NCBI RefSeq assembly: GCF_038561935.1
Contig: NZ_CP102770.1
Span: 3,844,001-3,908,000 of the forward strand
Direction of reading: 5' to 3'
Length of the DNA stretch: 64,000 nucleotides
Origin: Myxococcus stipitatus
GTDB lineage: Bacteria; Myxococcota; Myxococcia; Myxococcales; Myxococcaceae
In this document: positions 1 to 64,000 of the stretch, piece by piece
How the letters are laid out: each line of letters starts with the position of its first letter
Numbering within the stretch: position 1 is the first letter of the stretch
Made by a program: the position numbers and the translations under genes
The notes under the pieces: generated by a model
What the model was told of the DNA's origin: nothing
Seen by the model: the letters and a program-made list of their open reading frames with translations, nothing else
Database searches by the model: none

Positions 1-159
1 TTCTGGCAGGTGTTCGAGAACATCGGCATGGTCATCGGCTTGTTGCCGGTGACGGGAATTACCTTGCCATTAATGAGTTATGGCGGGTCTTCCATGATGT
101 CCGTGATGCTCAGTATTGGCTTGCTAGTGAACATCAGCATGCGTCGTCACATGTTCTGA
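1..159 (+). CDS. rodA: RodA/FtsW-family cell-shape protein, C-terminal end (partial)
   Basis: The window opens inside a gene whose last 52 residues run to a TGA at 157-159. They contain the [20 protein letters not shown] signature of SEDS-family (RodA/FtsW) peptidoglycan glycosyltransferases, which polymerise lipid II in the inner membrane together with a class B penicillin-binding protein. A final hydrophobic helix and the basic end RRHMF follow. The GMVIG...LPLMSYGG form is closer to RodA (elongation) than to FtsW (division) as I remember the families, but only the tail is visible, so the distinction is an inference. The start and catalytic loop lie outside the window. Confidence 0.82.
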
Positions 160-291
160 GACGTCGCGAGTATTGACTCCCCGCTAGTGCTTCCATGCGG
201 GAGGCTCGGCGGCCGCCCTGACAGTGGTGTATGAATCGCCCCACCAATTCCGGGGGGAGGGCATGTCCCTCTCGGGCCGGTGGAGGTTTGC

Positions 292-960
292 ATGCAGCGG
301 AAGGGTGGGCTGAAGGCGACTGGGAGCGTCCGCGTGGCGGACATCACCGTGGCGGCGCGAGACGTGAAACCGCCCGAGGTGAGGCCTGGTGGCGGCCTGG
401 TGAGGGAGGAGGCTCGCAGGCCGGTGACACAGCCGGGTGCGTCATTCCTGCCTGTCATCGAGCGCAACCAGGGGGAGCCCGAGCACCGTGAGTTTCCCCG
501 GGCGCAACTGACGACGCGTTTCGAGGTCTGGGTGGATGACGATGCCGGCGGGCGCCGTTTCTCGGCGAGCCTGGCGTCCGTCAACGTCAGCGTCAGCGGC
601 GCCTTCCTGGAGAGCACCTTCTACCTGCCGCTGGGCACGGTGCTGGGGGTGAGCTTCATCCTGGAGCCGGGGGCTTCGCCGGTGAGGGCCCGGGCGGAGA
701 TTGTCCGCGAGGAGCGCTCCGACGGGCCGGACGGGCGCAGCGGCTTCGGCATCCGCTTCCTCGACTTCAGTGGACAGACAGAAGTGGCGCTGGCGCGGCT
801 CTTCGTGGGGGCGCGATTGAGAGCTTTCGCGGAAGACTACCTGCGCTCTCAGCGGGCGCGCTCATTGCCCAACGAGCTGGAGCGGGTGGTGGATGTCCTT
901 TCCGCGTGGGAGCTGCTCAAGGCCACGAGCACCGAAGCCGACCCCTGGCAGGCGAAGTAG
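292..960 (+). CDS. PilZ-domain protein (putative c-di-GMP effector)
   Basis: A 222-residue soluble protein. The ATG at 292 follows GGAGG at 282-286 with 5-base spacing, so it is preferred over an in-frame GTG at 280. Residues from about 65 to 165 look like a PilZ beta-barrel: a basic entry segment (FPRAQLTTRFEVWV), then NVSVSGAFLES in the place of the canonical (D/N)xSxxG motif, and GFGIRFLDF near the end of the barrel. PilZ domains bind c-di-GMP through RxxxR and DxSxxG motifs. Here the arginine motif is not clearly canonical and the aspartate is replaced by Asn, so ligand binding is uncertain. The C-terminal 55 residues are helical. It follows rodA by 132 bases on the same strand and may be cotranscribed. 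Confidence 0.72.
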   Translation: MQRKGGLKATGSVRVADITVAARDVKPPEVRPGGGLVREEARRPVTQPGASFLPVIERNQGEPEHREFPRAQLTTRFEVWVDDDAGGRRFSASLASVNVSVSGAFLESTFYLPLGTVLGVSFILEPGASPVRARAEIVREERSDGPDGRSGFGIRFLDFSGQTEVALARLFVGARLRAFAEDYLRSQRARSLPNELERVVDVLSAWELLKATSTEADPWQAK

Positions 961-1078
961 GACTGAAAACCATCTGCTTTGAGTTCCGCCTGTCTCAAAT
1001 GTGGGACAAGCAGGCTGGGAGACACGGATTGAACAGCGGCTCGCCCAGGGCCGTGGGCGTCACCGCGAACCGCGTGTC

Positions 1079-1402
1079 TCAGGCGGGCTTTCCGCCGGCG
1101 AGCAAGCGCCGGCGCTCAGCCTGATAGTGTGCTGAACACAGTCCCTTCGAGCGCTGCTCGCGCGTGCACTCCGGCATGGTGCAGCGCCGGTCCGCCGCGA
1201 CCATGTTGCCCGCAAGGGCCTTGGGCGGGCGGCCACGGCGGCGGCTGGCCACCATCACGTTGTGGCCATTGGCCCCTGAGGGAATCCCCTGATTCATCGC
1301 GCGGAGGACGCCCCGGCCAATCGCATCACCCAGCGCCTCCGCCCAGTTCACCATGGTGGGGGTCAGCGGGACTTTCGACAACTCCTTACGTGGTCGTGCC
1401 AT
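1079..1402 (-). CDS. small AT-hook / zinc-knuckle protein
   Basis: A 107-residue basic protein. The ATG at 1402 has AGGAG six bases upstream; the frame stays open further upstream but without a better start. Three visible parts: a basic N-terminus (MARPRKE), an AT-hook-like stretch RRRGRPPK at residues 54-61 (GRP core, minor-groove binding in known AT-hook proteins), and a C-terminal Cys/His cluster C74-x4-C79-x9-C89-x2-H92 (RCTMPEC...GLCSAHYQ) that resembles the small zinc knuckles found in phage and HNH-associated proteins. The combination suggests a small DNA-binding protein, but the role is unknown. It stands alone, preceded by a 470-base AT-richer region that includes two TTGACA hexamers on its strand at 1465-1470 and 1474-1479 (reverse complement). 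Confidence 0.62.
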   Translation of the reverse strand: MARPRKELSKVPLTPTMVNWAEALGDAIGRGVLRAMNQGIPSGANGHNVMVASRRRGRPPKALAGNMVAADRRCTMPECTREQRSKGLCSAHYQAERRRLLAGGKPA

Positions 1403-1873
1403 GAAAACTCCTGTGAAAACAGTCAAACCAAACAAGACTTCCAATGCGCTTATTTGGCTGCGGATGTCAACACTGTCAATACAACCATCGAGGGGTCTTG
1501 TCTGACTCGCAAGGCATCGGCGAAAAATTGATGACAAGACTGCAAGGGGATACGTGTTTCCCGCAGGCGCATCTCAGTGCGAGACACTGTCCATTGTGGA
1601 TTTGTCCACAGCGATGGAAATGGTACGAAATATGAGAAATCGCTGAAGGCTCGCGGACAAAGCTTGCGTGAGAGCGCTCCGACTCAAGGCAGACTGAGCG
1701 GCTCAATCACCGAGACAGGCAGAGGACAAGGGCGAGCGTTCGGTAGGACTCCGGGATGCGGAAGGCATCTGGCGGGGACCGGGTCCCGAGGGTGCCGGGT
1801 GGGGCGGGAGCGACGCGCCGGGCCCCGCGCCGCGGAACCCGGTGGCTCCGCGCGCCGAGGCCCGGCGATACGA
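1403..1873. other. intergenic region, AT-richer, with operator-like palindrome
   Basis: I see no convincing gene in these 471 bases. The half next to the AT-hook gene is clearly less GC-rich than the rest of the window. It has two TTGACA hexamers nine bases apart on the minus strand (1465-1470 and 1474-1479) that could serve as -35 elements. At 1590-1618 there is an imperfect palindrome: TCCAT + TGTGGA, four-base centre TTTG, TCCACA, then a three-base bulge and ATGGA. The half next to trxA is very GC-rich and holds a strong hairpin listed separately. Confidence 0.5.
1816..1867 (-). terminator. putative terminator hairpin after trxA
   Basis: CGCCGGGCC at 1816-1824 pairs perfectly with GGCCCGGCG at 1859-1867, and the interior holds further GCGC pairing. 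It lies 7 bases past the trxA stop on the minus strand and has no U-tract. Confidence 0.45.
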
Positions 1874-2203
1874 TTACAGCGCCTTCTTGATGGCGTCCTC
1901 GATCTTCGCCTTCGGGACGGCGCCGACAATCTGTTCCACCACCTTGCCACCCTTGAAGACGAGCAGCGTGGGGATGGACCGGATGCCGTATTGCTGCGGC
2001 GTGTCCTGGTTGTCGTCGATGTTGATCTTGGTGAACTTCACCTGGCCCCCGTACTGGCTCGCGAGCGCATCGATGTGCGGGGCGATGGCGCGGCACGGCG
2101 CGCACCAGGTCGCCCAGAAGTCCACCAGCACAGGCTGCTGGGAATCCAGCACCTGCGCCTTGAAGTCGCCATCTCCCACGTTCGTCACGTTGTCGCCTGC
2201 CAT
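1874..2203 (-). CDS. trxA: thioredoxin
   Basis: A 109-residue single-domain thioredoxin, the usual family length. The redox site is W33-C34-A35-P36-C37 in VLVDFWATWCAPCR, and the cis-proline loop is SIPTLLVF. It reduces protein disulfides in the cytoplasm using thioredoxin reductase; no signal peptide is present. WCAPC differs from the E. coli WCGPC by one residue, which is common. The start ATG at 2203 is preceded by GAAGGAGAC, a good ribosome binding site. It is divergent from the downstream hypothetical gene at 2387 with about 180 bases between, and ends next to a strong GC hairpin. Confidence 0.95.
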   Translation of the reverse strand: MAGDNVTNVGDGDFKAQVLDSQQPVLVDFWATWCAPCRAIAPHIDALASQYGGQVKFTKINIDDNQDTPQQYGIRSIPTLLVFKGGKVVEQIVGAVPKAKIEDAIKKAL

Positions 2204-2386
2204 GGTGTCTCCTTCGGGCCCTCTGTGGCCAGCACGGCGCGTCGTCTAGTACGCGTCCCGTGGGCCTGCAACCATCAGCCGACCATCAGCCGATCTGCCC
2301 GAAAGGATGCGGAGCGGTGTCGGGCGTTTCACCCCCACGGTGAACGGTTCCCCCCAGGGGCGAGGCGCTGGTGTAGGCTGCCTGCC

Positions 2387-2767
2387 GTGACGAAGCTCTT
2401 TCTTCCGCAGGCCCAGCTCGAGGAGTGGGCACTGGCGGACAAAGCAGACCTGCGTGACGGCAGGCTGGTGGTCATGGCGGAGGGCGGAACGGCCTTCGCC
2501 GTCGCCCCGGCCGTGCATTTCCTGCAAATCGTGTCGGGCGAGGACACCCACGGGCTGGTCGCCCGGGTGAAGACCGAGGAGCAGCTCTCCCGCCTGGGCG
2601 CCGAGCAGATGGCCGACTCGGTGCTGGTGGGAGAGTCCGCCTACGAGGTCGTTCCGGGGTATGTGGCGGAGGTGCCTTCCGGAGCTCCCAAGCCGGAAAG
2701 CGCGGGGAAGAAGCCCGATTCAGAGACGGACCTGCTGGCGGCGTTCCTCCTCAACAAGATGGGCTGA
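2387..2767 (+). CDS. conserved hypothetical protein upstream of heme operon
   Basis: A soluble protein of 126 residues read from the GTG at 2387 (TKLFLPQAQLEEW...). I do not recognise a domain. The middle (VAPAVHFLQIVSGEDTHGL, then VKTEEQLSRLGAEQMADSVL) looks like an alpha/beta fold with a possible small-domain binding role, and the C-terminal part is a charged linker ending in DLLAAFLLNKMG, which could be a short amphipathic interaction helix. The stop is 34 bases before the HemX-like gene on the same strand, so it may be the first gene of the heme operon. The frame is open for a further 800 bases upstream, but that stretch is antisense to trxA and unlikely to be coding. Confidence 0.65.
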   Translation: MTKLFLPQAQLEEWALADKADLRDGRLVVMAEGGTAFAVAPAVHFLQIVSGEDTHGLVARVKTEEQLSRLGAEQMADSVLVGESAYEVVPGYVAEVPSGAPKPESAGKKPDSETDLLAAFLLNKMG

Positions 2768-2801
2768 TTCGCCTGTCCGACCTGGTTATGTGCCTGACCC
2801 C

Positions 2802-3620
2802 ATGAGCCATACGCTCGTCTCGCTTGCCTGCCATGCCTACGGCATCGCCGCCGTGGCGTATCTCGCCTACCTCGTCCGCCAATCGGATGCGCTGGCCATG
2901 GCCGGCCGCGTGCTGGTGGGCGGGGGCCTGGTGTTGCATGGGGTGGCGCTGTTCGAGCTGCTGGGGGCCCAGTCCGGCCGGCCGGTGGGCATGGCGCAGG
3001 GCTTCTCCACGCTGGCCTTCCTGCTGCTGGCCATCTTCCTGGCGCTGGATGTGCGCTACCGCCGGCCGGTCATCGGGGCGTTCCTGACGCCGCTGGCGGT
3101 GACGGTGCTGCTGCCGGGGCTGTTGATGAACGGCGGCCAGTCGCCGCTGCCCGCCGGGGTGCGTCAGCCCTTGCTGCCGCTGCACATCACGCTGGCGTTG
3201 CTGGGATTGGCGGCGTTCGCGGTGGCCGCGGGGGTGGGGGTGATGTACCTGCTGATGGAGCGCCAGGTGCGCGCCAAGCGCTTCGGGTTGCTGTTCTCGC
3301 GCCTGCCGTCGCTGGAGTTCCTGGACACCCTGAATCGGCGGCTGGTGGTGTGGGGGTTCATCGCGCTGTCCATCACGCTGGCGACGGGCGCGTTCTTCGT
3401 GAGCACCACGCGGGGCTGGACGTGGGATGGGAAGTCCATTGCCACGGTGGTGGCGTGGGCGGTGTTCGCGGCGCTGGTCAACGCACGCATCTTCGCGGGC
3501 TGGCGGGGGCGCCGGGTGGCGCTCTTGACGATGGCGGGGTTCTGTCTGGTGCTCGTGTCCTTCCTGACTTCGTATGACCTGACGTCGTCGAGCCCCACGG
3601 CCGCCATGAGGATTCCGTGA
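2802..3620 (+). CDS. HemX/CcsA-like cytochrome c assembly membrane protein
   Basis: A 272-residue polytopic membrane protein with about eight hydrophobic helices. It carries the tryptophan-rich motif of the CcsA/CcmC heme-handling family in the form GWTWDGKS (canonical WGxxWxWDxKE), and likely heme-ligand histidines in SLACHAYG and in LPLHITLAL. The family moves heme for cytochrome c maturation; members beside hemA are called HemX and in Bacillus affect glutamyl-tRNA reductase level. The last bases overlap the hemA start (GTGA at 3617-3620), so translation is coupled. The start is ATG 2802 or the in-frame GTG at 2790; neither has a clear Shine-Dalgarno. The HemX-type role is inferred from its position. 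Confidence 0.82.
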   Translation: MSHTLVSLACHAYGIAAVAYLAYLVRQSDALAMAGRVLVGGGLVLHGVALFELLGAQSGRPVGMAQGFSTLAFLLLAIFLALDVRYRRPVIGAFLTPLAVTVLLPGLLMNGGQSPLPAGVRQPLLPLHITLALLGLAAFAVAAGVGVMYLLMERQVRAKRFGLLFSRLPSLEFLDTLNRRLVVWGFIALSITLATGAFFVSTTRGWTWDGKSIATVVAWAVFAALVNARIFAGWRGRRVALLTMAGFCLVLVSFLTSYDLTSSSPTAAMRIP

Positions 3621-4945
3621 GCGCGGAGCTCGTCTGTATTGGCTTGTCGCACCGGACCGCGCCCCTGGTGGTGCGGGAGCGGTTGGCCTTGTCCGACACG
3701 CGCCAGGTGGAGGTGCTCCAGCGGTTGGCGCAGGCCCCGGTGGAGGTGCTGTGGGTCTCCACGTGCAACCGGGTGGAGGTGTATCTGTCCGCGCCGGATG
3801 GGCAGATGGCTCGGGCGCGTGCGGTGGCGGAGCTGGAGGCGCTGGGCGGGGTGGAGGCGCTGGACCACCTGTACGAGCACCGCGGGGAGGCGGCCCTCAT
3901 CCACCTGTTCCGCGTGGCGTCCAGCCTGGACTCCATGGTGCTGGGCGAGGCGCAGATTCTCGGACAGGTGAAGGACGCCTTCGAGCGGGGGCAGGGCGCG
4001 GGCGCGGTGCGAGGTGAATTGACTCGGGCGTGCGCGGCGGCGTTCGGGTGCGCCAAGCGCGTGCGCACGGAGACGGCCATCGGCCGGGCGGCGACGTCCA
4101 TGGCGTCGGCGGCGGTGCAACTGGCCAGCAAGGTGTTCGACGGCTTGAAGGGCAAGACGGTGCTGGTGGTGGGCGCGGGAGAGATGGGAGAGCTGGCGGC
4201 GCGGCATCTGCAGCAGGCGGGCGCGACGAAGCTCTTCATCACCAACCGCACGCTGTCCCGCGCGGAGGCGCTCGCGGCGGAGGTCGGCGGCGCGGCGCGT
4301 CCCTTCGAGGAGCTGTTCTCGCTCCTGACGGCCGCGGACGTGGTGGTGTGCAGCACCGCGTCGCCGGTGCCCATCTTCACGAAGGAGAACGTCGGCGCGG
4401 TGGGCAAGGCGCGCAAGGGCCGTCCGCTGTTCATGGTGGACCTGGCCGTGCCTCGCGACATCGACCCCGGGGTGGGCACGCTGGACTGGGTGCACGCCTA
4501 CGACGTGGACGACATCCAGAAGTTCGTCGCGGACAACGCGGCGGCGCGCGCGGAGGAAGCGCACAAGGCGGGCGTGCTGGTGGCGCAGGAGGTGGCGCGC
4601 TTCGTCAAGGAGCGTGCGCTGCGTGAAGGCATGCCCGTGTTGGCGAGGCTTCGCCAGCGCGCGGAGACCATTGCCCGCGCGGAGGTCGAGCGCACCCTGG
4701 CGTCGCTGGGGGACGGGCTCACGGAGAAACAGCGCAAGAGCATCGAGGCCATGGGACGCGCCATCGTCAACAAGTTGCTGCACGAGCCCACGTCGCGTCT
4801 GCGCGCGGTGGGCCCGGAGGGTGAGGGGAACCGACTGGCGGGCGCGGCCGCGGAGCTGTTCGGGCTCCTGGAGGCGGAGCTCGAGGCGGCGGAGCAATCC
4901 ACCATGGCGCCGGCCGCCCAGGCCTCGCCGGGGGCGAAGCGATGA
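3617..4945 (+). CDS. hemA: glutamyl-tRNA reductase
   Basis: A 442-residue enzyme reducing Glu-tRNA(Glu) with NADPH to glutamate-1-semialdehyde, the first committed step of the C5 tetrapyrrole pathway. Visible signatures: the N-terminal GLSHRTAPL, the catalytic cysteine C50 in STCNRVEVY, the active-site stretch [19 protein letters not shown], a Rossmann NADPH motif [15 protein letters not shown] around residue 182, and the C-terminal helical dimerisation domain. Family length is about 410-440. The GTG start overlaps the upstream HemX-like stop, and its own stop overlaps the hemC start (ATGA at 4942-4945). Its substrate is supplied by gltX and tRNA-Glu, both also in this window near 34-36 kb. 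Confidence 0.96.
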
Positions 4946-5880
4946 AGTCCGTGCGTATCGCCACCCGGCAGAGTCCGCTGGCGCTCTGGCAGGCCCGTCA
5001 CGTGGGGGCGCTCCTGGCCGCGCACCACCCGGGCCTGGAAGTGTCCCTTGTGGAGATGACCACGGAGGGAGACCGCTTCCTGTCCGCCCCGCTGTCGGCG
5101 GTGGGCGGCAAGGGCCTGTTCGTGAAGGAGATCGAGCAGGCGCTCATCGACGGCCGCGCGGACCTGGCGGTGCACAGCTTGAAGGACATGACGTCCGAGC
5201 TGCCCGAGGGCCTCATCCTCGCCGCGGTCCCCACGCGCGAGGACCCTCGCGATGCCTTCTGTGGGCTGGGGGGCCTCACGCTGGACACGCTGCCCCAGGG
5301 GGCTCGCGTGGGCACGTCGTCGCTGCGCCGCAGCTGCATCCTCCGCTCGCGCCGCCCGGACCTGGACATCGTGAGCCTGCGCGGCAACGTGCAGACGCGC
5401 CTCCAGAAGACGAAGGAGCTGGGGCTCGCTGGCGCGGTGCTCGCGTACGCGGGCCTGCGGCGGCTGGGGCTCGAGGACGTCATCACCCAGGTGCTCTCCA
5501 CGGACGTGAGTCTTCCGGCGGTGGGGCAGGGCGTGCTCGCCATCCAGTGCCGGGGCGAGGACGCGCGCGTTCGCGGGTTGCTCGCGCCCCTGGAGGACGC
5601 GACGACGCGCGTGGCGGTGACGGCGGAGCGGGCGTTGCTAGCGAAGCTGGAGGGGGGCTGCACGGTTCCCCTGGCCGGCCATGCGACGGTGTCCGACGGC
5701 GAGGTGCACCTGCGCGCGCTCGTGGGCCGTCCGGACGGCGCACGCGTGGTGCGGGGCGAGGTCCGTGGACCCGTGGCGCGTGCCCAGGAACTGGGGGAAG
5801 CGCTGGCGGAGGACCTGCTGTCGCGGGGCGCGGCGGACATCCTGCGTGATTTCGCTCGCCGCCCGGGCTCCGGGGCCTAG
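4942..5880 (+). CDS. hemC: hydroxymethylbilane synthase (porphobilinogen deaminase)
   Basis: A 312-residue cytoplasmic enzyme joining four porphobilinogens into hydroxymethylbilane. The start is typical ([17 protein letters not shown]). Other marks are [10 protein letters not shown] with the catalytic aspartate region, [20 protein letters not shown] with the arginine cluster that holds the cofactor chain, and the dipyrromethane-attaching cysteine C240 in [11 protein letters not shown]. Length is normal for the family. The ATG overlaps the hemA stop by four bases, and hemD begins 12 bases after the stop, so these genes form a tight heme operon. Confidence 0.96.
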
Positions 5881-5892
5881 ACTGCCGCGCGC

Positions 5893-6654
5893 GTGGAACG
5901 GCGACTGGAAGGCATTCGAGTTTTGGTGACGCGCCCGCGTGAGCGGGCCGAGGAGCTGTGCTTCCTGCTGGAGGACGAGGGAGCGGAGGTGCTCAGCCTC
6001 CCGCTCCTGGAGCTGCGTCCGCCGGAGGACCCGCGTCCCCTGGCGTCCGCGGCCGAGCACATCCAGCGCTACCGGTGGGTGGTGTTCGCCAGTCCGTCGG
6101 GGGTGGATGCCCTGATGGATGCCTTGCGCGAGGCCGGGACGATGTCCCGGTTGGACCGCGTGAGGCTGGCGGCGGTGGGGCCTCGGACGGCGCGCGCGGT
6201 GAAGGGGTATGGCCTGGAGGTCGCCGCCGAGCCCGAGGAGGGCACGGGCCTGGCCCTCTTCGACCTCATCAAGGACAGCCTCCAGTCGGGCGACGAGGTG
6301 CTGCTGCCCGCCGCGGAAGAAGGGCGGCGGGAGCTCGAGGACTCGCTGCGGGAGGCGGGACTGCTCGTCACGCGCGTGACGGCCTACCGCTCCCTGCCCG
6401 CGGAGCTGCCTCCCGAGGCCCTGGAGCAGCTGGGGGCCTCCCCGCTGGACGTGGTGGTGTTCGCCTCGCCGCGCACCGTCGAGGCCTTCCTGGAGGCCGC
6501 GGGGCGTGAGCGGTTGGGCACCGCGAAGGTGGTGGCCATTGGCCCCACGACGGCGTCCGCCCTGGAGCAGCTCGGGTTGCCGCCCTCGGCCGTCGCCGAG
6601 CGGCCCACCCCGGAGTCGCTCGTGGACGCCACGGTCCGCGCCGTGCGTGGTTAG
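5893..6654 (+). CDS. hemD: uroporphyrinogen-III synthase
   Basis: A 253-residue protein of the poorly conserved HemD family, which cyclises hydroxymethylbilane and inverts ring D. The pattern fits: N-terminal VLVTRPRERAEELCFLLEDEGAEVLSLP split below the length limit here as VLVTRPRERAEE then a PLLEL strand, a second domain with AVGPRTARAV, and a C-terminal FASPRTVEAFLEA ... AIGPTTASALEQLG. The GTG start at 5893 lies 12 bases after hemC, which supports the assignment more than any single motif. No uroporphyrinogen methyltransferase is fused to it. Confidence 0.9.
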   Translation: MERRLEGIRVLVTRPRERAEELCFLLEDEGAEVLSLPLLELRPPEDPRPLASAAEHIQRYRWVVFASPSGVDALMDALREAGTMSRLDRVRLAAVGPRTARAVKGYGLEVAAEPEEGTGLALFDLIKDSLQSGDEVLLPAAEEGRRELEDSLREAGLLVTRVTAYRSLPAELPPEALEQLGASPLDVVVFASPRTVEAFLEAAGRERLGTAKVVAIGPTTASALEQLGLPPSAVAERPTPESLVDATVRAVRG

Positions 6655-6760
6655 CGGGCGCGGGGATACCGCCGTGGGCGCTGTTCGCGAGTAGACTGCC
6701 CCTCCCGTCACGGTCCGGGCGAAGGTGCGCTCGGGCCACGACGACGCGGAGGGGTTTTCG

Positions 6761-8551
6761 ATGATTCGGGGTTCGCAGCGAGTCGCCGGAGTGCTGGGTC
6801 TGATGTTGGCCGTGACGGCGGCGGCTCAGGAAGTGGAATACAAGGACCTGGGTCATCGCGTGCTCAGCACGCCGGCGGACCCCTTCGTCTTCTACGTGGA
6901 TGGGCGCTCGTCGCTGCCCGCGGGGAACGACCTGGCCAAGGTGGTGGCGGCCAGCCGCGCGGCCTTCCAGGCGTGGCAGGGCGTGAACTGTGCCTGGCCC
7001 GTCTTCTCCTTCCCACCGGATGGGGGCGTGGCCACGACGGGCTCGCCCATGCCGAAGGTGGATGACCCGGCGGACCGCTTCAACGTCGTCCCCGTCTGGG
7101 TGACGGACCGGCAGGACCCCCGGTACGTGGACTCGCTCAGGGGCGGAGACAGGCCCGCGGCGGCGCGGCCGCTGACGTTCGCGGGCTACGTGTACCAGTG
7201 CGACATCTTCCTCAACGCGGTGGACCACCGCTGGTCCACCCAGACGCCCACGCCCTCGGGTCACCTGGATATCCAGAGCACCCTGATGCACGAGATTGGT
7301 CACTGCCTGGGCCTGGGCGACTCCTATGAAGCGCAGGGCGCGGTGATGTTCTTCTACCTGCCGGAAGGGGAGACCCGCAGGACGCTCGCCAGCTACGACA
7401 CGGCCGCGCTGTGCCGCTTCTATCCGAAGACGGGCGCGGTGGGCTCCCCCTGCGACACCTCCGCGTGTGGCACCGGTCTGACGTGTGTCACCGTGCCTTC
7501 CACCGTCTCTGGCAAGGACCTCAAGGTCTGCGCGAAGGGGTGCTCGGGCACCACCACCGGCGAGTGTCCGGACCCCTACGTGTGTCGCGCCTCCACGCTC
7601 GTCGCGGGCTCCACCCAGGCGTGTCTCCCCGCCCTTCCCGACGGTGTGACGCCGGTGGGCCGCGAGTGCACGCCGGGCCCCCGGGCCTGTGGCAACACGA
7701 ACGGCACCTGCATTCCTCCCGTGACGACGCCGTCGGGCAATGGCGACTTCGACCGGTGGGACCTGGGCTATTGCACGGAGGCCTGCAGCGGCGCGGGCTC
7801 GTGCCCCGCGGGCGCGGAGTGCGCCAGCATGCCGGGGCAGGGCTCCATCTGCTTGAAGACCTGTGATGTGAATGGAAGCGATTGCCGCCCTGGCTATACG
7901 TGCGAGGCCCGCGCCGAGGGCAGCGTCTGCGTCCCGGGTTGCTTTGGTGACCTGGATTGCGACAGTAACTCCGTTTGCAGGACGTGTGACCGCGTCTGTG
8001 TGCCGAAGAAGGCCTCGGCCCGGCAGGTGGGAGATGCGTGCACGGCCGACGCGGAGTGCGGCACCAATCAGTACTGCCTCTTCGCGGAGGGCAACCCCCA
8101 GGGCGTCTGCGCTCAGCCGTGCTCGGTGGCGGCCTGCTCCTGCCCGGGCGGGACGTCGTGTCAGGTGGTGAACAAGGACGGCGAGCGTGCGTGCATGAAG
8201 TACTGCGCGCCGAGCACGTGTGCCTCCTCCCTCCGCTGCGGCACGACGGAGCAGGGGACTCCCGCCTGCCAGCCGGCCTGCCAGTCGGACCAGGACTGCG
8301 GCCCGTCGATGCGCTGTGGGAATGGGGGGACCTGTTACGATCCCAAGGCGCGGCCGGACGCGGGAAGCGGCTGCGCGCTGTGCAATGACGCGGGGACGCC
8401 TCCGCCGCTCCCGGATGCGGGCCCGGAAAGCCCCAAGGGAGAGTCGGGGGGCTGTGGTTGCCAGAGCACGCCGGTGTCCGCGGTGCTCCTGGGCGGCCTG
8501 GTCCTGCTGTTGCTCATGGCTGGAAGGAGACGGAATTGGCACAAGCAGTGA
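6761..8551 (+). CDS. exported Cys-rich metzincin-like protease with MYXO-CTERM tail
   Basis: A 596-residue exported protein. ATG 6761 has GGAGGGG seven bases upstream. Residues 1-21 form a signal peptide (RVAGVLGLMLAVTAAAQ). A zinc-protease domain follows with H177-E-I-G-H-x5-D (HEIGHCLGLGD), the metzincin HExxHxxGxx(H/D) pattern with Asp as third ligand position. Residues from about 230 to 535 are a chain of short Cys-rich units resembling the repeats of other myxobacterial surface proteins (CTADAECGTNQYC, CQSDQDCGPSMRC). The end has SGGCGCQST, a hydrophobic helix and AGRRRN, a MYXO-CTERM sorting signal expected to be cleaved for surface display. Its 3' end overlaps the ATPase gene downstream. 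Confidence 0.85.
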   Translation: MIRGSQRVAGVLGLMLAVTAAAQEVEYKDLGHRVLSTPADPFVFYVDGRSSLPAGNDLAKVVAASRAAFQAWQGVNCAWPVFSFPPDGGVATTGSPMPKVDDPADRFNVVPVWVTDRQDPRYVDSLRGGDRPAAARPLTFAGYVYQCDIFLNAVDHRWSTQTPTPSGHLDIQSTLMHEIGHCLGLGDSYEAQGAVMFFYLPEGETRRTLASYDTAALCRFYPKTGAVGSPCDTSACGTGLTCVTVPSTVSGKDLKVCAKGCSGTTTGECPDPYVCRASTLVAGSTQACLPALPDGVTPVGRECTPGPRACGNTNGTCIPPVTTPSGNGDFDRWDLGYCTEACSGAGSCPAGAECASMPGQGSICLKTCDVNGSDCRPGYTCEARAEGSVCVPGCFGDLDCDSNSVCRTCDRVCVPKKASARQVGDACTADAECGTNQYCLFAEGNPQGVCAQPCSVAACSCPGGTSCQVVNKDGERACMKYCAPSTCASSLRCGTTEQGTPACQPACQSDQDCGPSMRCGNGGTCYDPKARPDAGSGCALCNDAGTPPPLPDAGPESPKGESGGCGCQSTPVSAVLLGGLVLLLLMAGRRRNWHKQ

Positions 8552-10380
8552 GCGGCTCGGGCCCATCGCCGGCGAGGAGCCGGGTTGACTTCACCACCCT
8601 GTTCGTCCTCGAGGCGCTCGTGGGGCAAGGGCTGCTGACGCCTCAGCAGGCCCAGGAGGTGCTCGCGAAGGAGGGCGCGGCGCGAGCGCGCGTCCTGAAG
8701 ACGCAGGCGGCCTCGGGTGGCAAGGACGCCGCGCGGTACGACGTGTCGCCGGTGGAGGTGGTCGCCGCCTTCCAGATTCCCCTGGCCAATGGCCGGGGGG
8801 CGCTGGACGAGGACCGCGTCACGGAGGCCGCCGCACGCGCGTCGGGGCTGGCCTATCGCAAGATAGACCCGCTCAAGCTGGACATGACGCTGGCCACTCG
8901 CACGGTGTCCCGGCCGTACGCGCAGAAGCATGTCCTGCTTCCGCTGGAGCGTACGGCGCAGGGGCGGTTGGTGGTCGCGGTGGCGAACCCGTTCGACCGG
9001 GAGCTGTTCGAGAGCTTCCACCGGCTCACGGGGCTGCCCGTGGAGCCGGTGCTGAGCGCGAAGGCGGACATCCTCAAGGCCATCTCGGACATCTACGGCT
9101 TCAAGAAGACGCTGGCGCGCGCGGCGGATGACTTCGGCGGCGTGGCGAGCGCGCAGCAGATCTCCAACTTCGAGCAGCTCGTCTCGCTCAGCGGGACGCA
9201 GGAGCTGGAGGCTTCGGACCGGCCGGTGGTCCAGGCGGTGGACTACCTCCTGCGCTACGCGTTCGACAATCGCGCCTCAGATATCCACATCGAGCCCAAG
9301 CGGTCCACCAGCCAGGTCCGCCTGCGCATCGATGGGGTGCTGCACCCGGTGTACTCGCTGCCAGCGCAGGTGCATGCGCCCATCGTCTCGCGCGTGAAGA
9401 TGCTCTCGCGCATCGACATCTCGGAGAAGCGCAAGGCGCAGGACGGCCGCATCAAGACGGAGCGGGACGGACGCGAGGTGGAGTTGCGCGTCAGCACGCT
9501 GCCCACGGCCTTTGGCGAGAAGGTGGTCATCCGCATCTTCGACCCGGAGACGCTGGTGCAGGACATCGCCCAGCTCGGTTTCGAGCCGGACGAGAAGGGC
9601 TCCTTCGAGTCGTGGATCGACCAGCCCCACGGGCTCATCCTCGTCACGGGGCCCACGGGCAGCGGGAAGACGACGACGCTCTATTCGGCGCTCAAGGCGC
9701 TGGCGGGGCCGGACGTCAACGTCACCACCATCGAAGACCCCATCGAAATGGTGTGGGACGCCTTCAACCAGGTGCAGGTGCAGCCCAAGGTGGGGCTCGA
9801 CTTCGCGGGGGCGCTGCGCCACATCCTGCGGCAGGACCCGGACGTCATCATGGTGGGCGAGATTCGAGACACGGAGACGGCGGAGAACGCCATCCAGTCC
9901 GCGCTCACGGGTCACCTGGTGCTGTCCACGCTGCACACGAACGACGCGCTGGGCGCGGTGGCGCGCATGAGAGACCTGGGCGTGCCCTCGTTCCTCCTCG
10001 CGCAGAGTCTGCTCGGTGTCATGGCGCAGCGGCTGCTGCGCCGTGTGTGCAGTCATTGCGCGGAGGAGGCGAGCCTCACTCCGGACGAGTTGCTGGCGCT
10101 CCAGGCTCCGCTTCCGTTGTTGCCGGGTGGGGTGAGGATGCTCAAGGGCGCGGGCTGCGTCCGGTGCCGCGGCACGGGCTATGTGGGCCGCACGGGTGTC
10201 TTTGAAATCGTCACCACGAACGGGGAACTGCGAGAGCACATCGCTCGCGAGTCGCCGTACGAGAAGCTGGTGGAGATTGCTCGGCGCGGAGGCATGCGCA
10301 CGCTGCGCGAGGCCGCGGTGCGAAAGCTGGCGCAAGGCCTCACCGCGTTCGATGAAGTGGTGCGAATGACTTCCGCGTGA
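8536..10380 (+). CDS. GspE/PilB-family secretion or pilus assembly ATPase
   Basis: A 614-residue AAA-type traffic ATPase. The N-terminal third resembles the MshEN/GspE-N domain that in some members binds c-di-GMP. The catalytic part has Walker A GPTGSGKTT at residues 372-380, an Asp box, Walker B ILRQDPDVIMVGEIRD, a His box (TGHLVLSTLHTNDA), and the C-terminal tetracysteine zinc motif CSHC...CVRCRGTGYVGRTG. Such ATPases power type II secretion or type IV pilus extension at the inner membrane. The best start is TTG 8536, which has AAGGAG six bases upstream; GTG 8548 is an alternative. Either overlaps the preceding protease gene. No other secretion or pilus genes are nearby, so the machine it serves cannot be read from context. 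Confidence 0.88.
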   Translation: MAQAVSGSGPSPARSRVDFTTLFVLEALVGQGLLTPQQAQEVLAKEGAARARVLKTQAASGGKDAARYDVSPVEVVAAFQIPLANGRGALDEDRVTEAAARASGLAYRKIDPLKLDMTLATRTVSRPYAQKHVLLPLERTAQGRLVVAVANPFDRELFESFHRLTGLPVEPVLSAKADILKAISDIYGFKKTLARAADDFGGVASAQQISNFEQLVSLSGTQELEASDRPVVQAVDYLLRYAFDNRASDIHIEPKRSTSQVRLRIDGVLHPVYSLPAQVHAPIVSRVKMLSRIDISEKRKAQDGRIKTERDGREVELRVSTLPTAFGEKVVIRIFDPETLVQDIAQLGFEPDEKGSFESWIDQPHGLILVTGPTGSGKTTTLYSALKALAGPDVNVTTIEDPIEMVWDAFNQVQVQPKVGLDFAGALRHILRQDPDVIMVGEIRDTETAENAIQSALTGHLVLSTLHTNDALGAVARMRDLGVPSFLLAQSLLGVMAQRLLRRVCSHCAEEASLTPDELLALQAPLPLLPGGVRMLKGAGCVRCRGTGYVGRTGVFEIVTTNGELREHIARESPYEKLVEIARRGGMRTLREAAVRKLAQGLTAFDEVVRMTSA

Positions 10381-10424
10381 GATGAGAAGGCGATGAAGTC
10401 ATTCGTAAGTGTGGGAGGGGTGTC

Positions 10425-11030
10425 GTGATTCTCTTTCGGCCCGTGGGGCTCGAAGAACTGCTGTTGATCTCCCGGACGGGGATGCGGCGTTTTCCGCCGC
10501 GTCTGCCTGATCAGCCCATTTTCTATCCAGTGCTCAATCGCGGGTACGCGGAGCAGATTGCGCGGGATTGGAACACGAAGAGCGGGACCCTGGCCGGCTA
10601 CGTCACGGAGTTCGAGGTCGAGGACACCTACGCCCGCTCCTTCGAGGTTCAGCAGGTAGGCGGCCGGGAGCACCTGGAGCTCTGGGTGCCCGCGGAGTCC
10701 CTCGACGTGTTCAATGACCACATCCAGGGGACGATTCGGGTGCTGGGTGCCTTCTTCGGCGCGTCATTCGCCGGAGTGGTCCCCACCGAGTCCGCGCTGA
10801 AGGGGAAGAACGCGCGAGAGCAATTCGAGGCATTGCGAGCCCTCCAGGCCCAGGAGCCGGGTGCCCTTCAGCGAGAGGTCACCGTGAATCACGAGGCGGT
10901 GTTCGCGCACTTCTTCTTCTGGGAGCAGATGGGGGAGGGGAGTACCTCCACGCAGGAGACGAAGGCCACATTGGCGGCCATCCGAGCTGCGTGGTCCTCG
11001 GCCTTCCCCGAGATGCCACTGGGCGCCTGA
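10425..11030 (+). CDS. conserved hypothetical protein (YPVLNxxYA...IARDWN family)
   Basis: A 201-residue soluble protein starting at GTG 10425 with GGGAGGGG five bases upstream. The pattern PPRLPDQPIFYPVLN, then YAEQIARDWNTK, a GYVTEFEV strand and ELWVPAESLDVFN matches a widespread family of small proteins that I remember being labelled ADP-ribosylation/crystallin J1 without experimental basis; that label should not be trusted. The C-terminal 60 residues, with HEAVFAHFFFWEQMG, seem less conserved. It sits 44 bases after the GspE-like ATPase on the same strand and ends before a strong bidirectional hairpin, so it may be the last gene of that transcript. Confidence 0.66.
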   Translation: MILFRPVGLEELLLISRTGMRRFPPRLPDQPIFYPVLNRGYAEQIARDWNTKSGTLAGYVTEFEVEDTYARSFEVQQVGGREHLELWVPAESLDVFNDHIQGTIRVLGAFFGASFAGVVPTESALKGKNAREQFEALRALQAQEPGALQREVTVNHEAVFAHFFFWEQMGEGSTSTQETKATLAAIRAAWSSAFPEMPLGA

Positions 11031-11037
11031 AAAGACA

Positions 11038-11072
11038 GACGGCCCGGTCTCTCGGCGAGGACCGGGCCCGTC
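11038..11072. terminator. bidirectional GC hairpin between convergent genes
   Basis: GGCCCGGTC at 11041-11049 pairs perfectly with GACCGGGCC at 11060-11068, and GAC/GTC extend the stem with one bulged base. It sits between the convergent genes ending at 11030 and 11098. There is no U-tract on either strand. Confidence 0.65.
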
Positions 11073-11097
11073 GTCAGGCTTTCAAGTCCGTGGAATG

Positions 11098-12564
11098 TCA
11101 GTCGATGAGCTTCGTCCCCGCCACCAGCGACTTGGCGGGAACCTCTTCGCCGAGCGTGGAGTAGGTGGTGCCGGACTGACGTTCGCCGCGCACACATTCG
11201 GCGGGCGCGTCAGGGCGGGACTGAACCCAGACGTAGATGTCTCCCTCGTGCGTCGCTCCCAGGGCGTAGGTGCGATGGCCGGGTTGAGGGCCCGTCGTGT
11301 CGTCAAACAGATGTGCGAAACGTGGGGCCGTGCAGGGCTGGTGGGGCGTCCGCGCCAACAGTCGCGTGCAGGCTGCATCCGCGTAGTGCCCGTCGTTGCC
11401 TCGCGTCACAGAGGCTTCGGTGAGCGGGAAGCAGCGCGGTGTCCCCTCGACGTCCGACCGGAAGCCGCACTCGACGCCCAGCTGGGTGTCGTGGATCTCC
11501 CGAGGAAGCTGGAGCACTCCCCCCAGTTGAGCACCGCGCACCTTGAGGCGGCCGTACGTCTTGAGGTCGAGCTCCTGGGCCTCGAGCCAGGTCGCGGCGG
11601 GAAGCTCCTTGCCCGGGCTGAAGTAGCGCCATCCCGAGGATTGGATGGGCGAGGGCTCGCACGAATCCCCGTACCGTGCATACACCTGGGACAGCTCCGT
11701 GCCGATGTCATGGGTGGCAGTGGTGGGGCTGCACCGTGCTTCCGAAGTGATGGCCGCGAAGCGGGGCGTGTCGCAGAGGGTTCCAACGGCCTGCTCCGTA
11801 CACGTCGCATTCGCGCTCATCCTGAGGCCGCCAAAGCTGAGGGCGGTGGAGCTGCCTGAAGGCAGACAGCGCAGCTTCTGGTCACTTGCCCGCTCGATGG
11901 CGCACTCCGTATCCCGGGCCGTGTCCCGGATGCGGTGGATGCCCGAGGACCCATCCTCTCCATCGACGTACAGGAGCGTGAAGCCGCTTCCGCTCCACTT
12001 CTGGGTGAGCTGCCCCCGGACGTAGAGGTTGCCAGCGGGGACTTCCGCGCCGGCCCGGTAGGCCACGTATCCAGCTGACAGTGCTCGCGGAATGCACGCC
12101 CCGGTGTTGAGGTCCAGGTAGTAGGGCGTGGCCGTCACGAGCTCGCCCAGGGCGTGGAACCGTGGGAGCTCGCCGCAGGCACCGCGCTTCGTGAGGACCG
12201 CGCCCGAGGGCATGGGGCCCCAATTGACGCGGAGTCCTTCGGTGCAGCGCGCATCGGCGTAGAAGTCTCCCCGGCTGCCGGGGGCTGGAAGGGTGAACTG
12301 TCCTTCGTGGCTCACGCAGTAGTAGGCGCCATCGGGCCCCGCCTTCTCCCACGAGCAGTCCGCCTGCCGCTGGCTGTCGTGCATGCGCTCAATCCAGCGC
12401 AGCCCATCATTCGTGGTGATTCCTCGGGCCTTGATGCGTGAGCCGCTCTTGAAGAGCTCGATGGGAGTCTTCCCCCCGGGCCCGCCTTCGTCCGCATCCT
12501 TCGTGGTTCCACACCCCATCCCCCACAACACCGCGAGCAGCACGCCTGCCTGGACACGACGCAT
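11098..12564 (-). CDS. lipoprotein with triplicated Cys-containing module, paralogue A
   Basis: A 488-residue exported protein of unknown function. ATG 12564 has AGGGGG upstream, followed by a signal peptide ending at C18 (LAVLWGMGC), so it is probably a lipoprotein, although the -3 Gly is not the classic lipobox residue. The rest reads as three modules of about 150 residues. Each begins with a GRIK/GRLK-type strand, then an (H/R)D(S/T)xxxxxxC element, a second Cys in YCVS / RCLP / RCFP, a third Cys in CTE or CTR, and ends in two strands of the form Y-x-x-G-x-E-(L/V)-x-x. The same length and plan as its neighbour at 12778-14244, with clear identity along the whole chain, show tandem duplication. 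No enzyme motif is visible. Confidence 0.78.
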   Translation of the reverse strand: MRRVQAGVLLAVLWGMGCGTTKDADEGGPGGKTPIELFKSGSRIKARGITTNDGLRWIERMHDSQRQADCSWEKAGPDGAYYCVSHEGQFTLPAPGSRGDFYADARCTEGLRVNWGPMPSGAVLTKRGACGELPRFHALGELVTATPYYLDLNTGACIPRALSAGYVAYRAGAEVPAGNLYVRGQLTQKWSGSGFTLLYVDGEDGSSGIHRIRDTARDTECAIERASDQKLRCLPSGSSTALSFGGLRMSANATCTEQAVGTLCDTPRFAAITSEARCSPTTATHDIGTELSQVYARYGDSCEPSPIQSSGWRYFSPGKELPAATWLEAQELDLKTYGRLKVRGAQLGGVLQLPREIHDTQLGVECGFRSDVEGTPRCFPLTEASVTRGNDGHYADAACTRLLARTPHQPCTAPRFAHLFDDTTGPQPGHRTYALGATHEGDIYVWVQSRPDAPAECVRGERQSGTTYSTLGEEVPAKSLVAGTKLID

Positions 12565-12677
12565 CGTTCCCCCTCTTCCACATGAAGTGGGGCGCGGCCT
12601 TCCTGCCGCCCCCGTCTGTTTGCGCCGGTTCTCTATTGTCTCCAGGAATCGACAGCAACTCAGGTGCACAAAGCACA

Positions 12678-12683
12678 AGTATA
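12678..12683 (-). promoter_or_regulatory. possible -10 element for lipoprotein paralogue A
   Basis: TATACT on the minus strand, in an AT-rich island 114 bases before the ATG at 12564. Upstream of it GTCCACT occurs twice as a direct repeat (plus strand, within 12690-12712). No good -35 match was found, so this is only a candidate. Confidence 0.3.
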
Positions 12684-12720
12684 TTTAGTGTCCACTTGAC
12701 ACGAAGTCCACTGAGATGAC

Positions 12721-12756
12721 AACGACCCGGCCGCCCAAGAGGGTGACCGGGTCGTT
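12721..12756 (-). terminator. GC hairpin after lipoprotein paralogue B
   Basis: AACGACCCGG at 12721-12730 pairs perfectly over ten bases with CCGGGTCGTT at 12747-12756. It lies 22 bases past the stop of the gene at 12778-14244 and on the minus strand reads into CCGGGTCGTT with only a short TT end. Confidence 0.7.
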
Positions 12757-12777
12757 GGACCTCCTTGCGTCGAAGTG

Positions 12778-14244
12778 TCAGTCCAGCTTGGTCGTGCCCT
12801 GGACCAGCGTCGTCGCGGCAATCTCGGAGCCGAGCTGGTAGTACGTGCTCCCCGGGTTGCGCTCCGTCTGGATGCAGCGGGGGCTGCCCGTGCCGAACAC
12901 CACGCTGACGTAGACGGTGCCATTGAACTGCTGGCCCACGTTGTACGCGCGGTAGCTCGTGTCCGACGGATTCGAGACGTCGTTCTGCAGCACGTAGCGG
13001 TCCGGCGTGCACGACGTGGTGTTGGAGATGCCCACCGGCTTCGTGCAGGAGGCATCCGAGAAGAGGTTCCCCGTGGAGAAGATGCTGGAGAGGGGGAAGC
13101 AGCGCTTCGTGCCCGCGGAGTCCTTCATGAAGGCGCAGTTCGTGTTGAGCTGGGTGTCGTGCAGCGTCAGGGGAATCTGGACCTTTTCACCCGCGCTCGC
13201 GCCACGAATCTTGATCCGCCCGTGGGTCTTGACGTCGATCTCCTTGGCCTCCACGAAGCTCGAGGCGGCAATCTCCGCACCCGCCTGGTAGTAGGACGTG
13301 TTCGGAGGCGTCTGCGGATTCAGCTGGCACGCGCCACCGCCCGTCGTCCCGTAGACCTGGGTGACCTTCGCTCCGGCCGCGTAGACCTTGGCGCCCGGAC
13401 CACACTGGTCCTGCGCGAACGTCACCGCGAAGCGAGGCGTCCCGCACGTCGAGTAGAAGGCCGGCTCGGTGCAGGTGTTGTTCACGGCCGCGACCTTCGC
13501 GTTGCCCACCGCGGTGCTGGTGCCCGTGGGCAGGCAGCGCACCTTGTCGTCGCTCGCCTTCTGGAAGAGGCAGGCCGTGTCCCGGACCGTGTCCTGGATG
13601 TGGTGGAGCTGCGCGGAGCCGTCCTCGCCCTCGATGAAGTGGACCGTGATGCCCTTGTCCGCCTGCTTCTGCTTCACCGTGCCGCGCACGAAGGTGCCAG
13701 CGGCGACCTCGGGGCCGGCGCGGTAGGCCTTGAAGCCGGGCGACACCGGAATGGAGTCGCACGCCCCCGTGCTGCTCTTGGCGTAGACGGACGTCGTGAT
13801 TTCGGCGCCGACGGTGTGGAAGGTCGGGTTCACGCCACACCCGACGTTGCGCTTCATGAAGAAGTCGGTCGCCGCCACGGGCTCCGAGGTGACCACGATT
13901 CCCTCGGTGCAGTTCGCATCGAGGTAGTAGCCCGAGCCACCCGCGGGGACGTACTCCATGCCACCCGGGACGCAGTAGAGGGCGCCATCGGCTCCCGCGC
14001 TCTCCCAGGTGCAGGTCTTCTTCAGCTTGCTGTCGTGCCACTCATCCGGCCAGCGCAGGCCGTCCGTGGTGGTCGTCACCTGGGCCTTGATGCGTGAGCC
14101 GCTCTTGAAGAAGTCGGCGACGTTGATGGTCCCTCCAGGCTCGCCACCCGGCCCCGGATTGTTGTCGTCGTCCGAGTCCTTGGTTCCACCGCAACCCGTC
14201 CCCCACAGCACAGCCAGCACCAACCCTGTGTAGATGCAACGCAT
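12778..14244 (-). CDS. lipoprotein with triplicated Cys-containing module, paralogue B
   Basis: A 488-residue paralogue of the gene at 11098-12564 with the same orientation and length. ATG 14244 is preceded by GGGAAGAC. The signal peptide ends at C18 (LAVLWGTGC), then an acidic linker (KDSDDDNNPGPGG). The three modules are clearest in this copy: near residues 48-185, 185-328 and 328-486. Equivalent elements are WHDSKLKKTC / RDTACLF-type / LHDTQLNTNC; YCVP / RCLP / RCFP; NCTE / TCTE / SCTK; and the closing strands AYRAGPEVAAGTF / YYQAGAEIAASSF / YYQLGSEIAATTL. The regular Cys placement suggests a disulfide in each module, which fits a periplasmic or surface location. No catalytic motif is seen; a structural or adhesive role is a guess. 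Confidence 0.8.
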   Translation of the reverse strand: MRCIYTGLVLAVLWGTGCGGTKDSDDDNNPGPGGEPGGTINVADFFKSGSRIKAQVTTTTDGLRWPDEWHDSKLKKTCTWESAGADGALYCVPGGMEYVPAGGSGYYLDANCTEGIVVTSEPVAATDFFMKRNVGCGVNPTFHTVGAEITTSVYAKSSTGACDSIPVSPGFKAYRAGPEVAAGTFVRGTVKQKQADKGITVHFIEGEDGSAQLHHIQDTVRDTACLFQKASDDKVRCLPTGTSTAVGNAKVAAVNNTCTEPAFYSTCGTPRFAVTFAQDQCGPGAKVYAAGAKVTQVYGTTGGGACQLNPQTPPNTSYYQAGAEIAASSFVEAKEIDVKTHGRIKIRGASAGEKVQIPLTLHDTQLNTNCAFMKDSAGTKRCFPLSSIFSTGNLFSDASCTKPVGISNTTSCTPDRYVLQNDVSNPSDTSYRAYNVGQQFNGTVYVSVVFGTGSPRCIQTERNPGSTYYQLGSEIAATTLVQGTTKLD

Positions 14245-14437
14245 GGTGTCTTCCCGATGATGCTCGAGTAGTGGCGCGGCCCCCATGCCGCGTCCAGCCA
14301 GCCCCCAAGGCTGGCGTTGGTGGCTTAGCTCCAACGCAGCGCGGCGACAACCCGACAGTCGGCCGATGCAATGACTTGAGCCTCCGAACGTTGCGCGGCC
14401 TGCGAATCACAAATCCCATATCTGGAACGACAGCGGT

Positions 14438-14458
14438 CGGTTCCCCAGATGAGAACCG
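14438..14458 (-). terminator. hairpin downstream of decayed lipoprotein copy
   Basis: CGGTTC at 14438-14443 pairs with GAACCG at 14453-14458; imperfect pairing of ACGACGG with CCGCTGTCGT extends the stem outward. It looks like an eroded relative of the hairpins behind the intact paralogues. Confidence 0.4.
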
Positions 14459-14512
14459 GGCCGTCGTCTTGGGTCTCAGCAGTGGAGAGACTTGTCTCTC
14501 ATTCCGCGAGCG

Positions 14513-15105
14513 TCAGTCCCGCGTCCACGTCCCTTCCACCAGCGTGGTCGCCGCGACTTCCGCTCCCTGCTGGTAGTACGCGGCACCGGGCGCGCGCTCC
14601 GCTGGTCGACAGTCGCTCGGCGTCCCTTTGCCGAACGGTCGTTCGACGGTGGGACCCTCGTGCTTCGGGCCCGTGTTGTAGGCGCGGTAGTACGGCGTCG
14701 TCGCCGTGAAGGTGCGCGCGAGGACATGGCGCGACGAAGGCGAGGACGCGCATGTCGGCACGTCTTCGACGCCCAGCGGACTCGTGCAGGCGGCGTCCGC
14801 GAAGAGGTTCTTCAGCTCCACGAAGCTCGAGGCGGGAATCGCCGCGCCCGCCCGGAAGGAGCGCGTATCCGGAGGCATCCTCGTGAGCGGCTGGCACACG
14901 CCCGAGCCCGCCGCGCTGTAGACCTCGGTGACTTCCGCTCCGACTTCGTGGAGCGTGGAGCCAGGGGCACACGACGACTGCGAGAGGCTCACCGCGAAGC
15001 GCGGTGGCGCCACGCAGGCGCGGCATCGGCGGCCTTGGTGCACGTCGTGTTCGCCACGGCGAAGGGCCGCTGTCCGTGTGCGGTGGAGGCGCTGCATGGG
15101 CGGAC
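14513..15105 (-). pseudogene. decayed third copy of the triplicated-module lipoprotein
   Basis: This stretch encodes recognisable pieces of the 488-residue paralogues but cannot make the whole protein. From the 5' side: GQRPFAVANTTCTK matches the second module (AKVAAVNNTCTE in paralogue B); then the frame changes near 15020 to PRFAVSLSQSSCAPGS (paralogue B: PRFAVTFAQDQCGPGA). The second module continues to ASSFVELK, where about 50 residues present in both intact copies (the KTHGRIKIRG...RCFPLS part of module three) are missing, and the frame rejoins at NLFADAACTSPLG. It then runs to the normal family end TTLVEGTWTRD. The signal peptide, all of module one and part of module two are absent, cut close to the terminator of the upstream gene. 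A short exported product is not expected. Confidence 0.78.
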
Positions 15106-15133
15106 TCGTTGGGCCCCAGGCCTGAAACAACAG

Positions 15134-15165
15134 CGGCCCGGCCCCCAGGGAAGGGGACCGGGCCG
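15134..15165 (-). terminator. GC hairpin after outer-membrane-type gene
   Basis: CGGCCCGG at 15134-15141 pairs with CCGGGCCG at 15158-15165, with additional pairing inside (CCCC/GGGG). It lies 30 bases past the stop of the gene at 15195-16727 and is followed on the minus strand by CTGTTGTTTC. Confidence 0.65.
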
Positions 15166-15194
15166 TTGGGGCGGCATGCCGCGGCGCCTGTGGA

Positions 15195-16727
15195 CTAGAA
15201 GCGCGCCTGCAGCAGCGTGTTGAAGCCCAGCGCGTGCGGCTTCTCGAACGTGGGCTGCGCCACGCCGGTGATGTCGTCGCGGAACGTGGTCCGGTTGGTG
15301 TCGTACGTGTAGTAGACCTCGCCGACCGCGGCGACGGAGTCGGACAGGTCCCAGCGGAACGTGGCCTTGGCGGAGTAGATGGGCTCCGCGCCGCACGCGC
15401 CCGAGCCACCGCACGTCTCCGGCAGGATGCTCAGCTGGTTGACGTCACGCACGACCACCGTGCGCGTGCCAATCAGGTTCGCCGGCGGGTTGTTGCCGCC
15501 CAGCACCGGCGTGGGGCTGCGGAACGAGGCCGGACGCTGCACGCCGACGATGACGCCCGGCGTGAAGTGCAGCTTCGGCAGGTGGTAGTCCGCGCCGATG
15601 GCCAGGAACATCTCCGGGTTCAGCTTCGTCCCCTCGGGGAAGTCCTGGAACGGGGGGAAGCCCGGCACGTCGAACTGGATGTACGAGAGGCTGCGGTACA
15701 GGCCCAGCACGTTCATGCGCAGGAAGCCCAGCTTGGCGCGCGCCTGGAGCGCCAGCGCCGTGGCGCCCTGGGGCTTGGTCGCGCCGAACTCGTCCGGCTT
15801 CTCCAGCGTCTGGGACAGGTAGCTGCCCTCGAGCGACACGGAGTAGGACAGGCCACCCGGGTACTGCTCGGGCGCGAAGAAGCGCTCGTAGATCTCCGGG
15901 TCGTTCTTGTAGAGCCGGAAGTCCACGCTGGTGCCCACCGGCACACCCACGTGGTAGACGACCTGCGCGGACAGGCCCGCCGCGTTCACCGGCGCCTCGA
16001 CGCCGAGCGTGGCGAGTCCCGGCACCAGGCCCTTCTGGAAGTAGCCGCCGCCCGCCTCGACGCGCAGCGTGTCCAGGATGTCCCAGCCCGCGCCGGCCAT
16101 GACGCCGTAGAGCGTCTCTTCCTCGAGGATGAGCTCGTTCTGCACCAGCGCCGTCTTGCCGCCGACGTACGCGTACCACTTCTCACGCGTGATCTGCAGC
16201 TTGGCGCCGGGCACGCCGTTGGTGGCCGAGCGCGTGGTGAACACGCCGCTGCCGCCCCACGAGATGCGGTACGCGTAGCCCAGACGGAAGCGGTCCGCGG
16301 ACACCGGGAAGCCGACGAGCGAGACACCTTCCTTCTCACCCCAGCCCGGCGGCTGGTAGTTCAGCCGGATGTAGCTGGAGTTGTCCTGGATGGCGACATT
16401 GCCGCTGGGACGCTCGAGCACCAGCAGCGTCAGCGCGGCCTCCGTCGTCAGTCCCTCGAAGAACGCCGGTGCCCGCTTGTAGAGCACGATGTTCGACAGC
16501 GACTCGAAGCCGGAGAAGCGCGTGTTGAAGTTGTCGTAGAACTGGGTGTTCTGGTTGCCCGCGCCAAACCGCGCATTGGGGCTGTTGGGCGTCGTCTCGC
16601 CCGAGCCCGCCAGCACGTTGTCGTCCGCGAAGACGAACGACAGGCGCGTGTCCACGAAGTCACTGGCCCAGGCGGGCGCACTCAAGGAGATAAGCCCCGA
16701 CAGGGCCAGCTTCTGCAGCGTTTTCAA
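15195..16727 (-). CDS. putative outer-membrane beta-barrel protein
   Basis: A 510-residue exported protein. The best start is TTG 16727 with GGAGAGGG upstream, giving a signal peptide (LKTLQKLALSGLISLSAPAWA). The mature part has alternating short hydrophobic strands with aromatic girdle residues (YAYRISWGGSGVF, WYAYVGGKTALV, LSYSVSLEGSYL, YSAKATFRWDLS) and ends in ...LLQARF, a C-terminal Phe as expected for a protein inserted by the BAM machinery. I recognise no named family; it resembles large myxobacterial barrel proteins of unknown cargo. It is transcribed in the same direction as the two lipoprotein genes upstream, 79 bases after the stop at 16807, and may share their transcript. Confidence 0.7.
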   Translation of the reverse strand: MKTLQKLALSGLISLSAPAWASDFVDTRLSFVFADDNVLAGSGETTPNSPNARFGAGNQNTQFYDNFNTRFSGFESLSNIVLYKRAPAFFEGLTTEAALTLLVLERPSGNVAIQDNSSYIRLNYQPPGWGEKEGVSLVGFPVSADRFRLGYAYRISWGGSGVFTTRSATNGVPGAKLQITREKWYAYVGGKTALVQNELILEEETLYGVMAGAGWDILDTLRVEAGGGYFQKGLVPGLATLGVEAPVNAAGLSAQVVYHVGVPVGTSVDFRLYKNDPEIYERFFAPEQYPGGLSYSVSLEGSYLSQTLEKPDEFGATKPQGATALALQARAKLGFLRMNVLGLYRSLSYIQFDVPGFPPFQDFPEGTKLNPEMFLAIGADYHLPKLHFTPGVIVGVQRPASFRSPTPVLGGNNPPANLIGTRTVVVRDVNQLSILPETCGGSGACGAEPIYSAKATFRWDLSDSVAAVGEVYYTYDTNRTTFRDDITGVAQPTFEKPHALGFNTLLQARF

Positions 16728-16806
16728 TGTCCCTCTCCACGGAGCGCCCGCTCGGAACGCTCCTCCCTGCGCCCCGATGAAACAGGGCGCGAGCTTTGTC
16801 AAAAGT

Positions 16807-18804
16807 CTACTGAGTCACGCAAGGCTTGATGGGACGCGGGCACTCCAGGCCCGGACCGGGGTAGCAGCAGAGGTCGTCCTGGTCTCGAGGCAGCACGACC
16901 CACCGGGGACGCGCCGCGCCGACATGGCGCAGGTGGCCGACGACATCGAACGTCGCCCCCTGCAGGAACTGGCACTGCTTCGCCTTTTCCGTGTCGGAGT
17001 CATTCGGGTTGCACTGGACCACCAGGTCCGGCACCGCGTCCTTGGTGACCAGGTTGATGCGGGTGTTCGGGTGCTGCGCCAGGGTGCAGGTGACCACGCC
17101 GCCAAGCGCGTCCTGTGGGGAGATCCAGATGACGGACTGGTCGCTCGTGAGCGTGCGCTCCAGGCGGGTGGTCGCGGCGAGCGACACGGTGGTCTCCGGG
17201 CCCGGCTGGACGGTGCCGCCGAAGCGCACGTGGGCCGGCTTGTCGCACCAGATGTTCATGGTCGCGCCGAACGTGTACGCGTTGGGCGAGCGCGTCCAGA
17301 GCTCGGTGGCGGGGGCCACGGGGGGCGGCGCGTTCACGGTGTGCAGACGCGCCGGCACGGAGTCATCCAGGCCCGCGGCCGGAGCGCCCGTGGGGTTCAT
17401 CTCCACCACGAACTGACCGAAGTTGTCGTAGGTCGTCTTCTCCGTGCACAGCTTGCCGCGGAACTCACCCCGGCCCAGCGTGCAGTCGATGTTGCACTGG
17501 CGCTCGGGCACGTCCGTGTCGGTGGGGGAGTCGGTTCCGCAGGCGCCGTAGCCGGAGCTGCCCGCCTGGCAGAAGGTGGCCACCGTGTTGTTGCCGTTGG
17601 CATCGCAGCTCTTGAAGACGGTCGGGAACTTCACCCGGCGCACCTTCACGAGCGAGGACTCCAGGCCCTCCATCTTGTAGTTGCCGTAGTTGTAGCCGCA
17701 CAGCGGGTCGGTGATGTACGGCGACGCGGTGTAGCCACAGAGCCGGCCGTTGATCTCCACCGGCTTGGCCAGGTCCAGGTACTTGTTCCACTCGGCCTGG
17801 GGCAGCAGCCGGACCTTCTCGCGGATGTTCCACGAGGGGAACGTCAGCTGCGTGGTGGAGGTGAACTCCTGCACCGAGCCCGCGATGGACCAGAGCAGGT
17901 CACCCGGGTCCAACCCCTCCGGGAAGGAGTAGTTGTAGATGAACATCGAGTTGAACCGGCCCGGGTAGAAGCCGGAGGGCTCCGCGGTGAACTGGGAGAC
18001 GGAGCCGGCGATGCTGCCCTCGCGCACCTGGCACGCGGTCAGGTCCGTCACGAAGAAGCCGCCCGGATCCGTGCCCGTGACGAGCAGGGTGACGGGCTGG
18101 CCGTTGTTCGGATCATCCGGGGCGCAGTTCTGCACCAGCGCGGGACCCGCCTCGGGCGCGCGTCCGATGCGCATGAACGTGCCGCTGTACGCCGTCTGCT
18201 GGTTGCCGTTCTGCGGCACTTGCACCGTGGCGATGGTGGGCTCCTCGAAGAACAGCGAGCGCGACAGGCCCGTGGACGAGGTGCGGTGCGCGGGCTCCTG
18301 CGGAAGCTCTCCGGGGACCACTTCGCCGTTGGTGTAGTCGACCTGGACGGGCTCGTCCTCCACCCACACGTGGGTCTCACCGTAGAGCTGGCCCGTGCGC
18401 ACGCTGCCCGTGGCGCGGCCGTTCGTCAGCTGCGCCCAGCGGTAGCGGTAGGGGCCCGTGAGGTTGCCCGGGACGGTGCGGAAGGAGGCCGGACCGTTGA
18501 AGTCCGCCATGGGCTGGCCCTTCACGTCCATCGCCTGGATCTCCAGGTCGATCTCCACCACCGTCCGAGGCAGCGCCAGCAAGCAGTCCTTGGTCCCACG
18601 CACGTCCATGGGGACCGCGGACTGGATGCCGCCGTACTTCGCGGCGCAGGCGGCCACGACCGGCACTTCCTTGCGCGGGTTCGTGTTCGCCTCGTAGATG
18701 CCCTTCACCGTGACCTGGAAGGACCCGAGCCCGGAAGGTTGGGGCGTCTCTTTGGTGTAACAGCCGGCCAGGGACAGCGCCGACAACAGCAGGAGCCTCT
18801 TCAT
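16807..18804 (-). CDS. large lipoprotein of unknown function
   Basis: A 665-residue exported protein with a typical lipobox: MKRLLLLSALSLAGC, Cys15 as the acylated residue. The ATG at 18804 overlaps the stop of the upstream gene by one base (TAATG), so the two are translationally coupled. An Ig-like beginning is possible (LGSFQVTVKGIYEANTN). The middle has many paired cysteines (NVATFCQAGSSGYGACG-type, ERQCNIDCTLGRGEF), and there is a beta-rich end. No catalytic motif was recognised. Its fixed pairing with a 5'-nucleotidase-family lipoprotein suggests a shared envelope function, possibly phosphate or nucleotide scavenging, but that is inferred from neighbourhood only. Confidence 0.72.
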   Translation of the reverse strand: MKRLLLLSALSLAGCYTKETPQPSGLGSFQVTVKGIYEANTNPRKEVPVVAACAAKYGGIQSAVPMDVRGTKDCLLALPRTVVEIDLEIQAMDVKGQPMADFNGPASFRTVPGNLTGPYRYRWAQLTNGRATGSVRTGQLYGETHVWVEDEPVQVDYTNGEVVPGELPQEPAHRTSSTGLSRSLFFEEPTIATVQVPQNGNQQTAYSGTFMRIGRAPEAGPALVQNCAPDDPNNGQPVTLLVTGTDPGGFFVTDLTACQVREGSIAGSVSQFTAEPSGFYPGRFNSMFIYNYSFPEGLDPGDLLWSIAGSVQEFTSTTQLTFPSWNIREKVRLLPQAEWNKYLDLAKPVEINGRLCGYTASPYITDPLCGYNYGNYKMEGLESSLVKVRRVKFPTVFKSCDANGNNTVATFCQAGSSGYGACGTDSPTDTDVPERQCNIDCTLGRGEFRGKLCTEKTTYDNFGQFVVEMNPTGAPAAGLDDSVPARLHTVNAPPPVAPATELWTRSPNAYTFGATMNIWCDKPAHVRFGGTVQPGPETTVSLAATTRLERTLTSDQSVIWISPQDALGGVVTCTLAQHPNTRINLVTKDAVPDLVVQCNPNDSDTEKAKQCQFLQGATFDVVGHLRHVGAARPRWVVLPRDQDDLCCYPGPGLECPRPIKPCVTQ

Positions 18805-21314
18805 TACTTCACCCTCCGGCCAATGCGGCCGTCTTCCACGGCGTCGGCGATGGGCATCGCCGTCGGGTTCGAGCAGAAATTCCGCAGCTGCTGCGTCACC
18901 GTTCCGCACACGGGATTGGTTCCGCTCAGGATGTCGCGGCAGTCACAGCGGCCGGTGAACGGGCCCGGAGAAGGCGTACACGCGGCCTTGGCCTTCGCGG
19001 CGTCGTCGACGCCCGGCGCGTTGCAGCCGGCCGGGTCGTAGTTCTTGGAGGCCAGCTCCGCGCACGTGCACGAGCCCACCGGCTTGGCCGCGATGCAGGC
19101 GGCGCGGGCCTGGTCGGCGTTGGTGATCTCCGGCACGCCGCACTTGGACGCATTGAAGCCGTTGCGCACCAGGTCTCCGCAGGAGCAGGAGCCCACGCGC
19201 GCCGACAGCTCGTTCTCGTAGTCCTGCATCTCGCGGCAGGACGCGACCAGCCGCTCGTTCACCACCCAGCGGCCCCCGATGAAGGCGCCGCAGCGCTGAC
19301 CGTCTGGCTTGTCGCCGCGCGTGGCGTAGCCCGCGTTGATGTCGTCGCAGGTGCAGAAGTCCTGCATGTAGCCGATGAGCGAGTCACGCAGGGAGATGCC
19401 CGTCTCCTGGCGTGTGGTGTTGCGCTTGAGGACGTTGAAGCCCGAGCCACCCTTGGCGATGTAGTCGTTCACCGCGACGCGGTAGGTGCCGAACGGGTTG
19501 AGCGGCTCGTCGCCAATCATGATGTCCGTGCCAGGGTGCGCGTAGCAGCGCCCCTTGGTGGAGGAGCTGCTCTCGTCCTGGAGGCACTGCCAGGGCGCGT
19601 GGCCCTCGCGGTTGTCGGTGGGGCAGTCCGCGCCCGCCATCGCGATGTCGCACTCGACGCGCAGGTCGTTGATCTGCACCTGGGCGCAGTCCATGGTGAA
19701 CCGCGCGCCGGAGATCTGCGCCTGGCTCACGCAGCCACGCTCGGCGGAGCGCTCGGCCACGAAGTCGAACATCTCCTGCATCTCCTTGCCGGAGATGTAC
19801 ATGATGTTGATGGTGTTCTCGAACGGGAACACGTTGAACATCGACTCCTGGGAGATGACGCCGGAGTAGAGGTTGTCGCGGATGCCCAGCGAGTTGGTGA
19901 GCGCCATCTGCGCGTCCACCCGGCGGCGCTTGCGCATGGAGTCCGCCGCGATGTTGCCCAGCGGCGAGTCACCACCCGTCGAGTTGTTGCGGCGGGTCAC
20001 GTCCGCGGGCGCGTACGCGAAGATGTTGGTGAGCTGCAGCTTCATGTCCATGCCGATGATGTAGGGCTGGAGCAGGTGCGTGGTGAACCGGTCCTCCTGC
20101 TCGCGGCACTTGTCGATGGCGGCGCGAACGGCGGGCAGCTGGATGAACTGGCCGTCCTCCCAGAAGATGTTCGAGTCGTAGCGGAACTTGCGCATCGCGT
20201 CGTCGCACCAGAGCGCGTCGATGGGGAACACGCGGTAGTCCTGGCTGACGACCTCGCCGCCCTCACCGGTGCCCAGCACGTCCGGCATCTTCACGATCAG
20301 GTCCAGCCGGCCCACGTACTTGGAGAAGGCGCCGGAGTGCGCGAGCACCACCTTGCGGCCGCTCGGGTCGGAGATGAGCTGCGGCGGGTTGAGCACCACG
20401 TGCAGGTGGCCGCCCATCACCACGTCGACGCCGCTGACGCCCGGGATGTGCACGCGCACGACGGACTTCTCGTGGCCTTCGGGACCGAACCACTCCAGCA
20501 CCTGCCACGGGTTGCTCTCGCGGCGGATGAAGCTGCGGGCGCGGCCGTACTCGTAATAAGCCTCATAGCCCTGGATGACGTCCTGGTCCTCGGTGAGGCC
20601 CAGGTGGCTGACGATGACGATGAGGTCCGTCACCGGGCGCAGCAGCGCCACGTACGCGCGGACCACCTCGTTCTGCTCCAGCGGGGTGACCTGCATGCTG
20701 TTGCCGCCCTCGACGATGGAGTTGAGGGAGGAGATGTTGGCCATGCCGATGACACCGACGCGCACACCCTTGATGTTGCGGATGGTGTACGGCGAGGTCT
20801 CCAGCGCCGTCTCGTTGCTGCCGTTCTGCCGCCAGTCGTTCCAGTTGTAGTTGGCGGCCAGCAGCGGGAAGGTCGCGTGCTGCTTGGCCTGCTGGGTGAA
20901 GTTCAGCGCGCCCGCGTCGAACTCGTGGTTGCCCACGACGGCGGCGTCCAGGCGGGAGGCGGAGAGGAAGCGGAACTCCACCTCGCCGTTGTTGAGGTTG
21001 AAGATGGGGGCACCCTGGAAGCAGTCTCCAGAGTCCAGGTGCATCACTCGCTCCCCGCGCTCGCGCTCGCGCTTGAGCAGCGCGGCCATGCGAGTGGCTC
21101 CACCGAACGGGCCGGCCTCGGGCACGAGGCCCAGATCCTGGTCCGTCTTCAACGGAGCGAAGTCATAGGGGATGAGGCGGGAGTGGATGTCCGAGGTATG
21201 AAGGAGCGTCAGCCGCACCTCCTGCCCCTCGAGGTGGTAGTCCTGGCCCTCCACCACAGGCATGCATGAAGCAGTGGCCAGGGCACATAGAAGGCCGAGC
21301 AGGAGGCGACGCAT
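18804..21314 (-). CDS. 5'-nucleotidase/UshA-family lipoprotein with Cys-repeat tail
   Basis: An 836-residue exported metallophosphoesterase. The lipobox is ATASC (C17) after ATG 21314. The calcineurin-like half has LLHTSDIHSRL, DSGDCFQG, GNHEFDAG and GGHLHV, the metal-binding motifs of the UshA/CpdB family; the second half has the 5'-nucleotidase C domain including NIAADSMRKRR and NDYIAKGGSGFNVL. These enzymes hydrolyse nucleotides or cyclic nucleotides in the periplasm. The usual length is about 550-650. The excess is partly an inserted CQSD-type segment and mostly a tail of about 170 residues with repeated units (SCSCGDL...CG, SCTCAEL...CN, RCDCRDI...CG). The operon partner is the lipoprotein at 16807-18804. 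Confidence 0.88.
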   Translation of the reverse strand: MRRLLLGLLCALATASCMPVVEGQDYHLEGQEVRLTLLHTSDIHSRLIPYDFAPLKTDQDLGLVPEAGPFGGATRMAALLKRERERGERVMHLDSGDCFQGAPIFNLNNGEVEFRFLSASRLDAAVVGNHEFDAGALNFTQQAKQHATFPLLAANYNWNDWRQNGSNETALETSPYTIRNIKGVRVGVIGMANISSLNSIVEGGNSMQVTPLEQNEVVRAYVALLRPVTDLIVIVSHLGLTEDQDVIQGYEAYYEYGRARSFIRRESNPWQVLEWFGPEGHEKSVVRVHIPGVSGVDVVMGGHLHVVLNPPQLISDPSGRKVVLAHSGAFSKYVGRLDLIVKMPDVLGTGEGGEVVSQDYRVFPIDALWCDDAMRKFRYDSNIFWEDGQFIQLPAVRAAIDKCREQEDRFTTHLLQPYIIGMDMKLQLTNIFAYAPADVTRRNNSTGGDSPLGNIAADSMRKRRRVDAQMALTNSLGIRDNLYSGVISQESMFNVFPFENTINIMYISGKEMQEMFDFVAERSAERGCVSQAQISGARFTMDCAQVQINDLRVECDIAMAGADCPTDNREGHAPWQCLQDESSSSTKGRCYAHPGTDIMIGDEPLNPFGTYRVAVNDYIAKGGSGFNVLKRNTTRQETGISLRDSLIGYMQDFCTCDDINAGYATRGDKPDGQRCGAFIGGRWVVNERLVASCREMQDYENELSARVGSCSCGDLVRNGFNASKCGVPEITNADQARAACIAAKPVGSCTCAELASKNYDPAGCNAPGVDDAAKAKAACTPSPGPFTGRCDCRDILSGTNPVCGTVTQQLRNFCSNPTAMPIADAVEDGRIGRRVK

Positions 21315-21454
21315 CAGGAAGATTCCGTGTTTCGGTAGGACGTCGGGGGTAAACCGCGCGCAAAGTACGGTATCGGACAAGATCGGGCAAGCAACGGCGC
21401 GATGGCAACCCGCCTCATCTACCGCGATGCGCACCCTCAGGAGAACAGCCAGAC

Positions 21455-22135
21455 ATGCGGCAAAGCCATTCCAGTGTGACTGACATCGAGATCATCGAGG
21501 ATTTCTCGTCTTCAGCGCGGTGCGACGAGGGGTTCCTCCGGGTCAAGCGCCTGCGGTGTCGCAACCGACGCGCGGATGGTTCGTCTTCACCCGTCTACAG
21601 GGTGGATGTGGTGGACCGGCCCCGGCTGGATGCGGTGTCGGTGCTTGTCTATCGACGCGGTGCGGCGGGGCTCGAGGTGCTGACGCGCATGAACCTGAGG
21701 CCCGCGGCCTTCTTCCGGAAGGATCAACGCGACGCGATGACGGTGCCGGACCCGGCGGCGGGCTACCTGCGGGTGGAGGAGATCGTCGCGGGGCTGCTGG
21801 AGCCGGAGGACAAGGGCGAGGAGGGGCTTCGCCGGCGCGCGGCGGAGGAGGTCCGCGAGGAGGCGGGCTATCGCGTGAAGCCGGAGGACATCCAGCTGCT
21901 GGGGGGCGCGTTCTTCCTGGCGCCGGGCATCCTCTCCGAGAAGGTGTTCCCCGCGGCGGTGGACGTCACGGGCGTGGCGCAGGAGGAGCCGGAGGGGGAC
22001 GGGTCGCCGCTGGAGGAGGGGACGTTGCTCCACTGGAGGCCGTTCCAGGAGGTGCTCGAGGCCTGCAGGCGAGGGGACATCCCGGACGCGAAGACGGAGG
22101 TGTCGCTCACGAGGTTGCTTGCCCGGATGGGGTGA
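21455..22135 (+). CDS. Nudix hydrolase
   Basis: A 226-residue soluble protein with a Nudix box near residues 118-140: a glycine-led loop then EEGLRRRAAEEVREEAGY, matching the REUxEExGU core that binds Mg2+ and cleaves nucleoside diphosphate-linked compounds. The flanks fit ADP-ribose or nucleotide-sugar pyrophosphatases (VYRVDVVDRPRLDAVSVLVYR before the box and a strand FFLAPGILSEKVFPAAVDV after it), but the substrate cannot be assigned. ATG 21455 has AGGAG 11 bases upstream, a long spacing. It is divergent from the nucleotidase operon and shares a 140-base intergenic region with it. Confidence 0.86.
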   Translation: MRQSHSSVTDIEIIEDFSSSARCDEGFLRVKRLRCRNRRADGSSSPVYRVDVVDRPRLDAVSVLVYRRGAAGLEVLTRMNLRPAAFFRKDQRDAMTVPDPAAGYLRVEEIVAGLLEPEDKGEEGLRRRAAEEVREEAGYRVKPEDIQLLGGAFFLAPGILSEKVFPAAVDVTGVAQEEPEGDGSPLEEGTLLHWRPFQEVLEACRRGDIPDAKTEVSLTRLLARMG

Positions 22136-22215
22136 AGCGGCGCAGCGGGGTTCCTCGGGGCCGCGTGCCGGGGTAGGGTGCGCGGCGTTTCGAACTCCAC
22201 TGCCGAGGTTGCTGC

Positions 22216-23679
22216 ATGTCGTCGCTGCCCCCGTGGCTGGCCAACCTGTTGCCCATTCTCATCCTGCTGGGAGCCATCTCGCTCGTGCTGGCGAGGCTCC
22301 CGAAGGTGGAGCTGGGCCACACGGATGCCTTCCGCCGACGCCGCTTCTTCAACTGGTTCCCTCTGGGGATGACGTACGCGTTCCTCTACATGGGGCGCTA
22401 CAACGTCAACGAAGCCACCAGCGCGATGAAGGGCCACACGTCCAACGCGGACTTCGGCACCATCTTCTTCTGGGGCACGCTGGTCTACGGCTTCGCGTTC
22501 CTCATCAACGGCCCGCTGACGGACAAGCTGGGAGGCCGCAAGACGATCCTCCTGGCCGCCGCGGGCTCGTCGGTGGCGAACGTGTTGATGGGCACGGTCG
22601 TCTACAAGGTGCTCACGCAGGGCTGGCAGCCGCCCGGCGGCATCGTGGGGTCGCTGTCGTTCCTCTACGCCGTCAACATGTACTTCCAGAGCTTCGGCGC
22701 GGTCTCCATCGTCAAGGTGAACGCGGCGTGGTTCCACGTGCGCGAGCGCGGCCAGCTGGGCGGCGTCTTCGGCATCCTCATCTCGTTGGGTGTGTACTTC
22801 GCCTACGACTGGAGCCGCGTCATCGCCAAGGCGGCGCCCACGTACTGGGTGTTCTTCGTGCCGGCGGCGGTGCTCGCGGCCTTCGTGCTGCTGGACTTCT
22901 TCGTCATCCGCGACACTCCGAGCCACACGGGGCACCCGGACTTCGACACGCAGGATGCCTCCAGCGGTGAGCAGGGCAAGAGCCTGGGGGTGGGCGAGGT
23001 CCTGTGGAAGATGCTGAGCAACCGGGCCATCATCATCATCATGCTGGTGGAGTTCTGCAGCGGCTTCATGCGCAACGCCATCATGCAGTGGTACCCCAAG
23101 TTCGCGCGTGCGACGGGAATCGGCGAGACGTTCGTCGCCGCCAACTGGGGCATGCTCCTGTGCGTGGCGGGCATCACCGGCGGCATGTTCGCCGGCGTCA
23201 TCAGCGACCGCGTCTTCGACTCGCGTCGCGGGCCGGTCTCCGCGGTGCTCTACGCGGGCATGAGCCTGGGCGCGGTGGCCGCGCTGTTCCTGCTCAAGAG
23301 CCCGGCGCTGGGGTGGACCGTCATCTTCATGTCGCTGTGTGTGATTGGCGTGCACGGCATGCTGTCCGGCACCGCGAGCATGGACTTCGGTGGCAAGAAG
23401 AACGCGGGCCTCGCGGTGGGCATCATCGACGGCGCGGTGTACGCCGGCACCGCGCTCCAGTCGCTGCTGCTCGGGCGCATCCTGCCCGCGGGGGACGTCG
23501 CCAAGGACCCGGGCAACTGGGGCAACTGGCCGCTCGCGATGCTGCCACTGTCGTTCGGTGGATTGTTGCTGGCCACGCGCGTGTGGAATGCCCGCCCGCA
23601 GCCGAAGGCCGGCACCGCCGCGCCAGCCGTTGCCACCGCGCAGACAGTTTCAGCTCCTAGGACTGGTACCGAGGGCTGA
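22216..23679 (+). CDS. MFS permease, organophosphate:phosphate antiporter-like
   Basis: A 487-residue membrane protein with about 12 helices plus an extra N-terminal one. The GRYNVNEATSAM stretch in the first helix pair, the loop GPLTDKLGGRKTILL (the MFS inter-helix motif) and the later region RNAIMQWYPKFAR resemble the GlpT/UhpT/PgtP subgroup, which exchange phosphate for glycerol-3-phosphate or sugar phosphates. The key substrate arginines cannot be placed with certainty by eye, so substrate is open. It begins about 80 bases after the Nudix gene on the same strand, and a ten-base-pair hairpin follows the stop. Confidence 0.82.
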   Translation: MSSLPPWLANLLPILILLGAISLVLARLPKVELGHTDAFRRRRFFNWFPLGMTYAFLYMGRYNVNEATSAMKGHTSNADFGTIFFWGTLVYGFAFLINGPLTDKLGGRKTILLAAAGSSVANVLMGTVVYKVLTQGWQPPGGIVGSLSFLYAVNMYFQSFGAVSIVKVNAAWFHVRERGQLGGVFGILISLGVYFAYDWSRVIAKAAPTYWVFFVPAAVLAAFVLLDFFVIRDTPSHTGHPDFDTQDASSGEQGKSLGVGEVLWKMLSNRAIIIIMLVEFCSGFMRNAIMQWYPKFARATGIGETFVAANWGMLLCVAGITGGMFAGVISDRVFDSRRGPVSAVLYAGMSLGAVAALFLLKSPALGWTVIFMSLCVIGVHGMLSGTASMDFGGKKNAGLAVGIIDGAVYAGTALQSLLLGRILPAGDVAKDPGNWGNWPLAMLPLSFGGLLLATRVWNARPQPKAGTAAPAVATAQTVSAPRTGTEG

Positions 23680-23700
23680 GGCCCCTGTGAAGGGGGAGAC

Positions 23701-23728
23701 GTCACGGGGGGCATCCCTCCCCCGTGAC
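23701..23728 (+). terminator. terminator hairpin after MFS permease
   Basis: GTCACGGGGG at 23701-23710 pairs perfectly with CCCCCGTGAC at 23719-23728 around an eight-base loop. A short AGGGTTGT follows in place of a U-tract. Confidence 0.65.
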
Positions 23729-23752
23729 AGGGTTGTAACGTAGAGTGAGGCT

Positions 23753-25312
23753 GTGACCCAGGCACCCGCACCACTGCAGAGCCGCTTCGAGGTTCACGAC
23801 CGGAAGCAGTTCGAGATCAAGCTCGAGTACCAGCCTTCGGGCGTGGATGAGACTCGCTATCTCGTGGAGGCACACCTGTTCCTTCCGGGCAGCCTCTACA
23901 TCGACGCGGAGACGTACCCCCGCGCGGACTTCTACGCGGACATCCACAACTACGTGCGCTTCAAGACGCCGGTGATGGCGGTGCAGGAGCTGCTCACGTC
24001 GGACGCATCTCCGCTGGTGAAGCTGGAGGCGTGGCTGCGCACGGGACTGGGCTCCGAAGGGGACATCGTCTACCAGGCGAAGCTGTTGTCCTGCGTGCTG
24101 CGGGGCGCGCTGCGCCGCTTCGCCACGGGCGTGGAGGCGCGCTGCGAGGGCCCGGTGTCGCTGCCCACGGACGCGTGCGCGACGCTGGAGTCGGATGTCG
24201 TGGCCATGCAGTCGGGCGTGGCGCAGGTGCTGGAGCGCTTCCGCCAGTGGCTTCGCTCGGTGGGGGAGCTGCGGGTGCAGGACCGCTCGCGCATGTCGCT
24301 GCGGCTGGTGGACGAGTACGTGAGCCTCCTGGTGGAGAACGGCTTCCGGCGCGCGGTGGCGGACATGAAGTCGCTGCCGCGGGGAGAGCCGTGGCTGGGG
24401 CTGCGCAAGGGGCTGATGGACGCGGTGCTGCGCGAGGAGGTCTACCGGAAGGAGAACCGGCTTCGCAGCGTGCTGAGCCCCACGGGGGACAACGAGGAGT
24501 ACATCCAGCGGCTGGGCATGCTGAAGAAGTTCTGCATGAACGTGCTCTTCCTCTCCTCGCGCCGCAGGCAGAAGCGGCAGGGCTGGGAGGAGGTGCTCTT
24601 CGCGCTCGCGGCGGGCATCGCCATGTCGTTCGCGACCGCGGTGGCCTTGTGGGCGCAGATCCGCTTCACGCAGGTGAGCCTCAACTTCTTCCTCATCGCC
24701 GTGGTCGGCTACATGATGAAGGACCGCATCAAGGAGGGCCTGCGGCGCGTCTTGAGCCGGGTGGCGGCCACGCACCTGTCGGACCGGACCGCGGCGCTGG
24801 TGGACCCGGTGACGGGGCGCACCATCGGCACATGCGAGGAGCGCGTGGACTACGGGCCCAAGGTGCCGGCGTCCGTGACGGCGCTGCGCCACCAGGACGA
24901 CTTCCTCATGGTGTCCCAGGGCGAGGTGACGGAGACGGTCATCCGCTACCAGAAGCACATCGTGCTGGATGCGCGCCTGTTGCCTCGCACGGAGCGGGGC
25001 CTGTCGGGCGTGACGGACATCCTCCGGCTCAATGTGGGACGGTTCCTGCGGGACATGGACGAGCCGGAGCTGGCGCTGGAGTACGTGGACCTGGCGGACC
25101 TGTCCGTGGGCCACATCCGAGGCGCCAAGCGCTACCCCGTGGACGTGGTGTTCCGCTTCACGGTGGAGGAAGGGGAGAGCGACCGGCGCCAGGAGAGCAC
25201 GCAGATGGTGCGACTGGTCCTGGACCGCAACGGCATCCAGCGCATGCAGCGCTTCGCGGACGCGGGGCAGGGCGTGCCTCCTGGTCCCATGCCCTGGCAG
25301 TCGGCCGCCTGA
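23753..25312 (+). CDS. unknown membrane-anchored protein
   Basis: A 519-residue protein read from GTG 23753. I do not recognise it. The N-terminal 280 residues are soluble (FEIKLEYQPSGVDETRYLVE..., with several Arg-rich helices). Two adjacent hydrophobic segments follow near residues 282-325 (LFALAAGIAMSFATAVALWA and LNFFLIAVVGYMM). The remaining 190 residues are soluble again and include FRFTVEEGE and MVRLVLDRNGIQRMQRF. The topology suggests two cytoplasmic domains joined by a membrane hairpin, as in some membrane-associated scaffolds. It begins 25 bases past a terminator and ends in a hairpin that includes its own stop codon, so it is probably a single-gene transcript. Confidence 0.7.
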   Translation: MTQAPAPLQSRFEVHDRKQFEIKLEYQPSGVDETRYLVEAHLFLPGSLYIDAETYPRADFYADIHNYVRFKTPVMAVQELLTSDASPLVKLEAWLRTGLGSEGDIVYQAKLLSCVLRGALRRFATGVEARCEGPVSLPTDACATLESDVVAMQSGVAQVLERFRQWLRSVGELRVQDRSRMSLRLVDEYVSLLVENGFRRAVADMKSLPRGEPWLGLRKGLMDAVLREEVYRKENRLRSVLSPTGDNEEYIQRLGMLKKFCMNVLFLSSRRRQKRQGWEEVLFALAAGIAMSFATAVALWAQIRFTQVSLNFFLIAVVGYMMKDRIKEGLRRVLSRVAATHLSDRTAALVDPVTGRTIGTCEERVDYGPKVPASVTALRHQDDFLMVSQGEVTETVIRYQKHIVLDARLLPRTERGLSGVTDILRLNVGRFLRDMDEPELALEYVDLADLSVGHIRGAKRYPVDVVFRFTVEEGESDRRQESTQMVRLVLDRNGIQRMQRFADAGQGVPPGPMPWQSAA

Positions 25313-25318
25313 GGCGGC
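25304..25318 (+). terminator. small hairpin containing the stop codon
   Basis: GCCGCC at 25304-25309 pairs with GGCGGC at 25313-25318. The three-base loop is the TGA stop codon of the preceding gene. GGTTTAGG follows. The loop is tight, so terminator function is uncertain. Confidence 0.35.
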
Positions 25319-25351
25319 GGTTTAGGCGGCACGGTCGCGCGCGCGAGGGTA

Positions 25352-26113
25352 ATGTTCGCCGCGCCCATGGCTCCCGAAGACTTCAAGAAGCGCATTCGCG
25401 CGGACTGGCGCGACAGCCTGAACACCGTCCTGGCCCGGGCCCGCTCGCTCGGTGAGCGGGCGGTGCTGGCCTTCGACCTGGACTCCACGCTGCTCGACAA
25501 CCGGCACCGCCAGGCCCGCATCCTGAGGGAATACGGGCAGGCCCACGCGGTTGCCGCCCTGGCCGCGTGTGGACCGGACCACTGGACCTCCGGCTGGGAC
25601 ATGCGTGACGCGATGCGCGCATGTGGCCTGGGGGACGCGCAGGTCGAAGACCACTTCCCTGTCGCGCGAAAGTTCTGGGCGGAGCGGTTCTTCACCAGCG
25701 AGTACTGCGAGGTCGACGAGGCCATCGAGGGGGCCGCGGCCTTCACGCACGCCGTGGTCGCCACGGGGGCGCACCTGGTCTACGTCACGGGCCGCCACGA
25801 GGGCATGCGCGCCGGCTCCACCGCCTGCATGCGCCGCCACGGCATGGCGGTTCCCGACGAGAAGCGGGTGCTCCTGGTGATGAAGCCCACGCTGAGCGAC
25901 GACGATGACGCGTTCAAGCGCGAGGCCCACGCGAGGCTGGGTCGGCTGGGCACCGTGGTGGCCGCCTTCGACAACGAGCCCACCCACGCGAACGACTATC
26001 AGCGGCGCTTTCCGGAGGCACTCGTGATTCATCTGGCCACGGACCATTCCGGCAGGCCCGTCACGCTGTTGGATGGCATCATCAGCGTGCCTCATTTCAC
26101 GCTCGTTTCCTGA
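25352..26113 (+). CDS. HAD-superfamily hydrolase
   Basis: A 253-residue cytoplasmic protein with HAD motif I as AFDLDSTLLDN (nucleophile D42, acid D44), a motif II region in LVYVTGRHEGM, and a motif IV acidic site near VAAFDNEPTHAN. It is probably a Mg2+-dependent phosphatase; the DLDST form is common in phosphatases acting on small molecules, but the substrate is unknown. A cap domain is likely inserted after motif I. ATG 25352 is used here; an in-frame ATG at 25367 is equally possible because the purine stretch GAGGG lies only two bases before the first. Confidence 0.84.
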   Translation: MFAAPMAPEDFKKRIRADWRDSLNTVLARARSLGERAVLAFDLDSTLLDNRHRQARILREYGQAHAVAALAACGPDHWTSGWDMRDAMRACGLGDAQVEDHFPVARKFWAERFFTSEYCEVDEAIEGAAAFTHAVVATGAHLVYVTGRHEGMRAGSTACMRRHGMAVPDEKRVLLVMKPTLSDDDDAFKREAHARLGRLGTVVAAFDNEPTHANDYQRRFPEALVIHLATDHSGRPVTLLDGIISVPHFTLVS

Positions 26114-26118
26114 CGCAC

Positions 26119-26139
26119 CGCGCCTGAATGACAGGCGCG
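26119..26139 (+). terminator. terminator hairpin after HAD gene
   Basis: CGCGCCTG at 26119-26126 pairs perfectly with CAGGCGCG at 26132-26139 around the loop AATGA, six bases after the stop. No U-tract. Confidence 0.6.
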
Positions 26140-26231
26140 GCCGGATGGGGTTTGAAAGGCTTTGAAGTCCCCCTGCCGCGCGCTATGAGGCGCACGGCGT
26201 CCGCCGCTCCTGGAGGGTAGGGGCGGCCAGC

Positions 26232-27371
26232 ATGGAGGCACCCGCGGTGGCCAGCCCGTACTCGAAGGACCTGCTGTTGACGATGTACCGGAAGATGTAC
26301 CTCATCCGCCGTTTCGAGGAGCGTGCGGGTCAGCAGTACACGCTGGGGAAGATTGCCGGCTTCTGTCACCTGTACATCGGGCAGGAGGCGGTGGCTGTGG
26401 GTCCGGTGGAGGCCATCCGCCAGGACGACTACATGCTCAGCGCGTACCGCGACCATGGCCAGCCCCTGGCGCGTGGCAGTGACGCGGGCATGGTGATGGC
26501 GGAGCTGTTCGGCCGCGGCACCGGCTACAGCAAGGGCAAGGGCGGCTCGATGCACATCTTCGACATCGAGCACCACTTCTACGGCGGCTACGGCATCGTC
26601 GGCGGGCAGATTCCGCTGGCGGCCGGCATGGCCTTCGCCAGCCGCTATCGCAACGAGGACCGCGTCACGGTCTGCTACTTCGGCGACGCGGCCGCCAACC
26701 AGGGCGCGCTGCACGAGACGTTCAACATGGCGTCGAAGTGGAAGCTGCCGGTCATCTACATCTGCGAGAACAACCGCTACGGCATGGGCACCGCCATCGC
26801 CCGCACGGCCGCGGTGCCTGAGATCTACAAGCGCGCCGCCGCCTACGACATGCGCGGCGAGCCGGTGGACGGCATGGACGCGCTGAAGATGTACGAGGCC
26901 GTGAAGGACGCGGCCGCGTGGTGCCGCGCGGGCAAGGGCCCCGTGCTGCTGGAGGCGAACACGTACCGCTTCCGCGGCCACTCCATGGCGGACCCGGCCA
27001 ACTACCGCACCAAGCAGGAGGTGGAGGACGAGCGCAAGAACGACCCCATCCCCAAGCTGCGCGAGTACACGATTCGCCAGGGCCTGGCGGTGGAGGCGGA
27101 CTTCGAGCGCATCGACGAAGAGGTGAAGGCGCAGGTGGACGCCGCGGTGAAGTTCGCGGACGAGTCCCCGGAGCCGAGCCTGGAAGAGCTGTGGCGCGAC
27201 ACCATCGTCGAGCCGGGCGAGGCCGACGTGCGTCCGCGTGAGCGGGTGCTGGGCGTGAAGGTGACGAACTGGCCGTCGTACCCGTCGGGCCAGGAGCTGA
27301 AGGTCACCTGGGACCTGGAGCCGCGCGAGCAGGCGGAAGCCGCGGACAAGAAGGCGGGCCTGATCCGCTGA
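26232..27371 (+). CDS. pdhA: pyruvate dehydrogenase E1 component, alpha subunit
   Basis: A 379-residue thiamine-diphosphate enzyme subunit. It decarboxylates pyruvate and passes the acetyl group to the E2 lipoate. Marks are RRFEERAGQQYTLGKIAGF, the THDP/Mg2+ motif GDAAANQGALHETFNMA...CENN (GDA instead of GDG, common in this family), and the phosphorylation-loop-like RFRGHSMADPANYR. Length is typical of heterotetrameric E1 alpha. The beta subunit starts 58 bases downstream and the E2 gene directly after that, which identifies the cluster as a 2-oxo acid dehydrogenase operon. Pyruvate rather than branched-chain specificity is inferred from overall resemblance. Confidence 0.93.
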   Translation: MEAPAVASPYSKDLLLTMYRKMYLIRRFEERAGQQYTLGKIAGFCHLYIGQEAVAVGPVEAIRQDDYMLSAYRDHGQPLARGSDAGMVMAELFGRGTGYSKGKGGSMHIFDIEHHFYGGYGIVGGQIPLAAGMAFASRYRNEDRVTVCYFGDAAANQGALHETFNMASKWKLPVIYICENNRYGMGTAIARTAAVPEIYKRAAAYDMRGEPVDGMDALKMYEAVKDAAAWCRAGKGPVLLEANTYRFRGHSMADPANYRTKQEVEDERKNDPIPKLREYTIRQGLAVEADFERIDEEVKAQVDAAVKFADESPEPSLEELWRDTIVEPGEADVRPRERVLGVKVTNWPSYPSGQELKVTWDLEPREQAEAADKKAGLIR

Positions 27372-27429
27372 AGGCGCTCAGGACCCTTGTCACAACCCAA
27401 CCTTTTTTGATTTCGAGTCGGAGCCGACG

Positions 27430-28416
27430 ATGCCCGAGTTGATGTACCGCGAGGCGCTGAACCAGGCGCTCGCCGAGGAGATGGAGCGCGACGCCAACGT
27501 CTTCCTGATTGGCGAGGAAGTGGGCCGCTACAACGGCGCGTTCAAGGTGTCGCAGGGTCTGCTGGACCGGTTCGGGAGCGCGCGCATCATCGACGCGCCC
27601 ATCTCCGAGCTGGGCTTTGGTGGCATGAGCGTGGGCGCGGCCATGGTGGGCCTGCGTCCGGTGGTGGAGATGATGACGTGGAACTTCGCCATCCTGGCGA
27701 TGGACCAGATCGTCAACAACGCCGCCAAGCTGCGCCACATGTCGGGCGGCCAGCTGCGCTGCCCCATCGTCTTCCGCGGCCCGGGCGGCGCGGGTGGACG
27801 TCTGTCCAGCCAGCACAGCCAGGCGCTCGAGGCGAACTACGCGCACTTCCCGGGCCTGAAGGTCATCGCGCCCGCGACGCCCGCGGACGCCAAGGGCATG
27901 CTGAAGGCGGCCATCCGCGACGAGAACCCCGTCATCATGTTCGAGGGCGAGCGGCTCTACGCGCTCAAGGGCGAGGTGCCCGAGGGCGAGCACGTGGTGC
28001 CGCTGGGCAAGGCGGACGTGAAGCGGGAGGGCACGGACGTCACCGTCATCACCTGGAGCCGCATGTATTACTTCTGCATGCAGGCGGCCGAGGAGTTGGC
28101 GAAGGAGGGCATCAGCGTGGAGGTCCTGGACCTGCGCACGCTGCGGCCCCTGGATGAGGAGGCCATCCTCGCGAGCGTGCGCAAGACGAACCGCGCCGTC
28201 ATCGTGGAGGAGGGGTGGGCGCTGGCGGGTGTGGGCGCCTCGGTGGTGGACATCATCCAGTCCAAGGCGTTCGACGAGCTGGACGCGCCGGTGGAGCGCG
28301 TGACGGGGCTCGATGTGAACATGTCCTACGCGGCGAACCTGGAGAACGCGACCCAGCCGGACGCGCCCAAGATCATCGCCGCGGTGAAGAAGGTGCTGTA
28401 CCGCCAGGGAGCCTGA
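27430..28416 (+). CDS. pdhB: pyruvate dehydrogenase E1 component, beta subunit
   Basis: A 328-residue partner of the alpha subunit. It has MYREALNQALAEEM at the start, the GEEVGRYNGAFKVSQGL region, the cofactor-binding glutamate in the conserved PISELGFGGMSVGAAM stretch, and the C-terminal transketolase domain with VLDLRTLRPLDEEAI and VEEGWALAGVG. It completes the alpha2beta2 E1 in the cytoplasm. The stop is five bases before the E2 start, so the two are tightly cotranslated. Confidence 0.94.
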   Translation: MPELMYREALNQALAEEMERDANVFLIGEEVGRYNGAFKVSQGLLDRFGSARIIDAPISELGFGGMSVGAAMVGLRPVVEMMTWNFAILAMDQIVNNAAKLRHMSGGQLRCPIVFRGPGGAGGRLSSQHSQALEANYAHFPGLKVIAPATPADAKGMLKAAIRDENPVIMFEGERLYALKGEVPEGEHVVPLGKADVKREGTDVTVITWSRMYYFCMQAAEELAKEGISVEVLDLRTLRPLDEEAILASVRKTNRAVIVEEGWALAGVGASVVDIIQSKAFDELDAPVERVTGLDVNMSYAANLENATQPDAPKIIAAVKKVLYRQGA

Positions 28417-28420
28417 CCGT

Positions 28421-30034
28421 ATGGCCATTCCCATTCAGATGCCGAGCCTCTCCCCGACGATGACGGAGGGGAAGATCGTCAAGTGGCTGAAGAAGGTGGG
28501 GGACAAGGTCTCCTCCGGTGAGGCGCTCGCCGAGGTGGAGACGGACAAGTCCAACCTCGAGATCGAGGCCTACGACGACGGCTACGTGCTGCAGATCCTC
28601 GTCGAGGCGAACCAGACGGCGGCCGTCGGCGCGCCCATCGCGTACATCGGCAAGCAGGGAGAGAAGGTCGCGGGTGGTGGCGCGGCCCCGGCTCCCCAGC
28701 CCGCTGCCGCCCCGGCGCCCGCGCCGAAGGTGGAGGCGCCTGCCCCCGCTCCGGCCGCCGCTCCCGCGGCTGCTTCGGGGGGCGGCCGCATCGCCATCCA
28801 GATGCCGAGCCTCTCCCCGACGATGACGGAGGGGAAGATCGTCAAGTGGCTGAAGAAGGTGGGGGACAAGGTCTCCTCCGGTGAAGCGCTCGCCGAGGTG
28901 GAGACGGACAAGTCCAATCTGGAGATCGAGGCCTACGACGACGGCACGCTGGCGGAGATCGTCGTGGGTGCGAACCAGATGGCGCCCGTCGGTTCACCCA
29001 TCGCGTACATCACGGCCAAGGGGGGCAAGGCGGCGGCTGCTGCTCCGGCTCCCGCTCCCGCTCCCGCGGTGAAGCCCGCGGAAGTGGCGGCGGCGCCCAA
29101 GCCGCAGGCCGCGCCCGCTCCGGCTCCCGTGGCTCCGGCGCAGGCGGAGGGCCGCAGGGTGCGCGCCAGCCCGCTCGCGAAGAAGATCGCCCGCGACCGC
29201 GGCGTGGATATCTCGCGCGTGCAGGGCTCGGGTCCCTCGGGTCGCGTGGTGAAGCGCGACATCGAAGCGGCCCTGGCTCGGGGCGTGACGGCTCCCGCTC
29301 CTTCGGCGCCCACGGCTCCGGTGGCGCGCAAGGCTCCGGCCGCGGTGGCAGCACGCGCCGAGTCCCGGACCGAGCCGCTGACGTCCATGCGCAAGGTGAT
29401 TGCGCAGCGGATGACGGAGGTGAAGCCCGGCGTGCCGCACTTCTATCTCACCATCGAGGTGGAGATGGACGCGGCCGTGAAGGTGCGCGAGGAGGCGAAG
29501 GCGCTGGACCTCAAGGTCTCCGTCAACGACCTCGTCGTGAAGGCCGTGGCGATGGCGGTGAAGCGCTATCCGAAAATCAACGTCTCGCTCCAGGGGGACC
29601 AGGTGGTCCACCATGGCTCGGTGGACGTCGGTGTGGCCGTGGCGCTGGAGCAGGGGCTCATCACGCCCGTGGTCCGGGACGCGGACCAGAAGGGGCTTCA
29701 GGCCATCTCCACGGAGGTGCGTGAGCTGGCGGAGCGTGCCCGCAAGCGCGCGCTCAAGCCCGACGAGTACACGGGCGGCTCCATCACCGTGAGCAACCTG
29801 GGCATGTACGGCATCGACCAGTTCGTCGCCATCATCAACCCGCCGCAGGCCTCCATCCTCGCGGTGGGCGCGGTGAGCGACAAGGTGGTGGTGCGCGACG
29901 GGCAGATGGTGATTCGCAAGATGATGACGGCGACGTTGTCGTGCGACCACCGCATCATCGACGGGGCCATCGGCGCCGAGTTCATGCGGGAGCTGCGCGG
30001 CCTCCTGGAGCACCCCACGCGGCTGCTCTTCTAG
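28421..30034 (+). CDS. pdhC: pyruvate dehydrogenase E2, dihydrolipoamide acetyltransferase
   Basis: A 537-residue multidomain enzyme. Domain order: lipoyl domain 1 (residues 1-78), an Ala/Pro-rich flexible linker, lipoyl domain 2 (about 122-199), a second linker, the E1/E3 subunit-binding domain (about 244-282, RASPLAKKIARDRGVDISR), and the acetyltransferase core (about 310-537) with the active-site SCDHRIIDGAIGAEF. Each lipoyl domain carries the lysine in VETDKSNLEIEAY. The two lipoyl domains are encoded by almost identical DNA (listed as a repeat). No E3 (lpd) gene follows; the terminator lies directly after the stop, so E3 is encoded elsewhere. Confidence 0.96.
   Translation: MAIPIQMPSLSPTMTEGKIVKWLKKVGDKVSSGEALAEVETDKSNLEIEAYDDGYVLQILVEANQTAAVGAPIAYIGKQGEKVAGGGAAPAPQPAAAPAPAPKVEAPAPAPAAAPAAASGGGRIAIQMPSLSPTMTEGKIVKWLKKVGDKVSSGEALAEVETDKSNLEIEAYDDGTLAEIVVGANQMAPVGSPIAYITAKGGKAAAAAPAPAPAPAVKPAEVAAAPKPQAAPAPAPVAPAQAEGRRVRASPLAKKIARDRGVDISRVQGSGPSGRVVKRDIEAALARGVTAPAPSAPTAPVARKAPAAVAARAESRTEPLTSMRKVIAQRMTEVKPGVPHFYLTIEVEMDAAVKVREEAKALDLKVSVNDLVVKAVAMAVKRYPKINVSLQGDQVVHHGSVDVGVAVALEQGLITPVVRDADQKGLQAISTEVRELAERARKRALKPDEYTGGSITVSNLGMYGIDQFVAIINPPQASILAVGAVSDKVVVRDGQMVIRKMMTATLSCDHRIIDGAIGAEFMRELRGLLEHPTRLLF
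28439..28582 (+). repeat. lipoyl-domain DNA repeat, copy 1
   Basis: This 144-base unit recurs 363 bases downstream at 28802-28945 with three differences that I can count, two of them in the SNLE codons. Both copies lie inside pdhC and encode lipoyl domains. Confidence 0.92.
28802..28945 (+). repeat. lipoyl-domain DNA repeat, copy 2
   Basis: Second copy of the unit at 28439-28582. Third-position as well as non-synonymous positions are conserved, pointing to recent duplication or gene conversion rather than selection on protein alone. Confidence 0.92.
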
Positions 30035-30052
30035 TCGTCGTCGTTGCCTGAC

Positions 30053-30096
30053 GGCCCGCTCCACCCGCGCCATTCCCCGGCGCGAGGGAGCGGGCC
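30053..30096. terminator. hairpin between pdhC and a convergent small gene
   Basis: GGCCCGCTCC at 30053-30062 pairs perfectly with GGAGCGGGCC at 30087-30096, and CGCGCC/GGCGCG adds an inner stem. TTGTTG follows on the plus strand, a weak U-rich end. Confidence 0.7.
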
Positions 30097-30108
30097 TTGT
30101 TGCATCCA

Positions 30109-30351
30109 CTACCGGCGCGTGGGCTCCGCGCCGTGGGCTTGTTCCTCCAGCCGGCGTTGCTCGCACGTGACGCGCGCCTGCTGGTCCCTGGGTGTGCCGG
30201 TGGGCAGCTCGTGCTCATCCTCCAGGGAGCGGCCGACCATGCCGGGCCAGGGCTCCGGGCGCGTGGCCTCCACATGGTCGATGTGCTCGGCGTACTCGTT
30301 GTCCGGGGGCGCGTTGCGCGGCATGTCGTCTGGCTTGTCCTGGTGCGCCAT
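30109..30351 (-). CDS. small acidic hypothetical protein
   Basis: An 80-residue hydrophilic protein with no signal peptide and no recognised domain (MAHQDKPDDMPRNAPPDNEY...). It is rich in Asp, Glu, Pro and Arg and likely disordered. The ATG at 30351 has AAGGAGG eight bases upstream, which is the main evidence that the frame is translated. It converges on pdhC across a shared hairpin. Short disordered proteins of this kind are common beside larger genes in myxobacteria; no function can be proposed. Confidence 0.5.
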   Translation of the reverse strand: MAHQDKPDDMPRNAPPDNEYAEHIDHVEATRPEPWPGMVGRSLEDEHELPTGTPRDQQARVTCEQRRLEEQAHGAEPTRR

Positions 30352-30517
30352 GACGGTGTCCTCCTTCGGGACGTGGCGGAAGTTCCACCGTTAACGGTGC
30401 GGCGCGACGTCGCGGTGGGCCAGTCGTGGCCCGCTGCGTGGCCCGCTCCCCCGCTCAGTGGGCGGCCGCAAAAAAAGCCCGGCAGGCGAGTCGGTTCGCT
30501 GCTTAACTTCGTTCCAA

Positions 30518-30826
30518 ATGAACGACGACATGACACGCGAACGGCTTGTCCAGGGTGTGTCGGAGTTGGAGGAGCGGGTGGGCCCGCCGCTGCCTCTCAC
30601 GCAGTCGCTGCAAAAGGCCCTGCTCGGAGCGGTGTTCCCCCTCACCGCGGAAGAGCTCACCTGGGTGGCTCGGGAGAACGAGGCGCCGTCCTCCGTCCTC
30701 TCCCTGTTGGGAAGCCTGCCGCAGGGACGTTTCTCCTCGATGGACGCGGTGACTTCGGCGTTGGAGCAGGATGCCGCCCGCCCGGACCCGCTCCCCCCCA
30801 CACCCTCCCTCCCATCCTCCCGCTGA
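30518..30826 (+). CDS. DUF2795-like small protein
   Basis: A 102-residue protein. The central segment FPLTAEELTWVARENEAPSS, followed by VLSLLGSLPQGRFSSMDAV, fits the pattern of DUF2795 (a helical domain of about 50 residues with a xxA(R/K)ENGAP core, present in many soil bacteria and of unknown role). The N-terminal 35 residues are a charged helix, and the tail is Pro/Ser-rich. The start ATG 30518 lacks a good Shine-Dalgarno; ATG 30530 is an alternative. It lies between the divergent small acidic gene and the signalling gene at 31085. Confidence 0.6.
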   Translation: MNDDMTRERLVQGVSELEERVGPPLPLTQSLQKALLGAVFPLTAEELTWVARENEAPSSVLSLLGSLPQGRFSSMDAVTSALEQDAARPDPLPPTPSLPSSR

Positions 30827-31084
30827 ACTCGTCTCTCCAGCGCGCGCCAGGCTCTGTCCTGGCGTGCTCATTCCGCTGGTACGCCCGGGGAGCAGGCGGA
30901 CCACCATGCGCTCGTCCAGAAATTCCTGGGGGTCAAACCTGTCTGGTTGCTCTAGAGTTGAGGAGGCGTGGCGTCACGGGGGGACGGTTCCGTGGGCGCG
31001 GAGAAGAAAGGGAGTCGGAGGAGGCGCTATTCTGGGGGGCACCAGCCTGGCCTCTCCGTGGGATAGCCGGCCAGGAGGAGCGTC

Positions 31085-32242
31085 ATGAACCCGTCTGAAC
31101 TGCCCGCGGTGCTGTACGTCGACGATGACGCCCTCAACCTGCGGGTCTTCGACGCGAACTTCGGACAGCGCTTCCGCATCTTCCGCAGCGCGTCTCCCAG
31201 CGAGGCGCTGACGCTGCTCGAGCAGCGCAAGGGCGAGATTGGCGTCATCCTCTCCGACCAGCGCATGCCGGGGATGACGGGCGTGGAGCTCCTGGAGCGA
31301 GCGCGTTCGATCGCCCCCGACGCCAAGCGCATGCTCGTCACGGCCTACGCGGACATGCAGGCCGTCATCGACGCGGTGAACCGCGGACAGGTGACGCGCT
31401 ACTTCGTCAAGCCGTGGGACCGCTCGGAGCTGCAGGCGGCGCTGGACGACGCGCTCAAGATTGCGCGCCTGGAGCTGCGCATCCGCGAGGTGGAAGGGCG
31501 GATGATGAAGTCGGAGCGTCTGGCCACGCTGGGGCAGGTGACGGCGGGCATCGCTCACGAGCTGATGGGCCCGGTGGGCTACCTCTCGCAGAACGTGGCT
31601 TCGCTCCAGCGCGACCTCACGAGTGTCATCCAGTACGTGTCGCGGCACCTGGCCACGGACCCCAACCCGTCGGTGGCGGAGACGGTGGAGGACCTGCCCG
31701 CGCTCATCAAGGACCTGGCGGATGGCGCCGAGCACCTGCGGCAGGTCGCCCTGGGGCTGCGCGCGCAGGCGCGAGGCGAGGACATGGAGGCCACCGCGGA
31801 CGTGGCCGAGGTGGTGTCCTTCGCGGTGAAGCTGGCGCGCGCGGAGGTGAGAGACCGCGCTCGGCTGACGAGCAACGGCGAGCCCGTGCGAGTCGTCTTC
31901 GGTCCCGTGAAGCTGTGCCAGGTGTTGCTCAACCTCGTGGTCAACGCGGCGCAGGCCATGGCGGGCACCGGGCGTCAGGGGCGCATCGAGGTGCGCTGGG
32001 CGGTGCGGCCCGACGACGTGGTGCTGACGGTGGCGGACAACGGCTGCGGCATTCCCATGGACCTGCAGGAGCGTGTCTTCCAGCCGCTGTTCACCACGAA
32101 GCCGGTGGGCATCGGCACGGGCCTGGGCCTGTCCATCTGCCGCGAGCTGGTGACTCAGGCAGGCGGCAGCCTGCGACTGTCCTCCACGCCGGGCGAGGGC
32201 ACGGACATCGAAATCACCCTCCGGCGAGCCCCGCTCCCCTGA
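31085..32242 (+). CDS. receiver-histidine kinase hybrid (REC-HisKA-HATPase)
   Basis: A 385-residue cytoplasmic protein with a reversed hybrid order. Residues 1-125 are a receiver domain: acidic pair in VLYVDDDALNL, phospho-acceptor Asp in ILSDQRMPGMTG, Thr in LVTAYAD and Lys in FVKPWDR. A HisKA dimerisation domain follows with the H-box ATLGQVTAGIAHELMGPVGY, then HATPase with N-box LLNLVVNAAQAM, G1 VADNGCGIP and G2 GTGLGLSIC. No sensor or membrane segment exists, so it probably takes phosphate from another kinase and integrates signals. The Shine-Dalgarno CAGGAGGAG precedes ATG 31085. Its end overlaps the convergent gene at 32214. Confidence 0.92.
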   Translation: MNPSELPAVLYVDDDALNLRVFDANFGQRFRIFRSASPSEALTLLEQRKGEIGVILSDQRMPGMTGVELLERARSIAPDAKRMLVTAYADMQAVIDAVNRGQVTRYFVKPWDRSELQAALDDALKIARLELRIREVEGRMMKSERLATLGQVTAGIAHELMGPVGYLSQNVASLQRDLTSVIQYVSRHLATDPNPSVAETVEDLPALIKDLADGAEHLRQVALGLRAQARGEDMEATADVAEVVSFAVKLARAEVRDRARLTSNGEPVRVVFGPVKLCQVLLNLVVNAAQAMAGTGRQGRIEVRWAVRPDDVVLTVADNGCGIPMDLQERVFQPLFTTKPVGIGTGLGLSICRELVTQAGGSLRLSSTPGEGTDIEITLRRAPLP

Positions 32243-32798
32243 GGCCGAAGGCGTTGCTGAGCATGCGCCACACCCGGTGGAGCGTCTCGCTCTCCGAGCG
32301 GCGCACGTCCTCCACCAGCAGCGCGCGCGTGGGGCCCGTGCCCTCGCGCGTGTACTCGACGACCAGCGCGTAGCGAGGGCCGGGGCGCTCGACGAGGTGC
32401 ACGGCGCGGACGGCGTCGAAGGCGATGAGCTCCGCGCGGGTGGCGCTCGGGGCCCAGGTCAGTCGCTCCAGCCGCAGCGTCTCCGTGCGGAAGTGCAGGA
32501 CGAAGCGGCGGCGGGCCAGTCTCGACTCCAGCTTCAGCGCCAGGCCCACCAGCGCGGCGGCCACCAGCGCGAGCGCGGCCGACGCGGTGGGGAATGTGCC
32601 TGCCTCCTGGCCCACCAGGATGGCCGAGCCCACCGCGCAGCCCACGGCGACGCCCACGCTCAAGCCAGGCAGCATCCTCCACTCCCACCGAGGTGGAAGG
32701 GACTCACCCACGAGCCGGCCGCTGTCGTAGCGCAGGCGCACGTCACCGAGCAGCGGGGGGATTCGGTTCTCCTGCAACGCGTCCTTGAAGCTCGCCAC
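32214..32798 (-). CDS. membrane protein of unknown function
   Basis: Read from GTG 32798 (194 residues); an ATG at 32870 in the same frame would overlap the divergent response regulator. Two hydrophobic segments follow each other near residues 48-95 (LSVGVAVGCAVGSAILVGQE and ALALVAAALVGLALKLE). The rest is soluble beta-rich sequence (RRRFVLHFRTETLRLERL, DAVRAVHLVERPGPRYALVV-type strands) that looks like a PH-like domain, as in small membrane-anchored DUFs, though I cannot name it. Its 3' end overlaps the end of the kinase gene at 31085-32242 by 29 bases, so these are convergent with no terminator between. Confidence 0.66.
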   Translation of the reverse strand: MASFKDALQENRIPPLLGDVRLRYDSGRLVGESLPPRWEWRMLPGLSVGVAVGCAVGSAILVGQEAGTFPTASAALALVAAALVGLALKLESRLARRRFVLHFRTETLRLERLTWAPSATRAELIAFDAVRAVHLVERPGPRYALVVEYTREGTGPTRALLVEDVRRSESETLHRVWRMLSNAFGLRGAGLAGG

Positions 32799-32868
32799 GC
32801 GCCCAGCATAGCGGTCCAACGCATGCGAGCCTCGAAGTCCGCGCGAAGCTGTGCGAATCTCCAAAGCC

Positions 32869-33840
32869 ATGGATCTCCCGTTCGAGACCGGTGAGAGCGG
32901 CGGTGAGGAGGGGGGAACGCTCGCCTCGACGGTGCTGGTGGTGGACGACGAGCCCGTCGTGCTGGACATCTGCGCGCGGCTGCTGGAGCGCGAGTCGGAC
33001 CTGGTGGTGCTGGTGGCGGAGAGCGCGGAGGAAGCGCTGCCTCTCTTGCGCGAGCAACGCGTCGACGTGCTGGTGACGGACAAGAACCTCCCCGGAATGG
33101 GCGGGGTGGAGCTCGTCGCGCAGGCGCGCGGGCTGCAACCTTCACTCGAAGCGTTGATGATCACTGCCTACGCGAGCAGCGAGTCGGTCATCGCCGCCTT
33201 CGCCGCGGGGGCGAGCGACTACATCCTCAAGCCGTTCGATGACCTGCGAGTGCTGCGCGCCAAGGTGCGAGCGGCGCTGGAGCGGCGCACGGCCGGCAGT
33301 CGCGTGCGAGAGCAGGCGAGGGAAGTCGCTCGCGAGGCCGCCGCGCTCCTGTCCGCCGGGCAGGACGCCCCGGAGCCTGCCCATGAAGCACTCGAAGTGG
33401 AACTCCGCGCCTACGAAGAGTCTTCGCGCGCGGTACAGCAGGGCACCGTGGGGGTGGTCGGCAGCGCCGATGCGCTCTCCGCGCTGAAGGAAGCGGGGTT
33501 CGAGGTGATGGAGCTGGCGCCGTATGCGCCGGAGCTGGAGCGCGTGGACGTCGTCGTCGTGGAGACGGGCGACCCGCAGTGGCGCACGCTGGCGGAGCGT
33601 CTTCAGCGCCGGCCGCCGGATGTGCTGTTGCTCGCCAGCCCTCAGGCGGACCTGGGTGACTTGTTGGAGGCCATCACCCTGCGCATGGACCTGGTGGGCT
33701 TCGGCTCCTCCCAGGGGGCGAGCGTCCTGCCGGAGAAGGTGCGGATGCTGTTGCTGCGGCGAGGAGTCCAGCGAGCGTTGGACCGGCTTGCCGCCGCGCT
33801 CACCGCGTTCCGTCAGAGCATCCCCGCGCGCTCGGCCTGA
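32869..33840 (+). CDS. response regulator with receiver and a second receiver-like domain
   Basis: A 323-residue cytoplasmic protein. Residues about 18-138 are a canonical receiver: STVLVVDDEPVVLD, the acceptor Asp in VLVTDKNLPGMGG, Thr in MITAYASSE, Lys in ILKPFDD. After a helical linker (about 140-180) comes a stretch GTVGVVGSADALSALKEAGF, then VDVVVVETGDPQWRTLAERL and DVLLLASPQADLGDLLEAIT, which follows the receiver beta/alpha order but without an obvious phospho-Asp pocket. No DNA-binding or enzymatic output domain is present. ATG 32869 shares its CATG with an ATG on the other strand; GTG 32851 is an alternative start. It probably works with the nearby hybrid kinase. Confidence 0.88.
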   Translation: MDLPFETGESGGEEGGTLASTVLVVDDEPVVLDICARLLERESDLVVLVAESAEEALPLLREQRVDVLVTDKNLPGMGGVELVAQARGLQPSLEALMITAYASSESVIAAFAAGASDYILKPFDDLRVLRAKVRAALERRTAGSRVREQAREVAREAAALLSAGQDAPEPAHEALEVELRAYEESSRAVQQGTVGVVGSADALSALKEAGFEVMELAPYAPELERVDVVVVETGDPQWRTLAERLQRRPPDVLLLASPQADLGDLLEAITLRMDLVGFGSSQGASVLPEKVRMLLLRRGVQRALDRLAAALTAFRQSIPARSA

Positions 33841-33923
33841 GCGGCGAATACGACTGAGGGGGGCTCGGGCGATACATCGCTCGGGCCGTGCTCATGCCCG
33901 CAGCTTGTCTTTGAAAAAGAAAA

Positions 33924-33951
33924 CGCCCGCCTTCTTTTCAGAAGGCGGGCG
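33924..33951 (-). terminator. intrinsic terminator after tRNA-Glu
   Basis: CGCCCGCCTTC at 33924-33934 pairs perfectly over 11 bases with GAAGGCGGGCG at 33941-33951. On the minus strand it is followed by TTTTCTTTTTC, so this is a classic rho-independent terminator for the tRNA transcript. Confidence 0.92.
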
Positions 33952-33957
33952 TCTGAG

Positions 33958-34029
33958 TGACCCTGCCGGGATTCGAACCCGAGTTTGTGCCGTGAGAGGG
34001 CACCGTCCTAACCGCTAGACGACAGGGCC
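33958..34029 (-). tRNA. tRNA-Glu (CUC)
   Basis: A 72-base cloverleaf on the minus strand. Acceptor GGCCCTG pairs with CAGGGTC (one G-U), discriminator A. The anticodon stem GTGCC/GGCAC closes the loop CTCTCAC, giving anticodon CUC for codon GAG. The T-arm CTCGG-GTTCGAA-CCCGG type loop is intact. CCA is not encoded. It follows tRNA-Gln on the same strand and ends 7 bases before a strong terminator. Confidence 0.95.
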
Positions 34030-34142
34030 GACATTTCGCTGCAACCACCGTGTTTCTGCTGCTGCTTCCTACATCTTGTTTCCGCTCTCGTCAACCATCT
34101 GATTTCGAGCTTCTTTTTTTCTGCGGACTGCGGTGCTGCGAG

Positions 34143-34213
34143 CTGGGGAACTAGGATTCGAACCTAGATAAGCAGAGTCAGAGTCTGCTGTCCTGCCGTT
34201 AGACGATTCCCCA
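34143..34213 (-). tRNA. tRNA-Gln (CUG)
   Basis: A 71-base cloverleaf on the minus strand. Acceptor TGGGGAA pairs with TTCCCCA, discriminator G, the U1-A72 pair typical of tRNA-Gln. The anticodon stem GCAGA/TCTGC closes the loop CTCTGAC, giving anticodon CUG for codon CAG. The T-loop GTTCGAATC is intact. CCA is not encoded. It lies 113 bases upstream of tRNA-Glu in the same orientation. Confidence 0.95.
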
Positions 34214-34274
34214 ATCACTGCGGCTGCCTCTACTACCAACACCGCCCAGCGACTGCAACAACTTCGGTGGGCGT

Positions 34275-34661
34275 CTACTTCTTCTTCGCCGGCTTTGCTT
34301 CCGGCTTCTTCATCGGCTTGACCGCTTGCTGGGTCGGGACGATGTAGATGCGAACTTCCTCGTTCGCCTCGTAAATATTCAGCCCCGCGAAGTTCTTCCC
34401 CGAGGGGTTGCTGATGTGAACCGCCTTGACGCCTGGCTGGTTGACGATCTGCCTTCGAGGATAACTGCTCGTCGAATAGACCGAGCGGTAGTAATCCAAC
34501 GTCGCCTCGAAGTCTCTCGGCGCCCGGTATCGATTCTCTCCCACCTTCTGGGAGCCATCCGGGAGCTGCGCGCCGCTGACCACCTCGGCACCCGCCGTCG
34601 CCACCCAGAGCGCGCACATCACCGCCCCGAGTGGGCGCGCCTTATAGAAATGCTGTCTCAT
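34275..34661 (-). CDS. small exported protein with Lys-rich tail
   Basis: A 128-residue protein with a signal-like N-terminus (RPLGAVMCALWVATAGAEV), then a globular part of about 80 residues (RAPRDFEATLDYYRSVY, HISNPSGKNFAGLNIYEANE) and a C-terminus of alternating Lys, Pro and Ala (PMKKPEAKPAKKK). The globular part may be a small periplasmic domain; no family was recognised. The Lys-rich tail could bind nucleic acid, lipids or peptidoglycan. The start is uncertain: ATG 34661 or 34682, neither with a good ribosome binding site. It sits between gltX and the two tRNAs on the same strand. Confidence 0.62.
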   Translation of the reverse strand: MRQHFYKARPLGAVMCALWVATAGAEVVSGAQLPDGSQKVGENRYRAPRDFEATLDYYRSVYSTSSYPRRQIVNQPGVKAVHISNPSGKNFAGLNIYEANEEVRIYIVPTQQAVKPMKKPEAKPAKKK

Positions 34662-34739
34662 GGTGTCAAGCGCACGCGTCATGGGTCGCGAAGATAGGTG
34701 CCGAAGCGGCGGTCGTCCACCGCTTCGGCGAAGGGGACG

Positions 34740-36179
34740 TCACGCGCCGCGGGTGAGCGCGGCGTCGATGCGGCGAAGGGCTTCGTCGCGGCCCGCCAGG
34801 AGCAGCGTCTCGCCGATGCCCGGGCTGGTGGTGTTGCCAGTGATGGCGACCCGCACGGGCTGAGCGACCTTGCCCATGCCGACGCTGGAGGACTCGCTGA
34901 CGGCCTTCACCACGCCGTCGAGCGCCTCCACCGTCCACTCGGGCAGCGCGGCGATGCCGTCGCGCACCTTGCGCAGGAGCACCAGCGAGTCACCGGTGAG
35001 GTGCTTGGCCGCGGCCTTCTCGTCCAGCGTGACGCCGGAGCGGAAGTAGAGCGAGGCGGTGGTGGCCATCTCCTCCAGCGTGCGGGCGCGCTCCTTCAGC
35101 GCATGGACGAGGGGCACCAGCCGCGAGTCGCCCTTCACCTGGAAGCCCTTGGCCTCGAGGAAGGGGACCAGCCGCTCCGCGACGGTCTCCTCGGGCAGCA
35201 GCTTCATCCACTGCTGGTTGAGCCAGAGCAGCTTCTCCGGGTTCCACACGCCGGACGTGGTGCCGACGTCGGAGAAGTCGAACCACTCGAGCATCTGCTC
35301 GCGGGTGATGACCTCGTCGTTGCCGTGGCTCCAGCCCAGGCGGATGACGAAGTTGTTGAGCGCCTCCGGCATGATGCCCGTGCGCTTGTGGAGCATCACG
35401 TCCGCTTCCGGGTGCTTGCGCTTGGAGAGCTTCTCGCGGTCCGGCCCCAGGATGAGCGGCAGGTGCGCGAACTCCGGCGGCTGCCAGCCCAGCGCCTGGT
35501 AGAGCATGAGCTGCGGGAAGGTGGAGTTGACGTGCTCCTGGCCGCGCGCCACCAGGGTGATGTCCATCAGGTGGTCGTCGATGACGCAGCCGAAGTTGTA
35601 GAGCGGGATGCCGTCCGCGCGCAGCATCACCCAGTCGTCCAGGTCCGAGTAGGGCTTGGCGATGGTGCCCAGCGCCTTGTCGGTGAACGACACGGTGCCC
35701 TCGGTGGAGGGCATCTTGAAGCGGATGACGGCCTCCTCCTCGCGGCGGCCCGCGGGCGGGGCCTTCAGGTCCCGGCAGGTGCCCGGGTACTTGTAGAAGC
35801 CGCCGGACTTCTCGGCCGACTCGCGCTGCGCATCCAGGTCCTGCCGGGTGCAGTAGCAGCGGTAGGCCTTGCCCTCGGCGATGAGGCGCTGGGAGTGCTC
35901 GCGGTAGGTGTCCAGCCGCTGGGTCTGGAAGTAGGGCGCGTGCGGGCCCTCCTTGCCGGGTCCTTCGTCCCAGTCGATGCCCAGCCACACCAGGCCATCG
36001 AGGATGGCTTGCACCGACTCCGCGGTGGAGCGGACCCGGTCTGTGTCCTCCATGCGAAGAATGAAGGTGCCGCCATGGCGACGAGCCTGGAGGTAGTTCA
36101 TCAGCGCCGTACGGGCACCACCGATGTGGAGGTATCCGGTAGGGGACGGAGCAAAGCGGACGCGAGGAGCAGAAGGCAT
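34740..36179 (-). CDS. gltX: glutamyl-tRNA synthetase
   Basis: A 479-residue class I aminoacyl-tRNA synthetase. The ATP-binding HIGH motif appears as GYLHIGGARTALMNY and KMSKS as REKLSKRKH. The insertion DEGPGKEGPHAPYFQTQRLD and the anticodon-binding C-terminal helical domain (residues about 330-479) are typical of bacterial GluRS. It charges tRNA-Glu with glutamate for translation and for hemA-dependent heme synthesis; whether it also misacylates tRNA-Gln for the amidotransferase route cannot be read here. The tRNA-Gln and tRNA-Glu genes lie 0.5-0.8 kb downstream in the same orientation. Confidence 0.97.
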   Translation of the reverse strand: MPSAPRVRFAPSPTGYLHIGGARTALMNYLQARRHGGTFILRMEDTDRVRSTAESVQAILDGLVWLGIDWDEGPGKEGPHAPYFQTQRLDTYREHSQRLIAEGKAYRCYCTRQDLDAQRESAEKSGGFYKYPGTCRDLKAPPAGRREEEAVIRFKMPSTEGTVSFTDKALGTIAKPYSDLDDWVMLRADGIPLYNFGCVIDDHLMDITLVARGQEHVNSTFPQLMLYQALGWQPPEFAHLPLILGPDREKLSKRKHPEADVMLHKRTGIMPEALNNFVIRLGWSHGNDEVITREQMLEWFDFSDVGTTSGVWNPEKLLWLNQQWMKLLPEETVAERLVPFLEAKGFQVKGDSRLVPLVHALKERARTLEEMATTASLYFRSGVTLDEKAAAKHLTGDSLVLLRKVRDGIAALPEWTVEALDGVVKAVSESSSVGMGKVAQPVRVAITGNTTSPGIGETLLLAGRDEALRRIDAALTRGA

Positions 36180-36271
36180 ACGGGCGCGCGGATTAGCAGG
36201 GAGGCGGTCAGGGGGTCAACGCGGATGGGCACGCTCTGGGGTATGGTGTTCGCAACGGGGAGAGAACGTGT

Positions 36272-36835
36272 ATGTCGATTCGTCAGCTACTTCGCATGGG
36301 GATGGTGTTGGGGGTCTTCCTGGCCGCGCTGCCCGCGGCCGCCACCACGCAGTTGCGGATGGACTTGTCGCAGCTCTCTCTTCAGTCGGACGCGGTGGTC
36401 CACGGCGTCGTGCGCCGCGTGGAGAGCCGCTGGGCTGGAGATGGTCAGCGAATCGTCACTGACGTCGAGGTCGAGGTGGTGGAGCCCCTCAAGGGACAGC
36501 CCGGAGGCACGGTGCTCCTCACGCAGCCCGGCGGCGAGGTGGGCGATATCGGACAAGTGGTGCATGGACTTGCTTCATTCAAGACGGGCGAGGAAGTGGT
36601 CCTCTTCCTGCGCAAGCGCGGCGCGAAGGCCTTCCGCCTCTCCGGTCAGGCGCAGGGCAAGTACCAGGTGCAGCGCGGCGAGGTGGGCAAGCCCGCCATG
36701 GCGGTGCCCGAGCCCACGGAGGCGCTGCTGCTGGACCCTGTCACGCGTCAGCCGACCGCCTCGGTGGAGAAGCCGAGGACGCTCGAGGACCTGAAGGCGG
36801 CCATCCGCGCCGCGCTGAAGGGGTCCGCGCCGTGA
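36272..36835 (+). CDS. exported protein of a metalloprotease operon
   Basis: A 187-residue exported protein (signal peptide RMGMVLGVFLAALPAAA, then mature TTQLRMDLSQLSLQSD). ATG 36272 is preceded by GGGGAGAG eight bases upstream. It reads as a small beta-domain (VVHGVVRRVESRWAGDGQRI, then DVEVEVVEPLKGQPGGTVLL) followed by a less ordered, Ala/Pro-rich part. Proteins with this pattern often sit next to exported metalloproteases in myxobacteria, but I cannot name a family. Its stop overlaps the GTG of the next gene (GTGA at 36832-36835), so it is coupled to the protease pair. Confidence 0.74.
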   Translation: MSIRQLLRMGMVLGVFLAALPAAATTQLRMDLSQLSLQSDAVVHGVVRRVESRWAGDGQRIVTDVEVEVVEPLKGQPGGTVLLTQPGGEVGDIGQVVHGLASFKTGEEVVLFLRKRGAKAFRLSGQAQGKYQVQRGEVGKPAMAVPEPTEALLLDPVTRQPTASVEKPRTLEDLKAAIRAALKGSAP

Positions 36836-37716
36836 GTGCCGCGGCAACGCTGCTGGCCGCCCTCGCGCTGGGACAGTTCGCCCCCTACGTCCGCAGCCGG
36901 GTGACTCCTGGAGACGACTCCACCCAGTGCCTCTATTGGACCGTGCCCCAGGTCACCTGGAGCCAGGCCACCCAGGGCAACCCGGGCACGGCGGGGGACA
37001 CGGAGTTCGAGGCCGTTCGGGCCTCCTTCAAGAGCTGGGAGGACATCTTCGCGCGGTGCGGAAACCTGTCGCTGCGCGAGGGCCCCGTCATCAACGAGCG
37101 GCGCGTGGGCTACCGGCGCAACGAGCAGAACAACAACGTGGTGCTCTTCCGCACGATCAACTGCCACACCGTGGTGGCGGAGAAGGACGCGTGCTGGAAG
37201 GCAGAGACGTGCGCCAGCCAGTACGACTGCTGGGATGACGACGACAACACGCTCGCCATCACCCTCACGACCTACGACATGCGCTCCGGCATCATCCTCG
37301 ACTCGGATATCTCCTTCAACGCGGAGAAGTACACCTTCACGACGGTGATCGGGGCGAACTGTGAACCGCCTGCTCCGACGAACTGTGTGCCCGCCGACGT
37401 GCAGAACACCGCCACGCACGAGATTGGCCACTTCATCGGCCTGGACCACACGCGTGCGTTCGGCTCCACGATGAACCCCAGCGCGCAGCCGGGGGAGGTG
37501 TCCAAGCGCACCATCGACTCGGGCTCGAGCTCGTTCGTCTGCGACGTCTATCCCAAGGGCCGCGCGAGCCAGGCCTGTCTGCACCCCACGGTGGAGGACA
37601 AGCTGGGCGCGAAGGATGGCGGCTGCTCATCGACGGGCGCGACGTCCATGGGCGCCGCGCTGCTGGCGTGGGCCCTGTGGGGGCTTCGCCGCCGCGAGCG
37701 CGGGGGCCGCTCATGA
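36832..37716 (+). CDS. metzincin-like exported protease with MYXO-CTERM tail (1)
   Basis: A 294-residue protein starting at GTG 36832 inside the previous stop. The N-terminus is a short hydrophobic signal (AATLLAALALGQFA). The catalytic signature is HEIGHFIGLDH with the downstream Met-turn-like GSTMNPSA, i.e. a metzincin. A Cys/Trp motif DACWKAETCASQYDCWDD precedes it. The C-terminus GGCSSTGATSM, hydrophobic helix and RRRERGGRS is a MYXO-CTERM sorting signal for surface attachment. It is followed by a second protease of the same family with a four-base overlap (ATGA). Confidence 0.86.
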   Translation: MSAAATLLAALALGQFAPYVRSRVTPGDDSTQCLYWTVPQVTWSQATQGNPGTAGDTEFEAVRASFKSWEDIFARCGNLSLREGPVINERRVGYRRNEQNNNVVLFRTINCHTVVAEKDACWKAETCASQYDCWDDDDNTLAITLTTYDMRSGIILDSDISFNAEKYTFTTVIGANCEPPAPTNCVPADVQNTATHEIGHFIGLDHTRAFGSTMNPSAQPGEVSKRTIDSGSSSFVCDVYPKGRASQACLHPTVEDKLGAKDGGCSSTGATSMGAALLAWALWGLRRRERGGRS

Positions 37717-38636
37717 AGAGGCCGGCGCTGTTGGGACTCCTGCTCCTCGCGACGCCCTCGCTGGCGCAGGACACCCTGCCGTTCCAGCGCACGCTCGTCC
37801 GGGGCAGGCCGCTGTGTCTGCTGTGGCCAGTGCGCGAGTACGTCTACCACCTGGACCCCGCGGGCAGCGCCAGGACACCGGGGAACACGGAGGTCGCCGC
37901 CATCGAAGCGGCCTTCGACTCCTGGCGGCGCGTGTCGGAGACGTGCAGCGACTACCAGTTCCGGAGGGGCTCGGACTGGCGGGGCCCCATCGCCGTTGGC
38001 TACGACGAGAAGAATCCTCGCTCCAACTACAACATCGTCACGTTCCGCGAGACGGCGTGTGACGACGTCGTGCCTCGGGACGACGCGTGCTGGGGCGACG
38101 AGAGCTGCGGCAACAAGTACGCGTGCTGGGAGATTGGCGAGGAGACGCTGGCGCTCACGACGTCGACGTACAGCATCGCCTCGGGGCGGGTGCTGGACGC
38201 GGACATCGAGATGAACGCGTCCCAGCCCGGCGGCTCCCCAGGCCACCTCTTCACCACGGTGGACGGTCCACCGTGTCAGGGCCCTCCGGCGACGGACTGC
38301 GTGGCGGTGGACCTGCAGAACACCATGACGCATGAGATTGGCCACGTGGTGGGGTTGGACCATGTGGCGAACGCGGGCTCCACCATGGCGCCCACCGCGC
38401 CGCCGGGGGAGACGCGCAAGCGGGTGGTGGACTCGGGCTCCGTCGCGGGCTTTTGCTCCATCTACCCGCGGTGGCAGCCGCCCAACCAGTGCGTGCCTCG
38501 TCTGGACACGGGCATCGTGCTGTTGGCGGACGGGCGGGGCACGGGCTGTGCCTCGGCGCCGGGCACGGCCCTCTCGGGTGTCGCGCTCGCCGTCCTCGCG
38601 CTGCTGCGCGCGAGGCGGAAGTCGGGCGGACACTGA
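37713..38636 (+). CDS. metzincin-like exported protease with MYXO-CTERM tail (2)
   Basis: A 307-residue tandem paralogue of the preceding gene. Signal peptide RPALLGLLLLATPSLAQ. It shares the DACWGDESCGNKYACW motif, the active site HEIGHVVGLDH and the Met-turn-like GSTMAPTAP. The end has the pattern GTGCASAPG, a hydrophobic helix and RARRKSGGH, a weaker MYXO-CTERM tail. The two proteases keep only moderate identity outside these regions, so the duplication is old and the pair may have different substrates. It is the last gene of the operon; a GC hairpin follows. Confidence 0.86.
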   Translation: MKRPALLGLLLLATPSLAQDTLPFQRTLVRGRPLCLLWPVREYVYHLDPAGSARTPGNTEVAAIEAAFDSWRRVSETCSDYQFRRGSDWRGPIAVGYDEKNPRSNYNIVTFRETACDDVVPRDDACWGDESCGNKYACWEIGEETLALTTSTYSIASGRVLDADIEMNASQPGGSPGHLFTTVDGPPCQGPPATDCVAVDLQNTMTHEIGHVVGLDHVANAGSTMAPTAPPGETRKRVVDSGSVAGFCSIYPRWQPPNQCVPRLDTGIVLLADGRGTGCASAPGTALSGVALAVLALLRARRKSGGH

Positions 38637-38667
38637 GGAGTGAAGTCGTCGCCGGGCATCAGTCCCT

Positions 38668-38698
38668 CCACCGGGCCGTGAGACACCAGGCCCGGTGG
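38668..38698. terminator. bidirectional hairpin after protease operon
   Basis: CCACCGGGCC at 38668-38677 pairs perfectly with GGCCCGGTGG at 38689-38698, extended by CCCTC/GAGGG with a bulge. It separates convergent genes and lacks a U-tract. Confidence 0.65.
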
Positions 38699-38711
38699 GA
38701 GGGGCGAGCCA

Positions 38712-40757
38712 TCAGCGACGCGGAGCCACCAGCCGGATGCTGAACGTGTAGTCCACGTTCACCGGATGGCCCTGGTACACGATGGGCTTGTACGTGCGCG
38801 ACTGGAAGGACTCGAGGACGGCCTTCTCCATGTGCGCCACCGGCTTGATGACGCGACACTTCTCCACGCGGCCCTTGGTCGTGATGGTACAGCGGAAGAG
38901 CATCACGCCCTCGGCCTTCGCGGCCATCGCCTCGCGCGTGTAGACGAGGTCCTTGCCCTGGTCGATCATCTCCGGCCGAGGCATGTTCTCGTTGTAGGGC
39001 AGCACGTCGCCGCGCGCGGAGGCCAGCGCCGCGGACGGCAGCACCGGCACCGCCAGGCTCCCTCCCGCGCCCTTGGCCGCGGCAGCCGCCGCCGCACCCA
39101 CGCCACCCGCCGTCTGCGGCTCCGCGGCATCCACGGGCGCCTGCGTGGGCGCGAGCATCACCGGGGCGGACATGCCGCCCGGCGTGGCCACGGGCTCGGC
39201 GACCTCGACCTCGTCGGGCGCGGAGGCGGAGGCGACTTCCGTGCTTCCGCCGCCTCGGCCGCCCCGGCGCTTCTGGAGCTTCTGCGACAGCACCACCTCA
39301 CCGGAGCCGCCCGTGACGACGGTCTCCATCTGGTAGCCCTCCATCGCGAAGGTGAGCTCCACGGTGATGGAGCCGTCCTGTCCCGCGGGCAGCTCCAGGG
39401 TGAAGGGCGTCGTGCCGCGCTCCTTGCCCCGGTAGAACACCCGCGCGCCGCTGGGCTGGCTCATCAGCTTGAAGCGGACCTTCTGGGCGCCCGCGGGCGT
39501 GGGGGCCTCCTGCACCGCCGCGGCGGGCGGGGCCTGCACGGGGGCCTGCGCCACTGCCTCGGGCTTGGACTCGGGGACTGGTGCCGCGGGCTTGTCCCGC
39601 ATGAAGAAGATGGCGCCCCCCGCGATGAGGCCGGCGAGCACCACACCGCCCAGGCCACCCATGAGGAGCGTGCGCTGGCGGGCACGCTGGACGGCCTTGG
39701 GCACCTCCACGCTGATGTCCACCGCGAGCGTGTCACCCGAGTCCGTGGGCGACGTGCCCGCGCTCGAGAAGAGCGGAGACGGGTAGGGGCCCGTCGTCGT
39801 GGCGCCACCGGGACGCTTGAAGATGCCGCTGTTGCCGCCCGCGGCCATGCTGGCCTCGCGCAGTCCCTCCAGCATCTCGTCCATCGTCTGGAAACGCCGC
39901 GCGGGGTCCTTCTCCAGACAGCGCCGCACCACGGCCTCGATCTCCGGCGGCACCGCGATGTCCGGGCGGAGCTGCTGGAAGGTGGGCGGGGCTTCTTTGT
40001 AGTGAGCGAAGATGAGCTCGATGTGGTCGCGCGCGATGAACGGCGGGCGGCCCATCAGCATCTGGAAGAGGACGATGCCCAGCGAGTACACGTCGCTGCG
40101 CGCGTCCGTCGCGTTGCGCGCCTGCTCCGGCGCCATGTACTGCGGCGAGCCGAGGAACGTGCCGTTCTGGGTGATCTCCGGGGAGATCTGCCCCTCCTGC
40201 GGCGCCGCCACCGACTTCACGAGCCCGAAGTCCAGGACCTTCACCAGGTCCTGATCCTGCTCGTTGAGGAGCATGATGTTGGCGGGCTTCAAGTCGCGGT
40301 GGACGATGCCCAGGCTGTGCGCCTCGCGCAGCGAGCGGCAGATCTGCTGGGCCACTGCGACGGCGCGCGACCACTGCAGCGGCCCCACCTGCCCGAGCAC
40401 CTGGGCGAGGGTGCGACCCTCCAGGTACTCCATGGCGATGTAGAAGATGCCGTCGTCCGTCTGCCCGTAGTCGATGACGGTGACGGTGTTGGGGTGTCGC
40501 AGCTTCGAGGTCAGCGACGCCTCACGCAGGAAGCGCTTCTGGAAGCCGGGGTCCCTGCTGCTGGGGAAGCTGGGGTTGAGGACCTTGAGCGCGACCACTC
40601 GCTCCAGCGGGGCCTGGAGGGCGCGGTAGACCTTGCCCATCCCACCTACACCCAGGGGCTCCAGGATGCTGAAGCGGCCGTTCAGGGTTCGGCCGATGAG
40701 CGGATCCGCACCCGCCGCGGCAGGCGTCTCGGGGTTCGGCGAGTCGCCCTTGATCAT
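38712..40757 (-). CDS. Ser/Thr protein kinase with PEGA-like and TonB-C-like domains
   Basis: A 681-residue membrane protein with start ATG 40757 (AGGGGG six bases upstream). Residues about 25-295 are a Hanks-type kinase: GVGGMGKVYRA, catalytic loop HRDLKPANI, DFG in VLDFGLVKS, and the APE region in PQYMAPEQA. A Ser/Gly/Pro linker follows, then one membrane helix near 361-384 (GGLGGVVLAGLIAGGAIFFM). Outside is a PEGA-like strand set (SGARVFYRGKERGTTPFTL at about 431-470), a long Pro/Ala linker, and a C-terminal TonB-C-like domain from about 600 (KAEGVMLFRCTITTKGRVEK, VLESFQSRTYKPIVYQG). The order suggests a kinase sensing or touching the outer membrane or cell wall. Confidence 0.88.
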   Translation of the reverse strand: MIKGDSPNPETPAAAGADPLIGRTLNGRFSILEPLGVGGMGKVYRALQAPLERVVALKVLNPSFPSSRDPGFQKRFLREASLTSKLRHPNTVTVIDYGQTDDGIFYIAMEYLEGRTLAQVLGQVGPLQWSRAVAVAQQICRSLREAHSLGIVHRDLKPANIMLLNEQDQDLVKVLDFGLVKSVAAPQEGQISPEITQNGTFLGSPQYMAPEQARNATDARSDVYSLGIVLFQMLMGRPPFIARDHIELIFAHYKEAPPTFQQLRPDIAVPPEIEAVVRRCLEKDPARRFQTMDEMLEGLREASMAAGGNSGIFKRPGGATTTGPYPSPLFSSAGTSPTDSGDTLAVDISVEVPKAVQRARQRTLLMGGLGGVVLAGLIAGGAIFFMRDKPAAPVPESKPEAVAQAPVQAPPAAAVQEAPTPAGAQKVRFKLMSQPSGARVFYRGKERGTTPFTLELPAGQDGSITVELTFAMEGYQMETVVTGGSGEVVLSQKLQKRRGGRGGGSTEVASASAPDEVEVAEPVATPGGMSAPVMLAPTQAPVDAAEPQTAGGVGAAAAAAAKGAGGSLAVPVLPSAALASARGDVLPYNENMPRPEMIDQGKDLVYTREAMAAKAEGVMLFRCTITTKGRVEKCRVIKPVAHMEKAVLESFQSRTYKPIVYQGHPVNVDYTFSIRLVAPRR

Positions 40758-40928
40758 TCGTACCCCCTGCCAACAAGCAACATGGATTCTCCAGAAGTGT
40801 GCCGGGTACGCATCAAACCATATCTCCACTTCCAGACGCACTTCCGGCCTTGAGGAGTCCAACATCGGAAGGCGGTTACCGGCGCACACCTGGCGCGTCG
40901 GGTGGGGGACGGTCCAATTCACCCCGCA

Positions 40929-40957
40929 TTGACGGTTCCGTATTTACCGGATTAGCG
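40929..40957 (+). promoter_or_regulatory. candidate promoter of the chemosensory operon
   Basis: TTGACG at 40929-40934 and TTAGCG at 40952-40957 are 17 bases apart, 45 bases before the cheW start. The -35 fits sigma-70 well and the -10 fits poorly. Confidence 0.33.
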
Positions 40958-41002
40958 TGAGTCGACCCGCGCGCCAGGGCTGAAGCGGGCGGGGCCGCCC
41001 CC

Positions 41003-41566
41003 ATGGCAGATACCCCTCACAATCCCGTGGAAGCGCAGGTGCGTCGAGCCTCCGTGCAGGAGCGCCTGGGCGAGTTGGAGCAGGAGCAGGCGCGACTGCG
41101 GCAGGAGCTGATCTCCCTTTCGGGAGAGCTGCGCCTGCCTGGCCTCTTCTTGACGCTGGACGCGGCGGGGACCTCCGCGCTCCTGGCGGCGGACGCCGTC
41201 CAGGAGGTGGTGCGCCTGGTGGAACTGGCGCCCTTGCCCGGTGCCCCCGCCCATGTGCTGGGAACGTTTATTTACAGAGGAAGCCCCGCGGTCGCCGTGG
41301 ACCTGGCGACGCTGCTGGGGGTGAAGCGCCAGCCGGATCTGGATTCCCACCTGGTCATCTGCAAGGGCGCGCGTCCTGTCGCGGTGCTGGTGGACCGGGT
41401 GCGGGACCTGGTGGAAGCGCCGACGTTGGTGGAAGGCACCGTCGATGGCACGGTGGGCCTGGAGTGGGACCGCTCCGGGCTGATGGCGGGCCTGTGCCGG
41501 ACGCCCGAAGGGGTGCGTCCGCTGCTGCGTGTCTCCGCGGTGCTGGCGGGGTCGGAGGGGACGTGA
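41003..41566 (+). CDS. cheW: CheW-type coupling protein (first copy)
   Basis: A 187-residue coupling protein linking receptor and CheA at the cytoplasmic membrane. After a charged helical N-terminus of about 45 residues comes a CheW fold with LRLPGLFLTLDAAGTSALLA, VRLVELAPLPGAPAHVLG, IYRGSPAVAVDLATLLG and AVLVDRVRDLVE. The N-terminal helix is longer than in E. coli CheW. It is the first gene of a six-gene operon, with the cheR start overlapping its stop (GTGA at 41563-41566). Weak ribosome binding site upstream. Confidence 0.88.
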   Translation: MADTPHNPVEAQVRRASVQERLGELEQEQARLRQELISLSGELRLPGLFLTLDAAGTSALLAADAVQEVVRLVELAPLPGAPAHVLGTFIYRGSPAVAVDLATLLGVKRQPDLDSHLVICKGARPVAVLVDRVRDLVEAPTLVEGTVDGTVGLEWDRSGLMAGLCRTPEGVRPLLRVSAVLAGSEGT

Positions 41567-42975
41567 GCGAGTCCGTCCTCGATGACGAGACGCTCATGAA
41601 GGTCGAGGAGGTCCTGAGGACCGCCTGCGGCCTGACGCTCGCGCACAGCCTGCGACGCTCGCTGGAGACGGCGCTGTCGCGCTCGGCCGAGGCGCGTGGC
41701 ATGGGGCCCGAGTCCTTCCTGCGCGGCCTCCTGCTCCGCGACTCGCAGGCGGTGGAGACCTTCATCGAGCACGCCGTCATCGGCGAGACGTACTTCTTCC
41801 GCCATCCCGAGCACCTGCGCTCGCTCGCGCGGCTGGCGGCGCCGAAGACGGGACCCTTCTTCAATGTCTGGAGCGCGGGCTGCGCCACGGGCGAGGAGCC
41901 CTACAGCATCGCCATGGCATTGCTGTCGGCGGGGATTCCCGAGGGCCGCATCCGCGTGCTCGCCACGGACGTGTCGGGCCGGGCGCTGGAGCGCGCGAAG
42001 GAAGGGCTGTATGGCCCCTGGTCCCTGCGCCACGTCGAGCCGGAGCTGGAGCGCCAGTACCTGGAGCGCCGGGGCGAGCAGCTCTCCGTCGTGGCTCCCG
42101 TGCGCAAGCTCGTGGAGTTCCGCCGCCACAACCTGGCGACCGATGCGCCCCCCTTGAGCGGGCTCAGCGCCATCTTCTGCCGCAACGTGCTCATCTACTT
42201 CCCGCCGGACCTGGTGCGCCGCGTGCTCGCGACGTTCCTCTCCGCGCTCGCGCCCGGTGGGCTGCTCTTCGTCTCGCCCGCGGAGGTCCCGCTCACCAAC
42301 GGGCTGGGGCTGGAGGCGGTGGACGCGGAGGGCAGCGTGGCGCTACGGGTCGTGACGCCGGGAGAGGCGCCGCCGGAGCCTCCTGTCCGCCGCGCCGTGC
42401 GCCAGGTCGCCGAGGTGCTCCAGGCCGCGGCCCGCCTCGCGCCTCCGCCCGCGCCGCCCAAGGCCGCGGCCTTCATCGACGGCCTGTCGTCGCGGCCCCA
42501 GATGGAGCTTCATCCGCCGAGCAGGGCCGCGGAGCCTCCCTCTTCCCCCGCGCCGCGCCCTGGCGCCACGCCCGAGGCGGGGCCGCTGGAGCGCGCGGTG
42601 GACGCGGCTCGGGCGGGACGGTTCGAGGAGGCGGAGGCGCTGGCGCGCGAGGCGGCGAAGGCGCTGGTGCCAGAGGCCTACCTGCTGCTCGCGATGGTGG
42701 CCGAGGGCCGCGGTGACTTGAACGGGGCGGTGGAGGCGGTGCGCAAGGCGCTCTACCTGGAGCCGAGGCTGGCGCTGGGGCACGCGACGCTGGTGGCACT
42801 CTACGGGCGCCTGGAGCGGCCCGAGGACGCGGAGCGCGCGAGGCAGAACGCGCTGCGCGCGCTGGATGGACTCGATGATGAACAGCCGCTGCGTGGGGTC
42901 GAGACGATGACGGCTGGGGGGCTGCGGCAGGCCCTGGCACCCAGAACGCAGGCCGGATGGCAGGGGGCGCGCTAG
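41563..42975 (+). CDS. cheR: CheR methyltransferase with TPR-like C-terminus
   Basis: A 470-residue protein. Residues 1-265 form the CheR methyltransferase that adds methyl groups to receptor glutamates: N-terminal helical domain (SLRRSLETALSRSAEARGMG), ETYFFRHPEHL, the SAM site FNVWSAGCATGEEPYSIAM, IRVLATDVSGRALERA and IFCRNVLIYFPPDLV. The C-terminal 150 residues are an Ala/Pro-rich linker then TPR-like helices (RFEEAEALAREAAKALVPEA, GDLNGAVEAVRKALYLEPRL). M. xanthus FrzF has the same CheR-TPR plan, where TPRs influence receptor site choice. It is followed 27 bases on by the receptor gene. No CheB partner is present. Confidence 0.93.
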   Translation: MSESVLDDETLMKVEEVLRTACGLTLAHSLRRSLETALSRSAEARGMGPESFLRGLLLRDSQAVETFIEHAVIGETYFFRHPEHLRSLARLAAPKTGPFFNVWSAGCATGEEPYSIAMALLSAGIPEGRIRVLATDVSGRALERAKEGLYGPWSLRHVEPELERQYLERRGEQLSVVAPVRKLVEFRRHNLATDAPPLSGLSAIFCRNVLIYFPPDLVRRVLATFLSALAPGGLLFVSPAEVPLTNGLGLEAVDAEGSVALRVVTPGEAPPEPPVRRAVRQVAEVLQAAARLAPPPAPPKAAAFIDGLSSRPQMELHPPSRAAEPPSSPAPRPGATPEAGPLERAVDAARAGRFEEAEALAREAAKALVPEAYLLLAMVAEGRGDLNGAVEAVRKALYLEPRLALGHATLVALYGRLERPEDAERARQNALRALDGLDDEQPLRGVETMTAGGLRQALAPRTQAGWQGAR

Positions 42976-43002
42976 CAGCGCCCTTCGCTCGTGGGAGGCA
43001 AT

Positions 43003-44607
43003 GTGGACGGCAACAAGACGAAGGTGACGCTGCCGGAGTGGCTCTTGCTGGGCCGCCGCAGCCTGCGATTCAAGATTGTCGCCGTCACCGGACTGACGGG
43101 CGTGCTGGTGGCTGGCGTGCTCACCCTCGCGTTCTGGAATCAGATGAGCAACGCGCAGCGCGAGGACCTGGCGCGGCGCGCGCGCTCAGTGAGCGAGGAG
43201 CTGTCGAAGACGCTGGGCCCCATCCTGGTCTCCAGCCAGGACGCGAGCCGCCTCCAGTCGACCGCGCACGGGGTGCTGCGCCATGTCCCGGACGTGGCCT
43301 ACGTGCTGGTGCGCGGCGCCAAGGGTGAGCTGCTCTCGGAGGTCGCGGACGAGCGCTTCGCGGGCGCGGACCAGACCCTGACGGACAGCGACGCGGTGGA
43401 GGAGCGGCGGCTCGTCGTGAAGGGCGAGCCCGTGGTGGAGTCGTCCGTGCCCGTCTACACGGGGCAGGGAAGCTCCGCTCGCCGCGTGGGCACGGTGCAG
43501 GTGGCTCTCCATGAGCAGGCGCTGGCCCAGGCCCTGGGGGCCACCACGCGCTTCACGGTGGTGCTCGGCTCGCTCATCCTCGCCGCCTGCATCCTGGGGG
43601 CGTGGTTCATGTCGGGCTATCTCGTCGTCCCGCTGGAGCGGCTGGCTCGCGCGGCGACGGGCATCGCGGGAGGCAACCTGCGCCAGCAGTTCGACACCAG
43701 CGCGGCCGATGAGATTGGCGAGGTGTCGCGCAGCTTCGCGGCGATGTCCGACGGCCTGGCGCACCTCTTGGAAGACCTGCGCGCGGCGGCCGCGGAGATG
43801 GAGAAGGAGGCGACGGGCGTGCTGTCCACGTCCTCCCAGCAGTCCGCCATGGCGCACCAGCAGGCGTCCGCCATCAGCGAGACCAGCACCACCGTCGCGG
43901 AGATCGCCCAGACGTCCAAGCAGGCCACGGCCTTCGCGGACTCCGTCATCGCGCAGACGCAGAAGTCGGAGTCGCTCAGCGCGGAGGGCCAGAAGGTGGT
44001 GGCCGAGAGCGTGACGGGCATGGAGAAGCTGGGCGACCAGGTGAAGGCCATCGCCCTGTCCATCACGGACCTGAGCGAGCGCACGCTCCAGATTGGCGAC
44101 ATCATCAGCACCGTGAAGGACGTGGCGGAGCAGTCCAACCTGCTCGCGCTGAATGCCTCCATCGAAGCGGCCAAGGCGGGGGAGCACGGGCGTGGCTTCG
44201 CGGTGGTGGCCACGGAGATGCGCACCCTGGCCGAGCAGTCCCGCGTCGCCGCCGAGCAGGTGCGGGGACTTCTCAACGAGGTTCAGAAGGGAACGCGCGC
44301 GGCGGTCAACGCGACGGAGGAGGGGAGCCGCCGGGCGCAGGCCGCGATGGAGCTGGCGCGTGGCGCGGGTTCGGCCATCCTGGGATTGTCCGAAGTCATT
44401 CGCGAGTCGTCCGGGGCCGCGCGACAAATCGCGGGGAATACCCGCCAACAGACGATTGGTGTGGAACAGATCGCCGCCGCGATGGGCGAGCTGACGTCGG
44501 CCATGGGAGACTCCGTCGTGGGCACACGACGCATCGAACAGGTGGCTGGCAATCTGACCAATCTCTCGAAGCGCTTCTCGGACCTGGTGGGTAGGTACCA
44601 GCTATGA
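43003..44607 (+). CDS. mcp: methyl-accepting chemotaxis receptor
   Basis: A 534-residue receptor. GTG 43003 with GGGAGG just upstream is the preferred start; a GTG at 42991 lacks one. Two membrane helices bracket a periplasmic domain of about 150 residues: near 20-45 ([20 protein letters not shown]) and near 183-210 ([20 protein letters not shown]). A HAMP domain ([20 protein letters not shown]) and the long cytoplasmic coiled coil follow, with the conserved hairpin tip [20 protein letters not shown]. The periplasmic domain shows no named sensor motif, so the signal is unknown. Its stop overlaps the cheY start (ATGA at 44604-44607). Confidence 0.93.
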
Positions 44608-45014
44608 ACGCAAACGTGGCGACGTCACGACAGGCCTTGAAGGTCCTCATCGTCGAGGACACCAAGACCATCACCAACTTGCTCCAGGTCTATCTGATGG
44701 GCTGGGGATTGGAGTTCTTCGACGCACCCAATGGGGTGGTGGGCTTGAGCAAGGCGCGGGAGCTCAAGCCGGACCTCATCATCTCCGACGTCCAGATGCC
44801 GGAGATGGATGGCTTCTCCCTGTGCGCGGCGGTGCGCGCGGACGCACAGCTGCATGCCACGCCCTTCATGATGCTCACCTCGTTGAAGGACGAGGCGAGC
44901 CGCCAGAAGGGCAACCTGGTGGGAGCGAGCGCCTTCCTCAACAAGCCCGTGTCGGTGGATGACCTGCGCTCGAAGGTGCGCGTCATGTTGAATCTGCCCG
45001 CGACGAACCGGTGA
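44604..45014 (+). CDS. cheY: CheY-type single-domain response regulator
   Basis: A 136-residue receiver with no output domain: acidic pair in [10 protein letters not shown], phospho-acceptor Asp in [13 protein letters not shown], Thr in MMLTSLKDE and Lys in [12 protein letters not shown]. In E. coli, CheY diffuses to the flagellar motor; in gliding myxobacteria the equivalent targets are motility and pilus regulators. It begins inside the receptor stop and is followed by a second CheW. A second receiver fused to CheA lies in the same operon, so phosphate could be shared between the two. Confidence 0.93.
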
Positions 45015-45021
45015 TGCCCGC

Positions 45022-45591
45022 ATGGCGAGCGACGAGGTCAAGGTGAACAGCGACGCACAGCAGCCCGCGCTCCGGCCCGAGGGCGCGCCGGAGCGAAGCG
45101 AGAGCGCGGACAAGCGGCGCGAGGTGCTGGGCGCCCGTGCCCGTGCGCTGGCCGAGTCTCGTCACGAGGTGCACCACGAGGTGTTGTCGGTGCTCGCCTT
45201 CCAGGTGGGCGGCGAGCGCTACGCGGTGCGAATCGAGCACGTGGACCATGTGCTGGAAGCGCGCGGCATCTGCTCGCTGCCCGGAGCGCCGCCGCATGTG
45301 CTGGGCGCGCTGGCCAGCCGCTCGCGGGTGGTGCCGGTGCTGGACCTCCGCCAGCTCCTGGGGCTGGAGGGCGGCGGCATGTCGGACCTGGGAAAAATCG
45401 TGGTGGTGGAGGTGGGTGAGGAGTGTTTTGGACTGGCGGCGGAGACGGTGGAAGGGCGCAAGGAGTTGCCCAAGACCGAGCTCTCGCAGCCCCCTCCGGG
45501 GCCCTTCCTGTACCTGACGCCGGACCGGCTGACGGTGCTGGAGTTGGAGCAGCTCGGAGGCCCGGCCGCGGGCCGGCAGGCGCGGGAATAG
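45022..45591 (+). CDS. cheW: CheW-type coupling protein (second copy)
   Basis: A 189-residue coupling protein. After about 60 charged residues the CheW core has VLSVLAFQVGGERYAVRIEH, VDHVLEARGICSLPGAPPHV, VVPVLDLRQLLGLEG and VVVEVGEECFGLAAE. It is clearly a paralogue of the operon's first CheW but not close. Two CheWs with one CheA and one receptor is the arrangement I remember for M. xanthus Che4. It lies 7 bases after cheY and 9 bases before cheA. Confidence 0.88.
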   Translation: MASDEVKVNSDAQQPALRPEGAPERSESADKRREVLGARARALAESRHEVHHEVLSVLAFQVGGERYAVRIEHVDHVLEARGICSLPGAPPHVLGALASRSRVVPVLDLRQLLGLEGGGMSDLGKIVVVEVGEECFGLAAETVEGRKELPKTELSQPPPGPFLYLTPDRLTVLELEQLGGPAAGRQARE

Positions 45592-45600
45592 AGGCGCGAC

Positions 45601-48144
45601 ATGGATCCGCAGCTCTTGCGCAGCATCTGGCCGGTGTTCTCCGCGGAGACGCGTGAGCAGATCCAATCCATTGGAGCGAAGGTGCTCGGAATGGAGGGGC
45701 CGTCGACCGCGCGCGAGGCGGACCTGCTGCCCTCGCTCAAGCGACTGGTCCACAGCCTCAAGGGCTCCGCGGCGAGCCTGGGTCTCGACGACATCGAGAA
45801 CGTGGTGCACGCCATCGAGGACGGGCTGGCCCACACGCGCACGGACGTGGGCCTGCCGCGCGACGCGGTGGAGTCCATGCTCCGAGGCCTGTCCGGCATC
45901 GAGGCGGCCATGGCCCGGGGCGACGCGGGACAGTCGCCCGAGGTGGAGGGGCTGGCCTCGCTGCTCAAGTCCCTGGGCCGCGAGGTCGCCGTGCCCGAGG
46001 CGGTGTCGGTGGCCTCGGGTCTGTCGGCGAAGGGCCTGGAGGTGTTGGACTTCCTGGAGGCCTCGCTCCGCGCGCTCTGCTCGCCGGACGTCCCGGACCG
46101 GGCCGCCGTCGTGCGCAAGGCGATGGAGCGGGCCCGCGGGCTGCGTGGACTGGCGCTGGATGGCGGGGCCTCACGGGTGGCCACGCTGGCGGAGTCCGCC
46201 GCGCTGGGCTTCGCGCGCATGGAGCCGGGGGGAGACCCGGCGAGCCTTGCCGCCTCCGATGTCGCGGGCACGCTGGTGGAGCTGCGCGGACGGCTGGATG
46301 CGGTGAAGTCGACGGCCGCGGCCACTCGGGCGGTGGAGACGCCGAAGGTGGTGCCCGCGCAGGCCGCGCCGGAAGCACTCACGCCGGGGGCACCCGTGGC
46401 GGCGCCGGAGGCTCGGGCCTCCGTGGCGGAGCACACGGTCCGCGTGTCCGTGAAGACGCTCGACTCGCTGGCGCTCCAGGTGGAGCTGCTGATGTCGGGC
46501 CGGGCGCAGCAGGCGCGGCGCTCCGAGAGCTATCGCGCGCTGTCGGATGGAACGCACGAGGTGCTGCGGCACCTGGAGCGCGCGGCCTCACAGCTCTCGA
46601 TGACGGGGGGCGGGGCCGCGCTGGACTCGCTGCGCTCCGGCGTGGCGCTGATGCGCACCATGCAGAAGCGCCTCTTGGAGGTGTCGCGCGAGGCGCACCG
46701 CGACGGCGAGCAGCTGGCGCTGGTGGCCCAGGTGGCGCGCGATGACCTGCGCGATTTGCGCATGGTGCCCGCGTCGCAGCTCCTGGAGCCGCTGCGTCGC
46801 ACCGTGCGCGAGGTCTCCGCGCGGTTGAGCAAGGACGTGGCGCTGGAGCTGACGGGAGGCGAGGTCCGGTTGGACCGGCGCATCCTCGACGCGCTGAAGG
46901 ACCCGCTGCTGCACCTGGTCCGCAACGCCATCGACCACGGGCTGGAGACTCCCGAGGAGCGACGGGCCGCGGGCAAGCTCGAGACGGGGCGCTTGACGGT
47001 GCGCGTGGAGCCTCGCGGCGCGCGCATCGCGCTGGTGGTGGAGGACGACGGCTATGGCCTGTCGCCGGACCGCGTGCGCGCCACGGCGGTGCGCAGGGGC
47101 CTGCTGACGGAGGAGGCGGCCGCGCGGCTCTCCGATGCCCAGGCCGCGCGCCTGGTGTTCCAGCCGGGCTTCTCCACGCGCGAGCAGGTGACGGCCACCT
47201 CGGGGCGGGGCGTGGGACTGGACGTGGTGCAGGCCACTGCGGCGCGTCTCCAGGGCTCCGTCGACGTGGACTTCTGGGCCGGGCAGGGCACGCGCTTCAC
47301 GGTGGACCTGCCGCTGACGCTGGCCGCCGCGCTGGGCTTGATGGTGCGCACCGGCACGGCGGTGGCCGCCATTCCTTCCGACAGCGTGGAGCGCGTGATG
47401 CGCTTGATGCCGGAGGACGTGGGCACCGTGGCCGGACGCGTGGTGGCGCGCGTGGAGGGCGCACAGCTCACCTTCCTCTCGCTGGCGGAGGCCATTGGCC
47501 TGCCCCGGCTGCCCCTGGCCATCGACTCCGGGCGCGTGCAGATGGCCGCGCTGGTCGTCGTGGGAGGCGACAAGGTGCTGTACGCCATCGACGAGGTGGT
47601 GGGGCAGCAGGAGATTGTCGTGCGCTCGCTCGGCAAGCACCTGCAGGGCGTGCGGCACCTGGCGGGCGCGGCGGTGCTGGATGACGGGCGCGTGGTGCCG
47701 GTGCTCAACGCGCCGGAGCTCGTGCGCGCGGCGCGGCCGGAGACGCGCTCCGCGTCGGCGGAGGTGCGGCGTCCGCGCATCCTCGTCTGCGATGACTCGC
47801 TCACCACGCGCTTCGCGATGAAGTCCCTGCTCGAAATCGCCGGCTTCCCCGTGGTGACCGCGGCGGACGGCGAGGAGGCCTGGGGCATCCTCGAGCGGAC
47901 ACCGTGCCAGCTCGTCGTGAGCGACTGGCAGATGCCTCGGCTGGACGGTGTCGGGCTTGCCCGGCGCATCAAGTCCCACGCGACGCTGCACTCCACGCCC
48001 GTCATCCTCGTCACCTCACTCGACAGCCCGGAGGACCGGGCCGCGGGGTTGGAGGCCGGCGCGGATGGCTACCTCGTCAAGCGCGAGGTGGAGCGCGGCA
48101 AGCTGCTGGAGCTCGTCCGGAACCTGCTCCCCGCTCGCGCGTGA
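45601..48144 (+). CDS. cheA: CheA histidine kinase fused to a receiver domain
   Basis: An 847-residue hybrid kinase. HPt domain: phosphorylatable H51 in RLVHSLKGSAASLG. A long Ala-rich linker replaces a clear CheY-binding P2 domain. Dimerisation and ATPase domains follow, with the N-box LVRNAIDHGLETPEE (N442), G1 VVEDDGYGLSPDR and G2 SGRGVGLDVVQ. Then comes a CheW-like coupling domain (LAAALGLMVRTGTAVAAIP). The C-terminal receiver carries the acceptor D775 in VVSDWQMPRLDG and Lys in YLVKRE. FrzE of M. xanthus has the same CheA-CheY fusion. The operon ends here; a kinase-like gene converges from 48154, nine bases on. Confidence 0.95.
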   Translation: MDPQLLRSIWPVFSAETREQIQSIGAKVLGMEGPSTAREADLLPSLKRLVHSLKGSAASLGLDDIENVVHAIEDGLAHTRTDVGLPRDAVESMLRGLSGIEAAMARGDAGQSPEVEGLASLLKSLGREVAVPEAVSVASGLSAKGLEVLDFLEASLRALCSPDVPDRAAVVRKAMERARGLRGLALDGGASRVATLAESAALGFARMEPGGDPASLAASDVAGTLVELRGRLDAVKSTAAATRAVETPKVVPAQAAPEALTPGAPVAAPEARASVAEHTVRVSVKTLDSLALQVELLMSGRAQQARRSESYRALSDGTHEVLRHLERAASQLSMTGGGAALDSLRSGVALMRTMQKRLLEVSREAHRDGEQLALVAQVARDDLRDLRMVPASQLLEPLRRTVREVSARLSKDVALELTGGEVRLDRRILDALKDPLLHLVRNAIDHGLETPEERRAAGKLETGRLTVRVEPRGARIALVVEDDGYGLSPDRVRATAVRRGLLTEEAAARLSDAQAARLVFQPGFSTREQVTATSGRGVGLDVVQATAARLQGSVDVDFWAGQGTRFTVDLPLTLAAALGLMVRTGTAVAAIPSDSVERVMRLMPEDVGTVAGRVVARVEGAQLTFLSLAEAIGLPRLPLAIDSGRVQMAALVVVGGDKVLYAIDEVVGQQEIVVRSLGKHLQGVRHLAGAAVLDDGRVVPVLNAPELVRAARPETRSASAEVRRPRILVCDDSLTTRFAMKSLLEIAGFPVVTAADGEEAWGILERTPCQLVVSDWQMPRLDGVGLARRIKSHATLHSTPVILVTSLDSPEDRAAGLEAGADGYLVKREVERGKLLELVRNLLPARA

Positions 48145-48153
48145 GGACCTGAC

Positions 48154-49161
48154 TCAGGGCGTCTCGGCGCCCGCTTCCGCTGGAAGCTGGATGACCCAGG
48201 AGCGCGCGTCCGAGGAGGGCGCGCGCAAGCTCCCACCGAGCCGCCGGGTGTGCTCGCGCACCACCGCGAGCGGCCGCTCCGCTGGCGCGTGGCCTCCCTG
48301 CATCCGGAGGTCGAGCTGCCAACACCGCGTGGCCTCGACGGCCACCGCGGTGAGCCACACCGAGGTGGACCGGGTCGACGCGAGGGCTCGCGCCAGGGCT
48401 CGCACCCAGGCGTCCAGTTGAGCGGCGCTCGCCCTCACGCGCATGGGACGCTCGGACAGGACCAGTGTCAGCTCCCAGCGCGGCGACTGCTTCGCGTGAG
48501 GGCTCAGCACCGCGTGGAGCAGGGGACCCAGGTCGGTGATGGGGTTGCGGCCCAGACGTTGGTCGATGACGGCCCGCTGGTCCTGCGTGGCCCGCGCCAC
48601 CCGGTCCAGGTAGCGCTGCATCGTCGCGCAGAGGGGACCCGCATGGCCCTTCAGCATCATGTCCACGTACCCCCGGACGACCATCAAGGGGGTGCGCAGG
48701 TCATGGGCCGCCAGCGAGCGGCGCACCTCCCAGCGGGCCACCTCCTGCTCCAACCTCCGACGCGCGGACAGGAGCCGTGCGTGCCGCGCCTGGGCGGAGG
48801 ACTCGCGCGCGTGCGCCACGAGCAGCGCCCCTCCCAAGGTGGACAGCCGCTCCAGCAGTGAGTCGTCCAGGTGTCCTGGCGTCTCGGGCCACAGTCGCAG
48901 TCGGCGTCCCGTGCCCGACGGGAAGCGCGCGGCCTGCGTGCCCACCCTGGCCACGCAGGTCCTCCCATCGAAGAGGGCCGCGCCGGAGGCACGTGTCAGC
49001 CGGAGTGTCTCGAGCAGGAGAAGCTCCATGCCCGCGAGGGCGCCACGGCGCAGCGCGCGCTCGGCGACCGCCGCCAGCGCCTGCTCTATCCCCGCGTCGA
49101 ATGAGATGTCGACGCCCCACCCACTCCAAGCACCCGCTTGCACGCGCAGAGGTATGGGCAT
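48154..49161 (-). CDS. kinase-like protein with H-box but degenerate ATPase domain
   Basis: A 335-residue cytoplasmic protein read from ATG 49161 (GTG 49182 is an alternative in frame). The N-terminal half resembles a GAF-type sensor region (RALRRGALAGMELLLLETLR...GAALFDGRTC). A HisKA-like H-box follows (RRSLAAHDLRTPLMVVRGYV, histidine followed by DLRTPL, standard for kinases). The expected ATP-binding domain is present by length, but I find no N-box Asn and no DxGxG or GxGxG motif; its end reads GGSLRAPSSDARSWVIQLP. It is therefore more likely a phosphotransfer or pseudokinase protein. It converges on cheA with a nine-base gap, and a perfect palindrome lies just upstream of its start. Confidence 0.7.
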   Translation of the reverse strand: MPIPLRVQAGAWSGWGVDISFDAGIEQALAAVAERALRRGALAGMELLLLETLRLTRASGAALFDGRTCVARVGTQAARFPSGTGRRLRLWPETPGHLDDSLLERLSTLGGALLVAHARESSAQARHARLLSARRRLEQEVARWEVRRSLAAHDLRTPLMVVRGYVDMMLKGHAGPLCATMQRYLDRVARATQDQRAVIDQRLGRNPITDLGPLLHAVLSPHAKQSPRWELTLVLSERPMRVRASAAQLDAWVRALARALASTRSTSVWLTAVAVEATRCWQLDLRMQGGHAPAERPLAVVREHTRRLGGSLRAPSSDARSWVIQLPAEAGAETP

Positions 49162-49182
49162 GACCTCGCCAGGGCGCAACAC

Positions 49183-49197
49183 TGCCCACGGTGGGCA
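49183..49197. promoter_or_regulatory. operator-like palindrome
   Basis: TGCCCAC at 49183-49189 and GTGGGCA at 49191-49197 form a perfect palindrome with a one-base centre, in the 200-base region between divergent genes. It could be an operator for either gene. Confidence 0.35.
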
Positions 49198-49366
49198 AAG
49201 AAAGGGTCGCCGGAAGGCAATCCTTTACCCACCGCCTCCGCATACCCCCTGACTTTTTTGCCGTCCCAAGGGGGTGGATTCGTCCTCAACCCCTCTCAAC
49301 TCCTCACGAGGACCCCTTGGCCGGCCCCTTGCTAACGGCCAGTGCGACGGGTGGCGGAAGGGACAG

Positions 49367-51442
49367 ATGGGGACTCTCGACTACTACGCGGCCATCGCCC
49401 GGCTGGCACCAGGGGCCCTGGCCCTCAGTGCGGTGAGGCGGGTGCAGGGGGTGGCGCGACAGGCGCGCTACCGACGCCGCGAGCCCACGAACCAGGTGCG
49501 CCTGCTGCAAGCCCTGGGCGTGTCGCGAGCCGAGGCGCTCGCGATGAGAGTCTTCGGAGGCCGCACCTCGCGCGTCTGGTGTGACGTGGCCCAGCGCGCG
49601 TCCGTCCTGGAGGCGCTCGCGGCGATTCCTGGCGCCCGGGAGCGCGCCAGCGTCCGGGCGAGGACCGCGCTTCGTCAGGAATGGAACGTCTTCGGGACCC
49701 GCGTCACCTTTGGAGAAGGGCGCCCGGTGGACTGGTCGCTCGACGTGCTCAGCGGCCATCGCTATCCCCTGGCGCCCGTGGGGCGGATGCAGCTGCACTC
49801 CATCGGCAATGACCCGAAGTACCCGTGGGTGATGGGGCGGCTCGACAGCGCGGTGGCGCTGGGGCAGGGGTACTGGGTCGAGCCTTCCGCGGAGGAGCGC
49901 TCGCGGCTGGTCACCGCGTTCGTGATGCAGGTGCTGGACTTCCTCCAGGCCAATCCCGTGGGCCTGGGCGTCCAGTGGACGTGCCCCATGGAGGTGGCGC
50001 TGCGGGCGAGCAACCTCGCGCAGGCGCTCCTCATGTTCTCCGACGCGGCGCCCGTGCGGCGCGCGGAGTTCCTCGTGCCGGTGCTCAGCTCGCTCGTGGA
50101 CCACGCGGCCTGGGTGGAGGCGCATCTCGAGGACCGGGGCGCGGTGCCCAACAACCACCTGGTCTCGAATCATGTGGGGCTGCTCGTGGTGGGGCTGCTC
50201 TTCCCGGAGCTGCCGGGGGCCTCGCGGCAGGTGGCGCGCGCGGTGGAGGGGCTGGGCCAGCAGATGGCCGCGCAGGTGAATGTGGAGGGCACCTCCTTCG
50301 AGGGCTCCATTCCCTACCATCGGCTGTCGGTGGAGCTGTTCACTCAGGCGCTGCTCGTGGCGCGGGGAATGGGTGTGCCGCTGGGCCTGGCCTACGAGGT
50401 GCGGCTGAAGCGCATGTTCCACGCGGTGCGCGCGTGGTGCTCGGAGACGGGGCTCGCGCCGCAACTGGGTGACAATGACTCCGGACGCGTGTTCCCGCTT
50501 CGCGAGCGCGGAGACCTGGAGCAGGGCTACCTCGTGGGGCTGGGCGCGGCGCTCTTCGGTGACTCGAGCCTGCGCGATGGAGAGTTCCCGGACGAGGCCG
50601 CGTGGCTCCTCGGGCAGCAGGGGCTGGAGCGATATCGGCGCCTGGGGCCGGGGCGGCCGCAGCGCTCCATCAGCTTTCCGGAAGGGGGCTTCCACGTGCT
50701 GCGGGGCGCGGGGGCTGTCGTCACGGTGAGTGCTGGCAAGCAGGGGCAGCGCGGCGTGGGCGGCCACAGCCACAACGACAAGCTCTCGTTCGAGCTGCAC
50801 CTGGGGGGACGCCCCGTCATCGTGGACCCTGGGACGGGCTCGTATACGCGAGACCCCGCGACGCGGAACGCGTTTCGAGGCACGGCGGCGCACAACACCG
50901 TGCAGGTGGATGGCGCGGAGCAGGCCCCGCTGGACCCCGCTCGGTTGTTCGCGTTGCCGGAGGAGGCTCGGGCGCGGGTGGTGGCCTTCCTTCCCGGGCC
51001 TCGCGTGGACAGGTTGCGTGTCCGGCACGACGGCTATCGCCTGCTCCCGGCGCCGGTGGGCATCGAGCGCACGTTCCGGTTGGACCGGCGGGAGCGGGTG
51101 CTCGCGGGGCGCGATGGCTTCATCGGGACGGGGCGGCATGAAGTGGTGGGGCGCTTTCATCTCCCGGACGCGCAGGCGCGGCGCGTGACGTTGGACGGGC
51201 AGGTGCTCGGGCGCGCGCTGCGCGCGGCGGAGGAGCCGGTGGAACTGGGGGACTTCGCGGTGGAGCTGGGGCCTCCGGGGGCGGTGCTCGCGTGGCTCGT
51301 GCTGGAGCGGGGGCTGGAGCCGGAGCTGGTCTCGTCCCGGTACTCACCGGGCTATGGCCGGGTGGTGCCCTCGGTGACGGTGGAGTTCCGGGGGCAGGTG
51401 CGGCCCCCAGCGGTCATGAGGTGGGTGGTTGTCTTCAGGTGA
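49367..51442 (+). CDS. heparinase II/III-like polysaccharide lyase
   Basis: A 691-residue protein from ATG 49367 (GGAAGGG upstream). The N-terminal two thirds form an alpha/alpha toroid (helical repeats; the stretch WTCPMEVALRASNLAQALL is typical), and the C-terminal part is the heparinase II/III beta-sheet domain with GGHSHNDKLSFELHLGGRP and IVDPGTGSYTRD, where His and Tyr are catalytic candidates. Such enzymes cleave acidic polysaccharides by beta-elimination, as alginate or heparan lyases do. No clear signal peptide was found, although the first residues are partly hydrophobic. The neighbour downstream makes an acidic sugar nucleotide, so a shared polysaccharide is plausible. Confidence 0.84.
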   Translation: MGTLDYYAAIARLAPGALALSAVRRVQGVARQARYRRREPTNQVRLLQALGVSRAEALAMRVFGGRTSRVWCDVAQRASVLEALAAIPGARERASVRARTALRQEWNVFGTRVTFGEGRPVDWSLDVLSGHRYPLAPVGRMQLHSIGNDPKYPWVMGRLDSAVALGQGYWVEPSAEERSRLVTAFVMQVLDFLQANPVGLGVQWTCPMEVALRASNLAQALLMFSDAAPVRRAEFLVPVLSSLVDHAAWVEAHLEDRGAVPNNHLVSNHVGLLVVGLLFPELPGASRQVARAVEGLGQQMAAQVNVEGTSFEGSIPYHRLSVELFTQALLVARGMGVPLGLAYEVRLKRMFHAVRAWCSETGLAPQLGDNDSGRVFPLRERGDLEQGYLVGLGAALFGDSSLRDGEFPDEAAWLLGQQGLERYRRLGPGRPQRSISFPEGGFHVLRGAGAVVTVSAGKQGQRGVGGHSHNDKLSFELHLGGRPVIVDPGTGSYTRDPATRNAFRGTAAHNTVQVDGAEQAPLDPARLFALPEEARARVVAFLPGPRVDRLRVRHDGYRLLPAPVGIERTFRLDRRERVLAGRDGFIGTGRHEVVGRFHLPDAQARRVTLDGQVLGRALRAAEEPVELGDFAVELGPPGAVLAWLVLERGLEPELVSSRYSPGYGRVVPSVTVEFRGQVRPPAVMRWVVVFR

Positions 51443-51506
51443 GTGGTCCAGGTGGTGAGGTGGTCGTCTCGCGGCGGCACGTCACGAACGAGAAGAGGTG
51501 AGGGCG

Positions 51507-52835
51507 ATGAGGGTGATGGTGGGCAGCCCGCTGCTGGAGCGGATTCGCCGGCGGGAGGCGAAGGTCGGGGTGGTGGGGTTGGGGTACGTCGGTCTTCCGT
51601 TGGGGATGGCCTTCGCGGAGGCGGGCTTCCCGGTGGTGGGGCTCGACGTGGACCGGCGCAAGATCGACAAAATCGACAAGGGAGAGAGCTACATCAAGCA
51701 CATCCCCAGCGCGCCGCTCGCGGAGCTGAGCAAGGCGGGGAAGCTGAAGGCCACGTCGGACTTCTCGAAGTCGAAGGACCTGGACTGCGTCATCATCTGC
51801 GTGCCCACGCCGCTGACGGCCTCGCGTGAGCCGGACATGAGCTACATCATCCAGACGGGTGAATCGCTCTCGCCCTACGTGCGTCGCGGGCAGCTCTTCA
51901 TCCTGGAGTCCACCACGTACCCGGGCACCACCGAGGAGGTGCTCAAGCCGCTGCTGGAGAAGACGGGCCTCAAGGCGGGCGTGGACTTCCACCTGGCCTT
52001 CAGCCCCGAGCGCGAGGACCCGGGCAACAAGAGCTTCAACACGAAGACGATTCCGAAAATCGTGGGTGGCTTCTCGCCCGCGTGCGCGGAGGTGGCCGCG
52101 GCGCTGTATGGCAGCGCGCTGAAGGAGGTCGTCCCCGTCTCGTCCACGCGCGTGGCGGAGCTGGCCAAGCTGCTGGAGAACATCTACCGCTGCGTCAACA
52201 TCGCCATGGTCAACGAGATGAAGATGCTCTGCGACCGGATGAACGTGGACGTGTGGGAGGTCATCCAGGCGGCGAGCACGAAGCCCTTCGGCTTCCAGCC
52301 CTTCTATCCAGGCCCGGGCCTGGGCGGGCACTGCATCCCCATCGACCCGTTCTACCTGACGTGGAAGGCGCGCGAGTACGAGTTCCACACCAAGTTCATC
52401 GAGCTGGCGGGCGAGGTGAACTGGCAGATGCCGTACTACGTCGTGCAGCGGACGATGGAGGCGCTCAACAAGAGCCGCAAGACGCTCAATGGCTCGCGCG
52501 TGTTGTGCCTGGGCGCCGCGTACAAGAAGGACATCGACGACATGCGCGAGAGTCCGTCGCTGCGCATCATGACGCTGCTGGCGGAGAAGGGCGCGGAGAT
52601 TGCGTACCACGACCCGTACGTGGCGGAGCTGCACAAGGGCCACGGCTTCAACATGGAGCTGAAGTCCGTGCCGCTCAACCCGGACACGCTCGGGGACTAT
52701 GACGCGGTGCTCATCCTCACGGACCACAGCGGCATCGACTACGCCACGGTGGTGGCGCGGTCCTCGTGTGTGATTGATACGCGCAACGCGACCAAGGGTG
52801 TCACGCAGGGCAGCGAGAAGGTGATGAAGGCCTGA
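51507..52835 (+). CDS. UDP-sugar/GDP-mannose 6-dehydrogenase (WbpA/WecC type)
   Basis: A 442-residue NAD-dependent dehydrogenase oxidising C6 of a nucleotide sugar to a uronate. The NAD fold begins VGVVGLGYVGLPLGMAFAEA. The catalytic cysteine is C276 in GPGLGGHCIPIDPFYL, and the C-terminal UDP-binding domain has VLCLGAAYKKDIDDMRESPS. The GHCIPIDPFYLTWKAREY form resembles UDP-N-acetylglucosamine/mannosamine dehydrogenases more than UDP-glucose dehydrogenase, an inference by eye. GTG 51498 is an alternative start. It begins 64 bases after the lyase, in the same direction. Confidence 0.92.
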   Translation: MRVMVGSPLLERIRRREAKVGVVGLGYVGLPLGMAFAEAGFPVVGLDVDRRKIDKIDKGESYIKHIPSAPLAELSKAGKLKATSDFSKSKDLDCVIICVPTPLTASREPDMSYIIQTGESLSPYVRRGQLFILESTTYPGTTEEVLKPLLEKTGLKAGVDFHLAFSPEREDPGNKSFNTKTIPKIVGGFSPACAEVAAALYGSALKEVVPVSSTRVAELAKLLENIYRCVNIAMVNEMKMLCDRMNVDVWEVIQAASTKPFGFQPFYPGPGLGGHCIPIDPFYLTWKAREYEFHTKFIELAGEVNWQMPYYVVQRTMEALNKSRKTLNGSRVLCLGAAYKKDIDDMRESPSLRIMTLLAEKGAEIAYHDPYVAELHKGHGFNMELKSVPLNPDTLGDYDAVLILTDHSGIDYATVVARSSCVIDTRNATKGVTQGSEKVMKA

Positions 52836-52879
52836 CGGCGAGCAGGTGCCCGGATGTCGACCCTCCGGGCAGGGGTCCT

Positions 52880-52913
52880 CGACTCCAGGTGTCGGGAGGG
52901 GCACCTGGAGTCG
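52880..52913 (+). terminator. perfect 12-bp hairpin between sugar dehydrogenase and tldD-like gene
   Basis: CGACTCCAGGTG at 52880-52891 pairs perfectly with CACCTGGAGTCG at 52902-52913 around a ten-base loop. It would end the dehydrogenase transcript and argues for the tldD-like start downstream at 52947. Confidence 0.7.
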
Positions 52914-52946
52914 GCGGACCCGCTCGTCTTATGGGGTGGCTCGGGT

Positions 52947-54689
52947 ATGGTGGGGGACGTGCCATCCCTCATCCAACCCGTCCTCCCCCTGCTGGCGGCC
53001 TCGGCCGTGTTGATTGCGGCGACGCCCGCGCAGGACTCGCGCCTGACGCTGCTCGACGCCATGGCGAGCGAGCTGACGCGCAACCACCAGCAGCTCAAGC
53101 TCCAGAGTCACGAGCCGCCGTACTTCATGAGCTATCAGCTCAAGGACTACACGCAGGATGTCGTGGCCGCGCGCTACGGCGCCGTCTTCATGGATGACGG
53201 CTACCGCGAGCGCCGCCTCTACGTCGACGTGCGGGTGGGTGACTATTCCTTCGACAGCTCGGTGGCGGAGGGGCTGGACTTCTCGTTCTCCACCAAGGGC
53301 ACCAGCTACACGTCGCGCAAGGAAGGGCCGCTGGATGACTCGCCGCTGGCGCTGCGCACGGCGCTGTGGCTCATCACCGACGAGAAGTACAAGTCGGCCC
53401 TCTTCCAATACCTGAAGAAGAAGGGCGAGGACGTCTACTCGGTGGAGGACCCGAAGCGTCCGGCATCCTTCACGAAGGAGAAGGCGAGCACGCACGTGCA
53501 GCCGCCGGTGGAGCGCCCCTTCCAGCGCGAGCGCTGGGTGAAGCTCGCGCGTGAGGTCTCCGCCCGGTTCAACGCGCATCCGGAGCTGTTCGACTCCGAG
53601 GTGCGGGTCACCGCGGACAAGGTGACGCGGCTGTTCGTGTCGACGGAGGGCTCGCGGCTGGTGACGGAGGAGACGCTGTATGGGCTCCACGTCTCGGCGG
53701 TGACGCGGGCTCCGGATGGGCAGCTGTTGGACAACTCGCGGGACTTCTACGCGCCCACGGAGGCGGGGCTTCCGGATGACGCGCGCGTGCGTGCGTCGGC
53801 GGAGAAGGTCATCGAGGAGCTGCTGGCGCTGCGGCAGGCGCCGGCCATCGACCCGTACACGGGCCCGGCCATCCTGGCGCCGGAAGCGGCGGGCGTGTTG
53901 TTCCACGAGACGCTGGGCCACCGGCTGGAGGGGGACCGGCAGGACGGGGACAACGAGGGGAAGACCTTCAAGGGGCAGGTGGGGAAGCTGGTGCTGCCGA
54001 CGTTCCTGTCCCTGCACGACGACCCGTCGCTGCGCACGATGGGCGGCGAGCCTCTCAACGGCTACTACCTCTACGACGAGGAGGGCGTGAAGGGGCAGCG
54101 CGTGACGCTGGTGGAGAAGGGCGTGCTGCGCAACTACCTGCTGGGGCGCCGCCCCGTGGATGGGTTCCTCCAGTCCAACGGGCATGGCCGCAGCCAGGGC
54201 ACGCTGAAGCCGGTGGCGCGCATGGCGAACCTGGTGGTGGAGAGCACGAAGCAGGTGAGCGACGCGAAGCTGAAGCAGATGCTCATCGAGGAGGCGAAGC
54301 GGCAGGACAAGCCCTATGGCCTCATCATCCGCGACATCACCGGCGGCAACACGAACACGTCCAGCTATGGCTACCAGGCCTTCAAGGGCGTGCCGCGCAT
54401 GGTGTACCGGGTGGACGTGAAGACGGGGAAGGAGACGCTGGTGCGTGGCGTGGAGATTGTCGGCACGCCCCTGTCGGCGGTGAACCGCCTCATGGCCACG
54501 GGGCAGAAGCTGGGCGTCTTCAATGGCTTCTGCGGCGCGGAGAGCGGCAACGTGCCGGTGTCCACGGTGGCCCCCGCGGCGCTGATCCAGGAGATCGAGC
54601 TCCAGCGCGCGGTGGAGGGCAAGGACCGCCCGCCGATTCTGTCCAGTCCCGCGGCCTCGCAGGCCCCGGCGCCCCGCGAGACGCCGTAG
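52947..54689 (+). CDS. exported TldD/PmbA-family metalloprotease
   Basis: A 580-residue member of the TldD/PmbA (peptidase U62) family. The N-terminal zinc site is HETLGHRLEGD, and the C-terminal half has the family pattern GYYLYDEEGVKGQRVTLVEK, GLIIRDITGGNT and VRGVEIVGTPLSAVN. TldD with TldE forms a cytoplasmic protease for unfolded peptides, for example in microcin maturation. This protein, read from ATG 52947, has a clear signal-like N-terminus (PVLPLLAASAVLIAATPAQ) and a C-terminal Pro/Ala tail, so it appears to be exported. No TldE/PmbA partner is adjacent. GTG 52959 is an alternative start that keeps the signal. Confidence 0.88.
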   Translation: MVGDVPSLIQPVLPLLAASAVLIAATPAQDSRLTLLDAMASELTRNHQQLKLQSHEPPYFMSYQLKDYTQDVVAARYGAVFMDDGYRERRLYVDVRVGDYSFDSSVAEGLDFSFSTKGTSYTSRKEGPLDDSPLALRTALWLITDEKYKSALFQYLKKKGEDVYSVEDPKRPASFTKEKASTHVQPPVERPFQRERWVKLAREVSARFNAHPELFDSEVRVTADKVTRLFVSTEGSRLVTEETLYGLHVSAVTRAPDGQLLDNSRDFYAPTEAGLPDDARVRASAEKVIEELLALRQAPAIDPYTGPAILAPEAAGVLFHETLGHRLEGDRQDGDNEGKTFKGQVGKLVLPTFLSLHDDPSLRTMGGEPLNGYYLYDEEGVKGQRVTLVEKGVLRNYLLGRRPVDGFLQSNGHGRSQGTLKPVARMANLVVESTKQVSDAKLKQMLIEEAKRQDKPYGLIIRDITGGNTNTSSYGYQAFKGVPRMVYRVDVKTGKETLVRGVEIVGTPLSAVNRLMATGQKLGVFNGFCGAESGNVPVSTVAPAALIQEIELQRAVEGKDRPPILSSPAASQAPAPRETP

Positions 54690-54781
54690 CGGGTGGATGC
54701 TTTCTGCTCGAAGGGTGTGTCGGCCAGGTGACGTGTCAGGCGAGTAGCGCTGCGGGGTGACCCGTTGCACAATCGCCCCCC

Positions 54782-55831
54782 GTGAAGTCCGCTGAGGGGC
54801 GAGTGGAATCCCTGAACGAACGAAGCGTCGTGATGCGACCGCGGCCTGAAGCGCTCCGGAGGGGGCGACAGGCGTGGAGCCGCTGCATGGCGTCGTTCGT
54901 GTGCGGCCTCCTGTTCATCCTCCTCGGGGGCGCCACGGTGCGCGCGGAGCCGGGGGCGACGGGCGAGGCCTCGCTCGAGCTCGTGCATGAGGACCGTCTC
55001 GGCCCGGGGAGCCACTGGGAGCTCGTCTCCGTCGAGTACCTGCTGGATGGGCGTGCGCTGCCCTCCTCCGCGCCGAGTGAGGCCTCGAGCGGCGTGAAGC
55101 ATCCGCTGCCGCTGGGCCTGCGCTGGCTCGATGTGTCCGCCATCTACGTGGGCCGCTCGTCGGTCTTCTCGTACGTGGAGGGCTACCGCTTCGTGATGCG
55201 GGCACGCGTGACGCTCGACGCGCGGCCGGGGGACCTGGTGCGCATCACCTCGACGGCCTTCGCGAAGGACGGCATCACGGTGCAGTGGCAGCAGCGCCCG
55301 TCGTTCCTGGTCATGGGGCAGCCGAGCGAAGCCGTGGTGGGCATCGAGTACGGGCCCGCGATGAACGCCCCGCTTCCGGAGGACGTCGCGGCCCGCGTCG
55401 TCGACGAGGTGCTCGCCGAGGCCCGCCGCCGCTCCGCGCGGGCTCCCGCGGCCACGGCCTCCACGTCCTCCGACGAGCTGCCCGTCACCTGTGTGCTCGC
55501 GCCCGTCTTCTTCGACTTCTTCGACACGCGAATCTCCGGCGAAGGAGAGCAGGCCCTGCTGCGTGCGGCGGAGTGCCTCCAGCGGCGTCCTCATCTGCGC
55601 GTCCGGCTGCAAGGCCATGCCGACGTGATGGGGCCCGAGTCGGTGAACACGTCGCTGGGGTTGGGGCGCGCGCAGTCCGTGGCCGCGATGCTCCAGTCGA
55701 TGGGCATCGAGGGCTCACGCCTCTACCTGGAGACCCGAGGCGCCGAGCTGCCACCGTGTGATGACGGAACCGCCGGGTGCTTCGCGCGCAGCCGCCGCGT
55801 GGAGCTGGTCGCGGAGCCGACGCCTCCCTGA
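54782..55831 (+). CDS. OmpA-family peptidoglycan-associated protein
   Basis: A 349-residue protein from GTG 54782; ATG 54833 would also keep the signal peptide (MASFVCGLLFILLGGATVRA). Residues about 60-230 are a beta-rich domain of unknown type. The C-terminal 110 residues are an OmpA-like peptidoglycan-binding domain: VFFDFFDTRISGEGEQALL, RVRLQGHADVMGPESVNTSL and a closing FARSRRVEL. The stretch GHADVMGPESVNTSLGLGRA matches the canonical GHTDxxGxxxxNxxLxxxRA. A CDDGTAGC loop may add a disulfide. It probably anchors the outer membrane to the cell wall. Confidence 0.86.
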   Translation: MKSAEGRVESLNERSVVMRPRPEALRRGRQAWSRCMASFVCGLLFILLGGATVRAEPGATGEASLELVHEDRLGPGSHWELVSVEYLLDGRALPSSAPSEASSGVKHPLPLGLRWLDVSAIYVGRSSVFSYVEGYRFVMRARVTLDARPGDLVRITSTAFAKDGITVQWQQRPSFLVMGQPSEAVVGIEYGPAMNAPLPEDVAARVVDEVLAEARRRSARAPAATASTSSDELPVTCVLAPVFFDFFDTRISGEGEQALLRAAECLQRRPHLRVRLQGHADVMGPESVNTSLGLGRAQSVAAMLQSMGIEGSRLYLETRGAELPPCDDGTAGCFARSRRVELVAEPTPP

Positions 55832-55848
55832 GCGTCCTCGCGCGGTGC

Positions 55849-57708
55849 TCAGCCGAGGCGGCGCGAGGCCCCCGTGGCCATCACCACGTCGCGCAGGCTC
55901 TGGGCCTCGAAGGGCTTGGCCAGCACGGGGTTGCGCACGTCTTGAAGGAAGCGCTTCGTCTCCGGCGTGAAGGCTCCACCGCTGATGAAGACGATGCGCT
56001 CGTGCAGGCCCGGCCAGGTCTTCTGGACGGCGTGGTACACGTCCATGCCCGTCAGCTCCGGCATCATCAGGTCACACAGGATGACGTCGAAGGACTTGTC
56101 CTTGCTGAGATACTCCAGCGCCTCGCGGCCGTTGGCGACGGTGATGAGCTCGTGGCCACGCAGCAGCCGCTTCATCAAGTCCAGCACCCGAGGCTCATCG
56201 TCCACCACGAGCACCCGCCGGCCCACGGAGGGCTCCGGCGTGGGAGTCCTCGGCGCGATGGGGACGAGGAGCTCCGCGCGTGGCAGGTGCACCTCGACGA
56301 CGGTGCCGCGTCCCAGCTCGCTGCGCACGTCGATGCGTCCGCCCAGCGCGGCGATGATGTCGCGGCAGATGGCCAGGCCCATGCCCATGCCATCGCCCGA
56401 GCGGCGCGTGGTGAACAGCGGGTCGAAGATGCGCGGCATCACCTCCGGGGCGATGCCGCAGCCCGTGTCGGCGATGGACAGGGCCACCTCGTCTCCCGTG
56501 GCTCGCAGGGCGACGCTGATGCGGTTCTCGGAGACGCGGCCTTCGGGGATGGCGTGCGCGGCGTTGAGCAGGAGGTTGAGCAGCACCTGTCCCAGCTTCG
56601 TCGTCGTGCCGCGCACCCGGGGCACGTCCAGCGGGTAGTCGCGGATGATCTGCGCGCGGTGCCGGAGCTGGTTGGCCGCCATCCGCAGCGTGCTCTCCGC
56701 GACGGCGCGCAGGTCCACGGGCTCCACGGGCTCCGCGGTGGCGGCCGAGAGTGACTTGAGGTCCGCGACGATTCGCTGGATGCGGAGGGTGCCCTCCAGC
56801 GCCTCGTCGAGGACCTGACGGCACTCGTCGTCGGGCTGCGCGCAGGGGCCCGGCAGGCGCTCGCGCAGGTACTCCAGGTTGCCCGCCGTGTACGCCAGCG
56901 GGTTGTTGATTTCGTGGGCCAGACCCGCGGCGAGGATGCCCAGGGATTGTTCGCGCTGCTCGCGCTCCTTCTCCTGGAGGAGCATCACCTCCCGGCGCCT
57001 GCGCTCCACGGCGGTGACGAGCATGTGGCCCGTCAGGCGCATCAGGTGGCGCTCCTCGAGCCTCCACTCGCGCGGCGAATCCACCGCGTCGAAGCCCATC
57101 CATCCGATGAGTCTTCCCGCGAGCAGCAGCGGCACGTTGACGTAGGCGCGGACGCCGAGCTGCGCGCAGAGACGCTGCTCGTCGCTGGCCTCCGGGGGGA
57201 GGCGCGCCGTGTTCGTCACGGCCACCACCCGGCCCGAGCGCAGCTCGCCCAGCGTCCACCGGAACGCCGAGACACTCCGCCCCCGGTGGTCCGCCAGCCC
57301 GTGCGGACGCACGGCCTTCGAGCACCACTCGTAGCTCTCCGCCAGGTGTTCGCCATCGTCGGAGAGCAGGTTGACGTAGCCCCGCTGCGCGTCGATGTGC
57401 CGCGCGAGGACCTCCAGCGCCCCGTGGACGCCCGTCTCCAGCTCATCCGTGGGGAGGTTCAGCAGCTTCTGGGAGGTGTCGGTGAGCAGCGACCAGCTCG
57501 TGAGCAGCAGTCCCAGGTCTCCGCGCAGCTCCCGCAACGCCTCGGCTTCCCGCCGCAGCGCCACGTGAGCGGCCTCCGGCAGTCCCGGGGCTCGCGTCAT
57601 GCTGAGTTGCTCCAGGACCTCGGCGGATTGCTGGAGTCGCTCCAGCAGCGTCCGTGAGTCCGTTGCCTCGGCGGACAGCTCCCCGCTGCTCCGCGGCTGC
57701 TCGGCCAT
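55849..57708 (-). CDS. hybrid sensor kinase (GAF-HisKA-HATPase-REC)
   Basis: A 619-residue cytoplasmic kinase. ATG 57708 has GGGAGGGGG upstream. After a helical N-terminus the GAF-like sensor spans about residues 100-260 (VLARHIDAQRGYVNLLSDDG, YVNVPLLLAGRLIGWMGFDA). The H-box is GILAAGLAHEINNPLAYTAG, the N-box LGQVLLNLLLNAAHAI, G1 IADTGCGIAPE, G2 GMGMGLAIC. The C-terminal receiver has VLVVDDEPRVLD, the acceptor Asp in ILCDLMMPELTG, and a Lys in LAKPFEAQ. The fused receiver makes it a hybrid that passes phosphate to an unseen partner. No membrane helix, so the signal is cytoplasmic. It converges on the OmpA-like gene with 17 bases between. Confidence 0.93.
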   Translation of the reverse strand: MAEQPRSSGELSAEATDSRTLLERLQQSAEVLEQLSMTRAPGLPEAAHVALRREAEALRELRGDLGLLLTSWSLLTDTSQKLLNLPTDELETGVHGALEVLARHIDAQRGYVNLLSDDGEHLAESYEWCSKAVRPHGLADHRGRSVSAFRWTLGELRSGRVVAVTNTARLPPEASDEQRLCAQLGVRAYVNVPLLLAGRLIGWMGFDAVDSPREWRLEERHLMRLTGHMLVTAVERRRREVMLLQEKEREQREQSLGILAAGLAHEINNPLAYTAGNLEYLRERLPGPCAQPDDECRQVLDEALEGTLRIQRIVADLKSLSAATAEPVEPVDLRAVAESTLRMAANQLRHRAQIIRDYPLDVPRVRGTTTKLGQVLLNLLLNAAHAIPEGRVSENRISVALRATGDEVALSIADTGCGIAPEVMPRIFDPLFTTRRSGDGMGMGLAICRDIIAALGGRIDVRSELGRGTVVEVHLPRAELLVPIAPRTPTPEPSVGRRVLVVDDEPRVLDLMKRLLRGHELITVANGREALEYLSKDKSFDVILCDLMMPELTGMDVYHAVQKTWPGLHERIVFISGGAFTPETKRFLQDVRNPVLAKPFEAQSLRDVVMATGASRRLG

Positions 57709-57881
57709 CGATACCCCCTCCCGTCCGTCCCCGTACGGGTCCACCTCACCCGTTGCGTGGATTTCAGCGCGACGGGAATTCTGCCATCGGTCTGTTATCG
57801 GTATCCAGTGTCCAGTTCTGAAAAATGCAACCCAGCGACAGCGGGTCGCGGACCCTGGTCCGACGTAGGGGGAGGGGTGAG

Positions 57882-58784
57882 CTAAAGGGTGGGAGTGGGA
57901 GGCTCCGCGCGCCGGAAGCTCCGGCCGCTCTTGAAGCCGCGCCATTGGACGTAGCGGCGGAAGTCCCGGAGGAAGGTCTCCGGGGGGATGCCGACGGCGC
58001 GGGTGAAGGCCTCGTTGAAGTCCGGGCCCTGGCTCATGGCCTGGAGGACGCCTCGGACGATGGGCTCTCCGTACCGGCGGACCAGGAAGGTGAAGGCGTG
58101 GTGGGCGGCGCCGTACACGATGTCGCTGTCGCGCTGGTAGAGGGCGTCGGCCTGCGTCAGCGGATCAGCCGCGGGCCTGGCGCCCCAGAACCGGGCGAGG
58201 TCCTCCAGGGAGGAGACGCGGTAGCCCTGCTCGGCGGTGTACGAGGCCATGCCCTCACGAAACCAGACGGGGATGCGCTTGCGCGTCCAGCCCAGCCGGT
58301 CCGAGGCCACCTGGTACATCAAGCTGTGGGTGAGCTCGTGCAGGAGCAGCTCGTCCACCTGCTCCTGGCTTGCGCCCATGAGCGTCCAGGTGCGGGGGCT
58401 CTGCAGTTCGATCTGCTCGTAGCGGGCCCAGGCTCGGAGGAAGTCATGGTCGGGCCGGTTGGCGGCGCGCTCCAGGGCGGCGTGGTTGGGGTGGAGGATG
58501 ATGGTGACGGAGTCGTCGAAGGTGCCCCAGCGGGCCATGCGCGGCAGGGCGCGCTCGACGGCGCGGTGGACCTGGGCCGCGGCCGGGGCATCCCGGTCCT
58601 GGAACTCGACGGTGATGCGCGCGCCGCTGGCGGTCGACGTGTCGCGGGTCTTCGCCCGGTCCATGGGCGCCGAGGCCGGGACGGGCGTGAGGTCGACGGT
58701 GGAGCGTCGAGGGGCGGAGCAGCCCGCGGCCAGTGCCAGCACGGCCAGGAGGAGGGCGGGACCGAAGCGCCTGTGTTCTTGCAT
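57882..58784 (-). CDS. gluzincin-type zinc metallopeptidase lipoprotein
   Basis: A 300-residue exported lipoprotein: lipobox LALAAGC with Cys22 after ATG 58784 (GAGGGG upstream). The catalytic signature is H149-E-L-T-H with the downstream Glu in WFREGMASYTAE, the peptidase-MA-like arrangement of gluzincins seen in several bacterial DUFs. The later region (TQADALYQRDSDIVYGAAHH, LVRRYGEPIVRGVL, then FRRYVQWRGFKSG) is helical. The family is described as membrane-linked peptidases with unknown substrates. It starts 20 bases after the stop of the phosphatase-superfamily gene and is likely in the same operon. A 173-base gap separates it from the hybrid kinase downstream. Confidence 0.82.
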   Translation of the reverse strand: MQEHRRFGPALLLAVLALAAGCSAPRRSTVDLTPVPASAPMDRAKTRDTSTASGARITVEFQDRDAPAAAQVHRAVERALPRMARWGTFDDSVTIILHPNHAALERAANRPDHDFLRAWARYEQIELQSPRTWTLMGASQEQVDELLLHELTHSLMYQVASDRLGWTRKRIPVWFREGMASYTAEQGYRVSSLEDLARFWGARPAADPLTQADALYQRDSDIVYGAAHHAFTFLVRRYGEPIVRGVLQAMSQGPDFNEAFTRAVGIPPETFLRDFRRYVQWRGFKSGRSFRRAEPPTPTL

Positions 58785-58804
58785 CCAACCCCTCGTCACG
58801 AGCC

Positions 58805-59740
58805 TCACTCCGCTCCCAGCCAACGCAACACCGTGCGGCCCACGTCGGCGACGGTCGAGAACGACTCCAGCTCCGGCGCGGGCGGTCCGAAGTAGAGCAC
58901 GGGGACGGCGTGGAGGGTGTGTCCGCGTGTGGACAGGTCCTCGACGTTGCCGTGGTCGCTGCACACCAGCACCCGGGTGTCCGAGGGGCGCAGGGCCACC
59001 ACCGAGCGGAGGAAGGCGTCGAAGGTGTCCAGCGCGGCGTGCGCGGCGGTGAAGTCCTGGGCGTGGCCGGCCTCGTCGGCCAGGTAGTGCTCGAAGAAGG
59101 TGAAGTCCGCGCGGGAGGCGATGCGCCAGAAGACCTCGGCGGCCTCGGCCGGGGTGCGCTCGGGGGCGGGCAGGCCGTACGCGCGGGCGCTGGCGCCGGT
59201 GATGTCGTGGGTGAGGCCGTCTCCGACTCGGGCGTCCTCCAGCGTGCGCAGGGGCACCTGGCCCGCGGCGAAGGCCAGCTTGGCGGCGGAGGGCTTCATG
59301 CGGCGCACGGCCGCGGGGTCCGGGGTGAACTCCGGGGGCGACGTGGTGGGGCGCCGGGGGATGGCCAGGGCGTCCAGGTATGGGGCGGGGTAGGCGTTGG
59401 CGAAGGTCGCGATGCGGCCCGTGTCCCCCAGCCGCTTGACGATGGAGCGCTGCGCGAGCAGGCCGCGCAGGGCGGCGTTGGGGTAGCCCAGCACGTGCTG
59501 GCCCAGGAGGACGGGGGCGGGCTCTCCGGTGAGGATGGCCGTCTGATTGGAGGCGGACTGGGGGCGCCCGGCCACGCCGAAGGTGGGGTCCACGACGAGG
59601 CACCGGCCGTCTTCCGGCAGGCGCGGACCGGGGGCGTCCTGGAAGCAGGAAAGCAGGTGTTCACGGTGCGCCAGTGGATTGATGGCCGGGTCCTTCCGGC
59701 CAATGCCGACACCGTCGATGAACAGGAGCGCGACGCGCAC
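58805..59740 (-). CDS. alkaline-phosphatase-superfamily metalloenzyme (phosphoglycerate mutase/phosphopentomutase-like)
   Basis: A 311-residue soluble enzyme read from GTG 59740; an ATG at 59773 shares its CATG with the divergent gene and is a less likely start. The core begins VALLFIDGVGIG (first metal ligand Asp). The nucleophile region is SASNQTAILTGEPAP (Thr) and the later ligand cluster VLVCSDHGNVEDLSTRGHT, as in the superfamily of cofactor-independent phosphoglycerate mutases and phosphopentomutases. It is shorter than those, lacking the large cap domain, so the reaction is uncertain. It heads a two-gene operon with the gluzincin lipoprotein. Confidence 0.82.
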   Translation of the reverse strand: MRVALLFIDGVGIGRKDPAINPLAHREHLLSCFQDAPGPRLPEDGRCLVVDPTFGVAGRPQSASNQTAILTGEPAPVLLGQHVLGYPNAALRGLLAQRSIVKRLGDTGRIATFANAYPAPYLDALAIPRRPTTSPPEFTPDPAAVRRMKPSAAKLAFAAGQVPLRTLEDARVGDGLTHDITGASARAYGLPAPERTPAEAAEVFWRIASRADFTFFEHYLADEAGHAQDFTAAHAALDTFDAFLRSVVALRPSDTRVLVCSDHGNVEDLSTRGHTLHAVPVLYFGPPAPELESFSTVADVGRTVLRWLGAE

Positions 59741-59771
59741 GGCCCTGGACTGTATCCTCGAAACAACCCGC

Positions 59772-60857
59772 ATGGCCCTCCACGGCGACCTCTTCAGTTA
59801 TCCGCTCCCTGAGTTCCTTCAATGGCTGGACAGCTCCCGCAAGACGGGCACGCTCCAACTCTCCTGGGAGGCGGGTGAGCGGAAGCTCTTCCTCCTCTCC
59901 GGACAGGTAGGGGCCACGGCCTCCGAGGGCCTGCGTGGCCGGGTGGCCCGGCTCCTGGCGCTGGCGAAGCTGGCCTCGGGCGCGAAGGTGCTGGCCGCCT
60001 TCGACGAGCTGTCCCGCACGCCCGACGTGGACGCCGCCTTCGACGTGCATGGCCTCCAGGCGCGGTGGATTCGCGACCTGGGACGCGAGGAGTTGTTCGC
60101 GGCCATGACGGACCTGACCATCGCGGGACGCGGCACGTTCCACTGGACGGAGGACGCGGACCGCTCGGGCGAGGACTGGGTGCCGTCGGACATGAGCATC
60201 CGCGAGCTCCTGTTCGAGTCCCTGCGCTGGGTGGATGAGCAGCCGGACGTGGACAAGGCGCTGCCCATCGACGCGTTGAGCGTGCGCGCGTTGACGCCGC
60301 CCAGCCCCAGCCAGCCGCTGATGCATCGAATCATCCTGGGGCTGTGCACGAAGCCCCACAACCTGGGGCGCCTGCGGCTGTCGATGGGCGTGTCGCGCTC
60401 GTCGGTGACGCGGCGGGTGTACGAGCTGCTCCGGGCGAAGCTGGTGGAGGTGGATGGCGCGCCGCAGGTGGAGGCGGACCCGGTCGCGGAGATGCTGGAG
60501 AAGGGCGCGGTGCTGATGCGCGAGGGCCAGTACGACGCGGCGGGCATCGTCTGCGCGTCGCTGCTCGCGAGCGACCCCGCGGACCGGCGCGTGCGCGAGT
60601 TCGCCCGGCTGGTGCAGCGCGAGCACGTGGCCGCGCTCTACTCGGAGATGCCGCCGCTGTTGATTCCCATGGTGGTGCATGACCCGCAGGGCATGTCGCT
60701 GCTCAAGCCCGAGGAGCGGCAGATCGCCGGCCTCGTGAGCGGCACGTGGGATGTGTCCACCATCGTCCTGGCGAGCCCCGCGCGTGAGCTGGAGACGCTC
60801 AAGACGTTGGCGAAGCTCCAGCGCATGGGCTTGTTGCAGCTCACCGCGCCTCGGTGA
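59772..60857 (+). CDS. DUF4388 (PATAN) signalling protein
   Basis: A 361-residue soluble protein from ATG 59772. Residues 1-115 match the PATAN/DUF4388 pattern: MALHGDLFSYPLPEFLQWLD, SSRKTGTLQLSWEAGERKLF and LLSGQVGATASEGLRGRV. The domain is common in myxobacterial and cyanobacterial signalling proteins and acts in protein-protein interaction with receivers and type IV pilus regulators. The middle is helical (MSIRELLFESLRWVD), then a winged-helix-like region (GVSRSSVTRRVYELLRAKLV) and a C-terminal helical domain. A DNA-binding role is possible but not shown. It is divergent from the phosphatase-superfamily gene across 31 bases. Confidence 0.85.
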   Translation: MALHGDLFSYPLPEFLQWLDSSRKTGTLQLSWEAGERKLFLLSGQVGATASEGLRGRVARLLALAKLASGAKVLAAFDELSRTPDVDAAFDVHGLQARWIRDLGREELFAAMTDLTIAGRGTFHWTEDADRSGEDWVPSDMSIRELLFESLRWVDEQPDVDKALPIDALSVRALTPPSPSQPLMHRIILGLCTKPHNLGRLRLSMGVSRSSVTRRVYELLRAKLVEVDGAPQVEADPVAEMLEKGAVLMREGQYDAAGIVCASLLASDPADRRVREFARLVQREHVAALYSEMPPLLIPMVVHDPQGMSLLKPEERQIAGLVSGTWDVSTIVLASPARELETLKTLAKLQRMGLLQLTAPR

Positions 60858-60909
60858 TGCGCCTCCGCGGCGAGCCCTGCGTGAGCGGGGCCCGCTGCGC
60901 GGGGACGCG

Positions 60910-62079
60910 CTACTCGGAGGCGGGCAGACCCACCGCGTTGAGGCGGACGAAGGTCTGCATCAGCACGTAGAGGGCGAAGGCCGCGTCGTCGACGCGCAGG
61001 TGCGTCTGGTTGCCCAGCCCCTGGACGCGCAGGAGGTCGGCGCCGTCCACGCGCAGGAGGAAGGCCTGCTGCGCCAGCGTGCCCTCGCCCGCGTAGGCGA
61101 GCGCGCGCCGGATGGCATCCGCGCACGCGGTGACGCAGGTGGAGTAGTTGCCCGCGATGAACGCGGCCTCGGCGGCGCGCGCGTGGTCGAACAAGTCGCC
61201 CGGCGCGAGCGCGCTCGCCGCGCCCAGCAGCTTGGGGCCCGCCTGCGTGACGGCCGTGGGGGGAGGCACGGGCGCGACGACGGGCTCCACGCGCGGCGGA
61301 GGCGCGATGGCCGGGAAGGAGCCCGACGCGCGCTGCGGCACGGGCGTGGGCATCATGGCCACGGCGGGGCCGTGTCCGGCGGGGCCGGAGACGGACGGCG
61401 GCTGGCGGTGTTGCAGGTGCTGGGTGAGCTGCGCCTCCAGGCCCGCGGGCTTGGGGCTCCCCACGGGCGCCACCGGACGCGGCGGCGGGACGATGCGCTT
61501 GGCGCGCAGGTCCTTGATGACCAGCCGGGTGATGGCCTTGAGCGTGTCGAGCACGCCTTGCCCGTTGGTGGCCGCGGTCTCGAACTCCGGCACGCCGCGC
61601 GGGTTGAGCTCCTGGCGGAGCTGCTCCACGGGCAGCACGTTCTCCAGGTCCCGCTTGTTCCACTGCATCACCAGCGGGAAGCGGTCCAGGCGGATGCCGT
61701 GCTCGAAGAGGTTCTCCTCCAGGTTCGCCAGCGACTCGCGGTTGGCGTCCATGGCCTCCGGCTGGGAGTCCGCCACGAAGACGACGCCGTCGGCGCCCTG
61801 GAGCACCAGCTTCCGGGTCGCGTTGTAGAAGACCTGGCCCGGCACGGTGTACAGCGCGAGCCGCACCGAGCAGTCGCCCACGCGCTCCACCTTCACGGGG
61901 AGGAAGTCGAAGAAGAGCGTCCGGTCGCCTTCGGTGGCGATGGACATCATCTCGCCCCGGTGCGCCGGGCGGACGGTCTCGTAGATCTTCCGCAGGGAGG
62001 TCGTCTTGCCGGACAGTCCTGGTCCGTAGAAGACGATTTTGGCGGCCACCTCGCGGGCCATCAGATTCACGCTGCTCAC
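60910..62079 (-). CDS. MglA-like Ras-type GTPase with C-terminal extension
   Basis: A 389-residue protein. Residues 1-200 are an MglA-type GTPase: P-loop G19-P-G-L-S-G-K-T-T-S, switch regions around ATEGDRTLFFDFLPVKV and YTVPGQVFYNATRKLVL, and the base-specificity motif MQWNKRDLEN. MglA sets the leading pole in gliding; this paralogue is twice as long. An Ala/Pro-rich linker (about 205-285) leads to a helical domain of about 100 residues with YSTCVTACADAIRRALAYAG. The GTG start overlaps the anmK stop (GTGA), so the two are translationally coupled. GTP binding is expected, the specific role unknown. Confidence 0.87.
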   Translation of the reverse strand: MSSVNLMAREVAAKIVFYGPGLSGKTTSLRKIYETVRPAHRGEMMSIATEGDRTLFFDFLPVKVERVGDCSVRLALYTVPGQVFYNATRKLVLQGADGVVFVADSQPEAMDANRESLANLEENLFEHGIRLDRFPLVMQWNKRDLENVLPVEQLRQELNPRGVPEFETAATNGQGVLDTLKAITRLVIKDLRAKRIVPPPRPVAPVGSPKPAGLEAQLTQHLQHRQPPSVSGPAGHGPAVAMMPTPVPQRASGSFPAIAPPPRVEPVVAPVPPPTAVTQAGPKLLGAASALAPGDLFDHARAAEAAFIAGNYSTCVTACADAIRRALAYAGEGTLAQQAFLLRVDGADLLRVQGLGNQTHLRVDDAAFALYVLMQTFVRLNAVGLPASE

Positions 62080-63230
62080 GGTGTCAGCTTTCCTAGAACG
62101 ACTCGACGCTTCGCGCCAGTTGCGGACGGGACATTCGCCGGAGTCCCCACGAGGTATTCGGCCGCGAGCAAGGCGAACAACGCCGCTTCTTTCGCGCCTT
62201 CCGGAAAACCCAGCGTATCAAGCCGCCGGAGGGGAAGGGGTGCCAGGCGAGCCTCGAGCCGCTCCATCAGCCGAGGGTTTCGTGTGCCGCCGCCGGAAAC
62301 ATACATGGCTTCGAGACTGGGCGCGCGAGGCGACCCCCACGTTTCGTATGCCCGCGCGATGCTCTCCACGGTGAGCTCCAGCGCGGTGGCCAGCACGTCG
62401 TGGGGCCGCTCCGGGTAGCGCGTCCACAGCTTCTCCACCAGGGTGTCGCCGTAGCGCTCGCGCCCCGTGCTCTTGGGGGGAGGACGCGCGAGGAACGCGT
62501 CCGCGAGCAGCTCCGTCAGCAGCTCCGGAATCACCTTCCCCTGTCGCGACAGCGTCCCATCCACGTCGCACTGGAGCCGCCCCTGGCTGACGCGACGCGC
62601 CAGCCCGTCCAGCACCATGTTCCCAGGCCCGGTGTCGAAGGCGAGGGTGTCCTCCAGCCGAGCGCCGATGAGGGACACGTTGGAGATGCCGCCGATGTTC
62701 AGGAGCGCGCGAGGGGCCTCCGGATTCCGGAACGCCACCCAGTCGAAATAGGGCACCAGGGGCGCGCCATGGCCCCCGGCCGCGACGTCCCGGGTGCGGA
62801 AGTCGCTGATGACGGGCAGGCCCGTGCGCTCGGCGATGACGGCGGGCTCGCCAATCTGGAGCGTGGAGGGGATGTCCGCCGCGCCCGGCGGGTGATGCGC
62901 CATGGTCTGCCCATGCGAGCCGATGGCGCACACGTCCGACGTGGAGAGCCCCGCCTGCTCGATGGCCTGGAGCGCGGCGCGGGCGAAGTACTCGCCGAGC
63001 TCGAAGTCGAGCTGGCTCAGCGAGCGCGCGTCCTGGGCGCCCAGGATTCGGGTGACGAGGTCGGGCGGGAAGGGAAGGGAGACGTGGGAAAGCAGCCGCA
63101 GCCGGGCCCCGCCGCCCGTGCCGGTGATTTCACACAGCGCGGCCTCGACCGCGTCCGCGCTGGTTCCGGACAGGAGTCCCACACACACGCGGGGACGTTG
63201 AGAATCCGAGACGGGAAAGGGGAGCCGCAT
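62076..63230 (-). CDS. anmK: anhydro-N-acetylmuramic acid kinase
   Basis: A 384-residue kinase opening 1,6-anhydro-MurNAc from peptidoglycan turnover and phosphorylating it to MurNAc-6-phosphate. The ATP-fold begins VGLLSGTSADAVEAALCEIT, equivalent to the family GxMSGTSxDG; the next residues are AV instead of GI/GV, a small deviation. Further marks are ATIGSHGQTMAHHPPG-type (CAIGSHGQTMAHHPPG here), DTGPGNMVLDGLA and the C-terminal YVSGGGTRNPRLMERL. It lies 48 bases downstream of murQ, the next enzyme in the pathway, and is coupled to the GTPase gene. Confidence 0.93.
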   Translation of the reverse strand: MRLPFPVSDSQRPRVCVGLLSGTSADAVEAALCEITGTGGGARLRLLSHVSLPFPPDLVTRILGAQDARSLSQLDFELGEYFARAALQAIEQAGLSTSDVCAIGSHGQTMAHHPPGAADIPSTLQIGEPAVIAERTGLPVISDFRTRDVAAGGHGAPLVPYFDWVAFRNPEAPRALLNIGGISNVSLIGARLEDTLAFDTGPGNMVLDGLARRVSQGRLQCDVDGTLSRQGKVIPELLTELLADAFLARPPPKSTGRERYGDTLVEKLWTRYPERPHDVLATALELTVESIARAYETWGSPRAPSLEAMYVSGGGTRNPRLMERLEARLAPLPLRRLDTLGFPEGAKEAALFALLAAEYLVGTPANVPSATGAKRRVVLGKLTP

Positions 63231-63278
63231 GCCCCCAATCTATGAACGACCTCCCACGCTCGGCCCCGGGGTGGAGGC

Positions 63279-64000
63279 TCAAGTGGGGCCGCGTGCGTGC
63301 GCGCGCTTACGTCTGGGCTCGGCGAGCTCTCGCAGGCCGTTGTCCCGAAGACGTTTGCGAGCGTCGCGGGCGGTGAGCCCGGTGAAATGCATGGCCACGG
63401 CCACCTTCACCTCGCCGCCGGAGGACTCCAGGAGTCGGGTTGCCTCGGGGAGGGGGAGGTTCGTCAACTCGGCCACCATGCGTGCCGCCCGGGCCCGCAG
63501 CTTCGCGTTGACGGGCCGCACGTCCACCATGCGCCCGCGATACACCTTGCCGAGCGAGACGAAGGCTGCGGTGGTGATGGCGTTGAGGATCAGCTTGGTG
63601 GCCGTGCCCGCCTTCAGCCGCGTGGAGCCCGCGACCAGCTCTGGCCCCGTGCGCGCCAGCACCAGCGTGTCCACGTCCGCGCGGCTCCGGGGGCGGTTGC
63701 AGCACACCAGCACCGTGTGGGCCCCGCGCTGGTGGGCCTCGGCCAGCGCACCCCGGACGTAGGGTGTGGAGGCACTCGCGGAGATGCCGCAGACCACGTC
63801 GAGAGGGCCCGCGGCGAAGGCACGCACGTCCGCGGCGCCCGCCTGGGCGTCGTCCTCGGCGCCTTCCACGGCCTGGGTCATCGCCCGGCGTCCACCCGCG
63901 AGGCGGGATTGGACCTGCGTGGGCGAGCTTCCGAACGTAGGAGGGCATTCACTGGCGTCGAGGACACCGAGGCGTCCACTCGTACCAGCGCCGACGTAGA
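63279..64000 (-). CDS. murQ: N-acetylmuramic acid 6-phosphate etherase (partial at window edge)
   Basis: The 3' 240 codons of murQ; the frame runs off the right edge of the window. MurQ cleaves the lactyl ether of MurNAc-6-P to give GlcNAc-6-P, the step after AnmK. Clear family marks: YVGAGTSGRLGVLDASECPP at the edge (sugar-phosphate-binding SIS loop), AGGRRAMTQAVEGAEDD, and the C-terminal LKAGTATKLILNAITTA. The C-terminal helical part (ARMVAELTNLPLPEATRLLE, GGEVKVAVAMHFTGLTARDA) is typical. The start is outside the window. It heads a murQ-anmK-GTPase operon. Confidence 0.95.
   Translation of the reverse strand, partial: YVGAGTSGRLGVLDASECPPTFGSSPTQVQSRLAGGRRAMTQAVEGAEDDAQAGAADVRAFAAGPLDVVCGISASASTPYVRGALAEAHQRGAHTVLVCCNRPRSRADVDTLVLARTGPELVAGSTRLKAGTATKLILNAITTAAFVSLGKVYRGRMVDVRPVNAKLRARAARMVAELTNLPLPEATRLLESSGGEVKVAVAMHFTGLTARDARKRLRDNGLRELAEPRRKRAHARGPT

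Follow-up and report, generated by a model that had tools for sequence, protein, structure and literature searches.

A Triplicated Cysteine-Rich Module in DUF7481 Proteins of Myxococcus and Its Possible Arrangement as a Disulfide-Stapled Ring

What kind of structure is formed by a protein chain that repeats one cysteine-containing module exactly three times? The question is raised by two adjacent minus-strand genes of Myxococcus stipitatus, located in the 64,000-nucleotide stretch of DNA analyzed here (the window), which belongs to a genome of 10.2 Mb. Protein A (P0001; 11098–12564, minus strand) and protein B (P0002; 12778–14244, minus strand; stop codons included in both ranges) each have 488 residues and three modules, and the two are 42% identical. 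We consider it slightly better than an even bet (a probability of roughly 0.55) that they are exported, probably lipid-anchored proteins whose modules form a disulfide-stapled closed ring with threefold pseudosymmetry. Such a ring would correspond, within one chain, to a homotrimeric head, and would likely bind a ligand multivalently. Lipidation, surface display, bond partners, ring closure and trimer equivalence are all inferred, the last two from the covariation of cysteines.

The Repeat and Its Family

Each of the two proteins is a genuine internal repeat of three modules. When each protein was divided into three and its modules were aligned pairwise against 1000 shuffles, the six within-protein pairs scored 64–115 (z 6.9–16.1), whereas the shuffles averaged about 30 and none of the 1000 attained any of the six scores. 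A first-pass annotation of the locus had described an exported protein built of three copies of one Cys-containing module and had proposed a self-alignment as a check; its description is borne out by all six pairs, and the sequence landmarks that it listed were found and are mostly conserved when 16 members of the family are aligned. Its three cysteines per module were an undercount, the real numbers being 5, 6, and 5. On the minus strand, modules 1, 2, and 3 of protein A lie at 11986–12450 (5 Cys), 11554–11994 (6 Cys), and 11101–11562 (5 Cys), and those of protein B at 13654–14106 (Cys 78, 91, 112, 136, and 162), 13222–13662 (Cys 225, 237, 258, 267, 281, and 306), and 12781–13230 (Cys 370, 382, 400, 412, and 457). 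A degraded third copy at about 14516–15117 of the same strand contains a frame break and no module 1 that could be found, and is most closely related to intact genes that other Myxococcus genomes carry in tandem arrays. Three more intact family members occur at other sites of the same genome.

The lipobox of bacterial lipoproteins follows the motif [LVI][ASTVI][GAS]C. As read from the sequence, both proteins begin with a signal-like N-terminus (12511–12564 in protein A and 14191–14244 in protein B, minus strand), which closes with a lipobox-like LWGMGC and LWGTGC, respectively, with GC at residues 17–18; judged by eye, position −3 is occupied by Gly, not Leu. A Gly/Pro/Asp-rich linker was likewise read from the sequence. 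A lipid anchor at Cys18 is probable in these exported proteins.

The same annotation had recognized no named family. However, both proteins match Pfam PF24297 (DUF7481) far above its cut-off of 26.1 bits, at 70.7 and 87.2 bits, and belong to this catalogued family. The profile search placed them in a known family by name only, as DUF7481 is listed without a function. A search of NCBIfam gave no match, the best hit of a PDB sequence search had an E value of only 0.073, and no paper on DUF7481, PF24297, DUF7151, or DUF7107 was found in open-licence full text. Lone modules of relatives hit the DUF7481 profile at two sites (15–151 for L058; about 171–286 for L061, L062, and L063), which indicates that the profile itself contains repeats. 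Many relatives exceed the DUF7481 cut-off, and several lone-module and distant members score under it.

Predicted Structure and Fold Comparisons

In AlphaFold2 models, protein B without its leader (4 sequences) is nearly all beta, with a pLDDT of 80.8 and a pTM of 0.74, and its module 2 alone (12 modules) reaches 83.4 and 0.74. Three unlinked beads would hardly be expected to give a full-chain pTM as high as 0.74. When module 2 is modeled alone, its last strand is coil save for one residue; in the full-chain model it is a strand (E294–303), followed by the first strand of the next module (E306–313). It therefore probably pairs outside its own module. The C-terminal segment of the full-chain model is also a strand (E444–449), and the last strand of module 3 may accordingly find its partner beyond that module, module 1 being the simplest candidate.

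Foldseek searches of the PDB gave no hit at E ≤ 0.001 among 277 matches of the whole protein or 373 of the lone module, and the lone module gave none among 265 matches to viral models at the same threshold. In VIA-align, the best Z was 2.3 among 977 chains for the whole protein and 2.0 among 995 for the module. A missing fold match does not establish a new fold. It is conceivable, though improbable, that a known ring fold (a beta-propeller lectin, a C1q/TNF-like fold, or a trefoil) was missed because the model is imperfect, and such a fold would be compatible with the ring proposed here. The weak Foldseek hits do include propellers and fascin, and according to PMC6631993, RSL and its homologs such as AAL, which are fucose lectins with six-bladed propellers, attain one architecture either by trimerization of three chains (RSL) or within a single chain (AAL), the same fused-or-trimeric logic as that proposed for DUF7481. 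However, the TM-scores of the weak hits are only about 0.1, the VIA-align scores are low, and these searches gave no fold match. A six-bladed propeller with two blades per module was dropped on the same TM-scores, and the C1q/TNF-like jelly-roll is absent among the Foldseek and VIA-align matches listed.

Census of the Family and Covariation of Its Cysteines

Among 195 genomes of the phylum, the Pfam DUF7481 profile is positive in 14, a whole-protein alignment search found the family in 23, and successive module alignment searches found it in 23, 27, and then the same 27, so that the count reached a plateau at this level of sensitivity. The fetched loci yielded 62 distinct ORFs (60 plus two later ones, both three-module with 16 Cys), of which 34 are intact and have three modules, 14 are intact and have one, and the remaining 14 are truncated, disrupted, or spurious; two or four modules occur in none of the intact ORFs. 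The uncounted ORFs are seven cut by contig ends (L022, L023, L057, L072, L136, L141, and L142), six that are fragments, frameshifted, or broken (the third copy of the window, L038 of 88 aa, L140, L145 with 489 aa + 224 aa, and L131), and one spurious match (L094).

Cysteine positions were assigned by alignment to one profile, which distinguishes mainly seven, namely C1–C6 and a rarer C7 after C6. Pairing was examined in 31 of the 34 three-module proteins, many of which are orthologs or close paralogs and hence not independent; L093, with degenerate modules, and the two proteins found later were left out. Of the 93 modules, all have C3 and C6, 88 have both C1 and C2, five lack both, and none has either singly. 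This suggests two disulfides, C1–C2 and C3–C6, inside most modules. Moreover, C5 of a given module tracks C4 of the following module, taken cyclically, at 86 of 93 junctions, compared with 42 for pairing within the same module and 34 for pairing with the preceding module; when the alternate C7 enters the count by parity, the respective numbers are 91, 37, and 39. The covariation thus predicts staples between modules in addition to two disulfides within most of them, rather than the one disulfide per module of the first-pass annotation.

When the proteins are reduced to ten distinct patterns, the next-module rule fits 26 of 30 junctions (28 with C7), the same-module rule 18 (16), and the previous-module rule 16 (18); three of these patterns, with C4 and C5 in every module, do not discriminate, and two (three proteins) come from one genome. 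Within-protein permutations of the modules reached the distinct-pattern result in 235 and 108 of 20000 cases, which is moderate support. When C4 and C5 are instead told apart by their raw distance from C3, the distribution is bimodal (9–16 vs. 19–35 residues, without overlap) and the counts are again 86, 42, and 34; the cyclic rule was framed after the sequences had been seen, and this recount checks the sorting and does not constitute independent data. Of the exceptions, L034 departs from the rule at two of its three junctions.

The ring would be closed by the junction from module 3 to module 1, which is concordant in nine of the ten patterns. An alternative is that the modules are stapled but open, with module 2 bonded to modules 1 and 3 in a curve whose ends do not meet, the C4 missing from module 1 and the C5 missing from module 3 in Myxococcus representing chain ends. 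The commonest pattern, that of the window proteins (19 of 31), has exactly this form: module 1 without C4, module 2 with both, and module 3 without C5. However, the distant relative L018 keeps the module 3–module 1 pair alone (the profile gave two modules for this protein, and the middle one was placed by eye in a gap of 156 residues and then aligned), three further patterns have all three pairs, and the C-terminal segment is predicted as a strand; an open chain is accordingly doubtful. A single bond between the odd cysteines of modules 1 and 3 was also considered and was dropped because the cyclic rule gave a better account of L043, of L054, and of the precise pattern in which module 1 is without C4 and module 3 without C5.

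Individual modules of three-module proteins often have odd numbers of cysteines (5,6,5; 4,7,5; 5,3,6; 4,5,5), yet the total of the module region is even in 34/34 three-module and 14/14 one-module proteins; in three proteins that lack C5 in module 1, a C7 is present in module 2, and the total stays at 16. That the modules are three independent disulfide-rich lobes on a string, each with its own disulfides and with the repeat adding avidity only, is unlikely: single modules do occur as whole proteins and AlphaFold2 models a lone module fairly confidently (pLDDT 83.4), but modules 1 and 3 are mostly odd in Cys while the totals are even, the same-module rule fits just 42 of 93 junctions, the whole-chain pTM is 0.74, and the 62 ORFs are devoid of intact two- or four-module proteins. 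The three-lobed shape of the first-pass annotation thus appears less likely than one closed ring.

In the closed ring, C1–C2 and C3–C6 bonds would form within modules and C5 would be bonded to C4 of the following module. For P0002, the predicted bonds are 78–91, 112–162, 225–237, 258–306, 370–382, and 400–457 within modules and 136–267 and 281–412 between them, which together would leave none of the 16 cysteines in the module region unpaired. The uncharacterized family would thereby acquire a concrete architecture that can be put to the test, with eight specified disulfides. Export, the lipid anchor at Cys18, and the flexible Gly/Pro/Asp-rich linker would then serve to present a compact ring.

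Collagen-Like Stalks, Known Trimeric Heads, and Evolution

The one-module relatives, five of which have a collagen-like stalk, may assemble the same ring from three chains. Gly-X-Y runs of at least nine triplets precede the module in 5 of the 14 one-module proteins (L024/L058, L026/L062, L059, L061, and L065). The Pfam collagen model scores above its cut-off of 27.2 bits in L059, L062, and L065 and below it in L058 (17.8) and L061 (21.5); of the same five, L058 and L062 exceed the DUF7481 cut-off, L061 falls short of it, and L059 and L065 have no DUF7481 match listed. L062 thus contains both domains above the Pfam cut-offs in a single ORF. In the remaining nine, the module is preceded by a Gly/Ser-rich linker or one of another kind or, in L095, by a different N-terminal piece. 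Collagen stalks are absent from the three-module proteins (0/32, plus 0/2 added later), GXY-like runs of fewer than 8 triplets with little or no proline (L018, L093, L124, and L126) not being scored as collagen, and P0001 and P0002 are devoid of any GXY run of four or more triplets. No stalk was found in 208 other genes delimited by a simple gene caller in 21 neighborhoods. The enrichment (5/14 vs. 0/32, Fisher p = 0.0015; vs. 0/208, p = 5e-7) is optimistic owing to related rows. Collagen matches are also present in other genes, in 14 of 15 genomes tested.

C4 and C5 occur together in 4 of the 5 collagen-stalked single modules and in none of the nine other single modules. Four of the five stalked modules also cluster in the module tree (93/61), and their common cysteines may thus reflect descent. 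It is tempting to speculate, at a little under even odds, that DUF7481 is a natural single-chain trimer, a stapled ring of a fold not represented in the PDB, whose relatives in the same phylum bring together three chains on a collagen stalk and staple them by the same two cysteines. If so, this natural pair, three chains on a stalk and one fused chain, would be a model for the conversion of oligomers into single proteins. The nine single-module proteins without collagen need not trimerize.

Trimeric beta-rich heads on collagen stalks are found in BclA and C1q/TNF-like proteins, and are not known to carry inter-subunit cysteine staples. Such heads resemble those proposed for the stalked relatives but are not among the fold hits listed. 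Prokaryotic collagen-like proteins have been reviewed (PMC8968730). In PMC11162425, Legionella Lcl is described as a trimeric, lollipop-shaped protein with a collagen-like stalk and a C-terminal head, which contains DUF1566, is C-type lectin-like and without disulfides, and binds glycosaminoglycans. Its stalk and C-terminal trimeric head are as proposed for the five stalked relatives, whereas its DUF1566 head is disulfide-free, and P0001 and P0002 are without collagen. By analogy with Lcl and RSL/AAL, we would guess that the DUF7481 ring binds, at the cell surface, a ligand through several equivalent sites, for adhesion or for the recognition of prey, kin, or polysaccharide. Neither a ligand, a partner gene, nor the fold indicates a function.

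In a tree of the modules (78 rows, 147 columns; 25 of 75 inner branches open), modules 1, 2, and 3 of Myxococcus separate into groups of 10 rows (100/92), 10 rows (88/82), and 11 rows (100/99), respectively. A wider module 2 group of 14 rows (98/91) adds proteins from a different family of the order and from elsewhere in the phylum, and includes two long branches that meet. The tree points to one ancient triplication and gives no order of the one- and three-module states.

An origin from phages or plasmids was considered and dropped: tblastn in phages and one viral contig scan gave no relatives of one collagen-stalked module, tblastn gave no plasmid relatives of P0002, and in PHROGs P0002 had just one hit (E 0.061) and P0001 and L095 had none. 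L058 and L062 have many PHROGs matches, mostly in their N-terminal and collagen parts. No partner gene beyond the syntenic site is common to 16 family neighborhoods (the window and L146–L160; four in its own genome). A syntenic neighbor of 535 aa, without a Pfam match, is present in 27/27 Myxococcus genomes, with the family beside it or not.

The family is present in 8 of these 27 genomes. At the site of the window, it occurs in 7, the flanks are adjacent (within 400 bases) without it in 16, and 4 are unresolved. As exported proteins of social, predatory bacteria that change fast and vary in site, the DUF7481 proteins may bear on prey and kin recognition. P0002 evolves faster in protein than most flanking genes, with dN/dS between close genomes of 0.22, 0.45, and 0.39, compared with 0.03–0.22 for the flanking genes; the ratio is always under 1, and that of the closest genome pair equals the fastest flanking gene (0.22).

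The site-variable island and its flanks

The DUF7481 genes of the window lie in a site-variable island (10380-15195), which is bounded by the gene for a 535-aa protein (15198-16802, minus strand) and, on the opposite side, by a gene that we take to be PilB/GspE-like. At this site the family is present in 7 of the 27 Myxococcus genomes; in 16 of the 27 it is absent and the flanking genes are adjacent. The 535-aa protein, for which a Pfam search returned no match, was found in all 27 genomes, with 98-99% identity among close relatives. Adjoining the intact gene pair is a degraded third family copy (14516-15117, minus strand), in which the reading frame is broken and a search for module 1 found none.

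Elsewhere in the window, a 608-aa ORF (6725-8551, plus strand) contains an HExGHxxGxxD motif, presumably metalloprotease-like, and a long Cys-rich tail.

Neighbours of family genes at other loci

About 2 kb from a tandem family gene pair at locus L044 lies a 462-aa lipoprotein-like ORF (2595-3983, minus strand), the C-terminal HHIVEQ stretch of which we assume to be nuclease-like. At locus L146, a stand-alone family paralogue is accompanied by what are presumably a VgrG-like pair and transposase-like genes (1-6667).

N-terminal parts of one-module relatives

In the collagen-stalked relative at L058 (1462-2364, minus strand), the N-terminal part shows likeness to phage tail fibres (phrog_5073) and weak likeness to CBM_5_12. 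The single-module relative at L095 (1318-1977, plus strand) has a different N-terminal piece, TFSAGGAIRAEEMNSNFDA, which we take to be associated with trimeric fibre-like proteins.
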